Below are positions 1 to 42,024 of a stretch of DNA of 42,024 nucleotides, in pieces. Positions within the stretch are counted from its first letter, which is position 1, and every line of letters starts with the position of its first letter. The position numbers were made by a program, and so were the translations under genes. The stretch is from Arthrobacter endolithicus. Lineage in GTDB: Bacteria; Actinomycetota; Actinomycetes; Actinomycetales; Micrococcaceae. A model generated the notes under the pieces. The model worked only from the letters and a program-made list of their open reading frames with translations, had not been told where the DNA came from and did no database searches. The DNA is taken from assembly GCF_026627425.1 (NCBI RefSeq), contig NZ_JAPNLH010000024.1, positions 1 to 42,024 on the forward strand, written 5' to 3'.

Positions 1-121
1 TATACCGGTCCTTATACTGATGAGCAGCCAGCCAATCAACGTACGTCTCGATCTCCACGCCCATCCATGAGCCCCGGAGCCGATCGACAGTGGACGGCTT
101 GGCGAAATAATCCTCCAACAT
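1..121 (-). CDS. Tyrosine recombinase, N-terminal part (runs off window)
   Basis: Only the first 40 codons are present; the gene continues beyond the left edge. The start ATG (119-121) is preceded by a strong purine-rich ribosome site (GAGGAGAAAGGAAG, reading minus strand). The protein begins MLEDYFAKPSTVDRLRGSWM and continues with a stretch rich in aromatic and charged residues. From memory, this opening matches the N-terminal core-binding region of tyrosine recombinases that occur in tandem trios (RIT-type elements) in actinobacteria and proteobacteria. No catalytic residue (R-H-R-Y) lies in the visible part, so the family call rests on N-terminal resemblance alone. Confidence 0.55.
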   Translation of the reverse strand, partial: MLEDYFAKPSTVDRLRGSWMGVEIETYVDWLAAHQYKDRY

Positions 122-271
122 GGCAACTTCCTTTCTCCTCAAAGAAAATGAAGTAACCACCATCTACCCAGCCAACCGTTATGTGCCATGGAACACCGGT
201 TCAGACTAAGAACAGCCGCCGATGCCCACCGCACGGCAGCCGCGGCCACATAATCAGGCAGGGCACAGAAG
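122..271. other. Junction between recombinase gene and truncated IS21 copy
   Basis: This stretch holds the leader of the minus-strand recombinase gene and the break point of the IS21 element. Reading the istA frame leftwards, recognisable IstA homology stops near 272 and an in-frame TAA lies at 251-253, so the IS21 left end and the first part of istA are missing. I see no terminal repeat that marks the exact join. Confidence 0.5.
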
Positions 272-1273
272 ACCGACAATGAGAAAACCGTCACGATCGA
301 GCACGTCGCCGGGGTACCGGTCCGTAACCGGCAGATCGTCGCGTTCGCTCGGCATTACTCCACCGCCGTCCACACCTGCATGCCGGCAGACCCTGCCTCC
401 AAGGGCGGGGTGGAGAACGCGGTGAAGATCGCCAAGGCCGACCTCGTCCCCAAAGAGACGAACCTGCGCGGTGAATACGCCTCCTTCGCCGAGTTGGAGG
501 AGGCGTGTGAGTCGTTCATGGAGGAAGTGAATTCCTCGGTACACCGGGCCACGTTGGAGATCCCCAAAGACATGTTCCGACTGATTGAACAGCCCAGGCT
601 GCACCCGGTCCCGGCGGTGCCGGTAACGGCGAGTTTCGGTCAAGTCCGCCAGGTTCCGCCGAACACGCCCATGGTCACCTACGAGCACTCCCGCTACTCC
701 GTCCCACATACCCTGATGGGGCAAAGGGTCTGGGTGCGCGGCACCGATACCGAGGTCATCATCGTCCATGTTGGCGATACCGGGCCGGTGGAAGTCGCAC
801 GCCATCCCCTCACCCGTCCCGGCGTGCCGGCCATTATTGACGCTCACTTCCCGCCGGCCTCCGCCGGTGCCCTGGAACGGATCATCCGCCCCACGAACAA
901 AGCCGAAGAGGAGTTCCTGGCCCTCGGGGCCGGGGCCGCGCTCTGGCTCAAGGAAGCCGCCGCGGCCGGGACAAACAAGATCCGCCACAAAATGGAACGC
1001 GCAGCGACCCTGGCTAAGGTCATGGGCAACGATATCGTCGACCAAGGCCTTGGGGCCGCCGCCGTGCACCACCGCTTTACCCATGAGGATCTGGTCTCCA
1101 TCATCACCAACACCGCCACCGGCGAACCGCCCAGCACCATCGACACGACCCGGCATACGGTCACCGACCAAGGCCAATGGCTATCCCAGGGCACCGGCGG
1201 CTGGGCCAACTTCGGCACCACCAACACCGCTGATGGCAGCGACGCTGCGGATCTTGAAGGAGCCACCGAATGA
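272..1273 (+). pseudogene. istA: IS21-family transposase IstA, 5'-truncated
   Basis: IS21 elements use IstA, a DDE transposase, together with the ATPase IstB. Here only the C-terminal two thirds of IstA remain, about 333 codons. The reading frame opens with TDNEKTVTIEHVAG, holding the second catalytic Asp, followed by the ASKGGVENAV segment with the catalytic Glu. The N-terminal helix-turn-helix and the first Asp are gone, and no start codon is placed to make a functional protein; the first in-frame ATG (380) lies after the second Asp. The stop overlaps the istB start in an ATGA, the normal IS21 arrangement. The gene is a remnant and should not be active. Confidence 0.85.
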
Positions 1274-2061
1274 GCACCACAACCCTTGCCCCGGCACCGC
1301 TGACGGATGCGGCCGTGGAACAGGTGATTGCGTTGATGCGCACCACCCGGATGCCGCACGCCCGCGCCGTGGTCGCCGATGTCTTGGCCACCGCAAAAGC
1401 CCAACGCTGGGACCCCACCGAAGTCATTCGCGTGCTGCTCGAGGCCGAGGCGACCGGGCGGAACCGGTCTATGCGGGCCACCCGGCGCAAACGCGCAGGG
1501 TTCCCCACCGGGAAAACCTTCGATGTCTGGGACGAGACCCTCTCGACCCTGCCGGCGGCGACGACCTCGTTCCTGCGAACCCTGGAATGGGTGCGCCGGC
1601 GAGAGAACCTGATCGCATGCGGGCCCTCCGGGACGGGCAAGACTTTGCTGCTTGAATCCCTGGGCCAGCAGGCCATCGATGAAGGCATGTCCGTGTCCTG
1701 GCTGAGCCTGGAGGATCTCGGCGCTCTCGTGCGCCGGCACCGCATCGATGACAGCGTCAACAAAGCCATCACCCGCGTCACCAGCGTGGATTTAATCTGT
1801 ATTGACGATATCGGTCTTTTACCGGTCTCCGGCGACGCCGCCGAGGGATTCTACCGAGTCGTGGAAGCCTCCTACGAGAAACGCTCCCTAGCCATCAGCT
1901 CCAACATCCACCCCTCCGGCTTCGACGAGCTCATGCCCAAAACCATTGCCACCGCCACCGTGGACCGGCTCATGCACCACGCGCACCTCTGCCAAACCAG
2001 CGGCGAATCCGTCCGCCTCATGCAAGCCCAAACAGGGAAAGGAACCCACCCCATGACCTAA
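1270..2061 (+). CDS. istB: IS21-family helper ATPase IstB
   Basis: A 263-residue AAA+ ATPase that normally loads and regulates the IS21 transposase on target DNA. The Walker A motif GPSGTGKT lies near residues 117-124 and the Walker B motif LICIDDIG near 176-183. The length is normal for the family and the frame looks intact. The start ATG overlaps the istA stop (ATGA at 1270-1273), so translation would be coupled. With istA truncated, this copy could act only in trans with another IS21 transposase. Confidence 0.92.
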   Translation: MSTTTLAPAPLTDAAVEQVIALMRTTRMPHARAVVADVLATAKAQRWDPTEVIRVLLEAEATGRNRSMRATRRKRAGFPTGKTFDVWDETLSTLPAATTSFLRTLEWVRRRENLIACGPSGTGKTLLLESLGQQAIDEGMSVSWLSLEDLGALVRRHRIDDSVNKAITRVTSVDLICIDDIGLLPVSGDAAEGFYRVVEASYEKRSLAISSNIHPSGFDELMPKTIATATVDRLMHHAHLCQTSGESVRLMQAQTGKGTHPMT

Positions 2062-2110
2062 ACCCGCACCACCGTCACCGGCCCCACCCCCAGCACGCCC
2101 CAGACGCCTG

Positions 2111-2208
2111 AACAGTGGTCAAAAATACTTGCCGCCAACGGTCAACCCACTGCCACCGCCGGTCAAAACAAACTGCAACCAACGGTCAGTTCTAACTTGC
2201 AGTTGACA
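2111..2208. repeat. IS21 right end with spaced transposase-binding repeats
   Basis: Downstream of istB, the motif GGTCAAAA occurs at 2117-2124 and again at 2161-2168. AACGGTCA occurs at 2137-2144 and again at 2181-2188. Both pairs are spaced exactly 44 bp. The block ends in AACTTGCAGTTGACA near 2194-2208, ending in the TGACA typical of IS21-family termini. Multiple spaced binding repeats inside each end are a known IS21 trait. The matching left end is absent. Confidence 0.7.
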
Positions 2209-2396
2209 ATTTGCCAAGCAAAACACGATGCTGGATCGCTCGGAAGGATCGGAAGCCCCACGTTTACCCCACGGAAACGATGAAAAGTGATGCCATGTGG
2301 CCAACCTATGGCGTTGTGGATATGGCCAAAAATCTCCGGAAAATCAAGGGAATGGGAACAAAGGACAACCAATGGTATGAGCCGTCCTCTGAGAAG

Positions 2397-2429
2397 AGGT
2401 CAGGAGTTCGAATCTCCTTAGCTCCACCA
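2397..2429 (+). other. tRNA 3' end fragment: putative attachment site of an integrated element
   Basis: The sequence reads as a tRNA from the variable loop (AGGTC) through the T arm (AGGAG TTCGAAT CTCCT, 2402-2418), the acceptor 3' strand TAGCTCC (2419-2425), discriminator A and encoded CCA (2427-2429). No 5' half is present: the expected acceptor strand GGAGCTA is not found upstream at tRNA distance. A solitary tRNA 3' end followed by the gene's own terminator is the classic scar at the distal end of an island integrated into a tRNA gene. The amino acid identity cannot be told because the anticodon is missing; an Ala-type tRNA is my guess. Confidence 0.75.
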
Positions 2430-2432
2430 CGA

Positions 2433-2475
2433 AAGCTCTCTGACCAGCGGAAACGCTGAGTTGGAGGGCTTTTTG
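2433..2475 (+). terminator. Intrinsic terminator of the tRNA remnant
   Basis: A long stem is formed by AAGCTCTCTGAC with AGTTGGAGGGCTT, continued by the inner stem CAGCG/CGCTG closed by a GAAA tetraloop, and followed by a T run (2470-2475). It starts four bases after the tRNA CCA, so it is probably the native tRNA terminator and marks the chromosome side of the attachment site. Confidence 0.85.
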
Positions 2476-2772
2476 TTTGGGTGAAATGGGTCGCCCCCCC
2501 TTTTTACCCCCTCTTTTCATTTAGAAGGCGCTGGAAGATGTTCCCATCCTTGATGAATTTTGGTGTGGGCGTTGGCTGCAGAAGCGCGTGGGGAGCCACT
2601 TACCAAGATTTTTCAGCGGGCCCGGACGTTCATCCAGATGCAAGGGACGGTTGTCTACATGGTGGGCCCATCAACGGGAGCTGGGCCACTGAATTATTCC
2701 ACGACTTTGGTGAGGTCAGCAGTTTCCGCAGCCTTGGCAATGTAATGCATTTCTGTAGTGATGGTGCCTGAG
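2476..2772. other. Gene-poor stretch beside the attachment site
   Basis: No convincing complete gene. The base composition is less GC-rich than that of the genes to the right. The only coding-like signal is the fragment listed at 2560-2745. Confidence 0.4.
2560..2745 (+). pseudogene. Possible decayed gene fragment, unidentified
   Basis: A 61-codon frame ending LVRSAVSAALAM has protein-like composition but no good start; it opens at a TTG just after a stop. The frame immediately upstream in another phase reads LEDVPILDEFW, which would join naturally after a one-base shift near 2555-2565. It therefore looks like the C-terminal end of a longer, frameshifted protein. I do not recognise the family. 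Confidence 0.25.
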
Positions 2773-2832
2773 TGTCAGATATTCCATCGGCACTCTTTCG
2801 CCTCCCGAAGAGTGCCGATGGGGAAATAGACA
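2773..2832. repeat. 60-bp imperfect palindrome bounded by TGTC/GACA
   Basis: Perfect 14-bp inner arms, CCATCGGCACTCTT (2784-2797) and AAGAGTGCCGATGG (2808-2821), are extended outward by TGTCAGATATT on the left and AAATAGACA on the right. The whole reads like two facing copies of one about 28-bp end that starts TGTC. It could be a transposon-end remnant or a transcript hairpin. Confidence 0.6.
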
Positions 2833-2869
2833 CAAACGACACGTCTCGCGGTCGCGACACACCGGCTAT

Positions 2870-3135
2870 TAGCTTCGGCGAGCTGGCCGGGCTCGTGCCG
2901 GGCCAGCAGGACCCCGGCCGGATCCGAAGCGGATGTTATCGGTGGCGTCCAAAAGCCAAGGCCATGATCTCCGGGCTGGTCCCGGCGAAACCATTGGACT
3001 TGTGGTGCTCTGCAAGCCAGAAGCGGCAGCAGCCCGCCGCCGCGGCGGCCCGGCAACGGCGACCGTCTCCCTTAGCGCCTCGGCGCGGGTGCCACCACTG
3101 GTAATCGTGGACTGGTCCAGAACGGAAAGCTTCAT
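2870..3135 (-). pseudogene. Luciferase-like flavin monooxygenase, truncated and frameshifted
   Basis: The protein opens MKLSVLDQSTITSGGTRAEA, the usual start of the MsnO8-type LLM oxidoreductases, which use FMNH2 or F420. After about 28 residues the frame breaks; another phase carries CRFWLAEHHKSNGFAGTSPE, matching the conserved YWxAEHH segment of the family, and the first phase later gives ATDNIRFGSG, again conserved. At least two frame changes plus internal and C-terminal loss (about 90 of about 330 residues) make it non-functional. Its ATG (3135) overlaps the stop of the 90-residue gene upstream (ATGA), so it was the third gene of the cupin operon. Confidence 0.75.
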
Positions 3136-3404
3136 CGGGTGGACGTCCGGGTTCCCGGTTTGGAGGTAGGCACGATCATATAGTCGGCTATGAACACCAG
3201 GTTATGGATTTCGGCTGAGGCGATGGCCCGAAGCGTTGGGAGCTCCTGCTCGGCATATGCTGGGGTGAAGGCGTTCAGCGGCCAATCCCGGTTTGTTCCT
3301 CCACGCAGGTGCGGGTGGTTGAAGTTGCGGCCGTAGTAACCGGCCGCCGCACCCCGCAGCCAGGTCCACTCAAGGGAAGTCCGGATGCCCATGGCCTGTC
3401 CCAT
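3132..3404 (-). CDS. Small protein of unknown function in cupin operon (90 aa)
   Basis: The ATG (3402-3404) shares one base with the cupin stop codon (TGATG), so it is translationally coupled. The protein opens MGQAMGIRTSLEWTWLRG and holds the segment NHPHLRGGTNRDWPLNAF; it is neutral, with no signal peptide or membrane segment. It may be complete or may itself be the start of a gene trimmed when the neighbouring monooxygenase gene decayed. I do not recognise the family. Confidence 0.5.
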   Translation of the reverse strand: MGQAMGIRTSLEWTWLRGAAAGYYGRNFNHPHLRGGTNRDWPLNAFTPAYAEQELPTLRAIASAEIHNLVFIADYMIVPTSKPGTRTSTR

Positions 3405-3919
3405 CAGCCCATTGGAGGAGTCAGGCCGTACCTGGCGATGATGTCCGGCAGCCACGGCGCCTCGCCAAACTGAAGGCCGTATTCGGCTGCCAGTTTGTCG
3501 ATCGCCTCCGGATCGGGTGGTCCCTCTGCTTCGAGCTGATCGGCCAAGCCCCAGAAGAAATGCTCGAACCCGGCGGGGCTGATCACTTCGATCATCCTCG
3601 CCGGAACTTTGCCCGCGTTCCACATTGTGTGCAGCTCGCCGCGCGGCTTCGTGATGTAGCCCCCGGCTCCCAGCACCGCCTCGCGCTCGCCGGATCGGAA
3701 TCCGATCTCGCCTTCTAGGACGATCGAATACTCGTCCTCACGGGTATGCGTGTGCGGTGGAACCAAGGCCCCGACCGGAAACGGGTGCTCCACGATCGAG
3801 ATCTGCTCGTTGGTGTGTTCGCCGAACAGTTTGAAGACAACCCCGATACTTCCGAGGCTGCCCTGTCGTCCTTCCCCTGGCTGCACGACGGTGAGCCGTG
3901 GAGCCTCCTTAGCGCCCAT
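3404..3919 (-). CDS. Cupin-domain protein (quercetinase-like)
   Basis: A 171-residue single-domain cupin, a small beta-barrel that binds a metal and typically acts as a dioxygenase, isomerase or ligand sensor. Both signature motifs are perfect: motif 1 is G50-x5-H56-x-H58-x4-E63-x6-G70, and motif 2 is G86-x5-P92-x-G94-x2-H97-x3-N101, giving the 3-His/1-Glu metal site (H56, H58, E63, H97). I chose the start at 3919 (MGAKEAPRL) because AGGAAGGGGG lies just upstream; a longer frame starting at 3949 would begin inside the operator. It is divergent from a TetR gene and leads an operon with a 90-residue protein and a broken monooxygenase, which suggests oxidation of a small aromatic or similar ligand. 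The substrate is unknown. Confidence 0.85.
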   Translation of the reverse strand: MGAKEAPRLTVVQPGEGRQGSLGSIGVVFKLFGEHTNEQISIVEHPFPVGALVPPHTHTREDEYSIVLEGEIGFRSGEREAVLGAGGYITKPRGELHTMWNAGKVPARMIEVISPAGFEHFFWGLADQLEAEGPPDPEAIDKLAAEYGLQFGEAPWLPDIIARYGLTPPMG

Positions 3920-3935
3920 GACAGGCCCCCTTCCT

Positions 3936-3965
3936 AATTCGCTATACAATGGTGTATAGCGAATT
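3936..3965. promoter_or_regulatory. TetR operator between cupin operon and tetR
   Basis: A perfect 13-bp inverted repeat, AATTCGCTATACA (3936-3948) and TGTATAGCGAATT (3953-3965), with a 4-bp spacer. It sits exactly between the divergent cupin and TetR genes and overlaps the first possible tetR start. Its symmetry and place fit autoregulation by the adjacent TetR protein with simultaneous control of the cupin operon. Confidence 0.8.
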
Positions 3966-4614
3966 ATCCAACCGCAAAGGAATCGGTGTCAATACTTTGA
4001 GTGAACAGGTCCGTTCAGCCAAATCACGCCGATATCAGATGATCAATCGCACCGCGCAGGTGGACACCACGCGTCGGCGCATCGTCGACGCGGCCGTGGC
4101 CCTGCATGGTTCCGTGGGCCCAGCCCGTACGACGATTGCCGGCGTCGCCGAGCACGCTGGGGTGACGCGCATGACGGTCTACCGGCATTTCGCAGACGAC
4201 GAGGCCCTGTTCTCTGCTTGCTCCTCGCACTGGCTCTCACAACAGCAACTACCGGATCCAGTTTCCTGGTTCGAGCTCCCGGATCCCCTGGAACGCCTGC
4301 ACGTAGGCCTGACGGATCTCTACCGGTTTTATCGCGGCGGCGAGTCGATGCTCACGCGCATCTATGCAGACTGGGATGTGCTGCCGGACAGACACCGCAA
4401 AGAGCTCCAAGACCGCAACACGTATTTCCGCGAAGCACTGCTGGACCCGTTTTCGGCGCCGGGCAGGAGTGGCCTGCTGCGCGCCGTCGTCGGCCACGCT
4501 GTTTCGTTCTGGACGTGGCGGTCCCTCTGCCACGACAATGGGCTATCCAATCGGGACGCCGTCCAGACCATGACAGCACTGGCAGCAACGACGGCTGGCA
4601 AGGGCCAGGCGTAG
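3949..4614 (+). CDS. TetR-family transcriptional regulator
   Basis: A 221-residue one-component repressor. The N-terminal helix-turn-helix lies at about residues 61-81 (TTIAGVAEHAGVTRMTVYRHF region), followed by a helical ligand-binding domain. The start is uncertain: the ATG at 3949 lies inside the palindromic operator and has no ribosome site, so a downstream start (TTG 3997 or ATG 4039, MINRTAQVD) may be the real one. It is divergent from the cupin operon and very probably controls it and itself; the inducer cannot be told from sequence. Confidence 0.85.
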   Translation: MVYSELSNRKGIGVNTLSEQVRSAKSRRYQMINRTAQVDTTRRRIVDAAVALHGSVGPARTTIAGVAEHAGVTRMTVYRHFADDEALFSACSSHWLSQQQLPDPVSWFELPDPLERLHVGLTDLYRFYRGGESMLTRIYADWDVLPDRHRKELQDRNTYFREALLDPFSAPGRSGLLRAVVGHAVSFWTWRSLCHDNGLSNRDAVQTMTALAATTAGKGQA

Positions 4615-5045
4615 CCCTTCGCTGTCCACGCATGAAATTCAGTTCCCTAAGGTCAGCGCACCTGAGGTCACCCCGAGTTCAGCGCATCGAACTGATCCTT
4701 GTCCCCGTGAGGGTTCCCCAATCGGATGACCTTTGACTAGATTCCATCGACAAGCTGCATCCGAGTGGCTACTAGGCACCGCGCTGCCTTATCCTACGAT
4801 TTTTTCCTTCTTCTGAGACCGCCCCAACCGGGCGTGCCGGATCTAATGTTCATCAGCTCTGGTTGTTACTGCGATCACCGTTCCTGCCGGTCAGGGCAAA
4901 ATCCCCAATACAGGTCTGGTAGGCATGCGCACCGAAAACATTCAATATTCTGACGTGACTGAGAAAGAAGGAAACAGGGCTGCTGTCCCCGCGTTTGTCA
5001 CCTAGCCCTAGGGATATCAGGCAGACCGCTGACTAGGTCCTAGGT
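4615..5045. other. 430-bp intergenic stretch with no supported gene
   Basis: This region lies between the ends of the tetR gene and a minus-strand gene. I find no frame with coding character, no tRNA-like fold and no clear terminator. CCTAGG-containing motifs recur near 5011-5044 but do not form a convincing structure. Confidence 0.5.
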
Positions 5046-5693
5046 TCATGATTTGCTTCGGAAAGTGACATGGATGATGCCGCTCTCCGCGACCTCTGAA
5101 CTGACGGCGTAATCGGACTCGAGTTCCCGGAGGTCGTCCCAGAGTCGGATGCCCCGGCCCAGCAGGATTGGGGTGATTGCGACGTGGAGTTGGTCGATAA
5201 GTCCGGCTTTGAGGAAGTCGCGAACTACCGTTGCGCCACCGCCGATCCGCACGTCCTTGCCGCCAGCTGCATCCCGTGCCCGTGCGAGTGCGTCGACAGG
5301 TGCTGCGGCGAGGAACTCGAACGTGGTGCCCCCTGCCATCTCGATTGGTGGTCGCTCTGAGTGCGTGAGTACGAAGACGGGCGCCCGGAAGGGCGGCTCG
5401 TCTCCCCACCAGCCGCGCCAGTTGGGGTCGTCTGGGAAGTTGTGGAGTCCAAACATCCCGGCGCCCATGATCTCGGCGCCGACGTCGGCGAAGTAGCCTT
5501 TTGCGTAACGGTCGTCGACGCCGGTTGTGCCCGCGCCGGTCTTATCGTGAAGCACTCGCTCGCGGAACGTGCGGGTCCCAGCGTAGGCGCCGACGAGCCG
5601 ACCCCAATCATGGCCGAAAGGATGCTCGGGGGTTTGATCGGTAGTGGTGGCGTACCCGTCGAGGGAGATGTTCAGGTCGGCGCGGACGCTCAT
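5046..5693 (-). CDS. Dihydrofolate reductase family protein (RibD C-terminal fold)
   Basis: A 215-residue protein of the RibD_C/DHFR-like superfamily of NADPH-dependent reductases. It opens MSVRADLNISLDGYATT, the usual strand-1 and substrate-loop start, and ends with the family segments IGGGATVVRDFLKAGLID and ITPILLGRGIRLW. The start at 5693 is set by GAAGGAG seven bases upstream; an earlier in-frame ATG lies inside the operator. Members of this group are often uncharacterised reductases rather than true folate enzymes. Close upstream is a 31-bp palindrome that probably controls it. Confidence 0.85.
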   Translation of the reverse strand: MSVRADLNISLDGYATTTDQTPEHPFGHDWGRLVGAYAGTRTFRERVLHDKTGAGTTGVDDRYAKGYFADVGAEIMGAGMFGLHNFPDDPNWRGWWGDEPPFRAPVFVLTHSERPPIEMAGGTTFEFLAAAPVDALARARDAAGGKDVRIGGGATVVRDFLKAGLIDQLHVAITPILLGRGIRLWDDLRELESDYAVSSEVAESGIIHVTFRSKS

Positions 5694-5704
5694 GGTGTCT
5701 CCTT

Positions 5705-5735
5705 CTACAGTGATTGCAATATGCACTCACTGTAG
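5705..5735. promoter_or_regulatory. 31-bp near-perfect palindromic operator
   Basis: Nine-base perfect arms, CTACAGTGA (5705-5713) and TCACTGTAG (5727-5735), surround an inner inverted pair TGCA/TGCA. Only two pairs and the central base break the symmetry. It abuts the ribosome site of the reductase gene at 5693. No regulator gene is adjacent, and the sequence differs from the TetR operator at 3936, so the cognate protein is elsewhere. Confidence 0.75.
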
Positions 5736-5852
5736 TTGAGGGGAAGGCTCAGTCAAGGAGTGGATGCGATGGGATCGAGCTCTGGCTGCGCGATCAACGC
5801 ACCCTCCACGCTCTCGGCGACCATAGCTTCAGCGCGGGGACCGGGGGCCGCA

Positions 5853-6398
5853 CTAGCCTTTCCGTTTGTACCGCATCGCCACAGCCCCCGAGCTGAACTC
5901 CTCACGGCTCACGAACGTCAGATCGAGTGGATTGGCTAATCCTGCGAACAGGGTGGGGCCGTGACCGGCCACCCTCGGCTGCACCATGAATTCGTACTCG
6001 TCGATCAATCCTAGATCCGCCAATGCCGTGGGGAGTGTTACGCCGCACACGAGCAATCCCTTCCCCTGGGCTTCCTTGAGCTGTCGCACACTCTTTCCGA
6101 GATCTCCAAGCAGGAGCTCTGCGTTCCAATCGACTTTGTCTAAGGTGCCCGATACGACGTACTTCGTCGCGGCGTCGATCGTGCGCGCGAAAGGCTGCGT
6201 CCAGTCGGGCATCGCATCCGATGCAGGTGGCCGCCACGCGTCCTCCATCATCTGGTAGGTCACCCGGCCAAAGAGTAGGGCGTCGGCCCGTGCGAGGTTG
6301 TCGGCCCAATACCGGTGCCCCTCCTGATCTGCGGGCATCTGTCGATGATCGACGCAGCCGTCGAGGGTGATGTTGATGGAGTACCTAAGGAGCCTCAT
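5853..6398 (-). CDS. Dihydrofolate reductase family protein, second copy type
   Basis: A 181-residue DHFR/RibD_C-like reductase. It opens MRLLRYSINITLDGCVDH; the middle segment DALLFGRVTYQMMEDAW is the family's NADPH-side helix, and the C-terminal part LIDEYEFMVQPRVAGHGPTL is also typical. The start at 6398 gives the canonical first strand; upstream in-frame codons to 6734 have no family character and run into the rbsR promoter. It is shorter and clearly diverged from the neighbour at 5046-5693, so this is not a recent duplication. No strong ribosome site is visible. Substrate unknown. Confidence 0.82.
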   Translation of the reverse strand: MRLLRYSINITLDGCVDHRQMPADQEGHRYWADNLARADALLFGRVTYQMMEDAWRPPASDAMPDWTQPFARTIDAATKYVVSGTLDKVDWNAELLLGDLGKSVRQLKEAQGKGLLVCGVTLPTALADLGLIDEYEFMVQPRVAGHGPTLFAGLANPLDLTFVSREEFSSGAVAMRYKRKG

Positions 6399-6502
6399 TA
6401 GGCAACGGTACCGATCGGGGTAAGGTGCCGCGCGAAATGGCGTTGAGTGAGTCACGTGCCGTTGCAGGTGCCGGCCGGAAGAAGTGGCGTTCCGCAGGCC
6501 TC

Positions 6503-6532
6503 TTGACTTTTCCAGACGCCTCCTCATAGGGT
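6503..6532 (+). promoter_or_regulatory. Predicted promoter of the ribose operon
   Basis: TTGACT (6503-6508) is a good -35 box. A weak -10 follows at either CATAGG (6525-6530, spacing 16) or TAGGGT (6527-6532, spacing 18). It lies directly before the two LacI-type operators, so bound repressor would block initiation. Confidence 0.5.
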
Positions 6533-6559
6533 GGAACCGATTCCATGGAACCGATTCCA
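6532..6559 (+). promoter_or_regulatory. Two abutting LacI-type operators (RbsR sites)
   Basis: The 14-bp perfect palindrome TGGAACCGATTCCA occurs at 6532-6545 and again, with no spacer, at 6546-6559. The central CG and half-site spacing are typical of LacI-family repressors. The pair lies between the predicted promoter and the rbsR start, which fits autoregulation of the whole rbs operon by RbsR. Confidence 0.88.
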
Positions 6560-6585
6560 TGGATGAGCACGAGGGAGTGGCGAGG

Positions 6586-7620
6586 ATGACTACAGTAACC
6601 ATCAGGGACGTTGCGGCTGCCGCCGGTGTCTCTGTCGGCACTGCATCCCGGGTCCTTTCCGGGAACCCCGCCACCTCAGCTGCATCGCGTGAACGCGTCG
6701 CTGCCGCTGTCGCGCGGCTGGACTTCCACCCCAACGCTCAGGCGCGCTCGTTGCGCTCCACTCGCACCCGCACGATCGGACTGTTGGTTTCCGACGTCCG
6801 GAACCAATTCTTCGCGGACCTCGCCCATGCCGTGGAGCAGGCTGCCCTGGCGCACGGTTACGTCATCCTGCTCGGAAATGCGAATGAGCGTGAGGATCAG
6901 CAGGACAGGTATCTCGATACGCTGATTTCCCAGCGCGTGGATGGCATCATCGTCGCCCCCCAGGGAGACGGCAGTGGTGTCATTCGTTCGCTGCTGAGGC
7001 GGGGGATCCCTACCGTGTTCGTGGACCGGACGGTGGATGGCATTGATCTTCCCAGCGTCACCACGGATAGTGGGCACGGGATCCGGCAGGCTGTCGAACA
7101 CCTCGCGGACCAAGGCCACACCCGGATCGGCTATATTGCGGGCCCGCAGGCCATTTCGACCGGACGCGAGCGGTTTAACGCCTATACCCGGGCCATCGAG
7201 GCCAATGGGCTTTCGCGGGATCCCGCGCTGGTGTACTTCGGCGATTTCCAGGCAGCGAGTGGTTCGTCTGGTGTGCATGCACTGTTGAATCTGGAGCAGC
7301 CGCCGACGGCGATCCTGGCTGCGGACAGTCCCATGGCAACGGGGGCGGTGGCCATGCTGCATCGGTTGGGGGTCCGGATCGGGACGGATATGGCACTGGT
7401 GGCCTTCGATGACATCGAATGGTTTGCCTTGCTGCAACCGGCGCTGAGCGTCATTTCGCACAGTGTGGAAAAGATGGGACGGGAAGCTGTGGATCTGTTG
7501 CTGCAGGTGATCGACGGCGGCGCGCCGGAATCGATTGTGCTGCCCAGCGAACTTATTGTCCGCGCCTCCTCGAGCACACCCCACCGCCCGGGATCTGTTT
7601 CCAGCCTAAGGAAGAACTGA
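6586..7620 (+). CDS. rbsR: Ribose operon repressor, LacI family
   Basis: A 344-residue LacI-family repressor. The N-terminal helix-turn-helix IRDVAAAAGVSVGTASRVLS lies at about residues 5-24, followed by the hinge and a periplasmic-binding-protein-like sensor domain (TIGLLVSDVRNQFFADLAH). The start at 6586 (MTTVTIRDV) is supported by GAGGGAG eight bases upstream; longer versions would start inside or before the operators. It is the first gene of the operon, one base before rbsA, so it represses its own transcript. The sensor is expected to bind ribose or a derivative; that is inferred from the operon. Confidence 0.92.
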   Translation: MTTVTIRDVAAAAGVSVGTASRVLSGNPATSAASRERVAAAVARLDFHPNAQARSLRSTRTRTIGLLVSDVRNQFFADLAHAVEQAALAHGYVILLGNANEREDQQDRYLDTLISQRVDGIIVAPQGDGSGVIRSLLRRGIPTVFVDRTVDGIDLPSVTTDSGHGIRQAVEHLADQGHTRIGYIAGPQAISTGRERFNAYTRAIEANGLSRDPALVYFGDFQAASGSSGVHALLNLEQPPTAILAADSPMATGAVAMLHRLGVRIGTDMALVAFDDIEWFALLQPALSVISHSVEKMGREAVDLLLQVIDGGAPESIVLPSELIVRASSSTPHRPGSVSSLRKN

Positions 7621-7621
7621 C

Positions 7622-9127
7622 ATGAGTGACCATCCCCTTCTCACACTCAACCAGGTGAGCAAATCCTTTGGTCCGGTGAACGTGATCAGGAAGGTAAGTG
7701 TCAACGTCCACGCCGGTGCGGTCCAGGTGCTGCTGGGCGAAAACGGTGCCGGAAAGTCGACGCTGATCAAGATGATGGCCGGCGTTTACCAGCCGGACGG
7801 CGGGGAGATCCTCATCGACGGCAAGGCGGTGAGTCTGCCCAACACCCGGGCCGCTGAAGAGCACGGCATCGCCACCATTCACCAGGAACTGAATCTGGTG
7901 AACTCCATGAGCGTTGCGGAAAACGTCATGTTGGGCAGGACGCCGAAAAAGTTCGGCATGGTGGACCGAAAGGCCTTGCGCCGGCAGGCCCGCGCGGCGC
8001 TGGACCTGATCGGGCTCGACGTGGACGTCGAAACCCCGGTGGGGGAGCTCGGCATTGCCCGTCAGCAGTTGGTGGAAATTGCAAAAGCGTTGAGCATCAA
8101 TGCCCGTATCCTCATCCTGGATGAGCCCACCGCGGCGCTGACCCGGCACGAGACGGAAAGCCTGTTCAAGGTGGTGGCGGACCTGCGCCGCAAGGGTGTG
8201 GGAATGCTGTTCATCAGCCACCATCTGGATGAAATTGCGGAGATTGGCGACAGCGTCACGGTGCTGCGCGACGGCGAATTTGTTGCTGAGGTTCCAGCCT
8301 CCACCAGCGAGGACGAGTTGGTCCGGCTGATGGTGGGCCGCAGCATCGATGACCAATTTCCTCGCCGGTCAGCAGAATCCGAGGGCCCCGCCGAGATCCT
8401 GGCCGTTGAGCACCTGACTTCGAAGGGCAAGTTCGAGGACATCAGTTTCACGCTTCGGGCCGGGGAAGTCCTGGGAATCTCCGGACTGGTTGGCGCCGGC
8501 CGCACCGAGCTGATCCGTGCCATTGCCGGGGCCGACAGGTATGACTCCGGGTCCGTGAAGGTCCGCGGAAAAGCCCTGCCCAAGGGCAGCGTGCAGGCCG
8601 CCATCCGGGCCGGTCTTGGCCACGTCCCGGAGGACCGTAAGGGCCAGGGTCTGGTGCTGGACGCATCGGTCAACGAGAACCTCGGGTATGCCACGCTGGC
8701 CTCCAGCGCACGACTGGGCCTGGCGGACTTTTCCGGACAGCGCAGCCGGGCGGAGGCTGTGGCCAACACCTTGCGGATCCGGATGCACAGCATCGACCAA
8801 CCTGTCGGGTCCCTCTCCGGCGGGAACCAGCAGAAGGCCGTTTTTGGTCGCTGGATCATCGCCGCGTCCACAGTGCTGTTGCTGGATGAGCCGACCCGCG
8901 GCGTTGATGTCGGAGCCAAAGTGGAAATCTACGAGCTGATGAATGCGATCACCGAAGCAGGCGGAGCAATAGTGATGGTCTCCAGCGAACTGCCGGAGGT
9001 TTTGGGCATGAGCGACCGGATTCTGGTTCTGCGGGACGGTCGGCTGGCCGGAGAATTCAGCTCCGCTGACGCCACCCAAGACAAAGTCATGACGCTCGCC
9101 GCACGCGATGTCAATGAAGAGCACTGA
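7622..9127 (+). CDS. rbsA: Ribose ABC transporter, ATP-binding protein
   Basis: A 501-residue double-ABC ATPase of the CUT2 monosaccharide class, cytoplasmic, energising ribose import. The first nucleotide site has Walker A GENGAGKST (39-47) and Walker B ILILDEP (163-169). The second half has the degenerate P-loop GLVGAGRTE usual for this class, the signature LSGGNQQK near 398-405 and Walker B VLLLDEPTRGVDVG near 418-431. The length is normal. The start lies one base after the rbsR stop with AAGGAAG upstream. Confidence 0.95.
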   Translation: MSDHPLLTLNQVSKSFGPVNVIRKVSVNVHAGAVQVLLGENGAGKSTLIKMMAGVYQPDGGEILIDGKAVSLPNTRAAEEHGIATIHQELNLVNSMSVAENVMLGRTPKKFGMVDRKALRRQARAALDLIGLDVDVETPVGELGIARQQLVEIAKALSINARILILDEPTAALTRHETESLFKVVADLRRKGVGMLFISHHLDEIAEIGDSVTVLRDGEFVAEVPASTSEDELVRLMVGRSIDDQFPRRSAESEGPAEILAVEHLTSKGKFEDISFTLRAGEVLGISGLVGAGRTELIRAIAGADRYDSGSVKVRGKALPKGSVQAAIRAGLGHVPEDRKGQGLVLDASVNENLGYATLASSARLGLADFSGQRSRAEAVANTLRIRMHSIDQPVGSLSGGNQQKAVFGRWIIAASTVLLLDEPTRGVDVGAKVEIYELMNAITEAGGAIVMVSSELPEVLGMSDRILVLRDGRLAGEFSSADATQDKVMTLAARDVNEEH

Positions 9128-9146
9128 GAGAGAAGGAACTTTCCTC

Positions 9147-10118
9147 ATGTCCGCTGCAACCCTGCAGGCAAAACGACGCAGTTTTGACGTCAAGAAATTC
9201 CTTGCCAACAACGGTGCCCTGGTGGGTCTGGTGGTGCTCTGCATTGCCTTGTTCATTGCGACACCGGATTTCCTTACCGGCCGGAACCTGCTCAATATAG
9301 GGATCCAGGTATCTACCGTGGCGGTGCTGGCGTTCGGAATGACTTTTGTCATTGTCGCTGGCGGCATCGACTTGTCCGTTGGATCGGTCGCGGCGCTCTC
9401 TGCCATGGTTTCCGGCTGGTTCTTCGTCAGTGCCGGCCTGCCCGGCTGGCTTGCCCTGCTCGGGGGACTTGCTGCCGGGCTACTTGCGGGCGTGATCAAC
9501 GGCCTGGCCAGCGCCTATGGCAAGCTTCCCTCCTTTATCGCGACATTGGCCATGCTCAGCATCGCCCGGGGGCTGACTCTGGTGATTTCCGACGGTCGGC
9601 CCATCAAGACGTCCCCGGAGGTGTCCTTCTTGGGTGGGAACCTCGGGCCCGTTCCGATGCCCATCGTGATTTTGCTGATTGCCGCCCTAGTGGCGTCGTT
9701 CCTGCTGAACCGGACCGTCGTCGGGCGTTCCATGTATGCCGTGGGCGGCAACGCGGAGGCGGCCCGGCTGTCCGGTCTGCCGGTGAAGCGGATCATAGTC
9801 ATCGTCTTCGGCCTCGCAGGCCTTTTCGCGGCTCTCGCCGGTTTGCTGCTCGCCGGGCGCCTTGACTCAGCCCAGCCACAGGCGGCCACGGGCTATGAAC
9901 TGGACGCGATTGCCGCCGTCGTAATTGGCGGGGCATCGCTTGCCGGCGGACTTGGCCGGATCTCGGGCACCTTTGTCGGCGCCCTGGTGCTGGTGGTGAT
10001 CCGCAATGGCTTGAATCTGCTCAACGTCACGTCGTTCTGGCAGCAGGTCGTCATCGGCGTCGTGATTGCCTTGGCGGTGGGCATTGACGTGCTCCGGCGC
10101 AAAACCCGCAGCAGCTGA
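9147..10118 (+). CDS. rbsC: Ribose ABC transporter, permease
   Basis: A 323-residue integral membrane permease of the BPD_transp_2 family with about 8-10 hydrophobic segments, for example LVGLVVLCIALFIATPDF near the N-terminus. The conserved FGMTFVIVAGGIDLSVGSV segment and the loop GGNAEAARLSGLPV, which contacts the ATPase, are present. The ATG at 9147 has AGAAGGAAC upstream; the in-frame ATGs at 9108 and 9114 lie inside rbsA. It works as a dimer with RbsA and the binding protein RbsB. Confidence 0.94.
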   Translation: MSAATLQAKRRSFDVKKFLANNGALVGLVVLCIALFIATPDFLTGRNLLNIGIQVSTVAVLAFGMTFVIVAGGIDLSVGSVAALSAMVSGWFFVSAGLPGWLALLGGLAAGLLAGVINGLASAYGKLPSFIATLAMLSIARGLTLVISDGRPIKTSPEVSFLGGNLGPVPMPIVILLIAALVASFLLNRTVVGRSMYAVGGNAEAARLSGLPVKRIIVIVFGLAGLFAALAGLLLAGRLDSAQPQAATGYELDAIAAVVIGGASLAGGLGRISGTFVGALVLVVIRNGLNLLNVTSFWQQVVIGVVIALAVGIDVLRRKTRSS

Positions 10119-10162
10119 ACTTCACTTATTACGTAAACCATTCCCTACAGAAGGACAGAACA

Positions 10163-11107
10163 ATGAAGATCTCAATCCGTCAGCTCGCGGCGGTCGCGGC
10201 GACCGCAACAGTAATTCTCACCGGCACGACCGCCTGCAACCGGGGCGGTGGAGAGGCCGGCGCCGCGACCCCCAAGGTAGTGATGGCCCTGTCCACCCTG
10301 AATAATCCGTTCTTCGTTGAGGTTCGCGATGGCGCCCAGGCCGCGGCGAAGGATGCCGGCGTGCAGTTGGAGATCGTCGACGCGCAAAATGACTCTGCGA
10401 CACAGGCGAACCAGCTGGCCACCGCCGCTACCGGCAGCACCAAGGCCGTCATTGTGAACCCGGTGGATTCAGATGCCGCAGCGTCCCCGGTGAACACCTT
10501 GCTCAAAGCCAACCTGCCGGTCATTGGGGTGGACCGGACCGTCAATGGTGCCGACCTGACCTCGCTGGTGGCCAGTGATAACGTCGCCGGCGGCAAGCAG
10601 GCCGCCGATGAGCTGGCCAAGTCGATGGGCGAAAAAGGGAGCATTCTGGTTCTGCAGGGAGTGGCCGGCACATCCGCCAGCAGGGACCGCGGGCAGGGCT
10701 TCACCGACGGTCTGAAGGCTTACCCGAACATTAAGGTGGTGGCCAAGCAGACCGCAAACTTTGACCGCGCCACGGCGCTGGACGTCACCACTAACCTGCT
10801 GCAGGCCCAGCCCGGGGTCACCGGGGTGTTTGCCGAAAACGACGAAATGGCCCTCGGCGCGATCCAGGCTCTGGGAGCCAAAGCGGGCAAGGACGTCAAG
10901 GTTGTCGGTTTTGACGGCACGGCCGACGGACTGGCCGCTATCAAGAAGGGCACACTGGTAGCCACCATCGCGCAGCAACCGGCCAAGCTGGGCCAGCTCG
11001 CCGTTGAATTGGCCGCGAAGGCCATTAAGGGCGAAAAGGTCGAAAAGACGGTGCCGGTGCAGGTTGTTTCCGTTACCGAAACGAATGTGGGCGACTACGC
11101 CAAGTGA
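10163..11107 (+). CDS. rbsB: Ribose ABC transporter, substrate-binding lipoprotein
   Basis: A 314-residue sugar-binding protein of the Peripla_BP_4 class. The N-terminus is a lipoprotein signal: positive MKISIRQ, a hydrophobic core, then a TGTTAC box with the lipidated Cys at residue 25. The mature protein begins with a Gly/Ala linker and the typical start VVMALSTLNNPFFVEVRDGA. It captures ribose outside the membrane and hands it to RbsC. AAGGACAG serves as ribosome site. The stop overlaps the rbsK start (GTGA). Confidence 0.94.
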   Translation: MKISIRQLAAVAATATVILTGTTACNRGGGEAGAATPKVVMALSTLNNPFFVEVRDGAQAAAKDAGVQLEIVDAQNDSATQANQLATAATGSTKAVIVNPVDSDAAASPVNTLLKANLPVIGVDRTVNGADLTSLVASDNVAGGKQAADELAKSMGEKGSILVLQGVAGTSASRDRGQGFTDGLKAYPNIKVVAKQTANFDRATALDVTTNLLQAQPGVTGVFAENDEMALGAIQALGAKAGKDVKVVGFDGTADGLAAIKKGTLVATIAQQPAKLGQLAVELAAKAIKGEKVEKTVPVQVVSVTETNVGDYAK

Positions 11108-12045
11108 GCATCCCGGCCGTAGTTTCTCCGGTCCCAGGCCAGGTGGTCGTGGTGGGATCGATCAACGTTGATCAAGTGATCCGGGTGAACAGGCATCCTC
11201 GCCCGGGTGAGACCCTCATCGGGCGGTCGCTGGTGCTGCTGCCCGGTGGCAAAGGCGCCAACCAGGCGGTGGCCGCTGCCCGGCTGGGCGCTGCGGTCGC
11301 CCTTGTGGGTGCCGTGGGAAGTGACGGCCTGGCCGGCGATGCGACGGCCCTGCTGGCGGGTGCCGGAGTGGACCTCTCCGCGGTCCAGCAGGTGCCCGGC
11401 CCCACCGGCCTGGCACTGATCACCGTGGCCGACGACGGTGAGAACACCATTGTGGTGGTGCCCGGTGCCAATGCCTCGGTAGACGCCGCGGCGGTCGGCC
11501 GCTCCGCAGATGTCATTGCCGCGGCGGCGGTGCTGGTGCTGCAGGGAGAGATCCCTGCCGCCGGCATCACCGCCGCGGCGCAGCTTGCCGCCGGCCGCGT
11601 GGTGCTGAACCTGGCACCGGTGATCGAACTGGACCCGTCGGTGATCCTGCGTGCGGATCCGCTGGTGGTCAACGAGCACGAGGCGGCACTGGTGCTTTCC
11701 GCCCTGCGGCCCGGAGTAGAGCCCCCGAGCGCTGATATCGCACTGGTGTCGGGGCTGCGTGAATGCGGCATCCCCTCCGTGGTCCTCACCCGTGGAGCAC
11801 TCGGTGCCATCTGCGCGGACGACGGCGGCACCGAGGAAGTGCCGGCGCCCGCCGTGTCAGCGGTGGATACCTCCGGTGCCGGAGATGCCTTTGTTGGAGC
11901 GCTGAGCGGGCGTCTCGCCGCCGGCGCCACACTACCGGAGGCCGTACGGCTGGCCGTCCGGGTGGGTGCTTTTGCAGTCCAAAGCGAGGGAACCCAACCG
12001 TCCTACCCCACGCTGAATGACGAGCTTCCGGAGGTATCGGGGTGA
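11104..12045 (+). CDS. rbsK: Ribokinase
   Basis: A 313-residue PfkB-family kinase converting D-ribose to ribose 5-phosphate with ATP. Signatures are GGKGANQ at 48-54 and the C-terminal DTSGAGDAFVGAL near 255-267, whose Asp is the catalytic base. The start is a GTG that overlaps the rbsB stop, so translation is coupled. It supplies the entry step from imported ribose to the pentose phosphate pathway. Confidence 0.94.
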   Translation: MSIPAVVSPVPGQVVVVGSINVDQVIRVNRHPRPGETLIGRSLVLLPGGKGANQAVAAARLGAAVALVGAVGSDGLAGDATALLAGAGVDLSAVQQVPGPTGLALITVADDGENTIVVVPGANASVDAAAVGRSADVIAAAAVLVLQGEIPAAGITAAAQLAAGRVVLNLAPVIELDPSVILRADPLVVNEHEAALVLSALRPGVEPPSADIALVSGLRECGIPSVVLTRGALGAICADDGGTEEVPAPAVSAVDTSGAGDAFVGALSGRLAAGATLPEAVRLAVRVGAFAVQSEGTQPSYPTLNDELPEVSG

Positions 12046-12425
12046 AGAAAGACGGAATTCTCAACGCAGATCTCAATTTTGCGATCAGCAAGCTCGGACA
12101 CACTGATCTGATCATGGTGGCAGACTGCGGCCTGCCTGCCCCAGCCGGTGTGACCGTGGTGGATCTGGCCCTGGTACACGGGATTCCAAGATTGGAGCAG
12201 GTGCTGGATGCGCTGCTGGCCGAAATTGTTGTGGAACGCTGTGTGGCCGCCCAGGAAGTGGAATCCACCATCGCGCAAGGGTGGTTGACCTGCCGCTTCG
12301 ACCAGGTGAGCTACATCAGCCACGCCACACTGAAGGAGCTCAGCGCGTCGGCGAAGCTGTTCATCCGCACGGGCGAAGCTACGGCCTACGCCAATGCGGC
12401 GCTGTATTGCGGCGTGCCGTTCTAG
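12042..12425 (+). CDS. rbsD: D-ribose pyranase
   Basis: A 127-residue RbsD/FucU-family mutarotase that interconverts pyranose and furanose forms of ribose, giving RbsK its furanose substrate. The catalytic His is at position 20 (KLGHTD) and the Asp at 28 (VADCG), as in known RbsD; the C-terminal YANAALYCGVPF tail is also typical. The GTG start overlaps the rbsK stop. It is the last gene of the operon. Confidence 0.94.
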   Translation: MKKDGILNADLNFAISKLGHTDLIMVADCGLPAPAGVTVVDLALVHGIPRLEQVLDALLAEIVVERCVAAQEVESTIAQGWLTCRFDQVSYISHATLKELSASAKLFIRTGEATAYANAALYCGVPF

Positions 12426-12441
12426 CATCTACTCCGGGTTC

Positions 12442-12486
12442 GATCGGCTTAGGGCGGCCCACCCGCTGCCTGCCCTCGGGCCGATC
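12442..12486 (+). terminator. Stem-loop after the ribose operon
   Basis: GATCGGC (12442-12448) pairs with GCCGATC (12480-12486), and AGGGC/GCCCT pair inside. No T run follows, so it may protect the transcript end or act as a weak or factor-assisted terminator. Confidence 0.4.
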
Positions 12487-12602
12487 ACAAGCGTTCGCGG
12501 TTTTTGAGTTTCCGGGCCGTGACGCCATACGAGTTCTCGGCATTCGCTCCGCAGCGGTGCCCGAGGCGCGTCCATCCTCGTGCCCGGCAAAAGCGTCCCG
12601 GC

Positions 12603-13709
12603 TTAGGTGAACATGATGACTTGGCGGACGGCTTTTCCGTCGGCCAATTGGTCCATGGCGTGATTGATGTCAGCTAGCTGGATGCGACTGGTGATCAGCT
12701 CTTCCACGGGGAGCTTACCGTCTCGCCAGAGTTGGGCATATTTGGGGATATCGCGCGAAGGAACTGCCGAACCGAGGTAGCTGCCAACAATTGTCCGCGC
12801 TTCTGCCGTGACGGTCATCGGGGAAATCGCAGCCATGGCATCGGGTGCCGGCAGGCCCGCAGTGATGGTCGTCCCGCCTACCTCGGTTGCCAGGAACGCG
12901 GTTTCGAATGCCCTGGCGTTGCCCGCACATTCGATGACGTACTTGGCCTTGATTCCCTTGTCGAGGAGGGACTGGGGGCTGTAGGCCTCGTGGGCGCCCA
13001 GGCGCAGCGCCTGATCGCGTTTTTCTTCCATCGTGTCGACCGCAATGATGGTGGAGATATTCTGCGAGACCGCAGTGATAAGTGCGGCCATTCCCACCCC
13101 GCCAAGGCCGACAATCATGATGCTGTCTTCCACTTTTGGACGGGCAGCGTTCAGCACTGCGCCACCGCCGGTCAGAACGGCGCAACCCAGAACGGCGGCG
13201 ATATCCGGCGGTATATCATCCCCCACAGGGACCGCCGATGCGCTGTCGACTACGGCATAGCTGGCAAAGCCGGATACACCAAGATGGTGATAAATCGGTT
13301 TGCTGTTTCTGGACAGGCGCATGGAACCGTGAAGCAGGGTTCCAGCCGCGTTGCTTTTTGACCCCGCTGTGCAGGGCAGGCGCCCTTCCTCCGCGCAGTT
13401 CGGACACTTTTCACACCGCGGAAGAAAGGACATAACCACGCGTTGGCCGGGAACCAGCCCGACGACGTCGGTGCCGATTTCAACCACGCGGCCTGCAGCT
13501 TCGTGGCCCAGAAGCATGGGAACCGGTCGCACCCGGTTGCCGTCAACCACGCTCAAGTCGGAATGGCAGACGCCGGCCGCTTCAATCTGGACGAGAATTT
13601 CTGTCGGGCCGGGCTGGCCCAAGTCCATTTCCGAGATGGTGATCGGCCGTGATTGCGCATAGGGGCGGGACTTGCCGATCGTATCCAATACAGCACCGGT
13701 GATCTTCAC
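12603..13709 (-). CDS. Zinc-dependent alcohol dehydrogenase
   Basis: A 368-residue medium-chain dehydrogenase (GroES-like plus Rossmann domain) oxidising an alcohol with NAD(P) or a bound cofactor. The catalytic zinc ligand Cys48 (VCHSD) and the GHE motif at 68-70 are present, and the structural zinc Cys set is C99, C102, C105, C113. The nucleotide motif is GLGGVGMAA. The start is a GTG at 13709. It is the last of three minus-strand oxidoreductases (Fe-ADH, MmsA, Zn-ADH) divergent from a LysR gene, suggesting oxidation of a short diol or hydroxy acid. The substrate cannot be read from sequence. Confidence 0.9.
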   Translation of the reverse strand: MKITGAVLDTIGKSRPYAQSRPITISEMDLGQPGPTEILVQIEAAGVCHSDLSVVDGNRVRPVPMLLGHEAAGRVVEIGTDVVGLVPGQRVVMSFLPRCEKCPNCAEEGRLPCTAGSKSNAAGTLLHGSMRLSRNSKPIYHHLGVSGFASYAVVDSASAVPVGDDIPPDIAAVLGCAVLTGGGAVLNAARPKVEDSIMIVGLGGVGMAALITAVSQNISTIIAVDTMEEKRDQALRLGAHEAYSPQSLLDKGIKAKYVIECAGNARAFETAFLATEVGGTTITAGLPAPDAMAAISPMTVTAEARTIVGSYLGSAVPSRDIPKYAQLWRDGKLPVEELITSRIQLADINHAMDQLADGKAVRQVIMFT

Positions 13710-13754
13710 GTATTCGCTTCTTTCAAAGGGGACAAATCAGGGCCGGAGGGCGCA

Positions 13755-13813
13755 GGCGCCGAAGCTCGCTGGCGCCCCGAAGCGCGCTAGCTGCCCTGCG
13801 CCACGGCAGCTAG
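13755..13813 (-). terminator. Two GC-rich stem-loops at the end of mmsA
   Basis: CTAGCTGCC (13787-13795) pairs perfectly with GGCAGCTAG (13805-13813); this hairpin includes the mmsA stop codon. A second stem uses GGCGCC at 13755-13760 and 13771-13776 with AGC/GCT inside. There is no T run. They may slow or process the transcript between mmsA and the alcohol dehydrogenase gene. Confidence 0.45.
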
Positions 13814-15321
13814 TTGGAGGGGAAATCGAAGGAGGCTCCCGAGGCGTGGGTGGGTTCGGGCCAGCGGGAGGTGACAACCTTGCCACGGGTGTAGAAGGAG
13901 ACGCCTTCGGGCCCGTAGATGTGCTTATCGCCGAACAGCGAGGCTTTCCACCCACCGAAGGAGTGGTAGGCCACGGGGACGGGCAGCGGCACGTTAATAC
14001 CGATCATGCCCACAGAGACCGAGCGCTGGAACTTCCGGGCGTTGGCGCCCGAGGATGTGAAAATGGCAGTGCCGTTGCCATAAGGGTTGGCGTTGATCAG
14101 ATCGATACCAGCGTCGAGGTCGTCCACGCGGACCACCACCAGCACCGGTCCGAAGATTTCCTCGGTGTAAGCCGTCATCTCGGTCTTCACATGGTCAAGG
14201 ACGGTAGGGCCGACCCAGAATCCTTCCTCGTGGCCGGGAACCACGAGGTCGCGGCCATCTACCACCATGACGGCGCCGGCGGTTTCGGCGTCGGTAACGA
14301 TTTTAACGATGCGTTCCTTGGAGGCAGGCGTAATGACCGGGCCCATATCGGCGTCGGGCATTGTGCCGTTGTTGACCGTGATGGCGAGGGCGCGTTCCTC
14401 GACCTTCTCAACCAGGGAATCGGCGGCTTCGCCGACGGCAACTGCCACGGAGATGGCCATGCAGCGCTCGCCGGCGGAGCCGAAGGCCGCGGCGGCCAGA
14501 TGGTCGGCCGCGTTGTCGAGGTCGGCGTCGGGCATGATGAGGGCATGGTTCTTCGCCCCGCCCAGGGCCTGGACGCGCTTGCCGTGGGCCGTGGCGGTCT
14601 CATGGACGTATTTCGCGATCGGGGTGGACCCCACGAAGGAGATGCCGTCCACATCAGGGTGGGTGAGGAGACCGTCCACGGTTTCCTTGTCTCCGTGCAG
14701 GACTTGGAAGACGCCGTCGGGCAGGCCGGCCTGCTTCCAGAGTTTGGCCAGCAGCACCGAGGCGGACGGGTCGCGTTCGGAGGGCTTGAGAATGAATGCA
14801 TTGCCGGCGGCGATGGCCATCGGTGCCATCCACAAGGGGACCATAACCGGGAAGTTAAACGGGGTGATGCCCGCGACGACGCCGAGGGGCTGGCGGAAGG
14901 AGAAGACGTCGATGCCGGTGGAGGCCTGGTCCGAATAGTCGCCCTTGAGTAGGGTAGGGATGCCGCAGGCGAACTCGATGACTTCCAGACCCCGGCCGAT
15001 CTCGCCCTTTGCGTCGGAGAGCACCTTGCCGTGTTCGGCGGTGATCAGTTCGGCAAGGTCATCCACGTGGGCTGCTACCAGTTCGCGGAATTTGAACAAG
15101 ATGGTGGTGCGCTTGGCAAGGGACATGTCGCCCCAGGAATCGGCGGCAGCGCGGGCGGCGGCGACGGTGGTGTCAAGGTCCGCCCGGTTGGCCAACCGCA
15201 GCTCTGCGGAGACGGCGCCGGTGGCAGGGTTGTAGACGGGCTGACTACGGGTGCCTTCTCCCGGAGTTTCGGCCCCATTGATGAAGTGGTTGATCGTGGT
15301 GGTGAGAGTTGTCGTGTTCAT
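13810..15321 (-). CDS. mmsA: CoA-acylating methylmalonate/malonate-semialdehyde dehydrogenase
   Basis: A 503-residue aldehyde dehydrogenase superfamily enzyme of the MmsA/IolA group, which converts methylmalonate or malonate semialdehyde plus CoA and NAD into propionyl- or acetyl-CoA plus CO2. The subfamily shows in ITPFNFPVMVPLWMAP, in FVGSTPIAKYVHETA and in the catalytic segment FGSAGERCM with the nucleophile at about Cys287. The end SFGGWKASLFGDKHIYGPEG is also typical. AGGAAG precedes the ATG at 15321. It lies between the Fe-ADH and Zn-ADH genes on the same strand, so the cluster probably drives an alcohol via a semialdehyde to acetyl- or propionyl-CoA. Confidence 0.94.
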   Translation of the reverse strand: MNTTTLTTTINHFINGAETPGEGTRSQPVYNPATGAVSAELRLANRADLDTTVAAARAAADSWGDMSLAKRTTILFKFRELVAAHVDDLAELITAEHGKVLSDAKGEIGRGLEVIEFACGIPTLLKGDYSDQASTGIDVFSFRQPLGVVAGITPFNFPVMVPLWMAPMAIAAGNAFILKPSERDPSASVLLAKLWKQAGLPDGVFQVLHGDKETVDGLLTHPDVDGISFVGSTPIAKYVHETATAHGKRVQALGGAKNHALIMPDADLDNAADHLAAAAFGSAGERCMAISVAVAVGEAADSLVEKVEERALAITVNNGTMPDADMGPVITPASKERIVKIVTDAETAGAVMVVDGRDLVVPGHEEGFWVGPTVLDHVKTEMTAYTEEIFGPVLVVVRVDDLDAGIDLINANPYGNGTAIFTSSGANARKFQRSVSVGMIGINVPLPVPVAYHSFGGWKASLFGDKHIYGPEGVSFYTRGKVVTSRWPEPTHASGASFDFPSN

Positions 15322-15401
15322 AGGTTTAGGTCTTCCTGGCTAGAGCATCGGACGTGCGAGCGCCACACATGCAATTTCTGACGTGTGATGGGTGTAGGTT
15401 C

Positions 15402-15438
15402 TGTCCGCACTGCGGACTGGAGAGCGGAAGTGCGGACA
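15402..15438 (-). promoter_or_regulatory. Competing hairpins between Fe-ADH and mmsA
   Basis: TGTCCGCACT (15402-15411) can pair with AGTGCGGACA (15429-15438) as a 10-bp stem, or with the adjacent TGCGGAC (15411-15417) as a 7-bp palindrome. Mutually exclusive stems in a 121-bp gap inside an operon may be an attenuator, a regulator site or a processing site. Confidence 0.5.
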
Positions 15439-15442
15439 CGGG

Positions 15443-16603
15443 CTAGGCATAGATCCCGGCATAAATCTCCTGGATCTGGCGCGCGTCCGGAACCACGGGA
15501 TTGTTCGCCGGGGAACCGGAAGCCAGAGCCTGTTCGGCCATGAGCGGGAGCTTGGCTTCCCATACCTGCCGTTCGATGCCGAATGCCTCTGGCGTGGGAA
15601 CATGAAGGTCGGCATTGATCGCGCGCAGTTCGGCCACCAGCGCTGCCGAAGCTTCCCTGTCGGGTGCGGCCGCTGACGCCACACCCAGGGCACGCGCACA
15701 TTCGGCATATCGGGGCTCCGCGGCCGCTACGGAAAACGCTGTGACGGCCGGAAAAAGCATGGCGTTCGCCAGACCGTGTGCCACATGGAAGTGGGCCCCG
15801 ATGGGCCTGCTCATACCATGCACTAAAGCGACGCTCGAGTTGGAGAAGGCGATACCTGCCTGTGTAGCAGCCAGCATCATTGCCTCTCTGGCCGCTGGGT
15901 TTGACCCGTCCTCGTAGACGTTTCTTAAGTTCATGCCGATGGCCCTGATGGCAGCGAGGGCGAATCCGTCGGAGAACGGATTGGCCTTCTTGCTCACAAA
16001 GGCTTCAATGGCGTGGGTCAATGCATCGATGCCCGTATCGGCGGTCAACCGCGGCGGCATGGACAGGGTGAGCGTGTAGTCGATCACAGCGGCAGCGGGC
16101 AAAAATGCCACGCCGGACGAGAGCATTTTTTCGTTGCTCTCGGAGTCGCTGATGATTGTGAACTGTGTGGCCTCGGAGCCGCTTCCTGCTGTAGTGGGAA
16201 TAGCAACAACGGGAAGCGCTGGGCCAGTATTGTTCCGGGGTGCCTTGTAATCCCGCATCGCGCCGCCTTGCAGGCTCAGGATGCCGAGGGCTTTTGCAGT
16301 GTCCATGGAGCTGCCGCCACCGAGACCGATGATGATGTCGGCCCCATGTTCTTTTACTGCGCTCAGACCGTTACCGAGCGAATCCGTGGTGGGGTCCGGA
16401 ACCGTTCCTGAGAATATGGCGACCTGCAGCCCGGACTTCTGCAAAGACGACGACAGCCTGTCGACGACGCCGGAAGCGACCATATAGGCGTCGGTGACGA
16501 TGAGTGGGCGGCGTCCTCCGAGTTCGACGATCAAGGCCCCTGTGTCTTCAATAGCTCCGCCACCCACTCGCATGAGACGGGGGAGTGCAATGCTGGCAAC
16601 CAT
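15443..16603 (-). CDS. Iron-containing alcohol dehydrogenase
   Basis: A 386-residue group III (Fe-ADH) NAD-dependent enzyme. The nucleotide motif GGGSSMD lies at 95-101; the metal-site helix region AHFHVAHGLANA and the preceding TGIDALTHAIEAF segment are intact. Family members oxidise simple alcohols, 1,3-propanediol, lactaldehyde or hydroxy acids. It is first in the three-gene minus-strand set and divergent from the LysR gene at 16739, its likely regulator. Confidence 0.92.
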   Translation of the reverse strand: MVASIALPRLMRVGGGAIEDTGALIVELGGRRPLIVTDAYMVASGVVDRLSSSLQKSGLQVAIFSGTVPDPTTDSLGNGLSAVKEHGADIIIGLGGGSSMDTAKALGILSLQGGAMRDYKAPRNNTGPALPVVAIPTTAGSGSEATQFTIISDSESNEKMLSSGVAFLPAAAVIDYTLTLSMPPRLTADTGIDALTHAIEAFVSKKANPFSDGFALAAIRAIGMNLRNVYEDGSNPAAREAMMLAATQAGIAFSNSSVALVHGMSRPIGAHFHVAHGLANAMLFPAVTAFSVAAAEPRYAECARALGVASAAAPDREASAALVAELRAINADLHVPTPEAFGIERQVWEAKLPLMAEQALASGSPANNPVVPDARQIQEIYAGIYA

Positions 16604-16710
16604 AGAACACCTTTGCTTGACGGTGCTCCATCAGGAGCAGCCGGGATTCGTAGTCCTTTTAGCATGTCATGAGATGGATGCCCATACAATGCCCAAAAAT
16701 CCGCTTGGCA

Positions 16711-16724
16711 GTGCATATTTGCAC
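16711..16724. promoter_or_regulatory. Candidate LysR site in the Fe-ADH/LysR divergent gap
   Basis: GTGCA-TATT-TGCAC is a perfect 5-bp inverted repeat 15 bp before the LysR start, in the 135-bp gap between the divergent genes. It resembles the short dyads bound by LysR proteins. Its place over the LysR start region fits autoregulation. Confidence 0.45.
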
Positions 16725-16738
16725 GGTAAACTCGAGGA

Positions 16739-17650
16739 ATGATCTCAGCCGATGACCTGCGTTACTTTTTAGAGGTGTGCCGTACGGGGACCTTGGTGTC
16801 AGCAGCGCGTGGGCTCGGGGTGGATCATACGACCGTGGGCCGCCGCATTACGCAGCTGGAAAAGGCCAGCGGTGCCAGGTTGTTCGTACGCACCCCGGGC
16901 GGGTGGAGGCCTACCGAGGCCGGTGAACGCCTTGCCGTTCACGCTGAGGCGGTGGAATCCTCCATCCTTTCGGCATCAGAGGAACTCGGTTCTCCGGCCG
17001 GCCGGTTGGCCGGCACGTTGCGCATTGCCACCCCCGATGGGTTCGGGGCCTTCGTACTCAGCCCCGGCCTGGGAAATCTGCGCGCACGGCATCCTGATCT
17101 GAAAGTGGAGATAGTCACGGCAACCCGCCTCAACCTGCTGGCGTCCAAGGAATTTGATGTCGGTATTTCACTGGCACGGCCGACCATCCGTGGAGTGGAG
17201 TCTTTCGAGCTGGCAGACTATCCGCTGGGCCTGTATGCCAGCGCAGATTATCTGCGGCGCCGCGGGCCCGTCCGTCACGTGGGCGAGCTTCTTGAGCACC
17301 CGGTGATTGGATACGTGGACTCGCTTCTGGATATTCCGGCTTTGCGATTCCTGGATGCCTTAGTACCGGGCGTCCGCCCCGCCATCCAAACGAACAACAT
17401 CACCGGACAATGGATGGCTACAGTGGCAGGGCTGGGTGTTGCGGTCCTTCCCTCCTTCATCGCTGAATCTGATCGTCGGCTGGTCCATATTCTTGAAAAA
17501 TCGGTCGCCATCCGCCGAAAGTACTGGCTCGCTGTTCCCCGTGAGCTTCAAGGTCTGGCCAGGATTCTCGCTGCCCGGCAGGAACTCGAGGAGTTGGTCC
17601 GCTCTCACCCCTATCTTGAGCTCGTTCCTCCCGCGGGGCCCCTAGGGTGA
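16739..17650 (+). CDS. LysR-family transcriptional regulator
   Basis: A 303-residue LysR protein: an N-terminal winged helix (DDLRYFLEVCRTGTLVSAAR, about residues 5-24, recognition helix VDHTTVGRRITQLE), then the substrate-binding domain beginning near 90 (GTLRIATPDGFGAFV). The HTH carries HTTVGRRI in place of the common QPALSQQI, a variant of LysR proteins that act on single divergent operons. It is divergent from Fe-ADH-mmsA-ADH and is the likely regulator of that set. Confidence 0.9.
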   Translation: MISADDLRYFLEVCRTGTLVSAARGLGVDHTTVGRRITQLEKASGARLFVRTPGGWRPTEAGERLAVHAEAVESSILSASEELGSPAGRLAGTLRIATPDGFGAFVLSPGLGNLRARHPDLKVEIVTATRLNLLASKEFDVGISLARPTIRGVESFELADYPLGLYASADYLRRRGPVRHVGELLEHPVIGYVDSLLDIPALRFLDALVPGVRPAIQTNNITGQWMATVAGLGVAVLPSFIAESDRRLVHILEKSVAIRRKYWLAVPRELQGLARILAARQELEELVRSHPYLELVPPAGPLG

Positions 17651-17729
17651 CCAATACGATGACGGGCCCGACGCCGGGTCCGGCCGATAACCTCTCCGCG
17701 GCGGACTGCAGCAGCATATCGTGCTCAAA

Positions 17730-18719
17730 CTAAGCGTGCTCGGTACTGCCGCGGACGATAAGATCGCAGGGAAAATCTACCCGCCGGGGCGCGAGCCCGG
17801 GTGTGTGGATCCGCTCAAGTAATAGCCCCGCCCCGCTGCGTGCCATTTCGCGGCTCGGCTGTCGGACAGTGGTCAGGCTGAAGGAGTCCCAAGCGGCCAT
17901 TTCGACGTCGTCATAACCGATAACCCAGCAATCCCGGGCCGGGATACGGTTGGCACGCAAGGCGTCCAGAGCGCCGAAGGCCATGTGATCATTGGCGCAG
18001 AAAACGGCTTGCGGAAGATCGCCGCCGGAGAGTAACCGGTTCATGACCCCGGCGGTCGTGTCATGGGAAAAGCCGCCGATGAAGCGGAAGTGCTCTGGTA
18101 CGGGGTGACCCCGCTCGCCCATAGTTTGCAGAAATCCGCGCCCCCGGTCCCGGGAGGTGCTGGCGTTTTCGGCGCCCCCGATGAACGCCGCCCGGGTCTT
18201 CCCATGGTCTAGCAGGTAGTTGGCGACGGCGGCACCGCCTTCTATATTCGTGCTTGTCACTTGGTCACAGTCGAGGCTCTCGACGGCACGGTTTATCAGG
18301 ACGAGGGGACTGTGTTTTTCGACGGCCGCCTTCAACTCCAGCGATTCCGCCGTAGCGGTGGTGAAAATGACGCCGTCGACAGCGCGTTCACTGATGGCCT
18401 TGAGCGCGTCAAGGTGGCTGCCGCCGCCGGCGTTCCAGATGACGACGCGGATGCCAGCTGCGTCGAGTTCGCGAGTGAGTTCGTCGAGAACCTCGGAGTA
18501 AAAAGGATTCGTGAGGTCCGCTACCACCACGCCGATGGTGTTAGTCCGTCTCGTTTTCATGGCTTGCGCCCCGGCGTGTGGCACGTAGCCCAGTGTTTCC
18601 ATGGCCACCTGCACGCGGGCTTTAGTAGCTGCGGACAGCTTCGAAGAGGAGGACAGGACTCGGGAGACGGTCGCCTGCGATACCCCGGCCAGTTCCGCCA
18701 CATCACGGCTTGTGACCAT
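17730..18719 (-). CDS. LacI-family transcriptional regulator
   Basis: A 329-residue repressor: HTH at the N-terminus (TSRDVAELAGVSQATVSRVL), then a sugar-binding-like sensor domain (TIGVVVADLTNPFYSEVLDE). The start at 18719 is fixed by GGAGG eight bases upstream; a longer frame to 18809 would cross one of the operators. It is divergent from the HisD-like/SDR/HCDH operon, with two palindromic operators in between. The inducer is unknown, but the sensor type points to a sugar, sugar acid or polyol. Confidence 0.92.
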   Translation of the reverse strand: MVTSRDVAELAGVSQATVSRVLSSSSKLSAATKARVQVAMETLGYVPHAGAQAMKTRRTNTIGVVVADLTNPFYSEVLDELTRELDAAGIRVVIWNAGGGSHLDALKAISERAVDGVIFTTATAESLELKAAVEKHSPLVLINRAVESLDCDQVTSTNIEGGAAVANYLLDHGKTRAAFIGGAENASTSRDRGRGFLQTMGERGHPVPEHFRFIGGFSHDTTAGVMNRLLSGGDLPQAVFCANDHMAFGALDALRANRIPARDCWVIGYDDVEMAAWDSFSLTTVRQPSREMARSGAGLLLERIHTPGLAPRRVDFPCDLIVRGSTEHA

Positions 18720-18793
18720 TGCCGGAACCTCCATGGTGTTCGAATAGCTTGCTTTCGAGGAAAAGACAGAAAGGGACCTATGTAACTGCACAA

Positions 18794-18809
18794 TTGTATA
18801 CGTATGCAC
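18794..18809. promoter_or_regulatory. Auxiliary LacI operator
   Basis: TGTATACGTATGCA (18795-18808) is a copy of the core of the main operator with one broken pair. Its centre lies 44 bp from the centre of the perfect site at 18835-18856, close to four helical turns, so two repressor dimers could sit on the same face. Confidence 0.65.
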
Positions 18810-18834
18810 GGTAGAAGGCGGGTCTTGCAGCCAG

Positions 18835-18856
18835 CGAGTGTATACGTATACACTCG
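18835..18856. promoter_or_regulatory. Main LacI operator, perfect 22-bp palindrome
   Basis: Half-sites CGAGTGTATAC and GTATACACTCG join without a spacer around a central CG, as LacI-family operators do. It lies between the LacI gene and the HisD-like gene, 73 bp before the latter's ATG, and would control both directions. Confidence 0.88.
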
Positions 18857-18928
18857 AGCGAACTGCAGGTCATAGGGCGTGATGGGGGGCTTTCGAGAGC
18901 CCGATCAGAAGATGGAGAGGTATTGCGC

Positions 18929-20275
18929 ATGAGCGCTGCTACAGCAATCGGCTCGGCCGTCGACTCCGTGATATTGAAGGAGCCAGCGCAGAATACCCTG
19001 GCCCGGGGGAGCACCCCTGAGGTCCGGGCGACCGTGGAGGGCGTCATCGCAGATATCCGCGAACGCGGCGACGCTGCTGTGCGCGAGTACTCGCAGAAGT
19101 TCGATAAGTACGCGCCTGAGTCTTTTCTGCTCAGCAAGGAGCAGCTGGACGAGATCATGTCCCGGGTTCCCGAACAGACCATTGAGGACATCAAGTTCGT
19201 CCAGGAACAGGTCCGGGTTATGGCGCAGAAGCAGCTTGAGTCGTTGACCGACTTCGAAATCGAAACCCTGCCCGGTGTGTTCCTCGGGCAGAAGAGCGTC
19301 CCTGTCCAGGCCGCCGGAGCCTACATCCCGGGCGGGAAGTACCCGCTCTTGGCGAGCGCCCACATGACGATCATCACCGCTAAAGTGGCCGGCGTAGAGC
19401 GCGTCGCAGCGTGCACTCCGCTGATCCAGGGCGAGGTCCCGGATGCGACGGTCGCGGCGATGTATCTGGCCGGGGCGGACGAGATCTACCTTTTGGGCGG
19501 AATCCAGGCGGTAGCCGCCCTGGCAATCGGCACGGAGACCATCAAACCGGTCAATATGCTGGCCGGCCCCGGGAACGCGTTCGTCGCAGAAGCCAAGCGC
19601 CAACTCTTCGGTGAGGTCGGAATTGACCTTTTTGCCGGCCCCACGGAGGTTCTGATCGTGGCCGACGAGCACGCCGACCCCTTCATCGTCGCCGTCGACC
19701 TGCTCTCCCAGGCCGAGCACGGGCCCGATTCGCCTGCCGTCCTGATCACAACCAGCGAGGAGCTGGGCAGGGAAGTCATCAAGCACATCGATACAATTCT
19801 CGTGGACATGCCCACCCGCGACTACGCTGCAGCCGCGTGGCGCGACTGGGGCGCAGTCCATGTTGTCGAAACTCTCGACGACGCGTACGTCCTGGCCGAC
19901 GAGTATGCCTATGAGCATGTGCAGATTCTCACTGATTCCCCCCGGGAGGCGCTGCAGAAGATGCATAACTATGGCGCGTTGTTCCTCGGCGAAGGAACGT
20001 GCGTGTCCTACGGTGACAAGGTCATCGGCACCAACCATGTGCTGCCCACCCGCGGTGCCGCCCGTTACACCGGCGGCCTATGGGTCGGTAAGTATCTGCG
20101 CACCGTAACCTATCAGGAGGTGACGAACGCAGAATCCAGCGCCTTCTTCGGCGAGCTCTGCGGCCGGGCCGCCAGGGTGGAACGATTCGAGGGCCACGCC
20201 CGCTCCGGAGACGTCAGGGCGGCGAAATATCGTGGTAATTCGCTGCCCTGGTCGGACCACACCTTCGACAGCTAG
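18929..20275 (+). CDS. HisD-family dehydrogenase (catabolic paralogue)
   Basis: A 448-residue homologue of histidinol dehydrogenase, a zinc- and NAD-dependent alcohol-to-acid oxidase. All catalytic positions are kept: SQAEHG near 258-263 (zinc Gln/His), YEHVQI near 327-332 (Glu/His general base pair), GDK near 361 (zinc Asp) and EGHAR near 421 (zinc His). Its place under LacI control, with an SDR and an HCDH and no other his genes, argues against histidine synthesis. The best-known catabolic relatives are sulfopropanediol 3-dehydrogenases (HpsN), often encoded beside SDRs; a polyol or sugar-acid substrate is equally possible. GGAGAGG precedes the ATG at 18929. Confidence 0.85.
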   Translation: MSAATAIGSAVDSVILKEPAQNTLARGSTPEVRATVEGVIADIRERGDAAVREYSQKFDKYAPESFLLSKEQLDEIMSRVPEQTIEDIKFVQEQVRVMAQKQLESLTDFEIETLPGVFLGQKSVPVQAAGAYIPGGKYPLLASAHMTIITAKVAGVERVAACTPLIQGEVPDATVAAMYLAGADEIYLLGGIQAVAALAIGTETIKPVNMLAGPGNAFVAEAKRQLFGEVGIDLFAGPTEVLIVADEHADPFIVAVDLLSQAEHGPDSPAVLITTSEELGREVIKHIDTILVDMPTRDYAAAAWRDWGAVHVVETLDDAYVLADEYAYEHVQILTDSPREALQKMHNYGALFLGEGTCVSYGDKVIGTNHVLPTRGAARYTGGLWVGKYLRTVTYQEVTNAESSAFFGELCGRAARVERFEGHARSGDVRAAKYRGNSLPWSDHTFDS

Positions 20276-20284
20276 GGATCACAG

Positions 20285-21031
20285 GTGCTGAATTTTCGCT
20301 TGGATGGTAAGAACGCACTGGTCACCGGAGCGGCCCGCGGGCTCGGCAGGGCGATCGCAGATGGCCTTGCCGATTCCGGTGCCACCGTTTACGGAACCAG
20401 CCGCGACACGGCAGCCGCCCAGGCAATCAGCGAGCGATACGGGACGCCGGCACTTCTGTTGGATGTGACCCAGTCCAAGGACACGCGCCGATTCGCAGAG
20501 ACCCTTATCGAAACCAGTGGCGGTATCGATCTCCTGGTGAACAATGCGGGTGTCAACGTGCCCAAACCAGCCTTGGACCTGACTGCTGACGACTGGGACA
20601 CCGTCTTTGACACCAATCTCAGGGGGACCTTTTTCCTGAGCACCGCCGTCGCGCGGCATTGGATAAGCGCAGGAACGCCGGGAGCTATCGTGAACATAGC
20701 CTCGCAGGCGGGCATAGTTGCAATCGAGGAGCGGGCAGCCTACGGCACCAGTAAAGCCGGCCTCATCCACCTCACCAAGGTTTTGGCCCTGGAATGGGCC
20801 TCGGCCGGAATCCGCGTTAACGCCGTCGCGCCGACCTTCGTGCGGACGGAACTGACGGCGTCGACCCTCAACAGACCGGACTGGGCGGCCGATCTCCTCT
20901 CACGCATCCCCATTGGGCGATTCGGTGAACCCGAGGACATCGCGGGGGCGGTTGCATTCCTCCTCAGCGATGCCGCGTCGATGATCACCGGACATACGTT
21001 GACCATCGACGGCGGCTACACCATCCGCTGA
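20285..21031 (+). CDS. Short-chain dehydrogenase/reductase (SDR)
   Basis: A 248-residue classical SDR with NAD(P)-binding TGAARGLG (14-21), the NNAGV structural motif, catalytic Ser near 140 and YGTSK with Tyr about 153 and Lys about 157, and the C-terminal ITGHTLTIDGGY. The start is GTG at 20285, nine bases after the HisD-like stop, so they share a transcript. It resembles gluconate 5-dehydrogenase-type polyol/keto-acid reductases; the substrate is not determinable. Confidence 0.9.
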   Translation: MLNFRLDGKNALVTGAARGLGRAIADGLADSGATVYGTSRDTAAAQAISERYGTPALLLDVTQSKDTRRFAETLIETSGGIDLLVNNAGVNVPKPALDLTADDWDTVFDTNLRGTFFLSTAVARHWISAGTPGAIVNIASQAGIVAIEERAAYGTSKAGLIHLTKVLALEWASAGIRVNAVAPTFVRTELTASTLNRPDWAADLLSRIPIGRFGEPEDIAGAVAFLLSDAASMITGHTLTIDGGYTIR

Positions 21032-21082
21032 ACCGGCGCGATCATTCGTTTCTACCCGGACACCTTCCTTAGGAGCACATTC

Positions 21083-22048
21083 ATGACACCTATCCGCACC
21101 ATCACCACCACGGCCGTTGTGGGTGCCGGCTACATGGGCGGCGGTATCGCCCAGGTTTTGGCTTTACACGACTACAAAGTTGCCCTGGCTGATGTCGACG
21201 GCGAGGCGGCAGAACGCTCGCGCGCTCGGTTAGTGGAACAGGCAACCGTATTTGAGTCCGGTGGGCTGCTTCCGGAAGGCGCCGCCGATACGATCCGGAA
21301 AAATCTTGCCGCCGCCAGCAGCATCGAAGAAGCAGTAGGCTTGGCAGATTACATCGCCGAGGCTGTCCCGGAAGAGCCCGGCATAAAGGCCGCCACCCTT
21401 CGCCGGATCTCGGCCGCCGCACCGGCCGGGGCCATCATCGGGACAAACACCTCCGCAATCCCCATTGGAGAGCTGGCACAATCTGTGGCCGGTCCGGAGC
21501 GCTTCCTGGGCGTTCACTGGATGAATCCCGCACCGTTCATCCCGGGGGTGGAACTGATATCGGGCCCGGACACCGACACTGCCGTCCTAGGACTGGTGGA
21601 GGAACTGATCGGCGGGTTAGGCAAAACACCGGTCAGGGTGTCGGACACGCCAGGATTCGTTGCTAACAGGCTCCAGTTCGCGCTCTATAAAGAAGCAGTT
21701 CAGATGGTTGAAGACGGCATCGCTACAGCGGAACAGATTGACGCGGTTGTGGGCAACACCTTCGGCTTCCGGCTGGCACTCTTTGGCCCTTTTGCCATCG
21801 GCGATATGGCCGGACTGGACGTGTACGAGTCTGCGTACCGCACCCTGGAAAAGGCGTATGGTGCACGGTTCGCAGCACCGCAAGCCCTCGTCGCAACGGT
21901 GCAGAACGGCAATCTTGGGCTTAAAAGCGGGCACGGCTTCTTGGACATCGGCGCTGCTGACAAGGCAGCTCTTTTGGCCTACCGGGACAATGCCTACGCC
22001 CGCCTTTCGCAACTTCGTACGGAACTTGGTCAGGCACCTGGGCTGTAG
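21083..22048 (+). CDS. 3-hydroxyacyl-CoA dehydrogenase-family protein
   Basis: A 321-residue two-domain dehydrogenase. The N-terminal Rossmann motif is GAGYMGGG (14-21), the catalytic His is at about 145 (LGVHWMNP), the paired Glu lies in the following GVELI segment, and the C-terminal helical domain starts at TPGFVANRLQFALYKEA. The fold is shared by 3-hydroxybutyryl-CoA dehydrogenase, L-gulonate 3-dehydrogenase and carnitine dehydrogenase, so the substrate may be a free hydroxy acid rather than a CoA ester. No other beta-oxidation gene is nearby, which favours the free-acid view. Third gene of the LacI-controlled set. Confidence 0.85.
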   Translation: MTPIRTITTTAVVGAGYMGGGIAQVLALHDYKVALADVDGEAAERSRARLVEQATVFESGGLLPEGAADTIRKNLAAASSIEEAVGLADYIAEAVPEEPGIKAATLRRISAAAPAGAIIGTNTSAIPIGELAQSVAGPERFLGVHWMNPAPFIPGVELISGPDTDTAVLGLVEELIGGLGKTPVRVSDTPGFVANRLQFALYKEAVQMVEDGIATAEQIDAVVGNTFGFRLALFGPFAIGDMAGLDVYESAYRTLEKAYGARFAAPQALVATVQNGNLGLKSGHGFLDIGAADKAALLAYRDNAYARLSQLRTELGQAPGL

Positions 22049-22075
22049 TGATACCCATAGACGGTCCGTCGATTG

Positions 22076-22105
22076 TGGTGGCAGAGCATGGCTGCCACCA
22101 TAAAA
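22076..22105 (+). terminator. Intrinsic terminator between convergent genes
   Basis: TGGTGGCAG (22076-22084) and CTGCCACCA (22092-22100) form a perfect 9-bp stem with a 7-base loop, followed by TAAAAT. It sits in the 61-bp gap between the ends of the HCDH gene and the oppositely oriented MFS gene. The A/T tail is weak for the plus strand. Confidence 0.6.
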
Positions 22106-22109
22106 TCCG

Positions 22110-23465
22110 TTAGCTCAACGCAGCAACAACCTCACTGCCCTCAGCTACTCTCACACCACTGTCATCGTGCTGGAACCTGATGCGGTTTCGGCCTACGAAG
22201 GTGGCGATAGCGGCTACGCCGGCAATCACAGCGAGGTAAAGGCTGAAAACCAGGCCGGTGCCAGCTCTCTCACTAAGCCATACTCCGAGAAGTGGTCCGG
22301 TGGCTCCAAAGATCACAACGCAGATGTTGTAGGCGAGTGATCCAGCCGTGATGCGCACCCGGGCCGGGAACATTTGTGAAATGGACAGTGCCACCGGAAC
22401 AGCCAGTAGTCCTTTTCCCGCGGCCAGCAGTGCACCGCCCAGCACGGCGCCCCAATAGCCGGTGGTGGCTAAGGCAAAGGCGGGAACTGCCGTTATTGCC
22501 ACAAACAGGGAGCCACCAAGCAGTAGTCGGTACATGCCGAACCTGCTCATGAGCGGGCCTGCTGCCAAGGCGGCAAGTATGAGCAGGACATCGACGAGCA
22601 ACGTGATGCCGTAGGCATCCCCGGCGGAGAGCCCACCTGGTCCCTTCAGAAACGTGATGAAGAAAGAGGATAGCGTCGGCGTGATCAGGGCGTAGGCCGA
22701 AACTACCAGGACGAACAGCAACATGGTGGACCACTGGGTTCGTAAGGCCGTTCTGATTGGTGTTGCCGCTTCGTGTGATTGTGCTCTGCTGCTAGCCATT
22801 TCCACGAATTCCGGGGTTTCGGCTACCTTACTGCGAATGTAGATGCCGGCCAGCCCGAGGGGGACTGCCAGCAGAAAGAGGATTCGCCAGCCCCAAATAT
22901 TGAAGAGAACGTCTCCCATCAACGCGGTACCTAGACTGGCCGCTCCCACCGCCACGAGAACGCCCAGGAACGTACTGGCCACCAAATAGCCGACATTGGT
23001 CGCTCGTTGCTTAGGCGAGCTGTGCTCGGCCAGGAATGTCACGGCGGAACCGTATTCGCCGCCGGCCCCCAGCCCTTGGACCAGCCGGCACAGCAAAAGC
23101 AGGGCCGGAGCGAAGATGCCGATGGAGGTGAACGTCGGCAGCAATCCTATTGCACCTGTCGCCACGGACATCAAGGTGATAGTGACAAAAAGAGCGGTGC
23201 GCCGGCCCAAGGTGTCGCCCAACCAGCCGGCAATCAGTCCGCCAAGTGGACGTGTCAAATAGGTCAAAGCGAATATTGCGTAGGTGCTCAGGAGTGCGAC
23301 TGTCGGGTCCCCTTTGGGGAAAAAGTGGCTGGCCAAAACGGTGGCCAGAACCCCGTACAGGCCGAAGTCGAACCATTCGGCAAAGTTTCCGGCTGCGGAG
23401 GCCACGACTACCCGCAACCGGTTGACACCGTGCACCCCTGTTGGCTCAACATCTCTAGTTTCCAT
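22110..23465 (-). CDS. MFS metabolite:H+ symporter (MHS family)
   Basis: A 451-residue carrier with about 12 membrane segments. It begins VVVASAAGNFAEWFDFGLYG, the signature of the MHS group (alpha-ketoglutarate, proline/betaine, shikimate carriers), and has the conserved loop WLGDTLGRRTAL between segments 2 and 3. It imports a small organic acid or zwitterion by proton symport. It is cotranscribed with the VOC gene 40 bp upstream and lies between the HisD-like operon and a LysR gene, so it probably supplies one of these pathways. Confidence 0.9.
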   Translation of the reverse strand: METRDVEPTGVHGVNRLRVVVASAAGNFAEWFDFGLYGVLATVLASHFFPKGDPTVALLSTYAIFALTYLTRPLGGLIAGWLGDTLGRRTALFVTITLMSVATGAIGLLPTFTSIGIFAPALLLLCRLVQGLGAGGEYGSAVTFLAEHSSPKQRATNVGYLVASTFLGVLVAVGAASLGTALMGDVLFNIWGWRILFLLAVPLGLAGIYIRSKVAETPEFVEMASSRAQSHEAATPIRTALRTQWSTMLLFVLVVSAYALITPTLSSFFITFLKGPGGLSAGDAYGITLLVDVLLILAALAAGPLMSRFGMYRLLLGGSLFVAITAVPAFALATTGYWGAVLGGALLAAGKGLLAVPVALSISQMFPARVRITAGSLAYNICVVIFGATGPLLGVWLSERAGTGLVFSLYLAVIAGVAAIATFVGRNRIRFQHDDSGVRVAEGSEVVAALS

Positions 23466-23505
23466 GATTGATTACCACTTCCTTGTTTGTTGCTAGGGGA
23501 TGTTT

Positions 23506-23964
23506 TTACTGCGCCGGAACGGGGACGGGGGCCGGCTGGAATAGTTCGACGCGGAGCCCGTCCGGTCCGATGGCGTAGGCGATGTAGCCGCCTGCGTTCC
23601 GACCCGAATCGATCAGGTTGGGGGGTGAGGAAAAGACGAGGCCGGCCGCTTCCGTCCTTTGGTAGAGCTGATGGATGTCTTCGACGGCCAGGGCAAGGTG
23701 CGTTGCTCCGGGTTGCTGGACGGGTGCAAAAGTGCCGGCATCTTTGGGGGAGCGGTACTCAAGGAGCTGAAGCTCTGAACCGCCGGCACCGTCCGCGGTG
23801 AGAATGGCGTTGTCAATGACCGCATCGGGGACCCCCACGGTGGCCCTGGTGTAGGGGTTGTCCTGAAGCTGGCGGCTGTGCAGAACGAAACCAAAATGGT
23901 TTTCAAAAAAGGCGATGGCCGCATCAAGGTCTGAGACCGTGAAGCCAACATGGGCGATGTTCAT
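23506..23964 (-). CDS. VOC-family (glyoxalase/dioxygenase fold) protein
   Basis: A 152-residue protein with the paired beta-alpha-beta-beta-beta modules of the vicinal oxygen chelate superfamily. It opens MNIAHVGFTVSDLDAAIAFF; the metal-ligand positions are His5 (HVGFTV), the ELQLLEY Glu, THLALAV His and LRVELFQ Glu, all in family places. The group includes glyoxalase, methylmalonyl-CoA epimerase and ring-cleavage enzymes; the function here is open. First gene of a two-gene set with the MHS carrier and divergent from a LysR gene. Confidence 0.87.
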   Translation of the reverse strand: MNIAHVGFTVSDLDAAIAFFENHFGFVLHSRQLQDNPYTRATVGVPDAVIDNAILTADGAGGSELQLLEYRSPKDAGTFAPVQQPGATHLALAVEDIHQLYQRTEAAGLVFSSPPNLIDSGRNAGGYIAYAIGPDGLRVELFQPAPVPVPAQ

Positions 23965-24071
23965 CTAAGATTCCTCGTTTGTCGAAGGGTCCATTGAGTT
24001 CAGTTGACCACCGTGGTCGCTCTTAATAGTGACCGCGGACACTAAGAAACAGAAGGTGGAAATACTTGCAG

Positions 24072-24094
24072 ATTTATAGGACATCCTTATAAAT
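24072..24094. promoter_or_regulatory. LysR-type operator before the LysR gene at 24101
   Basis: ATTTATAGGA (24072-24081) and TCCTTATAAAT (24084-24094) form an inverted repeat with a one-base bulge, just before the LysR start and in the gap shared with the divergent VOC-MFS genes. An AT-rich dyad in this place fits a LysR recognition site. Confidence 0.6.
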
Positions 24095-24100
24095 TGGGGT

Positions 24101-25000
24101 ATGGAAACCCGGCGTTTACAGTACTTCCTTGCGGTGGCAGAAGAACTTCACTTCGGACGCGCCGCATTGTTCCTGCACGTCTCACAACCGGCATTGAGTC
24201 AGCAGATCAACATTTTGGAACGGGAGCTGGGCGCGCGTCTGCTGAATCGCACCACGCGGGAGGTCTCGCTCACGCGTCTGGGGGTTGCTGTCGCGCAGCA
24301 GGCAAAGGTCTTCGCCGCCTCCGAAACGGACGTGAGAGAGAGGATTGCGGACCTGGTTTCCGGCCGACAGGGGTACTTACGCGTCGGCTTTGTTCCTTCG
24401 GCCGCTTACGACTTGTTGCCCCGGATCGTTGCCCCGTTCAGCCGCGAACATCCGGACGTCAGGCTCAGTTTGCAGGAAATGCCGTCGCAGCAGCAGATCG
24501 AACTGGTTCTCAACGGTCAAATGGATCTGGGGTTGGTCCGCGATGTTTCGCACGCGCGCGGAACTTCACTTATCCCGCTCGTGCGGGAAAAATTAATCCT
24601 TGCCTGTCCGGACCGTCACCCGTTGGCCGCGTCCGAAAAGGTCAGCCTCAGTGCCCTGCAGAGCGAGCGGTTTATCGTCCTACCAAAAAATGTTGCGCCC
24701 GCTATGTCGCGGACAATTTCCGCGCTCTGCCACCGTGCGGGCATTGATCTCAGCGATGCTATGGAAGTACTGGCCTTCCCCACGACCTTGGGCCTGGTTG
24801 CCAGCGGGATGGGTGTGGCTATTGTTCCAGCCTCGGTCCGGGCCACCGTACTTCCGGGGCTTGTCTACCGGGAACTGACGGAGGACAACGCGACCTCGCA
24901 ATTTTCAGCAGTCCTCCGGGAAGGTGGAGCTGATCAGTTGACGCAGCACTTCCTGAACATCGCGGGCCGTGCCATCGCGGGCCGTGCCCTCGCGGGCTAA
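24101..25000 (+). CDS. LysR-family transcriptional regulator
   Basis: A 299-residue LysR protein: METRRLQYFLAVAEELHFGR opening, HTH helix VSQPALSQQINILERELG (about residues 28-45), sensor domain from about 90 (GYLRVGFVPSAAYDLLPRI). It is divergent from the VOC-MFS pair, its probable target. The last residues, IAGRAIAGRALAG, are encoded by a 15-bp tandem repeat and extend past the usual domain end, so the C-terminus may vary between strains. Confidence 0.92.
   Translation: METRRLQYFLAVAEELHFGRAALFLHVSQPALSQQINILERELGARLLNRTTREVSLTRLGVAVAQQAKVFAASETDVRERIADLVSGRQGYLRVGFVPSAAYDLLPRIVAPFSREHPDVRLSLQEMPSQQQIELVLNGQMDLGLVRDVSHARGTSLIPLVREKLILACPDRHPLAASEKVSLSALQSERFIVLPKNVAPAMSRTISALCHRAGIDLSDAMEVLAFPTTLGLVASGMGVAIVPASVRATVLPGLVYRELTEDNATSQFSAVLREGGADQLTQHFLNIAGRAIAGRALAG
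24959..24997 (+). repeat. 15-bp tandem repeat at the LysR C-terminus
   Basis: The unit ATCGCGGGCCGTGCC occurs twice in full (24959-24973, 24974-24988) and is followed by a partial third copy with one change. It is in frame and encodes repeats of Ile/Leu-Ala-Gly-Arg-Ala just before the stop. Confidence 0.85.
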
Positions 25001-25071
25001 AACCGGTGCCCGGCCGCATGCCTTGGGGGACACCGTCCCGGCAATTCATGACGGCCTGTACCCGCAGTTCA

Positions 25072-26040
25072 TCAGGGCGCGCCAGGGCGAATGCCGGGAT
25101 CGGTCACGGCGGCTCGCTTTGTCGGCTCAATGGTCCCGTGGTGGCGAGCGTGCTTAACCGACGAGGATTCCCTGACCGCTGACCTGATTTTCGACACGAG
25201 CATGGGGTTGGAGGCTTCTGTCGAGTAGATCAAGCTGACCGTCGAGGTGGCGTTGGTGTCCTCAATGTCCAGATAGACCAGGCCCGGGATGGCAAATGCA
25301 CGCATCGACTCCGGCACCACCGCAATGCCCAAGTGGGCGGAGACCAGGCCCAGAATGGTGGGAAACTGGACGGCTTCCTGGGCGATGTCGAAGTCCACGC
25401 CTACGGCATGAAGCAAAGCCGAAATGTGGTCAAAGAGCGACGAAATGCGGCTTCGAGGGAAAGCGATGAAGGCCTCACCTTTCAGATCCTTAAGGGCCAC
25501 AGATGACCGGGTGGCTAAGCGATGGTCGGAGGCTACGGCAACCACCAGGGGTTCATGCATGAGGACCGTTGCACTGATGCCAGCCACCGTCTTCATCTCC
25601 CGCGCAATGCCCGCGTCAAGACTGCCGGCGGCAATGAGCTCCAATTGCATATCCGTGGTCTCCTCGCGCAGCTGCAGATCAATTCCAGGCCACCAGGCGC
25701 GCATGTCCCGGACCAGTCCGGGCACCAGATAGATGGCTGCCGAAGAAACAAACCCCAGTCTCAGCCGGCCGAGTTCGCCGTCCCTGGCATGGGTCAGCGC
25801 CGCCGTCATAACGGCGTATTGAGCCAGAACCTTGCGTGCGTGTTCCAAAAGCACCTCACCCTCGGCGGTCAGCTCCACATTGCGCGAATTACGCACGAAC
25901 AAAGCCACCTTGCATTCCTCCTCCAGCTTGCGGATCTGCTGGCTCAACGGCGGCTGTGCCATGTGGAGGCGCTGGGCTGCCCGGTTGAAATGGAGCTCTT
26001 CGGCGACTGCAACAAAGAGTTCTAGGCGTCTGAGGTTCAT
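25072..26040 (-). CDS. LysR-family transcriptional regulator
   Basis: A 322-residue LysR protein: MNLRRLELFVAVAEELHFNR, HTH helix MAQPPLSQQIRKLEEECK, sensor domain from about 90 (GRLRLGFVSSAAIYLVPGL). The start at 26040 matches the family N-terminus; the upstream in-frame extension to 26088 has no family character. It is divergent from the aldehyde-dehydrogenase operon at 26159 and is the likely activator of that long set. It converges with the neighbouring LysR gene (stops 71 bp apart) and is distantly similar to it. Confidence 0.92.
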   Translation of the reverse strand: MNLRRLELFVAVAEELHFNRAAQRLHMAQPPLSQQIRKLEEECKVALFVRNSRNVELTAEGEVLLEHARKVLAQYAVMTAALTHARDGELGRLRLGFVSSAAIYLVPGLVRDMRAWWPGIDLQLREETTDMQLELIAAGSLDAGIAREMKTVAGISATVLMHEPLVVAVASDHRLATRSSVALKDLKGEAFIAFPRSRISSLFDHISALLHAVGVDFDIAQEAVQFPTILGLVSAHLGIAVVPESMRAFAIPGLVYLDIEDTNATSTVSLIYSTEASNPMLVSKIRSAVRESSSVKHARHHGTIEPTKRAAVTDPGIRPGAP

Positions 26041-26050
26041 GCAATCAAGA

Positions 26051-26109
26051 CTAGACGGGTATTGAAGCGCGTCAAATAGATATTTCATTTAGCACGGCGA
26101 TGCGTCTAG
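26051..26109. promoter_or_regulatory. Control region of the long catabolic operon
   Basis: The 118-bp gap between LysR and the aldehyde dehydrogenase holds a dyad CTAGACG (26051-26057) / CGTCTAG (26103-26109) and, inside it, the near-palindrome TTGAAGCGCGTCAA (26062-26075). Separated dyads of this kind are usual for LysR activators. No clear -35/-10 pair stands out. Confidence 0.45.
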
Positions 26110-26158
26110 CGTTGTCCGTGAGAGAAGTCACAGATTGGAACGGAACAAAGGATTGACA

Positions 26159-27619
26159 ATGCCCGTAATGACCAAGACTGCCAGCAGCTTCATCAACGGT
26201 ACCTGGGTTGAGGGATCCGGTGCTTTCGTGTCCCGGTACAACCCGGCAGTGCCGGAGGAGGTTGTGACCAGCTACCATCAGGCCGGCTCCGCGGATCTGG
26301 TGCAGGCGATCCAGGCCGCCGCGGCCGCATCCACGTCCTGGGACGGGCTGGGCATACTGGCCCGCGGCCGGGTCTTGGCCGCCGCCGCGGCAGCCATCCG
26401 GGACCGGGCCGAGGAAATCGCCGCCGTCATGACCGCCGAACACGGCAAGACGATCGCGGAGTCCCGGATGGAGGTCGACGCATCGGCGGATACCTTTGAC
26501 TACCATGCGGCCTCCGCCCGCAATCCCGTGGGTACCGAATTCCCCTCCAGCCATCCGGAGGAGCGGATCCTGACAGTGCGGCGGCCGCTGGGCGTGGTCG
26601 GGGTGATCACCCCGTGGAACTTCCCCCTGCAGATTCCGGCCTGGAAGATCGCTCCGGCGCTTCTGCACGGCAACACGGTGGTGTGGAAGTCGGCGAGTAA
26701 TACGCCAGGTGTCTCCGTTCTGCTGATGGAGGCGCTGGCCGCCGCCGGCATCCCCGCCGGCGTTGTCAACCTGATTTTGGGCCCGGGCCAGCTCGGCTCC
26801 GAACTAGTATCCGATCCCTTGGTGGGAGGGGTGACATTCACCGGATCCGTTCCGGTCGGCCACCACATCCGCGGGATCGTCTGCGGACGGGGAGCGAAAC
26901 TGCAGCTTGAACTTGGGGGCCACAATGCCACACTGGTGCTTCCGGATGCGGATGCTGAGCTGGCTGCCACCAGCGTTGTCGCGGCCGCCATGGGTTCCAC
27001 CGGTCAGAAGTGCACCGCCACGCGGCGCGTGATCCTGGTCGGCGGCGGGCACGAGGACTTCCTGGCAAGGGTCAAGGACAAGGTGTCGAAGTTGGTCTTG
27101 GGACCGGGCACGGATGCCTCCGTCCAGATCGGCCCAGTCGTCTCGCCGTCGGCCCGTGAGGAAATCGACGCAGCCATCGAGCAGGCGCTGGCGGAAGGCG
27201 GGGAAATCCTGGCGCAGGCGGTCCTGCCGGAAGGAGAAGGCAGCTACGTCGCCCCGACCGTGCTGACCGGACCGCGCTCCATGACCATCTGCCAGGAGGA
27301 AGTCTTCGGCCCTGTCACTACCGTGCTGCACGCAGACACCCTGGAGGAGGCCATCGAATTGGCCAACAATACGGCGTTCGGCCTCACCGCCGCAGTCTTC
27401 AGCAGCGATGAGCGCGCCATCCGCCGCTGCGTGTCCGCGCTGCAGGCAGGCCTGGTCAAGGTCAACGCCCCGACCACCGGCTCCGAACTGCACGCACCAT
27501 TCGGGGGTATGAAGGATTCCACCTTCGCCGGACCGCGGGAGCAGAACAGCACCGCCGCCGCCACATTCTTCACCCACGAAAAGACCGCCTACCTGCGACT
27601 GGCACCCAAGAAGGCATGA
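26159..27619 (+). CDS. NAD(P)-dependent aldehyde dehydrogenase
   Basis: A 486-residue ALDH-superfamily enzyme oxidising an aldehyde to its acid. Catalytic Glu is at about 251 (LQLELGGHNA) and nucleophile Cys at about 285 (STGQKCTATRR); the NAD site segment ITPWNFPLQIPAWKIAPAL is intact. It resembles ketoglutarate-semialdehyde-type dehydrogenases more than SSADH. The ATG at 26159 has AAAGGA upstream. It is first in a run of overlapping genes, its stop overlapping the next start (ATGA), and is divergent from a LysR gene. The substrate is probably a product of the downstream enzymes. Confidence 0.9.
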   Translation: MPVMTKTASSFINGTWVEGSGAFVSRYNPAVPEEVVTSYHQAGSADLVQAIQAAAAASTSWDGLGILARGRVLAAAAAAIRDRAEEIAAVMTAEHGKTIAESRMEVDASADTFDYHAASARNPVGTEFPSSHPEERILTVRRPLGVVGVITPWNFPLQIPAWKIAPALLHGNTVVWKSASNTPGVSVLLMEALAAAGIPAGVVNLILGPGQLGSELVSDPLVGGVTFTGSVPVGHHIRGIVCGRGAKLQLELGGHNATLVLPDADAELAATSVVAAAMGSTGQKCTATRRVILVGGGHEDFLARVKDKVSKLVLGPGTDASVQIGPVVSPSAREEIDAAIEQALAEGGEILAQAVLPEGEGSYVAPTVLTGPRSMTICQEEVFGPVTTVLHADTLEEAIELANNTAFGLTAAVFSSDERAIRRCVSALQAGLVKVNAPTTGSELHAPFGGMKDSTFAGPREQNSTAAATFFTHEKTAYLRLAPKKA

Positions 27620-29337
27620 CCATGAACCTCACTGAAGAAAAAACCAGGTGTGAGCTGCGCGCCCCAGGGGCTGTGCTCTGCGGCTCCGATATGAACGGTG
27701 CCTGGGGCACGCGCCACAGTTTTGCCCGCACCATGCTCCGCCGTGCGGCCTCCCACCAATGGCGCGTGACCAAGTCACGTCTGGAGCTGGACGAGCTGGG
27801 TCGGGGGACAGCCGTCTACACCATCGACACCGAGGGCTTCAGCCTGAAGTTCATCGCTTTCTGCCAGGCCCTGGAAGAAAGCGAACGCACCGACAGAGTG
27901 ATTGCGAAAGCCTGGGACGTCACGGCCGCCCTCATCGAAGGCGAACTGAGCCCGGAACGTGAAGCGGATCTGCGGCGCAATGTCACGGTCCAGGAACAAG
28001 GCCGCACCGACCCGGAAACGATCATTATGACCCGGGCCAACCGCAGCGCGCGCTTCTTCGACTATGTGAGCGATTGCCTCGCGGCGGGGACACAGCCCGA
28101 CGTGGCGAAGATCGGTCCCAGCCCCTACCTGATCCGCAGTACCGCTTTCTATGGCAACGGCAAGTTTGGCCTCAAGGAGCTGGCCACCCTGCCCGCCGCC
28201 CACCCCTTGTCCGTCCCCTACCGTTCGCAGATGCTCGCCGCCTGGCTGCTGCGCGAGCTCAGCATGGATCTGGTGGAACACGTCGCCAAGGCCAAGGCGC
28301 GGGCTGCCGGCACCACTGCTGTTGCCCTGGACGCGGACTGGGGCAGGTACTTTGGCTTGGGCAACGCCACCGGCCTGGGGATGGTGCCTTTCCTGGTCAA
28401 CCACCCCGGCTACCTCGACGCCTGGTGCAAGCTCCGCGAGCTTCCCCTCGCAGCGGGACTCGCCGCCAGTTACGCACCGGAGGATCCTGACCTGGGCCGG
28501 GTTGCTGAACTACTTGAGAGGGCGGACCGGCATCTGGCGGAAAAGTCCGAGTTGAAGACGGTGCCGTTCCTTTCGACTGATTCGATCAGGCCCCAACTTT
28601 GCCAGCTGCTGCGCGAACTGCAGGCCTTCATGGCTTCCGGTGAGAAGGCCGCACCCGTGCTGGCACGCCTGCACGAACTGGCCGGTGGCCTTAGCCCGGA
28701 AGCCCGCGGACTCTTCGCCTCCATCGTCATTGAACTCCGGAACGATTTCGATCAGGAGGCTGACGCCCTCCTCACGGTGGCCGCCCCGCCGCCCTTTGAC
28801 CCGGCCATGACCGGGGGCGAATTGCGGGCACTACTGGATCAAAACTATGGCTGGACCCGCACCTACGACTTTGCCGCCCCGGAGCGCTCTACCTACTACT
28901 GGTACACGTCCGCGGACAGCGAAGAACCGAGGCGGGCGCAACGAACGCAGATGGCGCCCGGCACAGTGGAGCACTGTACGGACGTGGCACGCCGGATCAA
29001 CGCCCTGGCTGCCGATTTGGAACGCTTCCCCGCTGGAACCAGCGTGGCCGAATTCCTGCTGGCCCATCCGGACCACCGTTTTGCTGCCGAACGGATCCAG
29101 CAAACTAAGGATTACCACTACGGGGATCTGCAGGACAACCTCGTGGATGCACAATTCCTGCCGCTGAGCACCCAGCGCTTCCAGCTGGCGACGTACGGCA
29201 TGAACAACTTCAGCCCGCAGTCCACTGACTGGGTGCGGGTCACTTTGTTCAGCGGCGCCCCGCGGGTGGCGGAGGTCATGAACGGAACCGACGACGACGA
29301 CTGGCTATTTCCGCTGGCACCTGAAGGAGCGAAATAA
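27616..29337 (+). CDS. Conserved-looking protein of unknown function (573 aa)
   Basis: The start overlaps the aldehyde dehydrogenase stop (ATGA) and the stop overlaps the dipeptidase start (TAATG), so the protein is made with both. It is soluble: no signal peptide, no membrane segment. I see no nucleotide-binding loop, no zinc motif and no known catalytic signature. Features are an N-terminal region with SHQWRVTKSRLELDE, a helical Ala/Leu-rich middle (about 190-370), an aromatic segment RSTYYWYTSAD near 421-431, and a C-terminal region with DYHYGDLQDNLVDAQFLPLS. Codon use and GC match the neighbours. A role as a large subunit or scaffold of the pathway is possible. I do not recognise the family. 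Confidence 0.85.
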   Translation: MTMNLTEEKTRCELRAPGAVLCGSDMNGAWGTRHSFARTMLRRAASHQWRVTKSRLELDELGRGTAVYTIDTEGFSLKFIAFCQALEESERTDRVIAKAWDVTAALIEGELSPEREADLRRNVTVQEQGRTDPETIIMTRANRSARFFDYVSDCLAAGTQPDVAKIGPSPYLIRSTAFYGNGKFGLKELATLPAAHPLSVPYRSQMLAAWLLRELSMDLVEHVAKAKARAAGTTAVALDADWGRYFGLGNATGLGMVPFLVNHPGYLDAWCKLRELPLAAGLAASYAPEDPDLGRVAELLERADRHLAEKSELKTVPFLSTDSIRPQLCQLLRELQAFMASGEKAAPVLARLHELAGGLSPEARGLFASIVIELRNDFDQEADALLTVAAPPPFDPAMTGGELRALLDQNYGWTRTYDFAAPERSTYYWYTSADSEEPRRAQRTQMAPGTVEHCTDVARRINALAADLERFPAGTSVAEFLLAHPDHRFAAERIQQTKDYHYGDLQDNLVDAQFLPLSTQRFQLATYGMNNFSPQSTDWVRVTLFSGAPRVAEVMNGTDDDDWLFPLAPEGAK

Positions 29338-30329
29338 TGAGCGTTCACCAGCAGGCGACGGTCGTGGACGGATTGCAGATCAGTAACTGGAGCCGGCCGG
29401 TCCTGGAGGAATTGCGCACCGGCGGCGTCAGCGCAGTCAACGCCACCTGCGCCGTCTGGGAAAATGCGGCTGAAACGATGCGCTCCATCGCCCAATGGCT
29501 GGAGCTGGCCAACCGCAACGACGACCTCGTCTTCCTGGCCAGCAGCGGCGCTGACATCCAAACGGCAAAGGAGCACAACAAGATTGCCGTCTTCCTGGGC
29601 TTCCAGAACGGCAGCCCCTTCGAGGACGACTACCGCTACGTGGAACTCTTCCACCGTCTGGGTGTCCGCATAGCCCAGCTGACGTACAACAACCAGAACC
29701 TGCTCGGAGGCGGCTGCTTCGAGACCGAGGACTCCGGGCTCACCCGCTACGGACGTGTGGTGGTGACCGAGATGAACCGGGTAGGAATGCTGATCGACCT
29801 GTCCCATGTCGGGTACCGCACCAGCCGCGACGCAATCGAAGCTTCCACGGTTCCCGTCGCCATCACCCATTCAAACCCTTTGTGGTTCTTTAATACACCT
29901 CGCAACAAGCCCCACGACGTGATCCAACCGCTCGTGGACCGCGGGGGAGTCATCGGGTGCTGCCTTTACCCGACAGTCAGCGGTGGCGAACACGTCACCA
30001 TCGAGAGCTTCGCCGGCATGGTCGCACGCATGGTGGACGAGTATGGGCCCTCCCATGTAGGTCTGGGCAGCGACTGCACCCGCGGCTGGGACCAGGAATT
30101 TGTCGGCTGGCTTCGCAACGGCCGCTGGCAGCCGACCGCACCGGAAAACTCACCCCAGTGGCCCGCCTGGCCCAACTGGTTTACCGGACCCGAAGACTTC
30201 CCCCGGCTCACCGAGGGACTGATGGCCGCCGGACTCACCGACGACACCATCGCCGCGGTCCTGGGCGGCAACTTCAGCCGCCTGTTCGCCGAAGTCATGG
30301 ACAACACCAAGGAGAAGGCCCATGTCTGA
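29337..30329 (+). CDS. Membrane-dipeptidase-family protein with altered metal site
   Basis: A 330-residue TIM-barrel protein of the renal dipeptidase family (COG2355). Usual enzymes bind two zincs through HxD, a bridging Glu and two later His. Here the second half is kept (LIDLSHVG, ITHSNP, GLGSDC), but the N-terminal HxD is replaced by VVDGLQISNW and the bridging Glu by Gln in GFQNGS. From memory, a subgroup with these same changes occurs beside amine and betaine catabolic genes in pseudomonads and rhizobia. It may therefore hydrolyse something other than dipeptides or use one metal. AGGAG precedes the ATG; it overlaps both neighbours. Confidence 0.88.
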   Translation: MSVHQQATVVDGLQISNWSRPVLEELRTGGVSAVNATCAVWENAAETMRSIAQWLELANRNDDLVFLASSGADIQTAKEHNKIAVFLGFQNGSPFEDDYRYVELFHRLGVRIAQLTYNNQNLLGGGCFETEDSGLTRYGRVVVTEMNRVGMLIDLSHVGYRTSRDAIEASTVPVAITHSNPLWFFNTPRNKPHDVIQPLVDRGGVIGCCLYPTVSGGEHVTIESFAGMVARMVDEYGPSHVGLGSDCTRGWDQEFVGWLRNGRWQPTAPENSPQWPAWPNWFTGPEDFPRLTEGLMAAGLTDDTIAAVLGGNFSRLFAEVMDNTKEKAHV

Positions 30330-31059
30330 GACCAGAGTATCTGAGGCCACAGTGTCAGCCAGCACAGACAGTGCCCACGGTAACGCCGACTGTTCCGTCC
30401 AGCCCCGCGAGATCGTAGAATCGGCCTTCCGCGCCCTGTGCGCCGCGGGTGCGGACCCAGCCGAGGCCCAGGAGGGCGGACTGGCCGTGCTGCGGGCCGA
30501 AGTCGACGCAAAGCAAGGGCTCGCTTTGCTGGAGCAACTACTTGCCGCTGACTGGGCACAGCCCGTGCGGGCCGCCGCCACCAGGTCCACTGCCTGGGCC
30601 GGTGTCACCGTCCACGAACTCGACTGCCCTGACCAACCGGCGTTGCGTTCGGCGATGCAGCTGATCGACCTTGCCGCCAGCGGCGCTGCCGAAGAAGTCC
30701 GGGTCAGCCGCACCACGGTGTCCGGGATCCCGCGCTCACTGTGGAATGACCTGCTGCTGCGGCGCAGCGCCAACCTGCAGCGCAGCATTGTTGTGGCCAT
30801 CTCCACCAAGGCCGGCACGGAATACCTCTCCGTCCACCATGACTCCGTCATCTCGGCAAGTGAGCCGCCCAGCTCGGCCATGGCAGCATCGCTGCTGCCG
30901 CAGTCAGAGGAGGAGAATACCGCCGTCATTGTCCTTCCCGGCACCACCGCGCCGGACCGCCAGGACGCCAACATTTGTCAAAATCCCCTGAAAGTAAGTG
31001 AACAAGAATGGCACCGCATGTATCAGCTCTCCCGGAACTACCTGATGGCGGACCAGTGA
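30322..31059 (+). CDS. DUF3726-like protein of unknown function
   Basis: A 245-residue protein whose start lies eight bases inside the dipeptidase gene. Residues about 29-70 (EIVESAFRALCAAGADPAEA region) and the end VSEQEWHRMYQLSRNYLMAD resemble the first and last parts of DUF3726 proteins, which have a helical start of the form NEIEALxxKAARGAG and end near a conserved W-x-L/M-x-x-L/Y motif. That is a recollection-based match and the middle is diverged. No membrane or catalytic motif is visible. The coupling with dipeptidase and RidA suggests a shared pathway. Confidence 0.7.
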   Translation: MSETRVSEATVSASTDSAHGNADCSVQPREIVESAFRALCAAGADPAEAQEGGLAVLRAEVDAKQGLALLEQLLAADWAQPVRAAATRSTAWAGVTVHELDCPDQPALRSAMQLIDLAASGAAEEVRVSRTTVSGIPRSLWNDLLLRRSANLQRSIVVAISTKAGTEYLSVHHDSVISASEPPSSAMAASLLPQSEEENTAVIVLPGTTAPDRQDANICQNPLKVSEQEWHRMYQLSRNYLMADQ

Positions 31060-31436
31060 CCAGCATCGAGCGCACCGAGTTCTCCGACGGCAAACCCCGG
31101 CCATACTCGGCCTCGGCCGCCGTCAACGGCATCGTCTTTCTCTGCGGGCAGGTTCCGACCCGTGCCGACGGTTCGACCCCGGCCGACATCGCCGGCCAAG
31201 TGGTTCAAGCGTTCGACAACTTGGAAAACGCCCTGTTGGGTGCACGTTCGGACTTGTCCAGCCTCCTCAAACTCACCGTCTTCCTCGCGGACCTGGACGA
31301 GTTCGAGGACTACAACGCCGCCTACCTTACCCGGCTCAGCGGCCATCCTCTCCCTCCCCGTACCACGGTGCAGGTTGCCCGTTTCCGGGGCGAGAAACGC
31401 ATCGAAATCGATGCCGTCGCAGCCACAACAGCCTGA
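31056..31436 (+). CDS. RidA-family (YjgF/YER057c/UK114) protein
   Basis: A 126-residue RidA-type protein; members hydrolyse reactive enamine/imine intermediates of amino-acid breakdown to ketones. Family segments are present: YSASAAVNGIVFLCGQVP, NLENALLGARSDLSSLLKLTVFL and the end PPRTTVQVARF with the conserved Arg that binds the carboxylate. The start is the GTG at 31056 overlapping the preceding stop; the earlier in-frame ATG lies well inside the upstream gene. Its presence suggests the pathway passes through an imine, that is, a nitrogen-containing substrate. Confidence 0.9.
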   Translation: MTSIERTEFSDGKPRPYSASAAVNGIVFLCGQVPTRADGSTPADIAGQVVQAFDNLENALLGARSDLSSLLKLTVFLADLDEFEDYNAAYLTRLSGHPLPPRTTVQVARFRGEKRIEIDAVAATTA

Positions 31437-31502
31437 CCCACCCCGGTCACGGATCTGTTGGGTAACCACCGCCGCTTTCCCTAAGCCCAGATCGGAACCA
31501 CC

Positions 31503-32870
31503 ATGCTCTCCCACGCACCAGTTCCAGCACCTACCTCGCAACTAACCATCGATTCAGCACCGCTGAATTCGTTCCACAAGCGCCTGACATTGTTCAGCTC
31601 GGGCGGCCCGTTCCTGGACGGTTACATTCTGGCCATCATCGGCATCGCGCTGGTCCAGATCATTCCTCAATGGCAGATGAACGAGTGGTGGAACGGGCTC
31701 ATTGGCGCTTCCGCACTGGTCGGCGTGTTCATTGGCGGACTGGTATTCGGTAACATCACGGATAAAATCGGCCGCAAGCTTATGTACACAATCGACCTTG
31801 TCGCGATCATCGTGTTCTCGATTGCGCAGTTCTGGGTCAATGAGCCCTGGCAGCTGTTCACGCTGCGCCTGCTCATCGGCATTGCCGTCGGGGCCGACTA
31901 TCCGATCGCCACCGCGCTGGTCGCCGAATTTGTTCCATCAAATTGGCGGGCACGGCTCCTGGGAGGCCTCAACGCCATGTGGTTTGTCGGGGCCACCGTG
32001 GCAGCCTTCGTTGGCTACTGGCTGCTGTCGCTGCCAGACGGCTGGCGGTGGATGCTCCTGTCCTCGGCGGTACCGGCAGTCTTGATCCTCATTGCCCGGG
32101 CAACGATCCCGGAATCCCCCCACTGGCTGGTCGGTAAGGGCCGGCACGACGAAGCCCTGGCCATCTTGAAGAAAACCATCGGTGAAGAAGCAACCCTGGA
32201 CGGGATCACGGCCCACGACCCCAACGCCGTCAAGCTCAGCACGGGCAAAGCGTTCAAGATGGTGCTGACCGGCGGCTACCTGAACCGCGTCATCTTCATC
32301 TCTATCTTCTGGACCTGCACCATCGTGACGCTGTTCTCGATCTACGCTTTTGGGCCCCAGATCCTGGCCCTGTTCCACCTCGAGTCCGGCGACGCAGCCA
32401 ACATCGGCTACGGGCTGATCAACCTGTTCTTCCTCGTAGGCAACATTGTCGCCCTGCTCGTCGTTGACAAGCTCGGCCGCCGCCCCGTCCTGATCTGGGG
32501 CTTCATCCTCTCCGGCGTCGGCCTGCTGTTCCTCGCACTCTTCCCCGCCGCCCCGCTTGGCCTGATCGCCCTCGCCTTCGCCTTCTACGCCATCTTCAAC
32601 GGCGGCCCCTCAATCCTGGAATGGATCTATCCAAACGAGCTCTTCCCGACCAAGGTGCGGGCCACCGCCGTCGGCCTGTGCACCGGAACCAGCCGCATCG
32701 GCGCCGCCATCGGGACCTTCGCCACACCCTTGTCACTGACCCACTTGGGGCTCTCCGGCACCATGTGGATCGCCGCGGGAATTGCCCTGGTAGGAGCCGG
32801 CGCCAGTTACTTCATGGCACCGGAAACCAAGGGTAAAAACCTCGAAGACGCAGCCTCACTCCACGCCTGA
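31503..32870 (+). CDS. MFS transporter, sugar-porter-like
   Basis: A 455-residue carrier with about 12 membrane segments. It has the loop GNITDKIGRKLMYTID (segments 2-3), a second loop VVDKLGRRPVLIWG (8-9), and PESPHWL and PETKG blocks near segments 6 and 12, all marks of the sugar-porter/aromatic-acid branch. An acidic residue in FLDGYILAIIG (segment 1) is typical of organic-acid importers. It sits in the middle of the catabolic run, 66 bp after ridA, and most likely imports the substrate. Confidence 0.9.
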   Translation: MLSHAPVPAPTSQLTIDSAPLNSFHKRLTLFSSGGPFLDGYILAIIGIALVQIIPQWQMNEWWNGLIGASALVGVFIGGLVFGNITDKIGRKLMYTIDLVAIIVFSIAQFWVNEPWQLFTLRLLIGIAVGADYPIATALVAEFVPSNWRARLLGGLNAMWFVGATVAAFVGYWLLSLPDGWRWMLLSSAVPAVLILIARATIPESPHWLVGKGRHDEALAILKKTIGEEATLDGITAHDPNAVKLSTGKAFKMVLTGGYLNRVIFISIFWTCTIVTLFSIYAFGPQILALFHLESGDAANIGYGLINLFFLVGNIVALLVVDKLGRRPVLIWGFILSGVGLLFLALFPAAPLGLIALAFAFYAIFNGGPSILEWIYPNELFPTKVRATAVGLCTGTSRIGAAIGTFATPLSLTHLGLSGTMWIAAGIALVGAGASYFMAPETKGKNLEDAASLHA

Positions 32871-32921
32871 GAATGCCGGAATGCACCGCGACACCCGACA
32901 ATTCATAGACAAGGAAACACC

Positions 32922-34652
32922 ATGACGTTACTGAACGTCGCCGACCACACCACTGGCCTAGAAGCGAAGACGCAGAACAGTGCTGATTACGGGACATCTT
33001 CCACTGACGTCCCGGCACCCGCGGCGCTATCGGCAGGGCACGTCATCGTCGACTCGCTTCTGGCCCACGGCGTTCGACGCGTCCACGTGGTCCCGGGGGA
33101 GAGCTACCTCGAGGTCCTGGATGGTCTGCATGCCTCGCCGATTGAGACGATTGTCTGCCGTCATGAAGGCGGTGCCAGTTACATGGCCGAGGCGGATGGG
33201 AAGATGAACCAGGTTCCTGGTATCGCGATGGTGACCCGTGGTCCCGGGGCGGCGAACGCGCACGTGGGCCTGCACACCGCTTGGCAGGATTCAACACCCA
33301 TGGTCCTTTTCGTCGGGCTGATTCCCTTTAACCACCGGGACCGGGAGGCGTTCCAGGAGTTCGACATCAAAGCCTGGTTCGACACCGGGGCCAAGCGCGT
33401 CATGGTCCTCGACCATGCCGAACGCGCCTCGGAAATCGTCGCCGAAGCCATGTTTGCGGCCTTGAGCGGGCGGCCCGGACCCGTCGTCGTCGGCCTGCCC
33501 GAGGACATCATCCGCGAACACATCAACCCGTCCCTGCACCCGCCCATCCCCGTCGCTGGAGGCGGCATGACCGGGGAGGACTCCGATGCGCTGGCCCAGG
33601 CACTTGCAGCCTCTTCTAAACCGCTGTTTGTGACCGGGGGAAATGACTGGACCCAAGAAGGGGCGGACCGGTTGACCCGGTGGCTGGAGTGCCACCACAT
33701 TCCGGCCGCGGCTGAGTGGCGCACGGAAGGTACGGTTCCCTTCGATTCCCCCTCCTATGTGGGCCCGATCGGCTACGGGCGGCCCCGTCCGACCCATGAC
33801 TTGCTGGAAGAAACCGATCTCCTTGTCTTTGTCGGCACCGTGCCCGGCGACGTCATCACCGACGGCTTTCTTAATCGTCAGGATTGGAACGAGGTGAATT
33901 TCATCGTCACCATGGATCCGTCTCTGCGCGGACGCTCCGGGGGAGTGTCGCGGCAGATCGTGGCAAAACCGGATGCTTTTGTCCGGGACTTGGTCAGGAT
34001 TGCGCTTCCAGTGAAGGACGAATGGAAGGCCTGGACGGGAAGGATGCGGGCGCAACAGGAACAATTCGCCACGCTTCCCGACGCAGCACCGGGAACCGGT
34101 GCTGCCCGGATGGACACCCTGATGGCGAACCTGATGCCAACGCTGCCCGCAGACGCTATGGTCACCTTCGGTGCCGGGGAACACACTAACTGGGCCCACC
34201 GCTACTTTCCCACCCGGAGCTACGCCTCCATGATCAGCGCCCGGAACGGTTCCATGGGCTACTCCGTGCCTTCCGCCGTCGCCGCTTCCCTTGCCTACCC
34301 GAGCCGGCGAGTGGTGACCATTGCCGGAGATGGCGAATTCCTCATGAACGGCCAAGAACTGGCCACCGCCGCCCAATACGGTGCCACGCCTTTGGTGATC
34401 GTCATGGATAACCAGGAATACGGCACCATCCGCACCCACCAGGAACGGCACTACCCGCACCGCATCTCCGGCACCCAGCTGAAGAACCCGGACTTTGCCC
34501 TGATGGCCGAAGCCTTTGGCGGCTTCGGTATCAGGGTCGAGCTGGATCGGGACATTCCCGGCGCCCTCGCCGCGGCGCTGAAGGCGATCGATGAGGACCA
34601 GGTCTTCGCCCTCATCCACCTCGTCGTCGAACAGCGCGTGAAGGCCTACTAA
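32922..34652 (+). CDS. Thiamine-diphosphate-dependent enzyme (acetolactate-synthase/decarboxylase type)
   Basis: A 576-residue ThDP enzyme with the three usual domains. The activating Glu is at about 82 (CRHEGGASYMAEA); the ThDP/Mg motif runs from GDG (469-471) to N497 (GDGEFLMN to VIVMDN). The first 35 residues are an extra, low-complexity extension. Such enzymes decarboxylate 2-oxo acids or join carbonyl units. With a succinate-semialdehyde-dehydrogenase-like gene next to it, a 2-oxoglutarate-like or other 2-oxo acid decarboxylation is a plausible job. It lacks the sequence style of sulfoacetaldehyde acetyltransferase. AAGGAAA precedes the ATG. Confidence 0.88.
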   Translation: MTLLNVADHTTGLEAKTQNSADYGTSSTDVPAPAALSAGHVIVDSLLAHGVRRVHVVPGESYLEVLDGLHASPIETIVCRHEGGASYMAEADGKMNQVPGIAMVTRGPGAANAHVGLHTAWQDSTPMVLFVGLIPFNHRDREAFQEFDIKAWFDTGAKRVMVLDHAERASEIVAEAMFAALSGRPGPVVVGLPEDIIREHINPSLHPPIPVAGGGMTGEDSDALAQALAASSKPLFVTGGNDWTQEGADRLTRWLECHHIPAAAEWRTEGTVPFDSPSYVGPIGYGRPRPTHDLLEETDLLVFVGTVPGDVITDGFLNRQDWNEVNFIVTMDPSLRGRSGGVSRQIVAKPDAFVRDLVRIALPVKDEWKAWTGRMRAQQEQFATLPDAAPGTGAARMDTLMANLMPTLPADAMVTFGAGEHTNWAHRYFPTRSYASMISARNGSMGYSVPSAVAASLAYPSRRVVTIAGDGEFLMNGQELATAAQYGATPLVIVMDNQEYGTIRTHQERHYPHRISGTQLKNPDFALMAEAFGGFGIRVELDRDIPGALAAALKAIDEDQVFALIHLVVEQRVKAY

Positions 34653-34735
34653 CCAAGGCCGCCGGCTGCTATCACCCCTGCTGCCACGGCACCACCCGGT
34701 CCGGGACTCTAGTACTCAATGATTGGAAGAAGTGA

Positions 34736-36217
34736 ATGTCCGTTTCCCCTGAAGATGAAACCCGGCTGTTGTCCACGGTTCCGGCCGACCTGCTGATAAA
34801 TGGACTGTGGCGGCCGGCCGTGACCGGGAAAACGTTTGACGTGGAGGATCCGGCCACGGGAGAGGTGCTGATGTCCGTCGCCGACGCCGGTCCCGAGGAC
34901 GCCCTGGCGGCCCTGGACGCGGCCGTGGCCGCCCAGGGATCCTGGGCGGCCGTGCCGCCGCGGGAGCGCGGGGAGATCCTGCGCCGGGCGTTCGAGCTAG
35001 TCACCGAACGTGCCGCGGACTTTGCGCTGCTCATGACTCTGGAAATGGGCAAGCCGCTGGCGCAGGCCCACAGCGAGGTCGCCTACGCGGCGGAGTTCCT
35101 GCGCTGGTTTTCCGAGGAAGCGGTCAGGACATTTGGGCGTTATTCCGTCGCCCCGGAAGGAACGTCCAGGCTGCTGGTTACGAAGAAGCCTGTGGGTCCG
35201 TGTCTGCTGATCACGCCCTGGAATTTCCCACTGGCCATGGCGACCCGCAAGATTGCCCCGGCGGTCGCCGCCGGCTGCACCATGGTCCTGAAGCCCGCGA
35301 ACCTGACCCCGCTGACGTCCCAGCTGTTCGCCGCGCTCATGCAGGAAGCCGGGCTGCCGGCCGGAGTGCTGAACGTCGTCCCTACCTCCACCGCAGGAGC
35401 CACCACGGGCCCGCTCGTCACGGACCCCCGCCTGCGCAAGATTTCCTTCACCGGCTCCACGGAGGTTGGGCGGAGGTTGCTGGCTAATGCCTCCGAGACG
35501 GTGCTGCGCACCTCCATGGAGCTGGGCGGTAATGCCCCGTTTGTGGTCTTCGACGACGCCGACGTCGACGCTGCCGTCGCGGGGGCCATGATCGCTAAGA
35601 TGCGGAACATGGGCGAGGCCTGCACAGCAGCCAACCGTTTCATCGTCCACGAAACCATCGCGAACGAATTCACCGAGAAATTCGCCGCTCAGATGTTTGC
35701 GCTGAGCCCGGGACGCGGCACAGACGAGCACTCAACGATGGGGCCACTGATCGATGCCAAGAGCCGGGAAAAGATCCACCAGCTCGTCACCGATGCGGTC
35801 GCCGACGGTGCGGCCGCAGTGACCGGCGGCGCCGTGGTTGAGGGCCCCGGCTACTTCTACCAGCCCACCATCCTCACCGGCGTCACGGAAAGCGCCCGGA
35901 TACTGTCCGAGGAAATCTTCGGCCCCGTCGCCCCGATCATCACCTTCGCCACCGAGGACGAGGCCGTCCGGCTCGCCAACAACACCGAATACGGGCTGGC
36001 GGCCTACGTCTTCACCGCTGACTTCAACCGGGGCCTGCGGATGGGCGAACGTCTGGAGACCGGCATGCTGGGCCTGAACACCGGTGCCATTTCCAACGCC
36101 GCTGCGCCCTTCGGCGGGGTCAAGCAATCCGGGCTGGGACGCGAGGGCGGACTGGAAGGAATCCAGGAATACCTCTACACCCAATACATCGGCATCCCCG
36201 ACCCTCACCTCGGCTGA
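34736..36217 (+). CDS. gabD: Succinate-semialdehyde-dehydrogenase-like aldehyde dehydrogenase
   Basis: A 493-residue ALDH of the GabD group, expected to oxidise a short semialdehyde with NAD(P). The catalytic Glu is at about 262 (MELGGNAPF) and Cys at about 296 (NMGEACTAANR); LLITPWNFPLAMATRKIAPA and the C-terminal FGGVKQSGLGREGG are typical of SSADH. GGAAGAAG precedes the ATG. It follows the ThDP enzyme by 83 bp on the same strand, making an oxo-acid to aldehyde to acid sequence likely. The exact aldehyde is inferred. Confidence 0.87.
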   Translation: MSVSPEDETRLLSTVPADLLINGLWRPAVTGKTFDVEDPATGEVLMSVADAGPEDALAALDAAVAAQGSWAAVPPRERGEILRRAFELVTERAADFALLMTLEMGKPLAQAHSEVAYAAEFLRWFSEEAVRTFGRYSVAPEGTSRLLVTKKPVGPCLLITPWNFPLAMATRKIAPAVAAGCTMVLKPANLTPLTSQLFAALMQEAGLPAGVLNVVPTSTAGATTGPLVTDPRLRKISFTGSTEVGRRLLANASETVLRTSMELGGNAPFVVFDDADVDAAVAGAMIAKMRNMGEACTAANRFIVHETIANEFTEKFAAQMFALSPGRGTDEHSTMGPLIDAKSREKIHQLVTDAVADGAAAVTGGAVVEGPGYFYQPTILTGVTESARILSEEIFGPVAPIITFATEDEAVRLANNTEYGLAAYVFTADFNRGLRMGERLETGMLGLNTGAISNAAAPFGGVKQSGLGREGGLEGIQEYLYTQYIGIPDPHLG

Positions 36218-36289
36218 CTAACCGGCGGGGTGCAGATGGCGCTGCCGGGGCTGCGCATCACCGGATGTCCCAAAGGTTACTGGGGAACT

Positions 36290-36403
36290 ATGACCGTAAG
36301 GATCCGATTGATCCGCAACGACATCGACAAACGTAGTGAGGCCCTTGCAGCTACTGGCCCAGCCCGAGCAGCCGAACGAGCGGACCAGCCGAACCGTCTT
36401 TGA
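36290..36403 (+). CDS. Possible small protein (37 aa), weak
   Basis: A short frame, MTVRIRLIRNDIDKRSEALA then an Ala/Arg-rich tail, starts nine bases after TGGGGAA. It has no recognisable family and may be chance. The remaining intergenic DNA (36218-36408) shows no other feature. Confidence 0.15.
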   Translation: MTVRIRLIRNDIDKRSEALAATGPARAAERADQPNRL

Positions 36404-36408
36404 TGGCG

Positions 36409-36430
36409 AAAAGTGGGGCTTTTCAGCCCC
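36409..36430 (-). terminator. Intrinsic terminator of the FUSC gene
   Basis: Reading the minus strand, GGGGCT-GAAA-AGCCCC (36430-36415) is followed by ACTTTT. The stop codon of the FUSC gene lies in the loop, so the hairpin ends that transcript directly at the gene end. Confidence 0.65.
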
Positions 36431-38273
36431 GGTTGTGGGTCTTCAGGAACTCAGTGCTGCTGGAACCGACCCATTGTGCGACCTGCACAAGGCCGGGGGA
36501 ATCGGCCTCATCAGGATTCTGCTGCTTATCCTGGACCATGATCCCGTCCAGCGCGTCTGCCGCGGCGTTCAACGTCTGGGTGCTCAAACGGCCCTCCCCG
36601 GCCTCGAGGACGCTCACAATCGCGAGCGTCTCGAATCGCGTGGCCAGGGAACTGCAGTCGTCGGCGGGCACGCCGGCACGCTCATCCTGTCTGCCCAATG
36701 GCGAACGAAGATTCAGCACTTCCGTGCGCTGTCGGTAGAGCGGGCGCATCAGTTCGGGCGGCATGCCATGTTGCCACGGTGTCCCGGACGCCGGATTGGC
36801 GCATTGTGCGATCGAGCGAAGTAGCTCGCTCCCCGCCCTTCTTGTCCGGCGCACCCGCACCGCCACTGGGTCCGGCTTGAGTTGTGGCACCACCGTGAAT
36901 CCGAGCAGCAACCCGATTGCGACCCCGGAAAACAAGAGCAGGATGTACTCGATGAGTGTGCGGGTCGGGTCAAGGCCCTTGCCGATGGCGTTCATGCCGA
37001 CCGAGACGACGACGAAGCTGCCGATCGACAGTACCTGATTACTGGCGATCAGCCAGACGCCGGCAATGGCGGCGATGAGGGCGAAGGGCAGAAGCCACGA
37101 CTGCGGCAGGAGCCACAAGGCCAGGGCCATGACGCCAGCGCCTCCGGCGACTCCCAGCACCCGTTGTTTGGCTTTGAACAGGGACTGGGTCCAGCTGATC
37201 TGCAGGATCGCGAAGGACGCCGTGGCCATTGAGGTGACCAGCGAATCATGCGGTCCCACGGTCGCCCACGCCACGAGGAACGTGACCAACACGCCTAGTG
37301 CCGTCCGTATCGCGTGTCTCAGGGTCTGCGAACGCCACGTGAATGCTGATTTGGCGGAGGCCCGGTCAAAGGCGCGCCTCGTTGCTGCCGCGTCAGCGAC
37401 TTTCGTGGTGTTTCTAAGGCGGGCCGCCTCCTCAACACGGTCGAGGGTTCGCAATGCCGCATCCAGCCCAACCGTGTTTGGGGAAGCCACGTCGGGTGTC
37501 CGGGGACTGGGATCGCCGGGCTTTTGTGCCGCCACCACTTCCGACACCTCGGAGGCCCGCCGGTCTGCTGTCGCTGCCTCGTTGCCGTCCAGGAAGGTCC
37601 GGATCGTCCGGTATTCGACGGCCCCGTGGAGAGACTCCTGCAGCCACTGCACCGGCCGGTCCCTTAGCCACATTGTGTAGGCATGCTCGAAACCGGGGTC
37701 GGGCTCCGTCAGCGTCGCGGCCGCCAGTGCACGGGCGACGTCGCTGGGGTCTCGTATCTTCATCAGGATCCGCAGCAGAACGACGAAGCAGACGCCGACA
37801 AAGGCCGCCGCCACGGTCTGAAGCGCTGACCCAGTGTTCGTTTGGAGAGCGAAGGCAAGCAACGTGGCAATGCCCAGACCCAGGCCGGCTTGCGCGTAGT
37901 TCTTGCCCAAGACCGGCAGCAAACCAGCCACGAAGATGATCACGCAGACGAGGACCAGCGCCAGTCCTAGGTTGTACTCAGCGAGAATACGCGGCGTCGA
38001 CGCGGACAAGGCGGTTAGCGGTCCGTACCAGGCCACTTTTCTCAGATCCGCCCGCAACGTGCCTCCGCCGACGCCGAGGGTGAAGAAGATGGCCGTGAAA
38101 CCGGCAATAATGATGCTCGCGCCGAGGTTGAGAGCCGCCGCGATGAGCATCGCTCCGCCCATCACTACGACCACCACCGCGATGAGACCGATGCTCGCCG
38201 AGACGTCCCGTCCGAGTTTCTTTCGGGGTTTGGCCGACTCTGCACCTGCCGCTTCCGCTCCCGACGCATGCAT
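36423..38273 (-). CDS. FUSC-family membrane protein (aromatic-acid exporter-like)
   Basis: A 616-residue membrane protein with two membrane blocks: about residues 25-170 (GLIAVVVVVMGGAMLIAAAL and following) and about 345-480 (HAIRTALGVLVTFLVAWATV and following), separated and followed by cytoplasmic regions. This two-block layout is that of the fusaric-acid-resistance/PET family of exporters. The ATG at 38273 gives a short hydrophilic head. It stands alone, with a terminator at its stop. The substrate is unknown. Confidence 0.83.
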   Translation of the reverse strand: MHASGAEAAGAESAKPRKKLGRDVSASIGLIAVVVVVMGGAMLIAAALNLGASIIIAGFTAIFFTLGVGGGTLRADLRKVAWYGPLTALSASTPRILAEYNLGLALVLVCVIIFVAGLLPVLGKNYAQAGLGLGIATLLAFALQTNTGSALQTVAAAFVGVCFVVLLRILMKIRDPSDVARALAAATLTEPDPGFEHAYTMWLRDRPVQWLQESLHGAVEYRTIRTFLDGNEAATADRRASEVSEVVAAQKPGDPSPRTPDVASPNTVGLDAALRTLDRVEEAARLRNTTKVADAAATRRAFDRASAKSAFTWRSQTLRHAIRTALGVLVTFLVAWATVGPHDSLVTSMATASFAILQISWTQSLFKAKQRVLGVAGGAGVMALALWLLPQSWLLPFALIAAIAGVWLIASNQVLSIGSFVVVSVGMNAIGKGLDPTRTLIEYILLLFSGVAIGLLLGFTVVPQLKPDPVAVRVRRTRRAGSELLRSIAQCANPASGTPWQHGMPPELMRPLYRQRTEVLNLRSPLGRQDERAGVPADDCSSLATRFETLAIVSVLEAGEGRLSTQTLNAAADALDGIMVQDKQQNPDEADSPGLVQVAQWVGSSSTEFLKTHNRG

Positions 38274-38338
38274 GTGGTTAGGCTACCACTGCCAATCATG
38301 CAGGACGAGAGCTCGGTGTCCTTGGAAACTCCGCAGCG

Positions 38339-38391
38339 GTCCGTCAGCCCGGGGGCAGGAGACGGAAGAGCAAAGCGCTGCGCTGACGGAC
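38339..38391 (-). repeat. Inverted repeat between MFS and FUSC genes
   Basis: Perfect 10-bp arms, GTCCGTCAGC (38339-38348) and GCTGACGGAC (38382-38391), with a 33-base loop that contains further GC-rich pairing. It lies just after the MFS gene on its strand and before the FUSC start; terminator or operator cannot be decided. Confidence 0.5.
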
Positions 38392-38419
38392 AGCACGGCT
38401 CCGCCACCAGTCCCACCGA

Positions 38420-39631
38420 TCATGGGCGGGGCTGTCGGCGCAGGAGTGCGACGCACAGCACGGCCATCCCGGCCAGGGCGACGGCGAGGGTGCCAAGTCC
38501 CGCGGCCAGACTGGCGGCCGCGGCAATCCCGCCCACCAGGAGCGGGCCGCCGGCGTCCCCGATCTCACGTCCCATCTCGGCAGCACCCATGGTCCGCCCC
38601 ATCCGTTCGGCCGGTGTCGTGGTGGCCAGGTGGGCGAAGCCAAGCGGCGTGGTGATGCCAATGCCGGCGCCGAGTACGACGGCGGATAGGTACAAGGTGG
38701 CGGTAATTGGGACCAGGGCGAGGCCGCCTATGGCGACTGCGATCAGGGCCAAGCCGACGCCCAGGCCGGTTCTGGTAGAAACATGTCCGGCGTCCCGGAG
38801 CCGGCCCACCCACGGCTGAATGATCGTGGATGACAGTGCCAAAAGGGCTACGACGGCCATGCTGCCGAACAAAGACAGGTGGAGGGAGGCTCCGAGCAGG
38901 GGCAGGAAGCCGACGGCGACTCCCAAGGCACCGGTGGCTCCGGCCAAGGCCATGGTTGGTAGGAGGAATCCGCGCTGAGCGGTCTGCCGGGCGAGGTCGA
39001 TGACGGTGTACCGGGCTCGGGGCAGCACTGGAAGCTCCGGCATGGAAAGGAACGTCCACAGGGCCGCCATGCACGAAATCGCGGTCAATGCCATGAAGAG
39101 GGCGGGGAGCCCGCCTGCCGTGATAAGTCCAGCCCCGAGCAGGGGCCCCAGCACATAGCCCAGCCCTTTCCAAGACCCGTATTTGCCAAAGTGCCGGCCG
39201 GCCGCCGCGGGTCCGGCGAGCCGGGCGACGGCCGCGGAGGCTGCGGGCGAAAATGCGGAGGCCGCGGCGCCCTGGCCCAGACGGACCAGGCTCAGCATGG
39301 CCGGGGTGGCGGCGCAGATCCCGAGCAGCGAGACGGCCGCGAAGGCTAACAGACCGCCAATGATGACCGGCTTGGCTCCGATCCGGTCGCTAAGCGAGCC
39401 AAAAACAGGTTTGAGAATGACCTCGGCGATGTCGTAGGCGGCCAGCAATACCCCGAAGGTAAGCAGGTTGATTCCCAAATCTCTGGACTCGGCGCCGATT
39501 CCGGCGGCGATGCTGTGCGCGCCGAAGGCCGTGGTGAACCCTGCCGCAAACAACGGGGCCAATCCCGGAACCCGATTGCGGGGGAGTTCAAAAGGTGCGG
39601 TCCCGGCCGAGCTTGCGGGCGGGTTCGTCAT
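38420..39631 (-). CDS. MFS transporter in ChrB operon
   Basis: A 403-residue carrier with about 12 membrane segments; the loop GSLSDRIGAKPVIIGG between segments 2 and 3 is the MFS signature. It looks like a drug or metabolite efflux type. The start at 39631 (MTNPPASS) lies two bases after the ChrB-like stop; the longer frame to 39718 would overlap that gene with no family character. The tight pairing with a ChrB-like gene suggests an export role linked to oxyanion or metal stress, in place of the usual ChrA carrier. Confidence 0.87.
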   Translation of the reverse strand: MTNPPASSAGTAPFELPRNRVPGLAPLFAAGFTTAFGAHSIAAGIGAESRDLGINLLTFGVLLAAYDIAEVILKPVFGSLSDRIGAKPVIIGGLLAFAAVSLLGICAATPAMLSLVRLGQGAAASAFSPAASAAVARLAGPAAAGRHFGKYGSWKGLGYVLGPLLGAGLITAGGLPALFMALTAISCMAALWTFLSMPELPVLPRARYTVIDLARQTAQRGFLLPTMALAGATGALGVAVGFLPLLGASLHLSLFGSMAVVALLALSSTIIQPWVGRLRDAGHVSTRTGLGVGLALIAVAIGGLALVPITATLYLSAVVLGAGIGITTPLGFAHLATTTPAERMGRTMGAAEMGREIGDAGGPLLVGGIAAAASLAAGLGTLAVALAGMAVLCVALLRRQPRP

Positions 39632-39633
39632 GG

Positions 39634-40200
39634 TCACAGGGTCCCTTCCGCGTCCGGCGATGGGCCGTGGACCGCTTGGTACACCAGGTCTGCGTAGCCA
39701 TCCAAGGTTGTGCCGCATACGCGCAGGTGCCGGTCGGCGTCCCGGGCCTCGGGAAGGTCAAGGACATCTCGTTTCTTCAAGTCCCGGAACCAGCGCCGCA
39801 ACCGGTCCATGCTTTGTTCCTCTTCTTCCAGTTCTGCAAAGGTAAACTTTTGCTTCGCGATCTCCCTGGCAATCTCGTCCTCGAACTTGCCGCAGTCGGC
39901 CGTGAACTCGGCCCATTCATCAACCCGTGCGGCTTTGAAGGTGTCTCGAAGCAGGGCCATTGAGGCAGCATCACGCGGGGCCGCGTCCATGACCGCAAAG
40001 ACACCGCCACCCTGGCGGCATAGTTCCCCGGCACGGTCCAGCTCCGCTCGGAAGACCGGGCCGGCCGGGAGCGTCCAGACACCGGAGGAAACAGGAACGG
40101 CGCCGGCCTTGCGCAGCTGGCGCCACACGGCCACCCGGTGGCGCGACGGCTCTGACGGAATCTGGACGATGATCAGGACCCATGCAATATTATGTGCCAC
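39634..40200 (-). CDS. ChrB N-terminal-domain protein
   Basis: A 188-residue protein resembling the N-terminal domain of the chromate-resistance protein ChrB: WVLIIVQIPSEPSRHRVAVW, then LRKAGAVPVSSGVWTLPAG, then a helical acidic segment FTFAELEEEEQSMDRLRRWF. ChrB proteins sense or respond to chromate and regulate ChrA. The C-terminal ChrB domain is absent. The start is a GTG at 40200 without a clear ribosome site. It leads a two-gene operon with an MFS carrier. Confidence 0.82.
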   Translation of the reverse strand: MAHNIAWVLIIVQIPSEPSRHRVAVWRQLRKAGAVPVSSGVWTLPAGPVFRAELDRAGELCRQGGGVFAVMDAAPRDAASMALLRDTFKAARVDEWAEFTADCGKFEDEIAREIAKQKFTFAELEEEEQSMDRLRRWFRDLKKRDVLDLPEARDADRHLRVCGTTLDGYADLVYQAVHGPSPDAEGTL

Positions 40201-40210
40201 AATTAGGATT

Positions 40211-40224
40211 GTAACAGCCGTTAC
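40211..40224. promoter_or_regulatory. Dyad between ChrB-like gene and DUF2127 gene
   Basis: GTAAC-AGCC-GTTAC lies in the 38-bp gap between the two divergent starts. With so little room it must overlap at least one promoter, so a regulator bound here, perhaps the ChrB-like protein, could control both directions. Confidence 0.45.
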
Positions 40225-40238
40225 CTTGTAGGAGTGTT

Positions 40239-40763
40239 ATGAAGCAACCAGCCAGCAGTGAAGTAGACCGAGCAGCCGGGGAACGGACCCTGCTTGACCG
40301 GACCTTTAAGATCAGCCTTACGCTGAAGGGCCTGGACGGCGTGCTTGAGCTGATCGGTGGTGTCCTGCTGTTGCTGGTTTCCCCGGCCCAGCTTGGAGCC
40401 GTGGCCCGATTCCTGACCCAGCATGAGCTCTCCCAGGATCCCAACGACCTCATAGCCAACGCGCTGGTGCACTACTCGGGCACCTTGACCGCGTCCGCAT
40501 CGCTTTTTGGGGCAGTGTATCTGCTGCTCCACGGGCTCGTGAAAGTGGTGCTGGTCTGGGCCGTACTCAGGGACAAATTCTGGGCCTACCCATGGATGGT
40601 TGCCTTCCTGCTGGTTTTCATCGCTTACCAGGGCTACCAGCTGGTCGTCGGCTTCACGATCGGGATGCTGCTGCTGACGGCATTCGACATCTTTATAGTC
40701 TGGCTCACCATGCACGAATACCGCGCCCACAAGGCCAGACATGCGCAGGCCCAACTCCGGTAG
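40239..40763 (+). CDS. DUF2127 small membrane protein
   Basis: A 174-residue membrane protein with four hydrophobic segments (LIGGVLLLLVSPAQ; SASLFGAVYLLLHGLVKVVLVWAV; WMVAFLLVFIAYQGYQLVVG; MLLLTAFDIFIVWLTMHEY). The opening DRTFKISLTLKGLDGVLELI and the last segment ending with IVWLTMHEYR are typical of DUF2127 proteins. The family has no settled function. AGGAG lies six bases before the ATG. It is divergent from the ChrB-like operon. Confidence 0.87.
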   Translation: MKQPASSEVDRAAGERTLLDRTFKISLTLKGLDGVLELIGGVLLLLVSPAQLGAVARFLTQHELSQDPNDLIANALVHYSGTLTASASLFGAVYLLLHGLVKVVLVWAVLRDKFWAYPWMVAFLLVFIAYQGYQLVVGFTIGMLLLTAFDIFIVWLTMHEYRAHKARHAQAQLR

Positions 40764-41081
40764 CGGTGCTCCCGGAGGGAAGTACTGAAAGGCACGCGGA
40801 TCACTGGACAACGGGATGAGTGACGAGGTGAGGAATAGCGGAAGCCTTATCACTGACCGCCCGGGCGCCCTTCCACAACATCGTGAAGGGTTCACGGCGA
40901 CATAAGTTGTTCGCGATCGCGACCTGCACATGCGTCAGCTGGCGGCCTCGAACTGGGGAACGCAGCTTATCAATATGTCCGCGGTAACCTCCGGCCCGTC
41001 CCTACGTGTCAGCGTTGGGTAAGGCCAGCAGCTCATAGCAACTCCGTCTGATTCGTAGGGCGAGAACCAGGAACATCATCA
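40764..41081. other. 318-bp intergenic stretch before the IS3-type element
   Basis: No supported gene, RNA or terminator. Short frames occur in several phases without family resemblance. The stretch probably includes decayed DNA next to the insertion. Confidence 0.45.
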
Positions 41082-41123
41082 ATGTCTATCTCCACAATTT
41101 CGTTGCCGCGGGAGAATGGGTCC

Positions 41124-41519
41124 ATGAGTAATTCAGGCCCCCGTGCCGGTGGTCCGACCCCTCGAAGGTCGTTCACCCCGGGACAAAAATTAGCCCATCT
41201 GGAGGCGTACCAACGAGCCTGCGACGACGGCACCGGCGGCGGCGCTTATCTCCGCCGTGAGGGCTTGTACTCCTCGCAGATCACCGAGTGGCGCAAACTC
41301 CGCGACGCCGGCGTGCTCGAGGGTAAAAAGCCGGGCGAGAAAATCGGTAAACCCACGCCCGAGCAAGCAGAAATCGGGCGTCTACGTCGGCAGCTGGAGG
41401 TGAGCGAACGCAAGCTGACACGGACCGAAGCAGCGTTATCCATCATGGAAAAAGCACGGCAGCTTTTGGAGGACATCTCCGAAAGCGCGGAGCAACAGCA
41501 CTGGTACAGGAAACCCTGA
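41124..41519 (+). CDS. IS3-family transposase OrfA-like protein
   Basis: A 131-residue protein (145 if the ATG at 41082 is used). It has a helix-turn-helix start (RRSFTPGQKLAHLEAYQRAC, SSQITEWRKLRDAGVLEG) and a C-terminal coiled coil (QAEIGRLRRQLEVSERKLTR), the layout of IS3-type OrfA, which binds the element ends. GGGAG precedes the chosen ATG by ten bases; the earlier ATG also has a weak AGGAA. The stop shares a base with the orfB start (TGATG). The element's left end is probably near 41083 but no repeat partner is in the window. Confidence 0.82.
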   Translation: MSNSGPRAGGPTPRRSFTPGQKLAHLEAYQRACDDGTGGGAYLRREGLYSSQITEWRKLRDAGVLEGKKPGEKIGKPTPEQAEIGRLRRQLEVSERKLTRTEAALSIMEKARQLLEDISESAEQQHWYRKP

Positions 41520-41904
41520 TGGACGCCTACACCGCGCTCACGCAGGCGGACATCCCGACACGGGAAGCGGCCCTGACCGCCGGGGTATCCCGGGCCACAG
41601 CAACCCGTAAACCCTGCCCACCGGTCATCGTTCCAGCCCCCGCGCCGGTGCCGGTAAACAAGATCGGGCCCGACGAACGGGCCCATATCCTGGAGGTCGT
41701 GAACTCGGCGCGTTTCGTGGACCTGCCGCCGATCCAGATTTATGCTCAACTCCTGGACGAAGGAAAGTATTTATGCTCGATCTCCACGTTCTACCGGGTA
41801 CTGGAGGAGAATAGCCAAGTCAAGGAACGCCGCCGGCAGGCACGGCACCCACCCCGCAAGGTCCCGGAACTGTCCGCGACCAGGCCCGGTCAGGTTTACA
41901 CCTG
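41519..41904 (+). pseudogene. IS3-family transposase OrfB, cut before its catalytic domain
   Basis: The remaining 128 codons hold the HTH/prefix region (TREAALTAGVSRATATRKP) and the conserved segment PPIQIYAQLLDEGKYLCSIS, ending at ARHPPRKVPELSATRPGQVYT. In intact relatives this is followed directly by WD, the first Asp of the DDE triad. Here the frame instead enters unrelated DNA from 41905 and stops at 41986. The transposase is dead. Confidence 0.87.
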
Positions 41905-42024
41905 TTATGCCGACGTTGTGATTATGCCGATGTTGGTCTGCGATCCCTGGTTCCAGGTGGTGGAAGGGACAAAAAGGTCGGCATAATCACGCTGTGGTGA
42001 TCGGCTTGTCTTCTCAACTATTGA
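41905..42024. mobile_element. End of an element inserted into IS3 orfB
   Basis: TTATGCCGACGTTG (41905-41918) is repeated as TTATGCCGATGTTG (41922-41935). TGATTATGCCGA (41919-41930) also has a perfect inverted partner TCGGCATAATCA (41978-41989). Such iterated short motifs are typical of recombinase- or transposase-binding ends. The rest of the element lies beyond the window. Confidence 0.65.

Follow-up and report, generated by a model that had tools for sequence, protein, structure and literature searches.

A conserved operon built around two uncharacterised proteins in Arthrobacter endolithicus is a candidate for catabolism of an N-methylated betaine-type compound

The operon for degradation of homarine (N-methylpicolinate) is reportedly named homABCDER. 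Passages of PMC13390433 present the homarine catabolic pathway (Ferrer-Gonzalez et al. 2026, Nat Microbiol, cited therein) as conserved in environmental bacteria, state that N-methylglutamate dehydrogenase (Mgd) participates in it, and describe a tmaR-mgdABCD layout. In the catabolism of dimethylglycine in Vibrio natriegens and P. aeruginosa, pepD, a predicted dipeptidase gene, precedes dgcAB (passages of PMC12093977). Like the operon analysed here, this pepD-hp-dgcAB cluster of an N-methyl amine pathway contains an unknown gene and one predicted to encode a dipeptidase, but its demethylase is different and the same passages name no U573 (our label for a 573-aa protein), DUF3726 or ALDH. The operon lies in the window, that is, the whole stretch of 42,024 nucleotides from Arthrobacter endolithicus that was analysed (contig NZ_JAPNLH010000024.1; Table 1).

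Table 1. Genes of the operon and its flanks in the window.
Feature	Coordinates	Strand	Remarks
LysR-type regulator	25072..26088	-	Divergent; Pfam LysR/HTH_1
Aldehyde dehydrogenase (ALDH)	26159..27619	+	ATG start; longer TTG start at 26135 in the ORF list
U573, 573-aa core protein, family unknown	27616..29337	+	4-bp overlap with ALDH
M19 (amidohydrolase-fold) homologue	29337..30329	+	Pfam M19; 1-bp overlap with U573
245-aa DUF3726-like protein	30322..31059	+	Label from predicted fold and relatives; 8-bp overlap with M19
RidA-family protein (imine/enamine hydrolase type)	31056..31436	+	GTG start in a GTGA overlap; alternative upstream ATG at 31008; Pfam Ribonuc_L-PSP
MFS carrier	31503..32870	+	Sugar_tr/MFS match
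ThDP enzyme, PRK08199 subfamily	32922..34652	+	NF006052 match
SSADH-like enzyme	34736..36217	+	TIGR01780 below cut-off

Open reading frames and translations agree with the first-pass annotation: each of the five genes between 26159 and 31436 overlaps the next, the MFS, ThDP and SSADH-like genes come after them on that strand, and the LysR gene is divergent. Also supported is its view of the locus as a catabolic-type operon that joins two uncharacterised proteins to an atypical M19 homologue, a RidA and a carrier; the gene set is conserved, and the refuting condition named there, homologues that never occur together elsewhere, is clearly contradicted. Terminator-like sites in the window stand at chance level (8 found versus 7.9 expected), and no promoter-like site was found where 1.4 were expected. 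The grouping of the genes exceeds chance, because they recur together far outside the genus and the genome contains a single M19 match.

Around U573 homologues, 106 loci were assembled and neighbours counted within 7 kb; the counts exclude weak partial U573 matches in G287, G550 and G757 (E 2e-4 to 7e-4). An M19 homologue accompanies U573 in 100 of these loci and a DUF3726-like gene in 98. The latter count was obtained after two rounds of rebuilding the profiles on their matches, so it is partly place-based (narrower first profiles found the gene in only 34 of 99 loci). Profile searches placed an ALDH in 57 loci, a LysR related to that of the window in 44 and a window-type MFS carrier in 22. 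The core of the operon is U573, an M19 homologue devoid of the HxD motif and a DUF3726-like protein, often together with an ALDH, a RidA or true Ldh_2 enzyme, and a carrier; in the window's own clade, LysR, ALDH, M19, DUF3726-like, RidA and MFS genes occur in all 11 rows. Carriers of the core include marine Acidimicrobiales, the Roseobacter group (on plasmids), Psychrobacter and Vibrio, as well as soil Actinomycetota, and a related gene set in a halophilic archaeon adjoins a BCCT carrier (L130). RidA and Ldh were found together in none of the 106 loci (Fisher p = 7e-9). As proof that the two are interchangeable this exclusivity was rejected, as the tree needs only four switches among 52 rows and an independent-pair sign test is not significant.

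The M19 homologue matches its Pfam profile at 239.5 bits (cut-off 26), only from profile position 36 onwards. It has the fold family, the later His residues and the GSD Asp in common with M19 renal-type dipeptidases, but differs in the HxD of the first metal site: at what we take to be the place of that motif in the M19 alignment, H occurs in 0 of 93 and D in 0 of 94 readable positions among 99 aligned copies, the profile match again starting only at position 36, whereas the later His residues and the Asp are retained in 99 of 99. Given this loss, a standard dipeptidase reaction, as assumed at first, is not supported. The closest solved structure, 2i5g, reads DGLxxxxW, as does the window protein, and the pepD product of the dimethylglycine cluster is presumably an M19 protein. 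A peptide-degrading pathway is unlikely for this operon, because no readable M19 copy has HxD and the proteobacterial versions adjoin glycine-betaine/BCCT transporters and sarcosine-oxidase-type genes.

U573 has no match in Pfam or NCBIfam. Its AlphaFold2 model (pLDDT 82.7, pTM 0.86) has no Foldseek match in the PDB at E<=0.001, so that the predicted fold resembles none of the solved structures covered by the search; 62 residues are invariant in an alignment of 14 sequences. Fusion of U573 to the DUF3726-like protein is supported only in L116. For the long ORFs of L029-L033 (857-878 aa) a fusion was rejected, the extra C-terminal part having no Pfam match (L029 tested) or DUF3726-profile match and the likeness being by eye only. 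In L025 and L026 (1069 and 1050 aa), an N-terminal read-through was judged spurious by eye.

The DUF3726-like label survives in part. The 245-aa protein of the window does not match Pfam DUF3726 (PF12525), nor did any control genome, but synteny, iterated profiles and predicted fold uphold the family link: its relatives match Pfam Ldh_2 and/or DUF3726, and those in L103, L106, L114, L115 and L119 exceed the PF12525 cut-off. Its AlphaFold2 model (pLDDT 84.5) finds Ldh_2-family structures in all of its top 27 Foldseek matches (probability 1.00, TM only about 0.4-0.6), while a profile comparison with one Ldh gave a probability of 3%. An SHG-type motif occurs in 4 of 76 DUF3726-like copies, but this is a weak test, the motif being present in just 12 of 39 Ldh copies. 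A PhyH match (E 0.008) was discarded, since it falls short of the cut-off and the fold speaks against it. The protein is about 100 residues shorter than Ldh_2 enzymes of the delta1-piperideine-2-carboxylate reductase type and is not a full-length enzyme; judged from the models, it looks like a reduced Ldh_2-type dehydrogenase. That reductase (1wtj, 2cwf), which belongs to the fold family predicted for the DUF3726-like protein, is also the nearest solved relative of the true Ldh of Ldh-type operons (E 5e-52 versus 8e-35 for the next). No counterpart, nor any other Ldh_2 match, was found by profile search in the window's genome, although controls matched. A literature search on DUF3726 found no paper.

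The ALDH scores best against NF042993, alpha-ketoglutaric semialdehyde dehydrogenase (443 bits, under the equivalog cut-off of 770), to which the ALDHs of both RidA-type and Ldh-type operons are nearest; the catalytic-type Cys and Glu are each present in 54 of 54 aligned copies. RidA matches Ribonuc_L-PSP at 81.5 bits but falls under the cut-off of the curated Rid subfamily TIGR00004 (74.3 versus 106.25 bits). A conserved Arg, which we take to be the substrate-carboxylate residue, occurs in 33 of 34 copies. The MFS carrier, 91% identical in a contig of Cryobacterium sp. PH31-O1 (L027), probably serves as the operon's importer in Actinomycetota, and the divergent LysR is the candidate regulator of the operon.

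Among proteobacteria, annotated operons have the order LysR-ALDH-M19-(BCCT)-hypothetical-DUF3726-Ldh and are accompanied by glycine-betaine ABC or BCCT transporters. In the window type, RidA and the MFS carrier take the places of Ldh and the betaine transporters. In L114, L125, L128 and L129 the operon lies next to sarcosine-oxidase subunit genes together with an AraC/GlxA-type regulator. Sarcosine-oxidase-type genes also adjoin L100 and none stands beside the window's operon, SoxA and Mgd not being told apart in this comparison. In L114 the oxidase subunits score above the cut-offs of curated sarcosine oxidase subfamilies, and the nearest relative of the GlxA regulator is GbdR, which regulates choline metabolism, so that these neighbours may serve sarcosine and glycine betaine and not N-methylglutamate. 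The window's genome encodes a SoxA homologue elsewhere and a copper amine oxidase.

On balance, and with moderate confidence, we read the locus as a catabolic operon under LysR control whose substrate is an N-methylated nitrogen compound of the betaine type, with homarine or a close ring relative as the likeliest candidate. The homarine link is inferred from gene company and from descriptions of the pathway. Counted in its favour are the conservation of the core, the betaine transporters, the piperideine-carboxylate-reductase-like Ldh, the kinship of the ALDH, the pepD gene ahead of dgcAB in dimethylglycine catabolism, and the copper amine oxidase and lack of an Ldh_2 match in the window's genome. 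The sarcosine-oxidase and AraC/GlxA layout was counted likewise, because it is like tmaR-mgdABCD and Mgd is said to act in homarine catabolism (passages of PMC13390433). The MFS carrier and the missing adjacent sarcosine-type oxidase count against it, as do the sarcosine oxidase scores and the GbdR-like regulator of L114. Searches by homarine terms and by gene company found, in listings and passages, no paper describing these genes. The original statement that no described pathway has this gene set is nevertheless doubtful, as the homarine pathway published in 2026 fits the gene company by description. In our proposal, which extends to the order of the steps and to what U573 does, the MFS carrier would import the compound, U573 and the DUF3726-like subunit would dearomatise or open the ring, and the M19-fold enzyme would hydrolyse a formamide- or lactam-like C-N bond in the ring-opened product. 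RidA would then hydrolyse the resulting N-methyl imine with release of methylamine, and the ALDH would oxidise the remaining five-carbon semialdehyde to 2-oxoglutarate. Ldh-type relatives would instead reduce the imine to N-methylglutamate, from which a sarcosine-oxidase-type enzyme would remove the methyl group. The pathway as a whole would end at the glutamate level. Because RidA stands in Micrococcaceae where other lineages have the piperideine-carboxylate-reductase-like Ldh, 2-oxoglutarate and methylamine are predicted there instead of N-methylglutamate.

That all eight genes, including ThDP and SSADH, form one pathway for one nitrogen compound after a dipeptidase-type hydrolysis, as originally suggested, is improbable. 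The genes do share one strand with short gaps, and ThDP and SSADH also follow the operon in another genus (Pseudarthrobacter albicanus, L038, with SSADH farther from U573). However, within 7 kb of U573, ThDP was found in only 5 and SSADH in only 3 of the 106 loci, all Micrococcaceae-type, which argues that they are accessory add-ons and not core; both are absent near the operon in L027, L035, L036, L037, L040 and L041. ThDP is moreover broken over several frames in L020, L021 and L022, with the core frames whole in L020 and L021, and the M19 metal motif is gone. The ThDP enzyme exceeds the NF006052 cut-off (557 versus 539 bits) and the SSADH-like enzyme falls under that of TIGR01780 (565 versus 646); as an add-on separate from the core, the pair could turn 2-oxoglutarate into succinate.

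The same kind of operon might have a different substrate that is likewise N-methylated or a cyclic betaine (trigonelline, stachydrine, N-methylpipecolate, a methylated lactam or glycine betaine derivatives), which we consider rather doubtful. The transporters, sarcosine-oxidase-type genes, GbdR-like regulator and piperideine-carboxylate-reductase-like Ldh suit several such compounds, and soil and rhizobial hosts meet plant betaines; to our knowledge, however, trigonelline and stachydrine are degraded by other enzymes in the routes already described, and many carriers are marine, where homarine is a concentrated diatom osmolyte according to passages of PMC12817926. A tentative alternative is that U573, M19 and DUF3726 form a module of general use, for instance a complex for C-N bond cleavage or reduction, which serves in several pathways with local partners setting the substrate. 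A second operon type (L131) combines U573 and M19 with an IclR regulator, another ABC transporter, an aminotransferase, SSADH and RidA, L029 retains both with amino-acid-type ABC genes and L028 with IclR, so the module need not be homarine-specific; the archaeal copy beside a BCCT carrier points the same way. Against this, the deviating rows group apart on the tree (with long-branch warnings), and the partners are constant throughout the window's clade.

If the homarine reading holds, Arthrobacter-type bacteria would join the degraders of this compound through a variant route. The spread of the core from marine to soil bacteria, with an archaeal relative, suggests that the substrate is probably an abundant natural compound. 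The operon brings in two protein families without assigned chemistry and gives DUF3726 a likely origin in a reduced Ldh_2. Speculatively, U573 and its stripped-down Ldh_2 subunit might be a new kind of enzyme that opens or dearomatises N-methylpyridinium-type rings without a flavin or Rieske oxygenase, helped by an M19-fold hydrolase with only half of its metal site left. As part of the same conjecture, RidA, usually seen as a clean-up enzyme, would perform a pathway step in Micrococcaceae and other lineages, as a true catabolic enzyme that takes the place of an imine reductase and diverts the pathway to 2-oxoglutarate and methylamine.

The window is the whole of contig C16 in a 3.96-Mb Actinomycetota genome, and ORFs and translations confirm the eight genes and their junctions as they had been read in the first-pass annotation, whose interpretation of them as one new catabolic system with dipeptidase-type hydrolysis is partly supported. 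Family scans assign the ALDH, M19, RidA, MFS, ThDP (PRK08199 subfamily) and SSADH-like products. Judged by U573, the 573-aa protein of the operon, the closest named relatives among the matches listed are Paenarthrobacter sp. PH39-S1 (94%) and Arthrobacter sp. 35W (80%).

Features of the window and of three related loci
Location	Coordinates	Strand or orientation	Feature
Window	380-2061		IS21-type transposase pair (Mu-transpos_C_2 and IstB), contig start
Window	18923-22048		Consecutive histidinol-dehydrogenase-like, SDR and 3-hydroxyacyl-CoA-dehydrogenase-like genes, adjoined by a divergent LacI-type regulator
Window	22110-23465		MFS, adjoining 18923-22048
Window	24101-25000	opposite to operon's LysR	Second LysR regulator, adjoining operon's LysR
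Window	25072-26088	divergent from operon	Operon's LysR
Window	26159-27619	+	ALDH
Window	27616-29337	+	U573
Window	29337-30329	+	M19
Window	30322-31059	+	DUF3726-like, 245 aa
Window	31056-31436	+	RidA
Window	31503-32870	+	MFS
Window	32922-34652	+	ThDP
Window	34736-36217	+	SSADH-like
Window	36423-38273		616-aa membrane protein
L116, Mesorhizobium plasmid	11947-14391		U573-DUF3726 fusion, 814 aa
L128	19903-24966		Rieske-type oxygenase, ALDH, FAD-oxidoreductase cluster
L118	1-6207		Rieske-type oxygenase, ALDH, FAD-oxidoreductase cluster

Elsewhere in the window, the genes at 18923-22048 form a candidate second catabolic cluster, for which we guess at a hydroxylated sulfonate or carnitine-like substrate. 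The two kinds of LysR are about 40% identical (tblastn, in relatives). The 616-aa membrane protein has no Pfam match at 1e-6; by eye it resembles an aromatic-acid efflux (FUSC-type) protein.

U573 matches occur in 4/5 genomes of the genus, 6/396 drawn from the phylum and 10/396 drawn from the order, all including the window's genome and the latter two also weak matches. Neighbourhoods were retrieved in 14 of these genomes, three with weak partial matches being excluded; the best 80 of 532 confirmed relatives in named genomes, found with a 14-sequence alignment, and 13 plasmid regions, hand-picked out of 168 matching records, were also used. With duplicates (L034, L039) removed, the total is 106 loci, window included, and neighbours were counted within 7 kb on each side of U573 with profiles rebuilt on their own matches.

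The M19 homologue (100/106) and the DUF3726-like protein (98/106) recur beside U573; ALDH is found at 57 loci, LysR at 44, RidA at 33 and Ldh, an Ldh_2-family enzyme of relatives' operons, at 39, with RidA and Ldh never together. Where both flanks span 4.5 kb or more (74 loci), the counts are 69 for M19, 69 for DUF3726-like, 45 for ALDH, 37 for LysR, 28 for RidA, 24 for Ldh and 0 for RidA plus Ldh; earlier, narrower profiles with a 6-kb limit gave, for 99 loci, M19 94, DUF3726-like 34, RidA 31, Ldh 34 and both 0. Because the window's genome has a single M19 match, its position beside U573 is not due to M19 frequency. Near U573, an M19 match is lacking in L085, L086, L088, L093 and L094, which are actinobacterial and mostly Acidimicrobiales, and in archaeal L130. 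In that locus, from the haloarchaeon Natrinema versiforme, U573 and a DUF3726-like gene adjoin a BCCT transporter.

Co-occurrence stands for these three genes and fails for ThDP, which lies near U573 at only 5/106 loci (three are from the window's genus; the other two are the window itself and Pseudarthrobacter albicanus); SSADH does so within 7 kb at 3/106, and farther away in L038. Both are outside the core, and a single system of all eight genes is not supported. In L020 and L021, where core frames are intact, ThDP is broken into several frames or pieces; in L022 and L041 core genes appear split too, and sequencing error is possible there. Downstream of the MFS gene in L027 (Cryobacterium), ThDP and SSADH matches are absent.

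Neither Pfam nor NCBIfam assigns U573 to a family. Its AlphaFold2 model (mean pLDDT 82.7, pTM 0.86) matches no solved chain at E 0.001 or better, and its sequence gives only two chance-like PDB matches (E 0.37 and 0.46); the 62 residues invariant among 14 aligned sequences are such as would be expected of an enzyme. Its fusion to DUF3726 in L116 supports a physical complex of the two. The 245-aa DUF3726-like protein, with a sub-threshold match only in Pfam/NCBIfam scans, looks in its predicted structure (pLDDT 84.5) like an Ldh_2 enzyme minus about 100 residues: the top 27 Foldseek matches are all Ldh_2 enzymes (probability 1.00, TM about 0.4-0.6, large rmsd), and relatives match the Ldh_2 profile in L103 (E 5e-12, with DUF3726 at E 2e-9) and, under the cut-off, in L023 (E 2e-7). 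Profile comparison with one Ldh (probability 3%) counts against such an origin. In M19, the columns that we take to hold the HxD motif have His in 0/93 and Asp in 0/94 readable copies; the later His residues and Asp are retained in 99/99, and the bridging position carries Glu in 60 copies and Ala in 37. The closest solved structure, 2i5g, shares its DGLxxxxW start. ALDH retains its catalytic-type Cys and Glu (54/54), and RidA its conserved Arg (33/34).

The order LysR, ALDH, membrane dipeptidase, hypothetical protein, DUF3726, Ldh recurs in Shinella, Roseateles, Aminobacter, Pararhizobium, Mesorhizobium, Ruegeria TM1040, Phaeobacter S4Sm and Tritonibacter, with a BCCT transporter between dipeptidase and hypothetical protein in three of these eight operons and a glycine-betaine ABC transporter downstream in four; purU is added in Shinella and Roseateles, and folD also in Roseateles. 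In the loci of Phaeobacter DSM 17395 and Pseudomonas, RidA is present and Ldh absent. Carriers near U573 are BCCT (17/106), betaine-type ABC (11/106) and the window-type MFS (22/106). Genes for sarcosine oxidase subunits, together with a regulator of the AraC/GlxA type, directly adjoin the operon in L114, L125, L128 and L129, and a SoxA-like gene does so in L100. This company of carriers, oxidase genes and regulators points to a zwitterionic N-methyl compound rather than to peptides. The L114 oxidase may act on sarcosine or N-methylglutamate; its subunits score above curated sarcosine oxidase cut-offs and its regulator is closest to GbdR, the choline-metabolism regulator, both of which count against the N-methylglutamate link. 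The Rieske-type oxygenase clusters near the operon (Phaeobacter and Pseudomonas) are perhaps a second betaine pathway.

Ldh is closest to delta1-piperideine-2-carboxylate reductase, whose family also handles N-methyl amino acids, and the ALDHs of RidA- and Ldh-type operons alike are closest to alpha-ketoglutaric semialdehyde dehydrogenase; these relationships suggest a five-carbon, 2-imino intermediate. Ldh would reduce it towards N-methylglutamate, or RidA would hydrolyse it to a 2-oxo compound and methylamine. The RidA route fits the window's genome, which has RidA in the operon, no Ldh_2 match in a profile search with positive controls, and elsewhere a copper amine oxidase; a SoxA homologue also lies elsewhere. 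That RidA and Ldh are alternatives is only a suggestion, because on the U573 tree four switches are enough to account for the 52 well-flanked rows carrying either gene, and a test on independent pairs was not significant.

On a slight balance of probability, the operon is catabolic for an N-methylated betaine, most likely homarine or a close ring relative, with homarine our best guess. The name homABCDER, presumably that of the homarine operon, would match one regulator and five genes. Distant U573 operons (Sinorhizobium and others) have IclR regulators or other partners; in L131, a Sinorhizobium meliloti plasmid, a distant U573-DUF-M19 set stands with IclR, an ABC transporter, an aminotransferase, SSADH and two RidA genes. 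PMC13390433 refers to a 2026 paper describing a homarine pathway conserved among environmental bacteria, states that Mgd takes part, and places an AraC-type regulator beside mgdABCD, a layout resembling that adjoining the operon in L114, L125, L128 and L129; R. pomeroyi draws homarine down quickly, according to PMC12817926. The operon is probably of a kind already known, of which the window holds a variant; two of its protein families are still without chemistry, and the distant operons caution that the U573 module may serve more than a single substrate.
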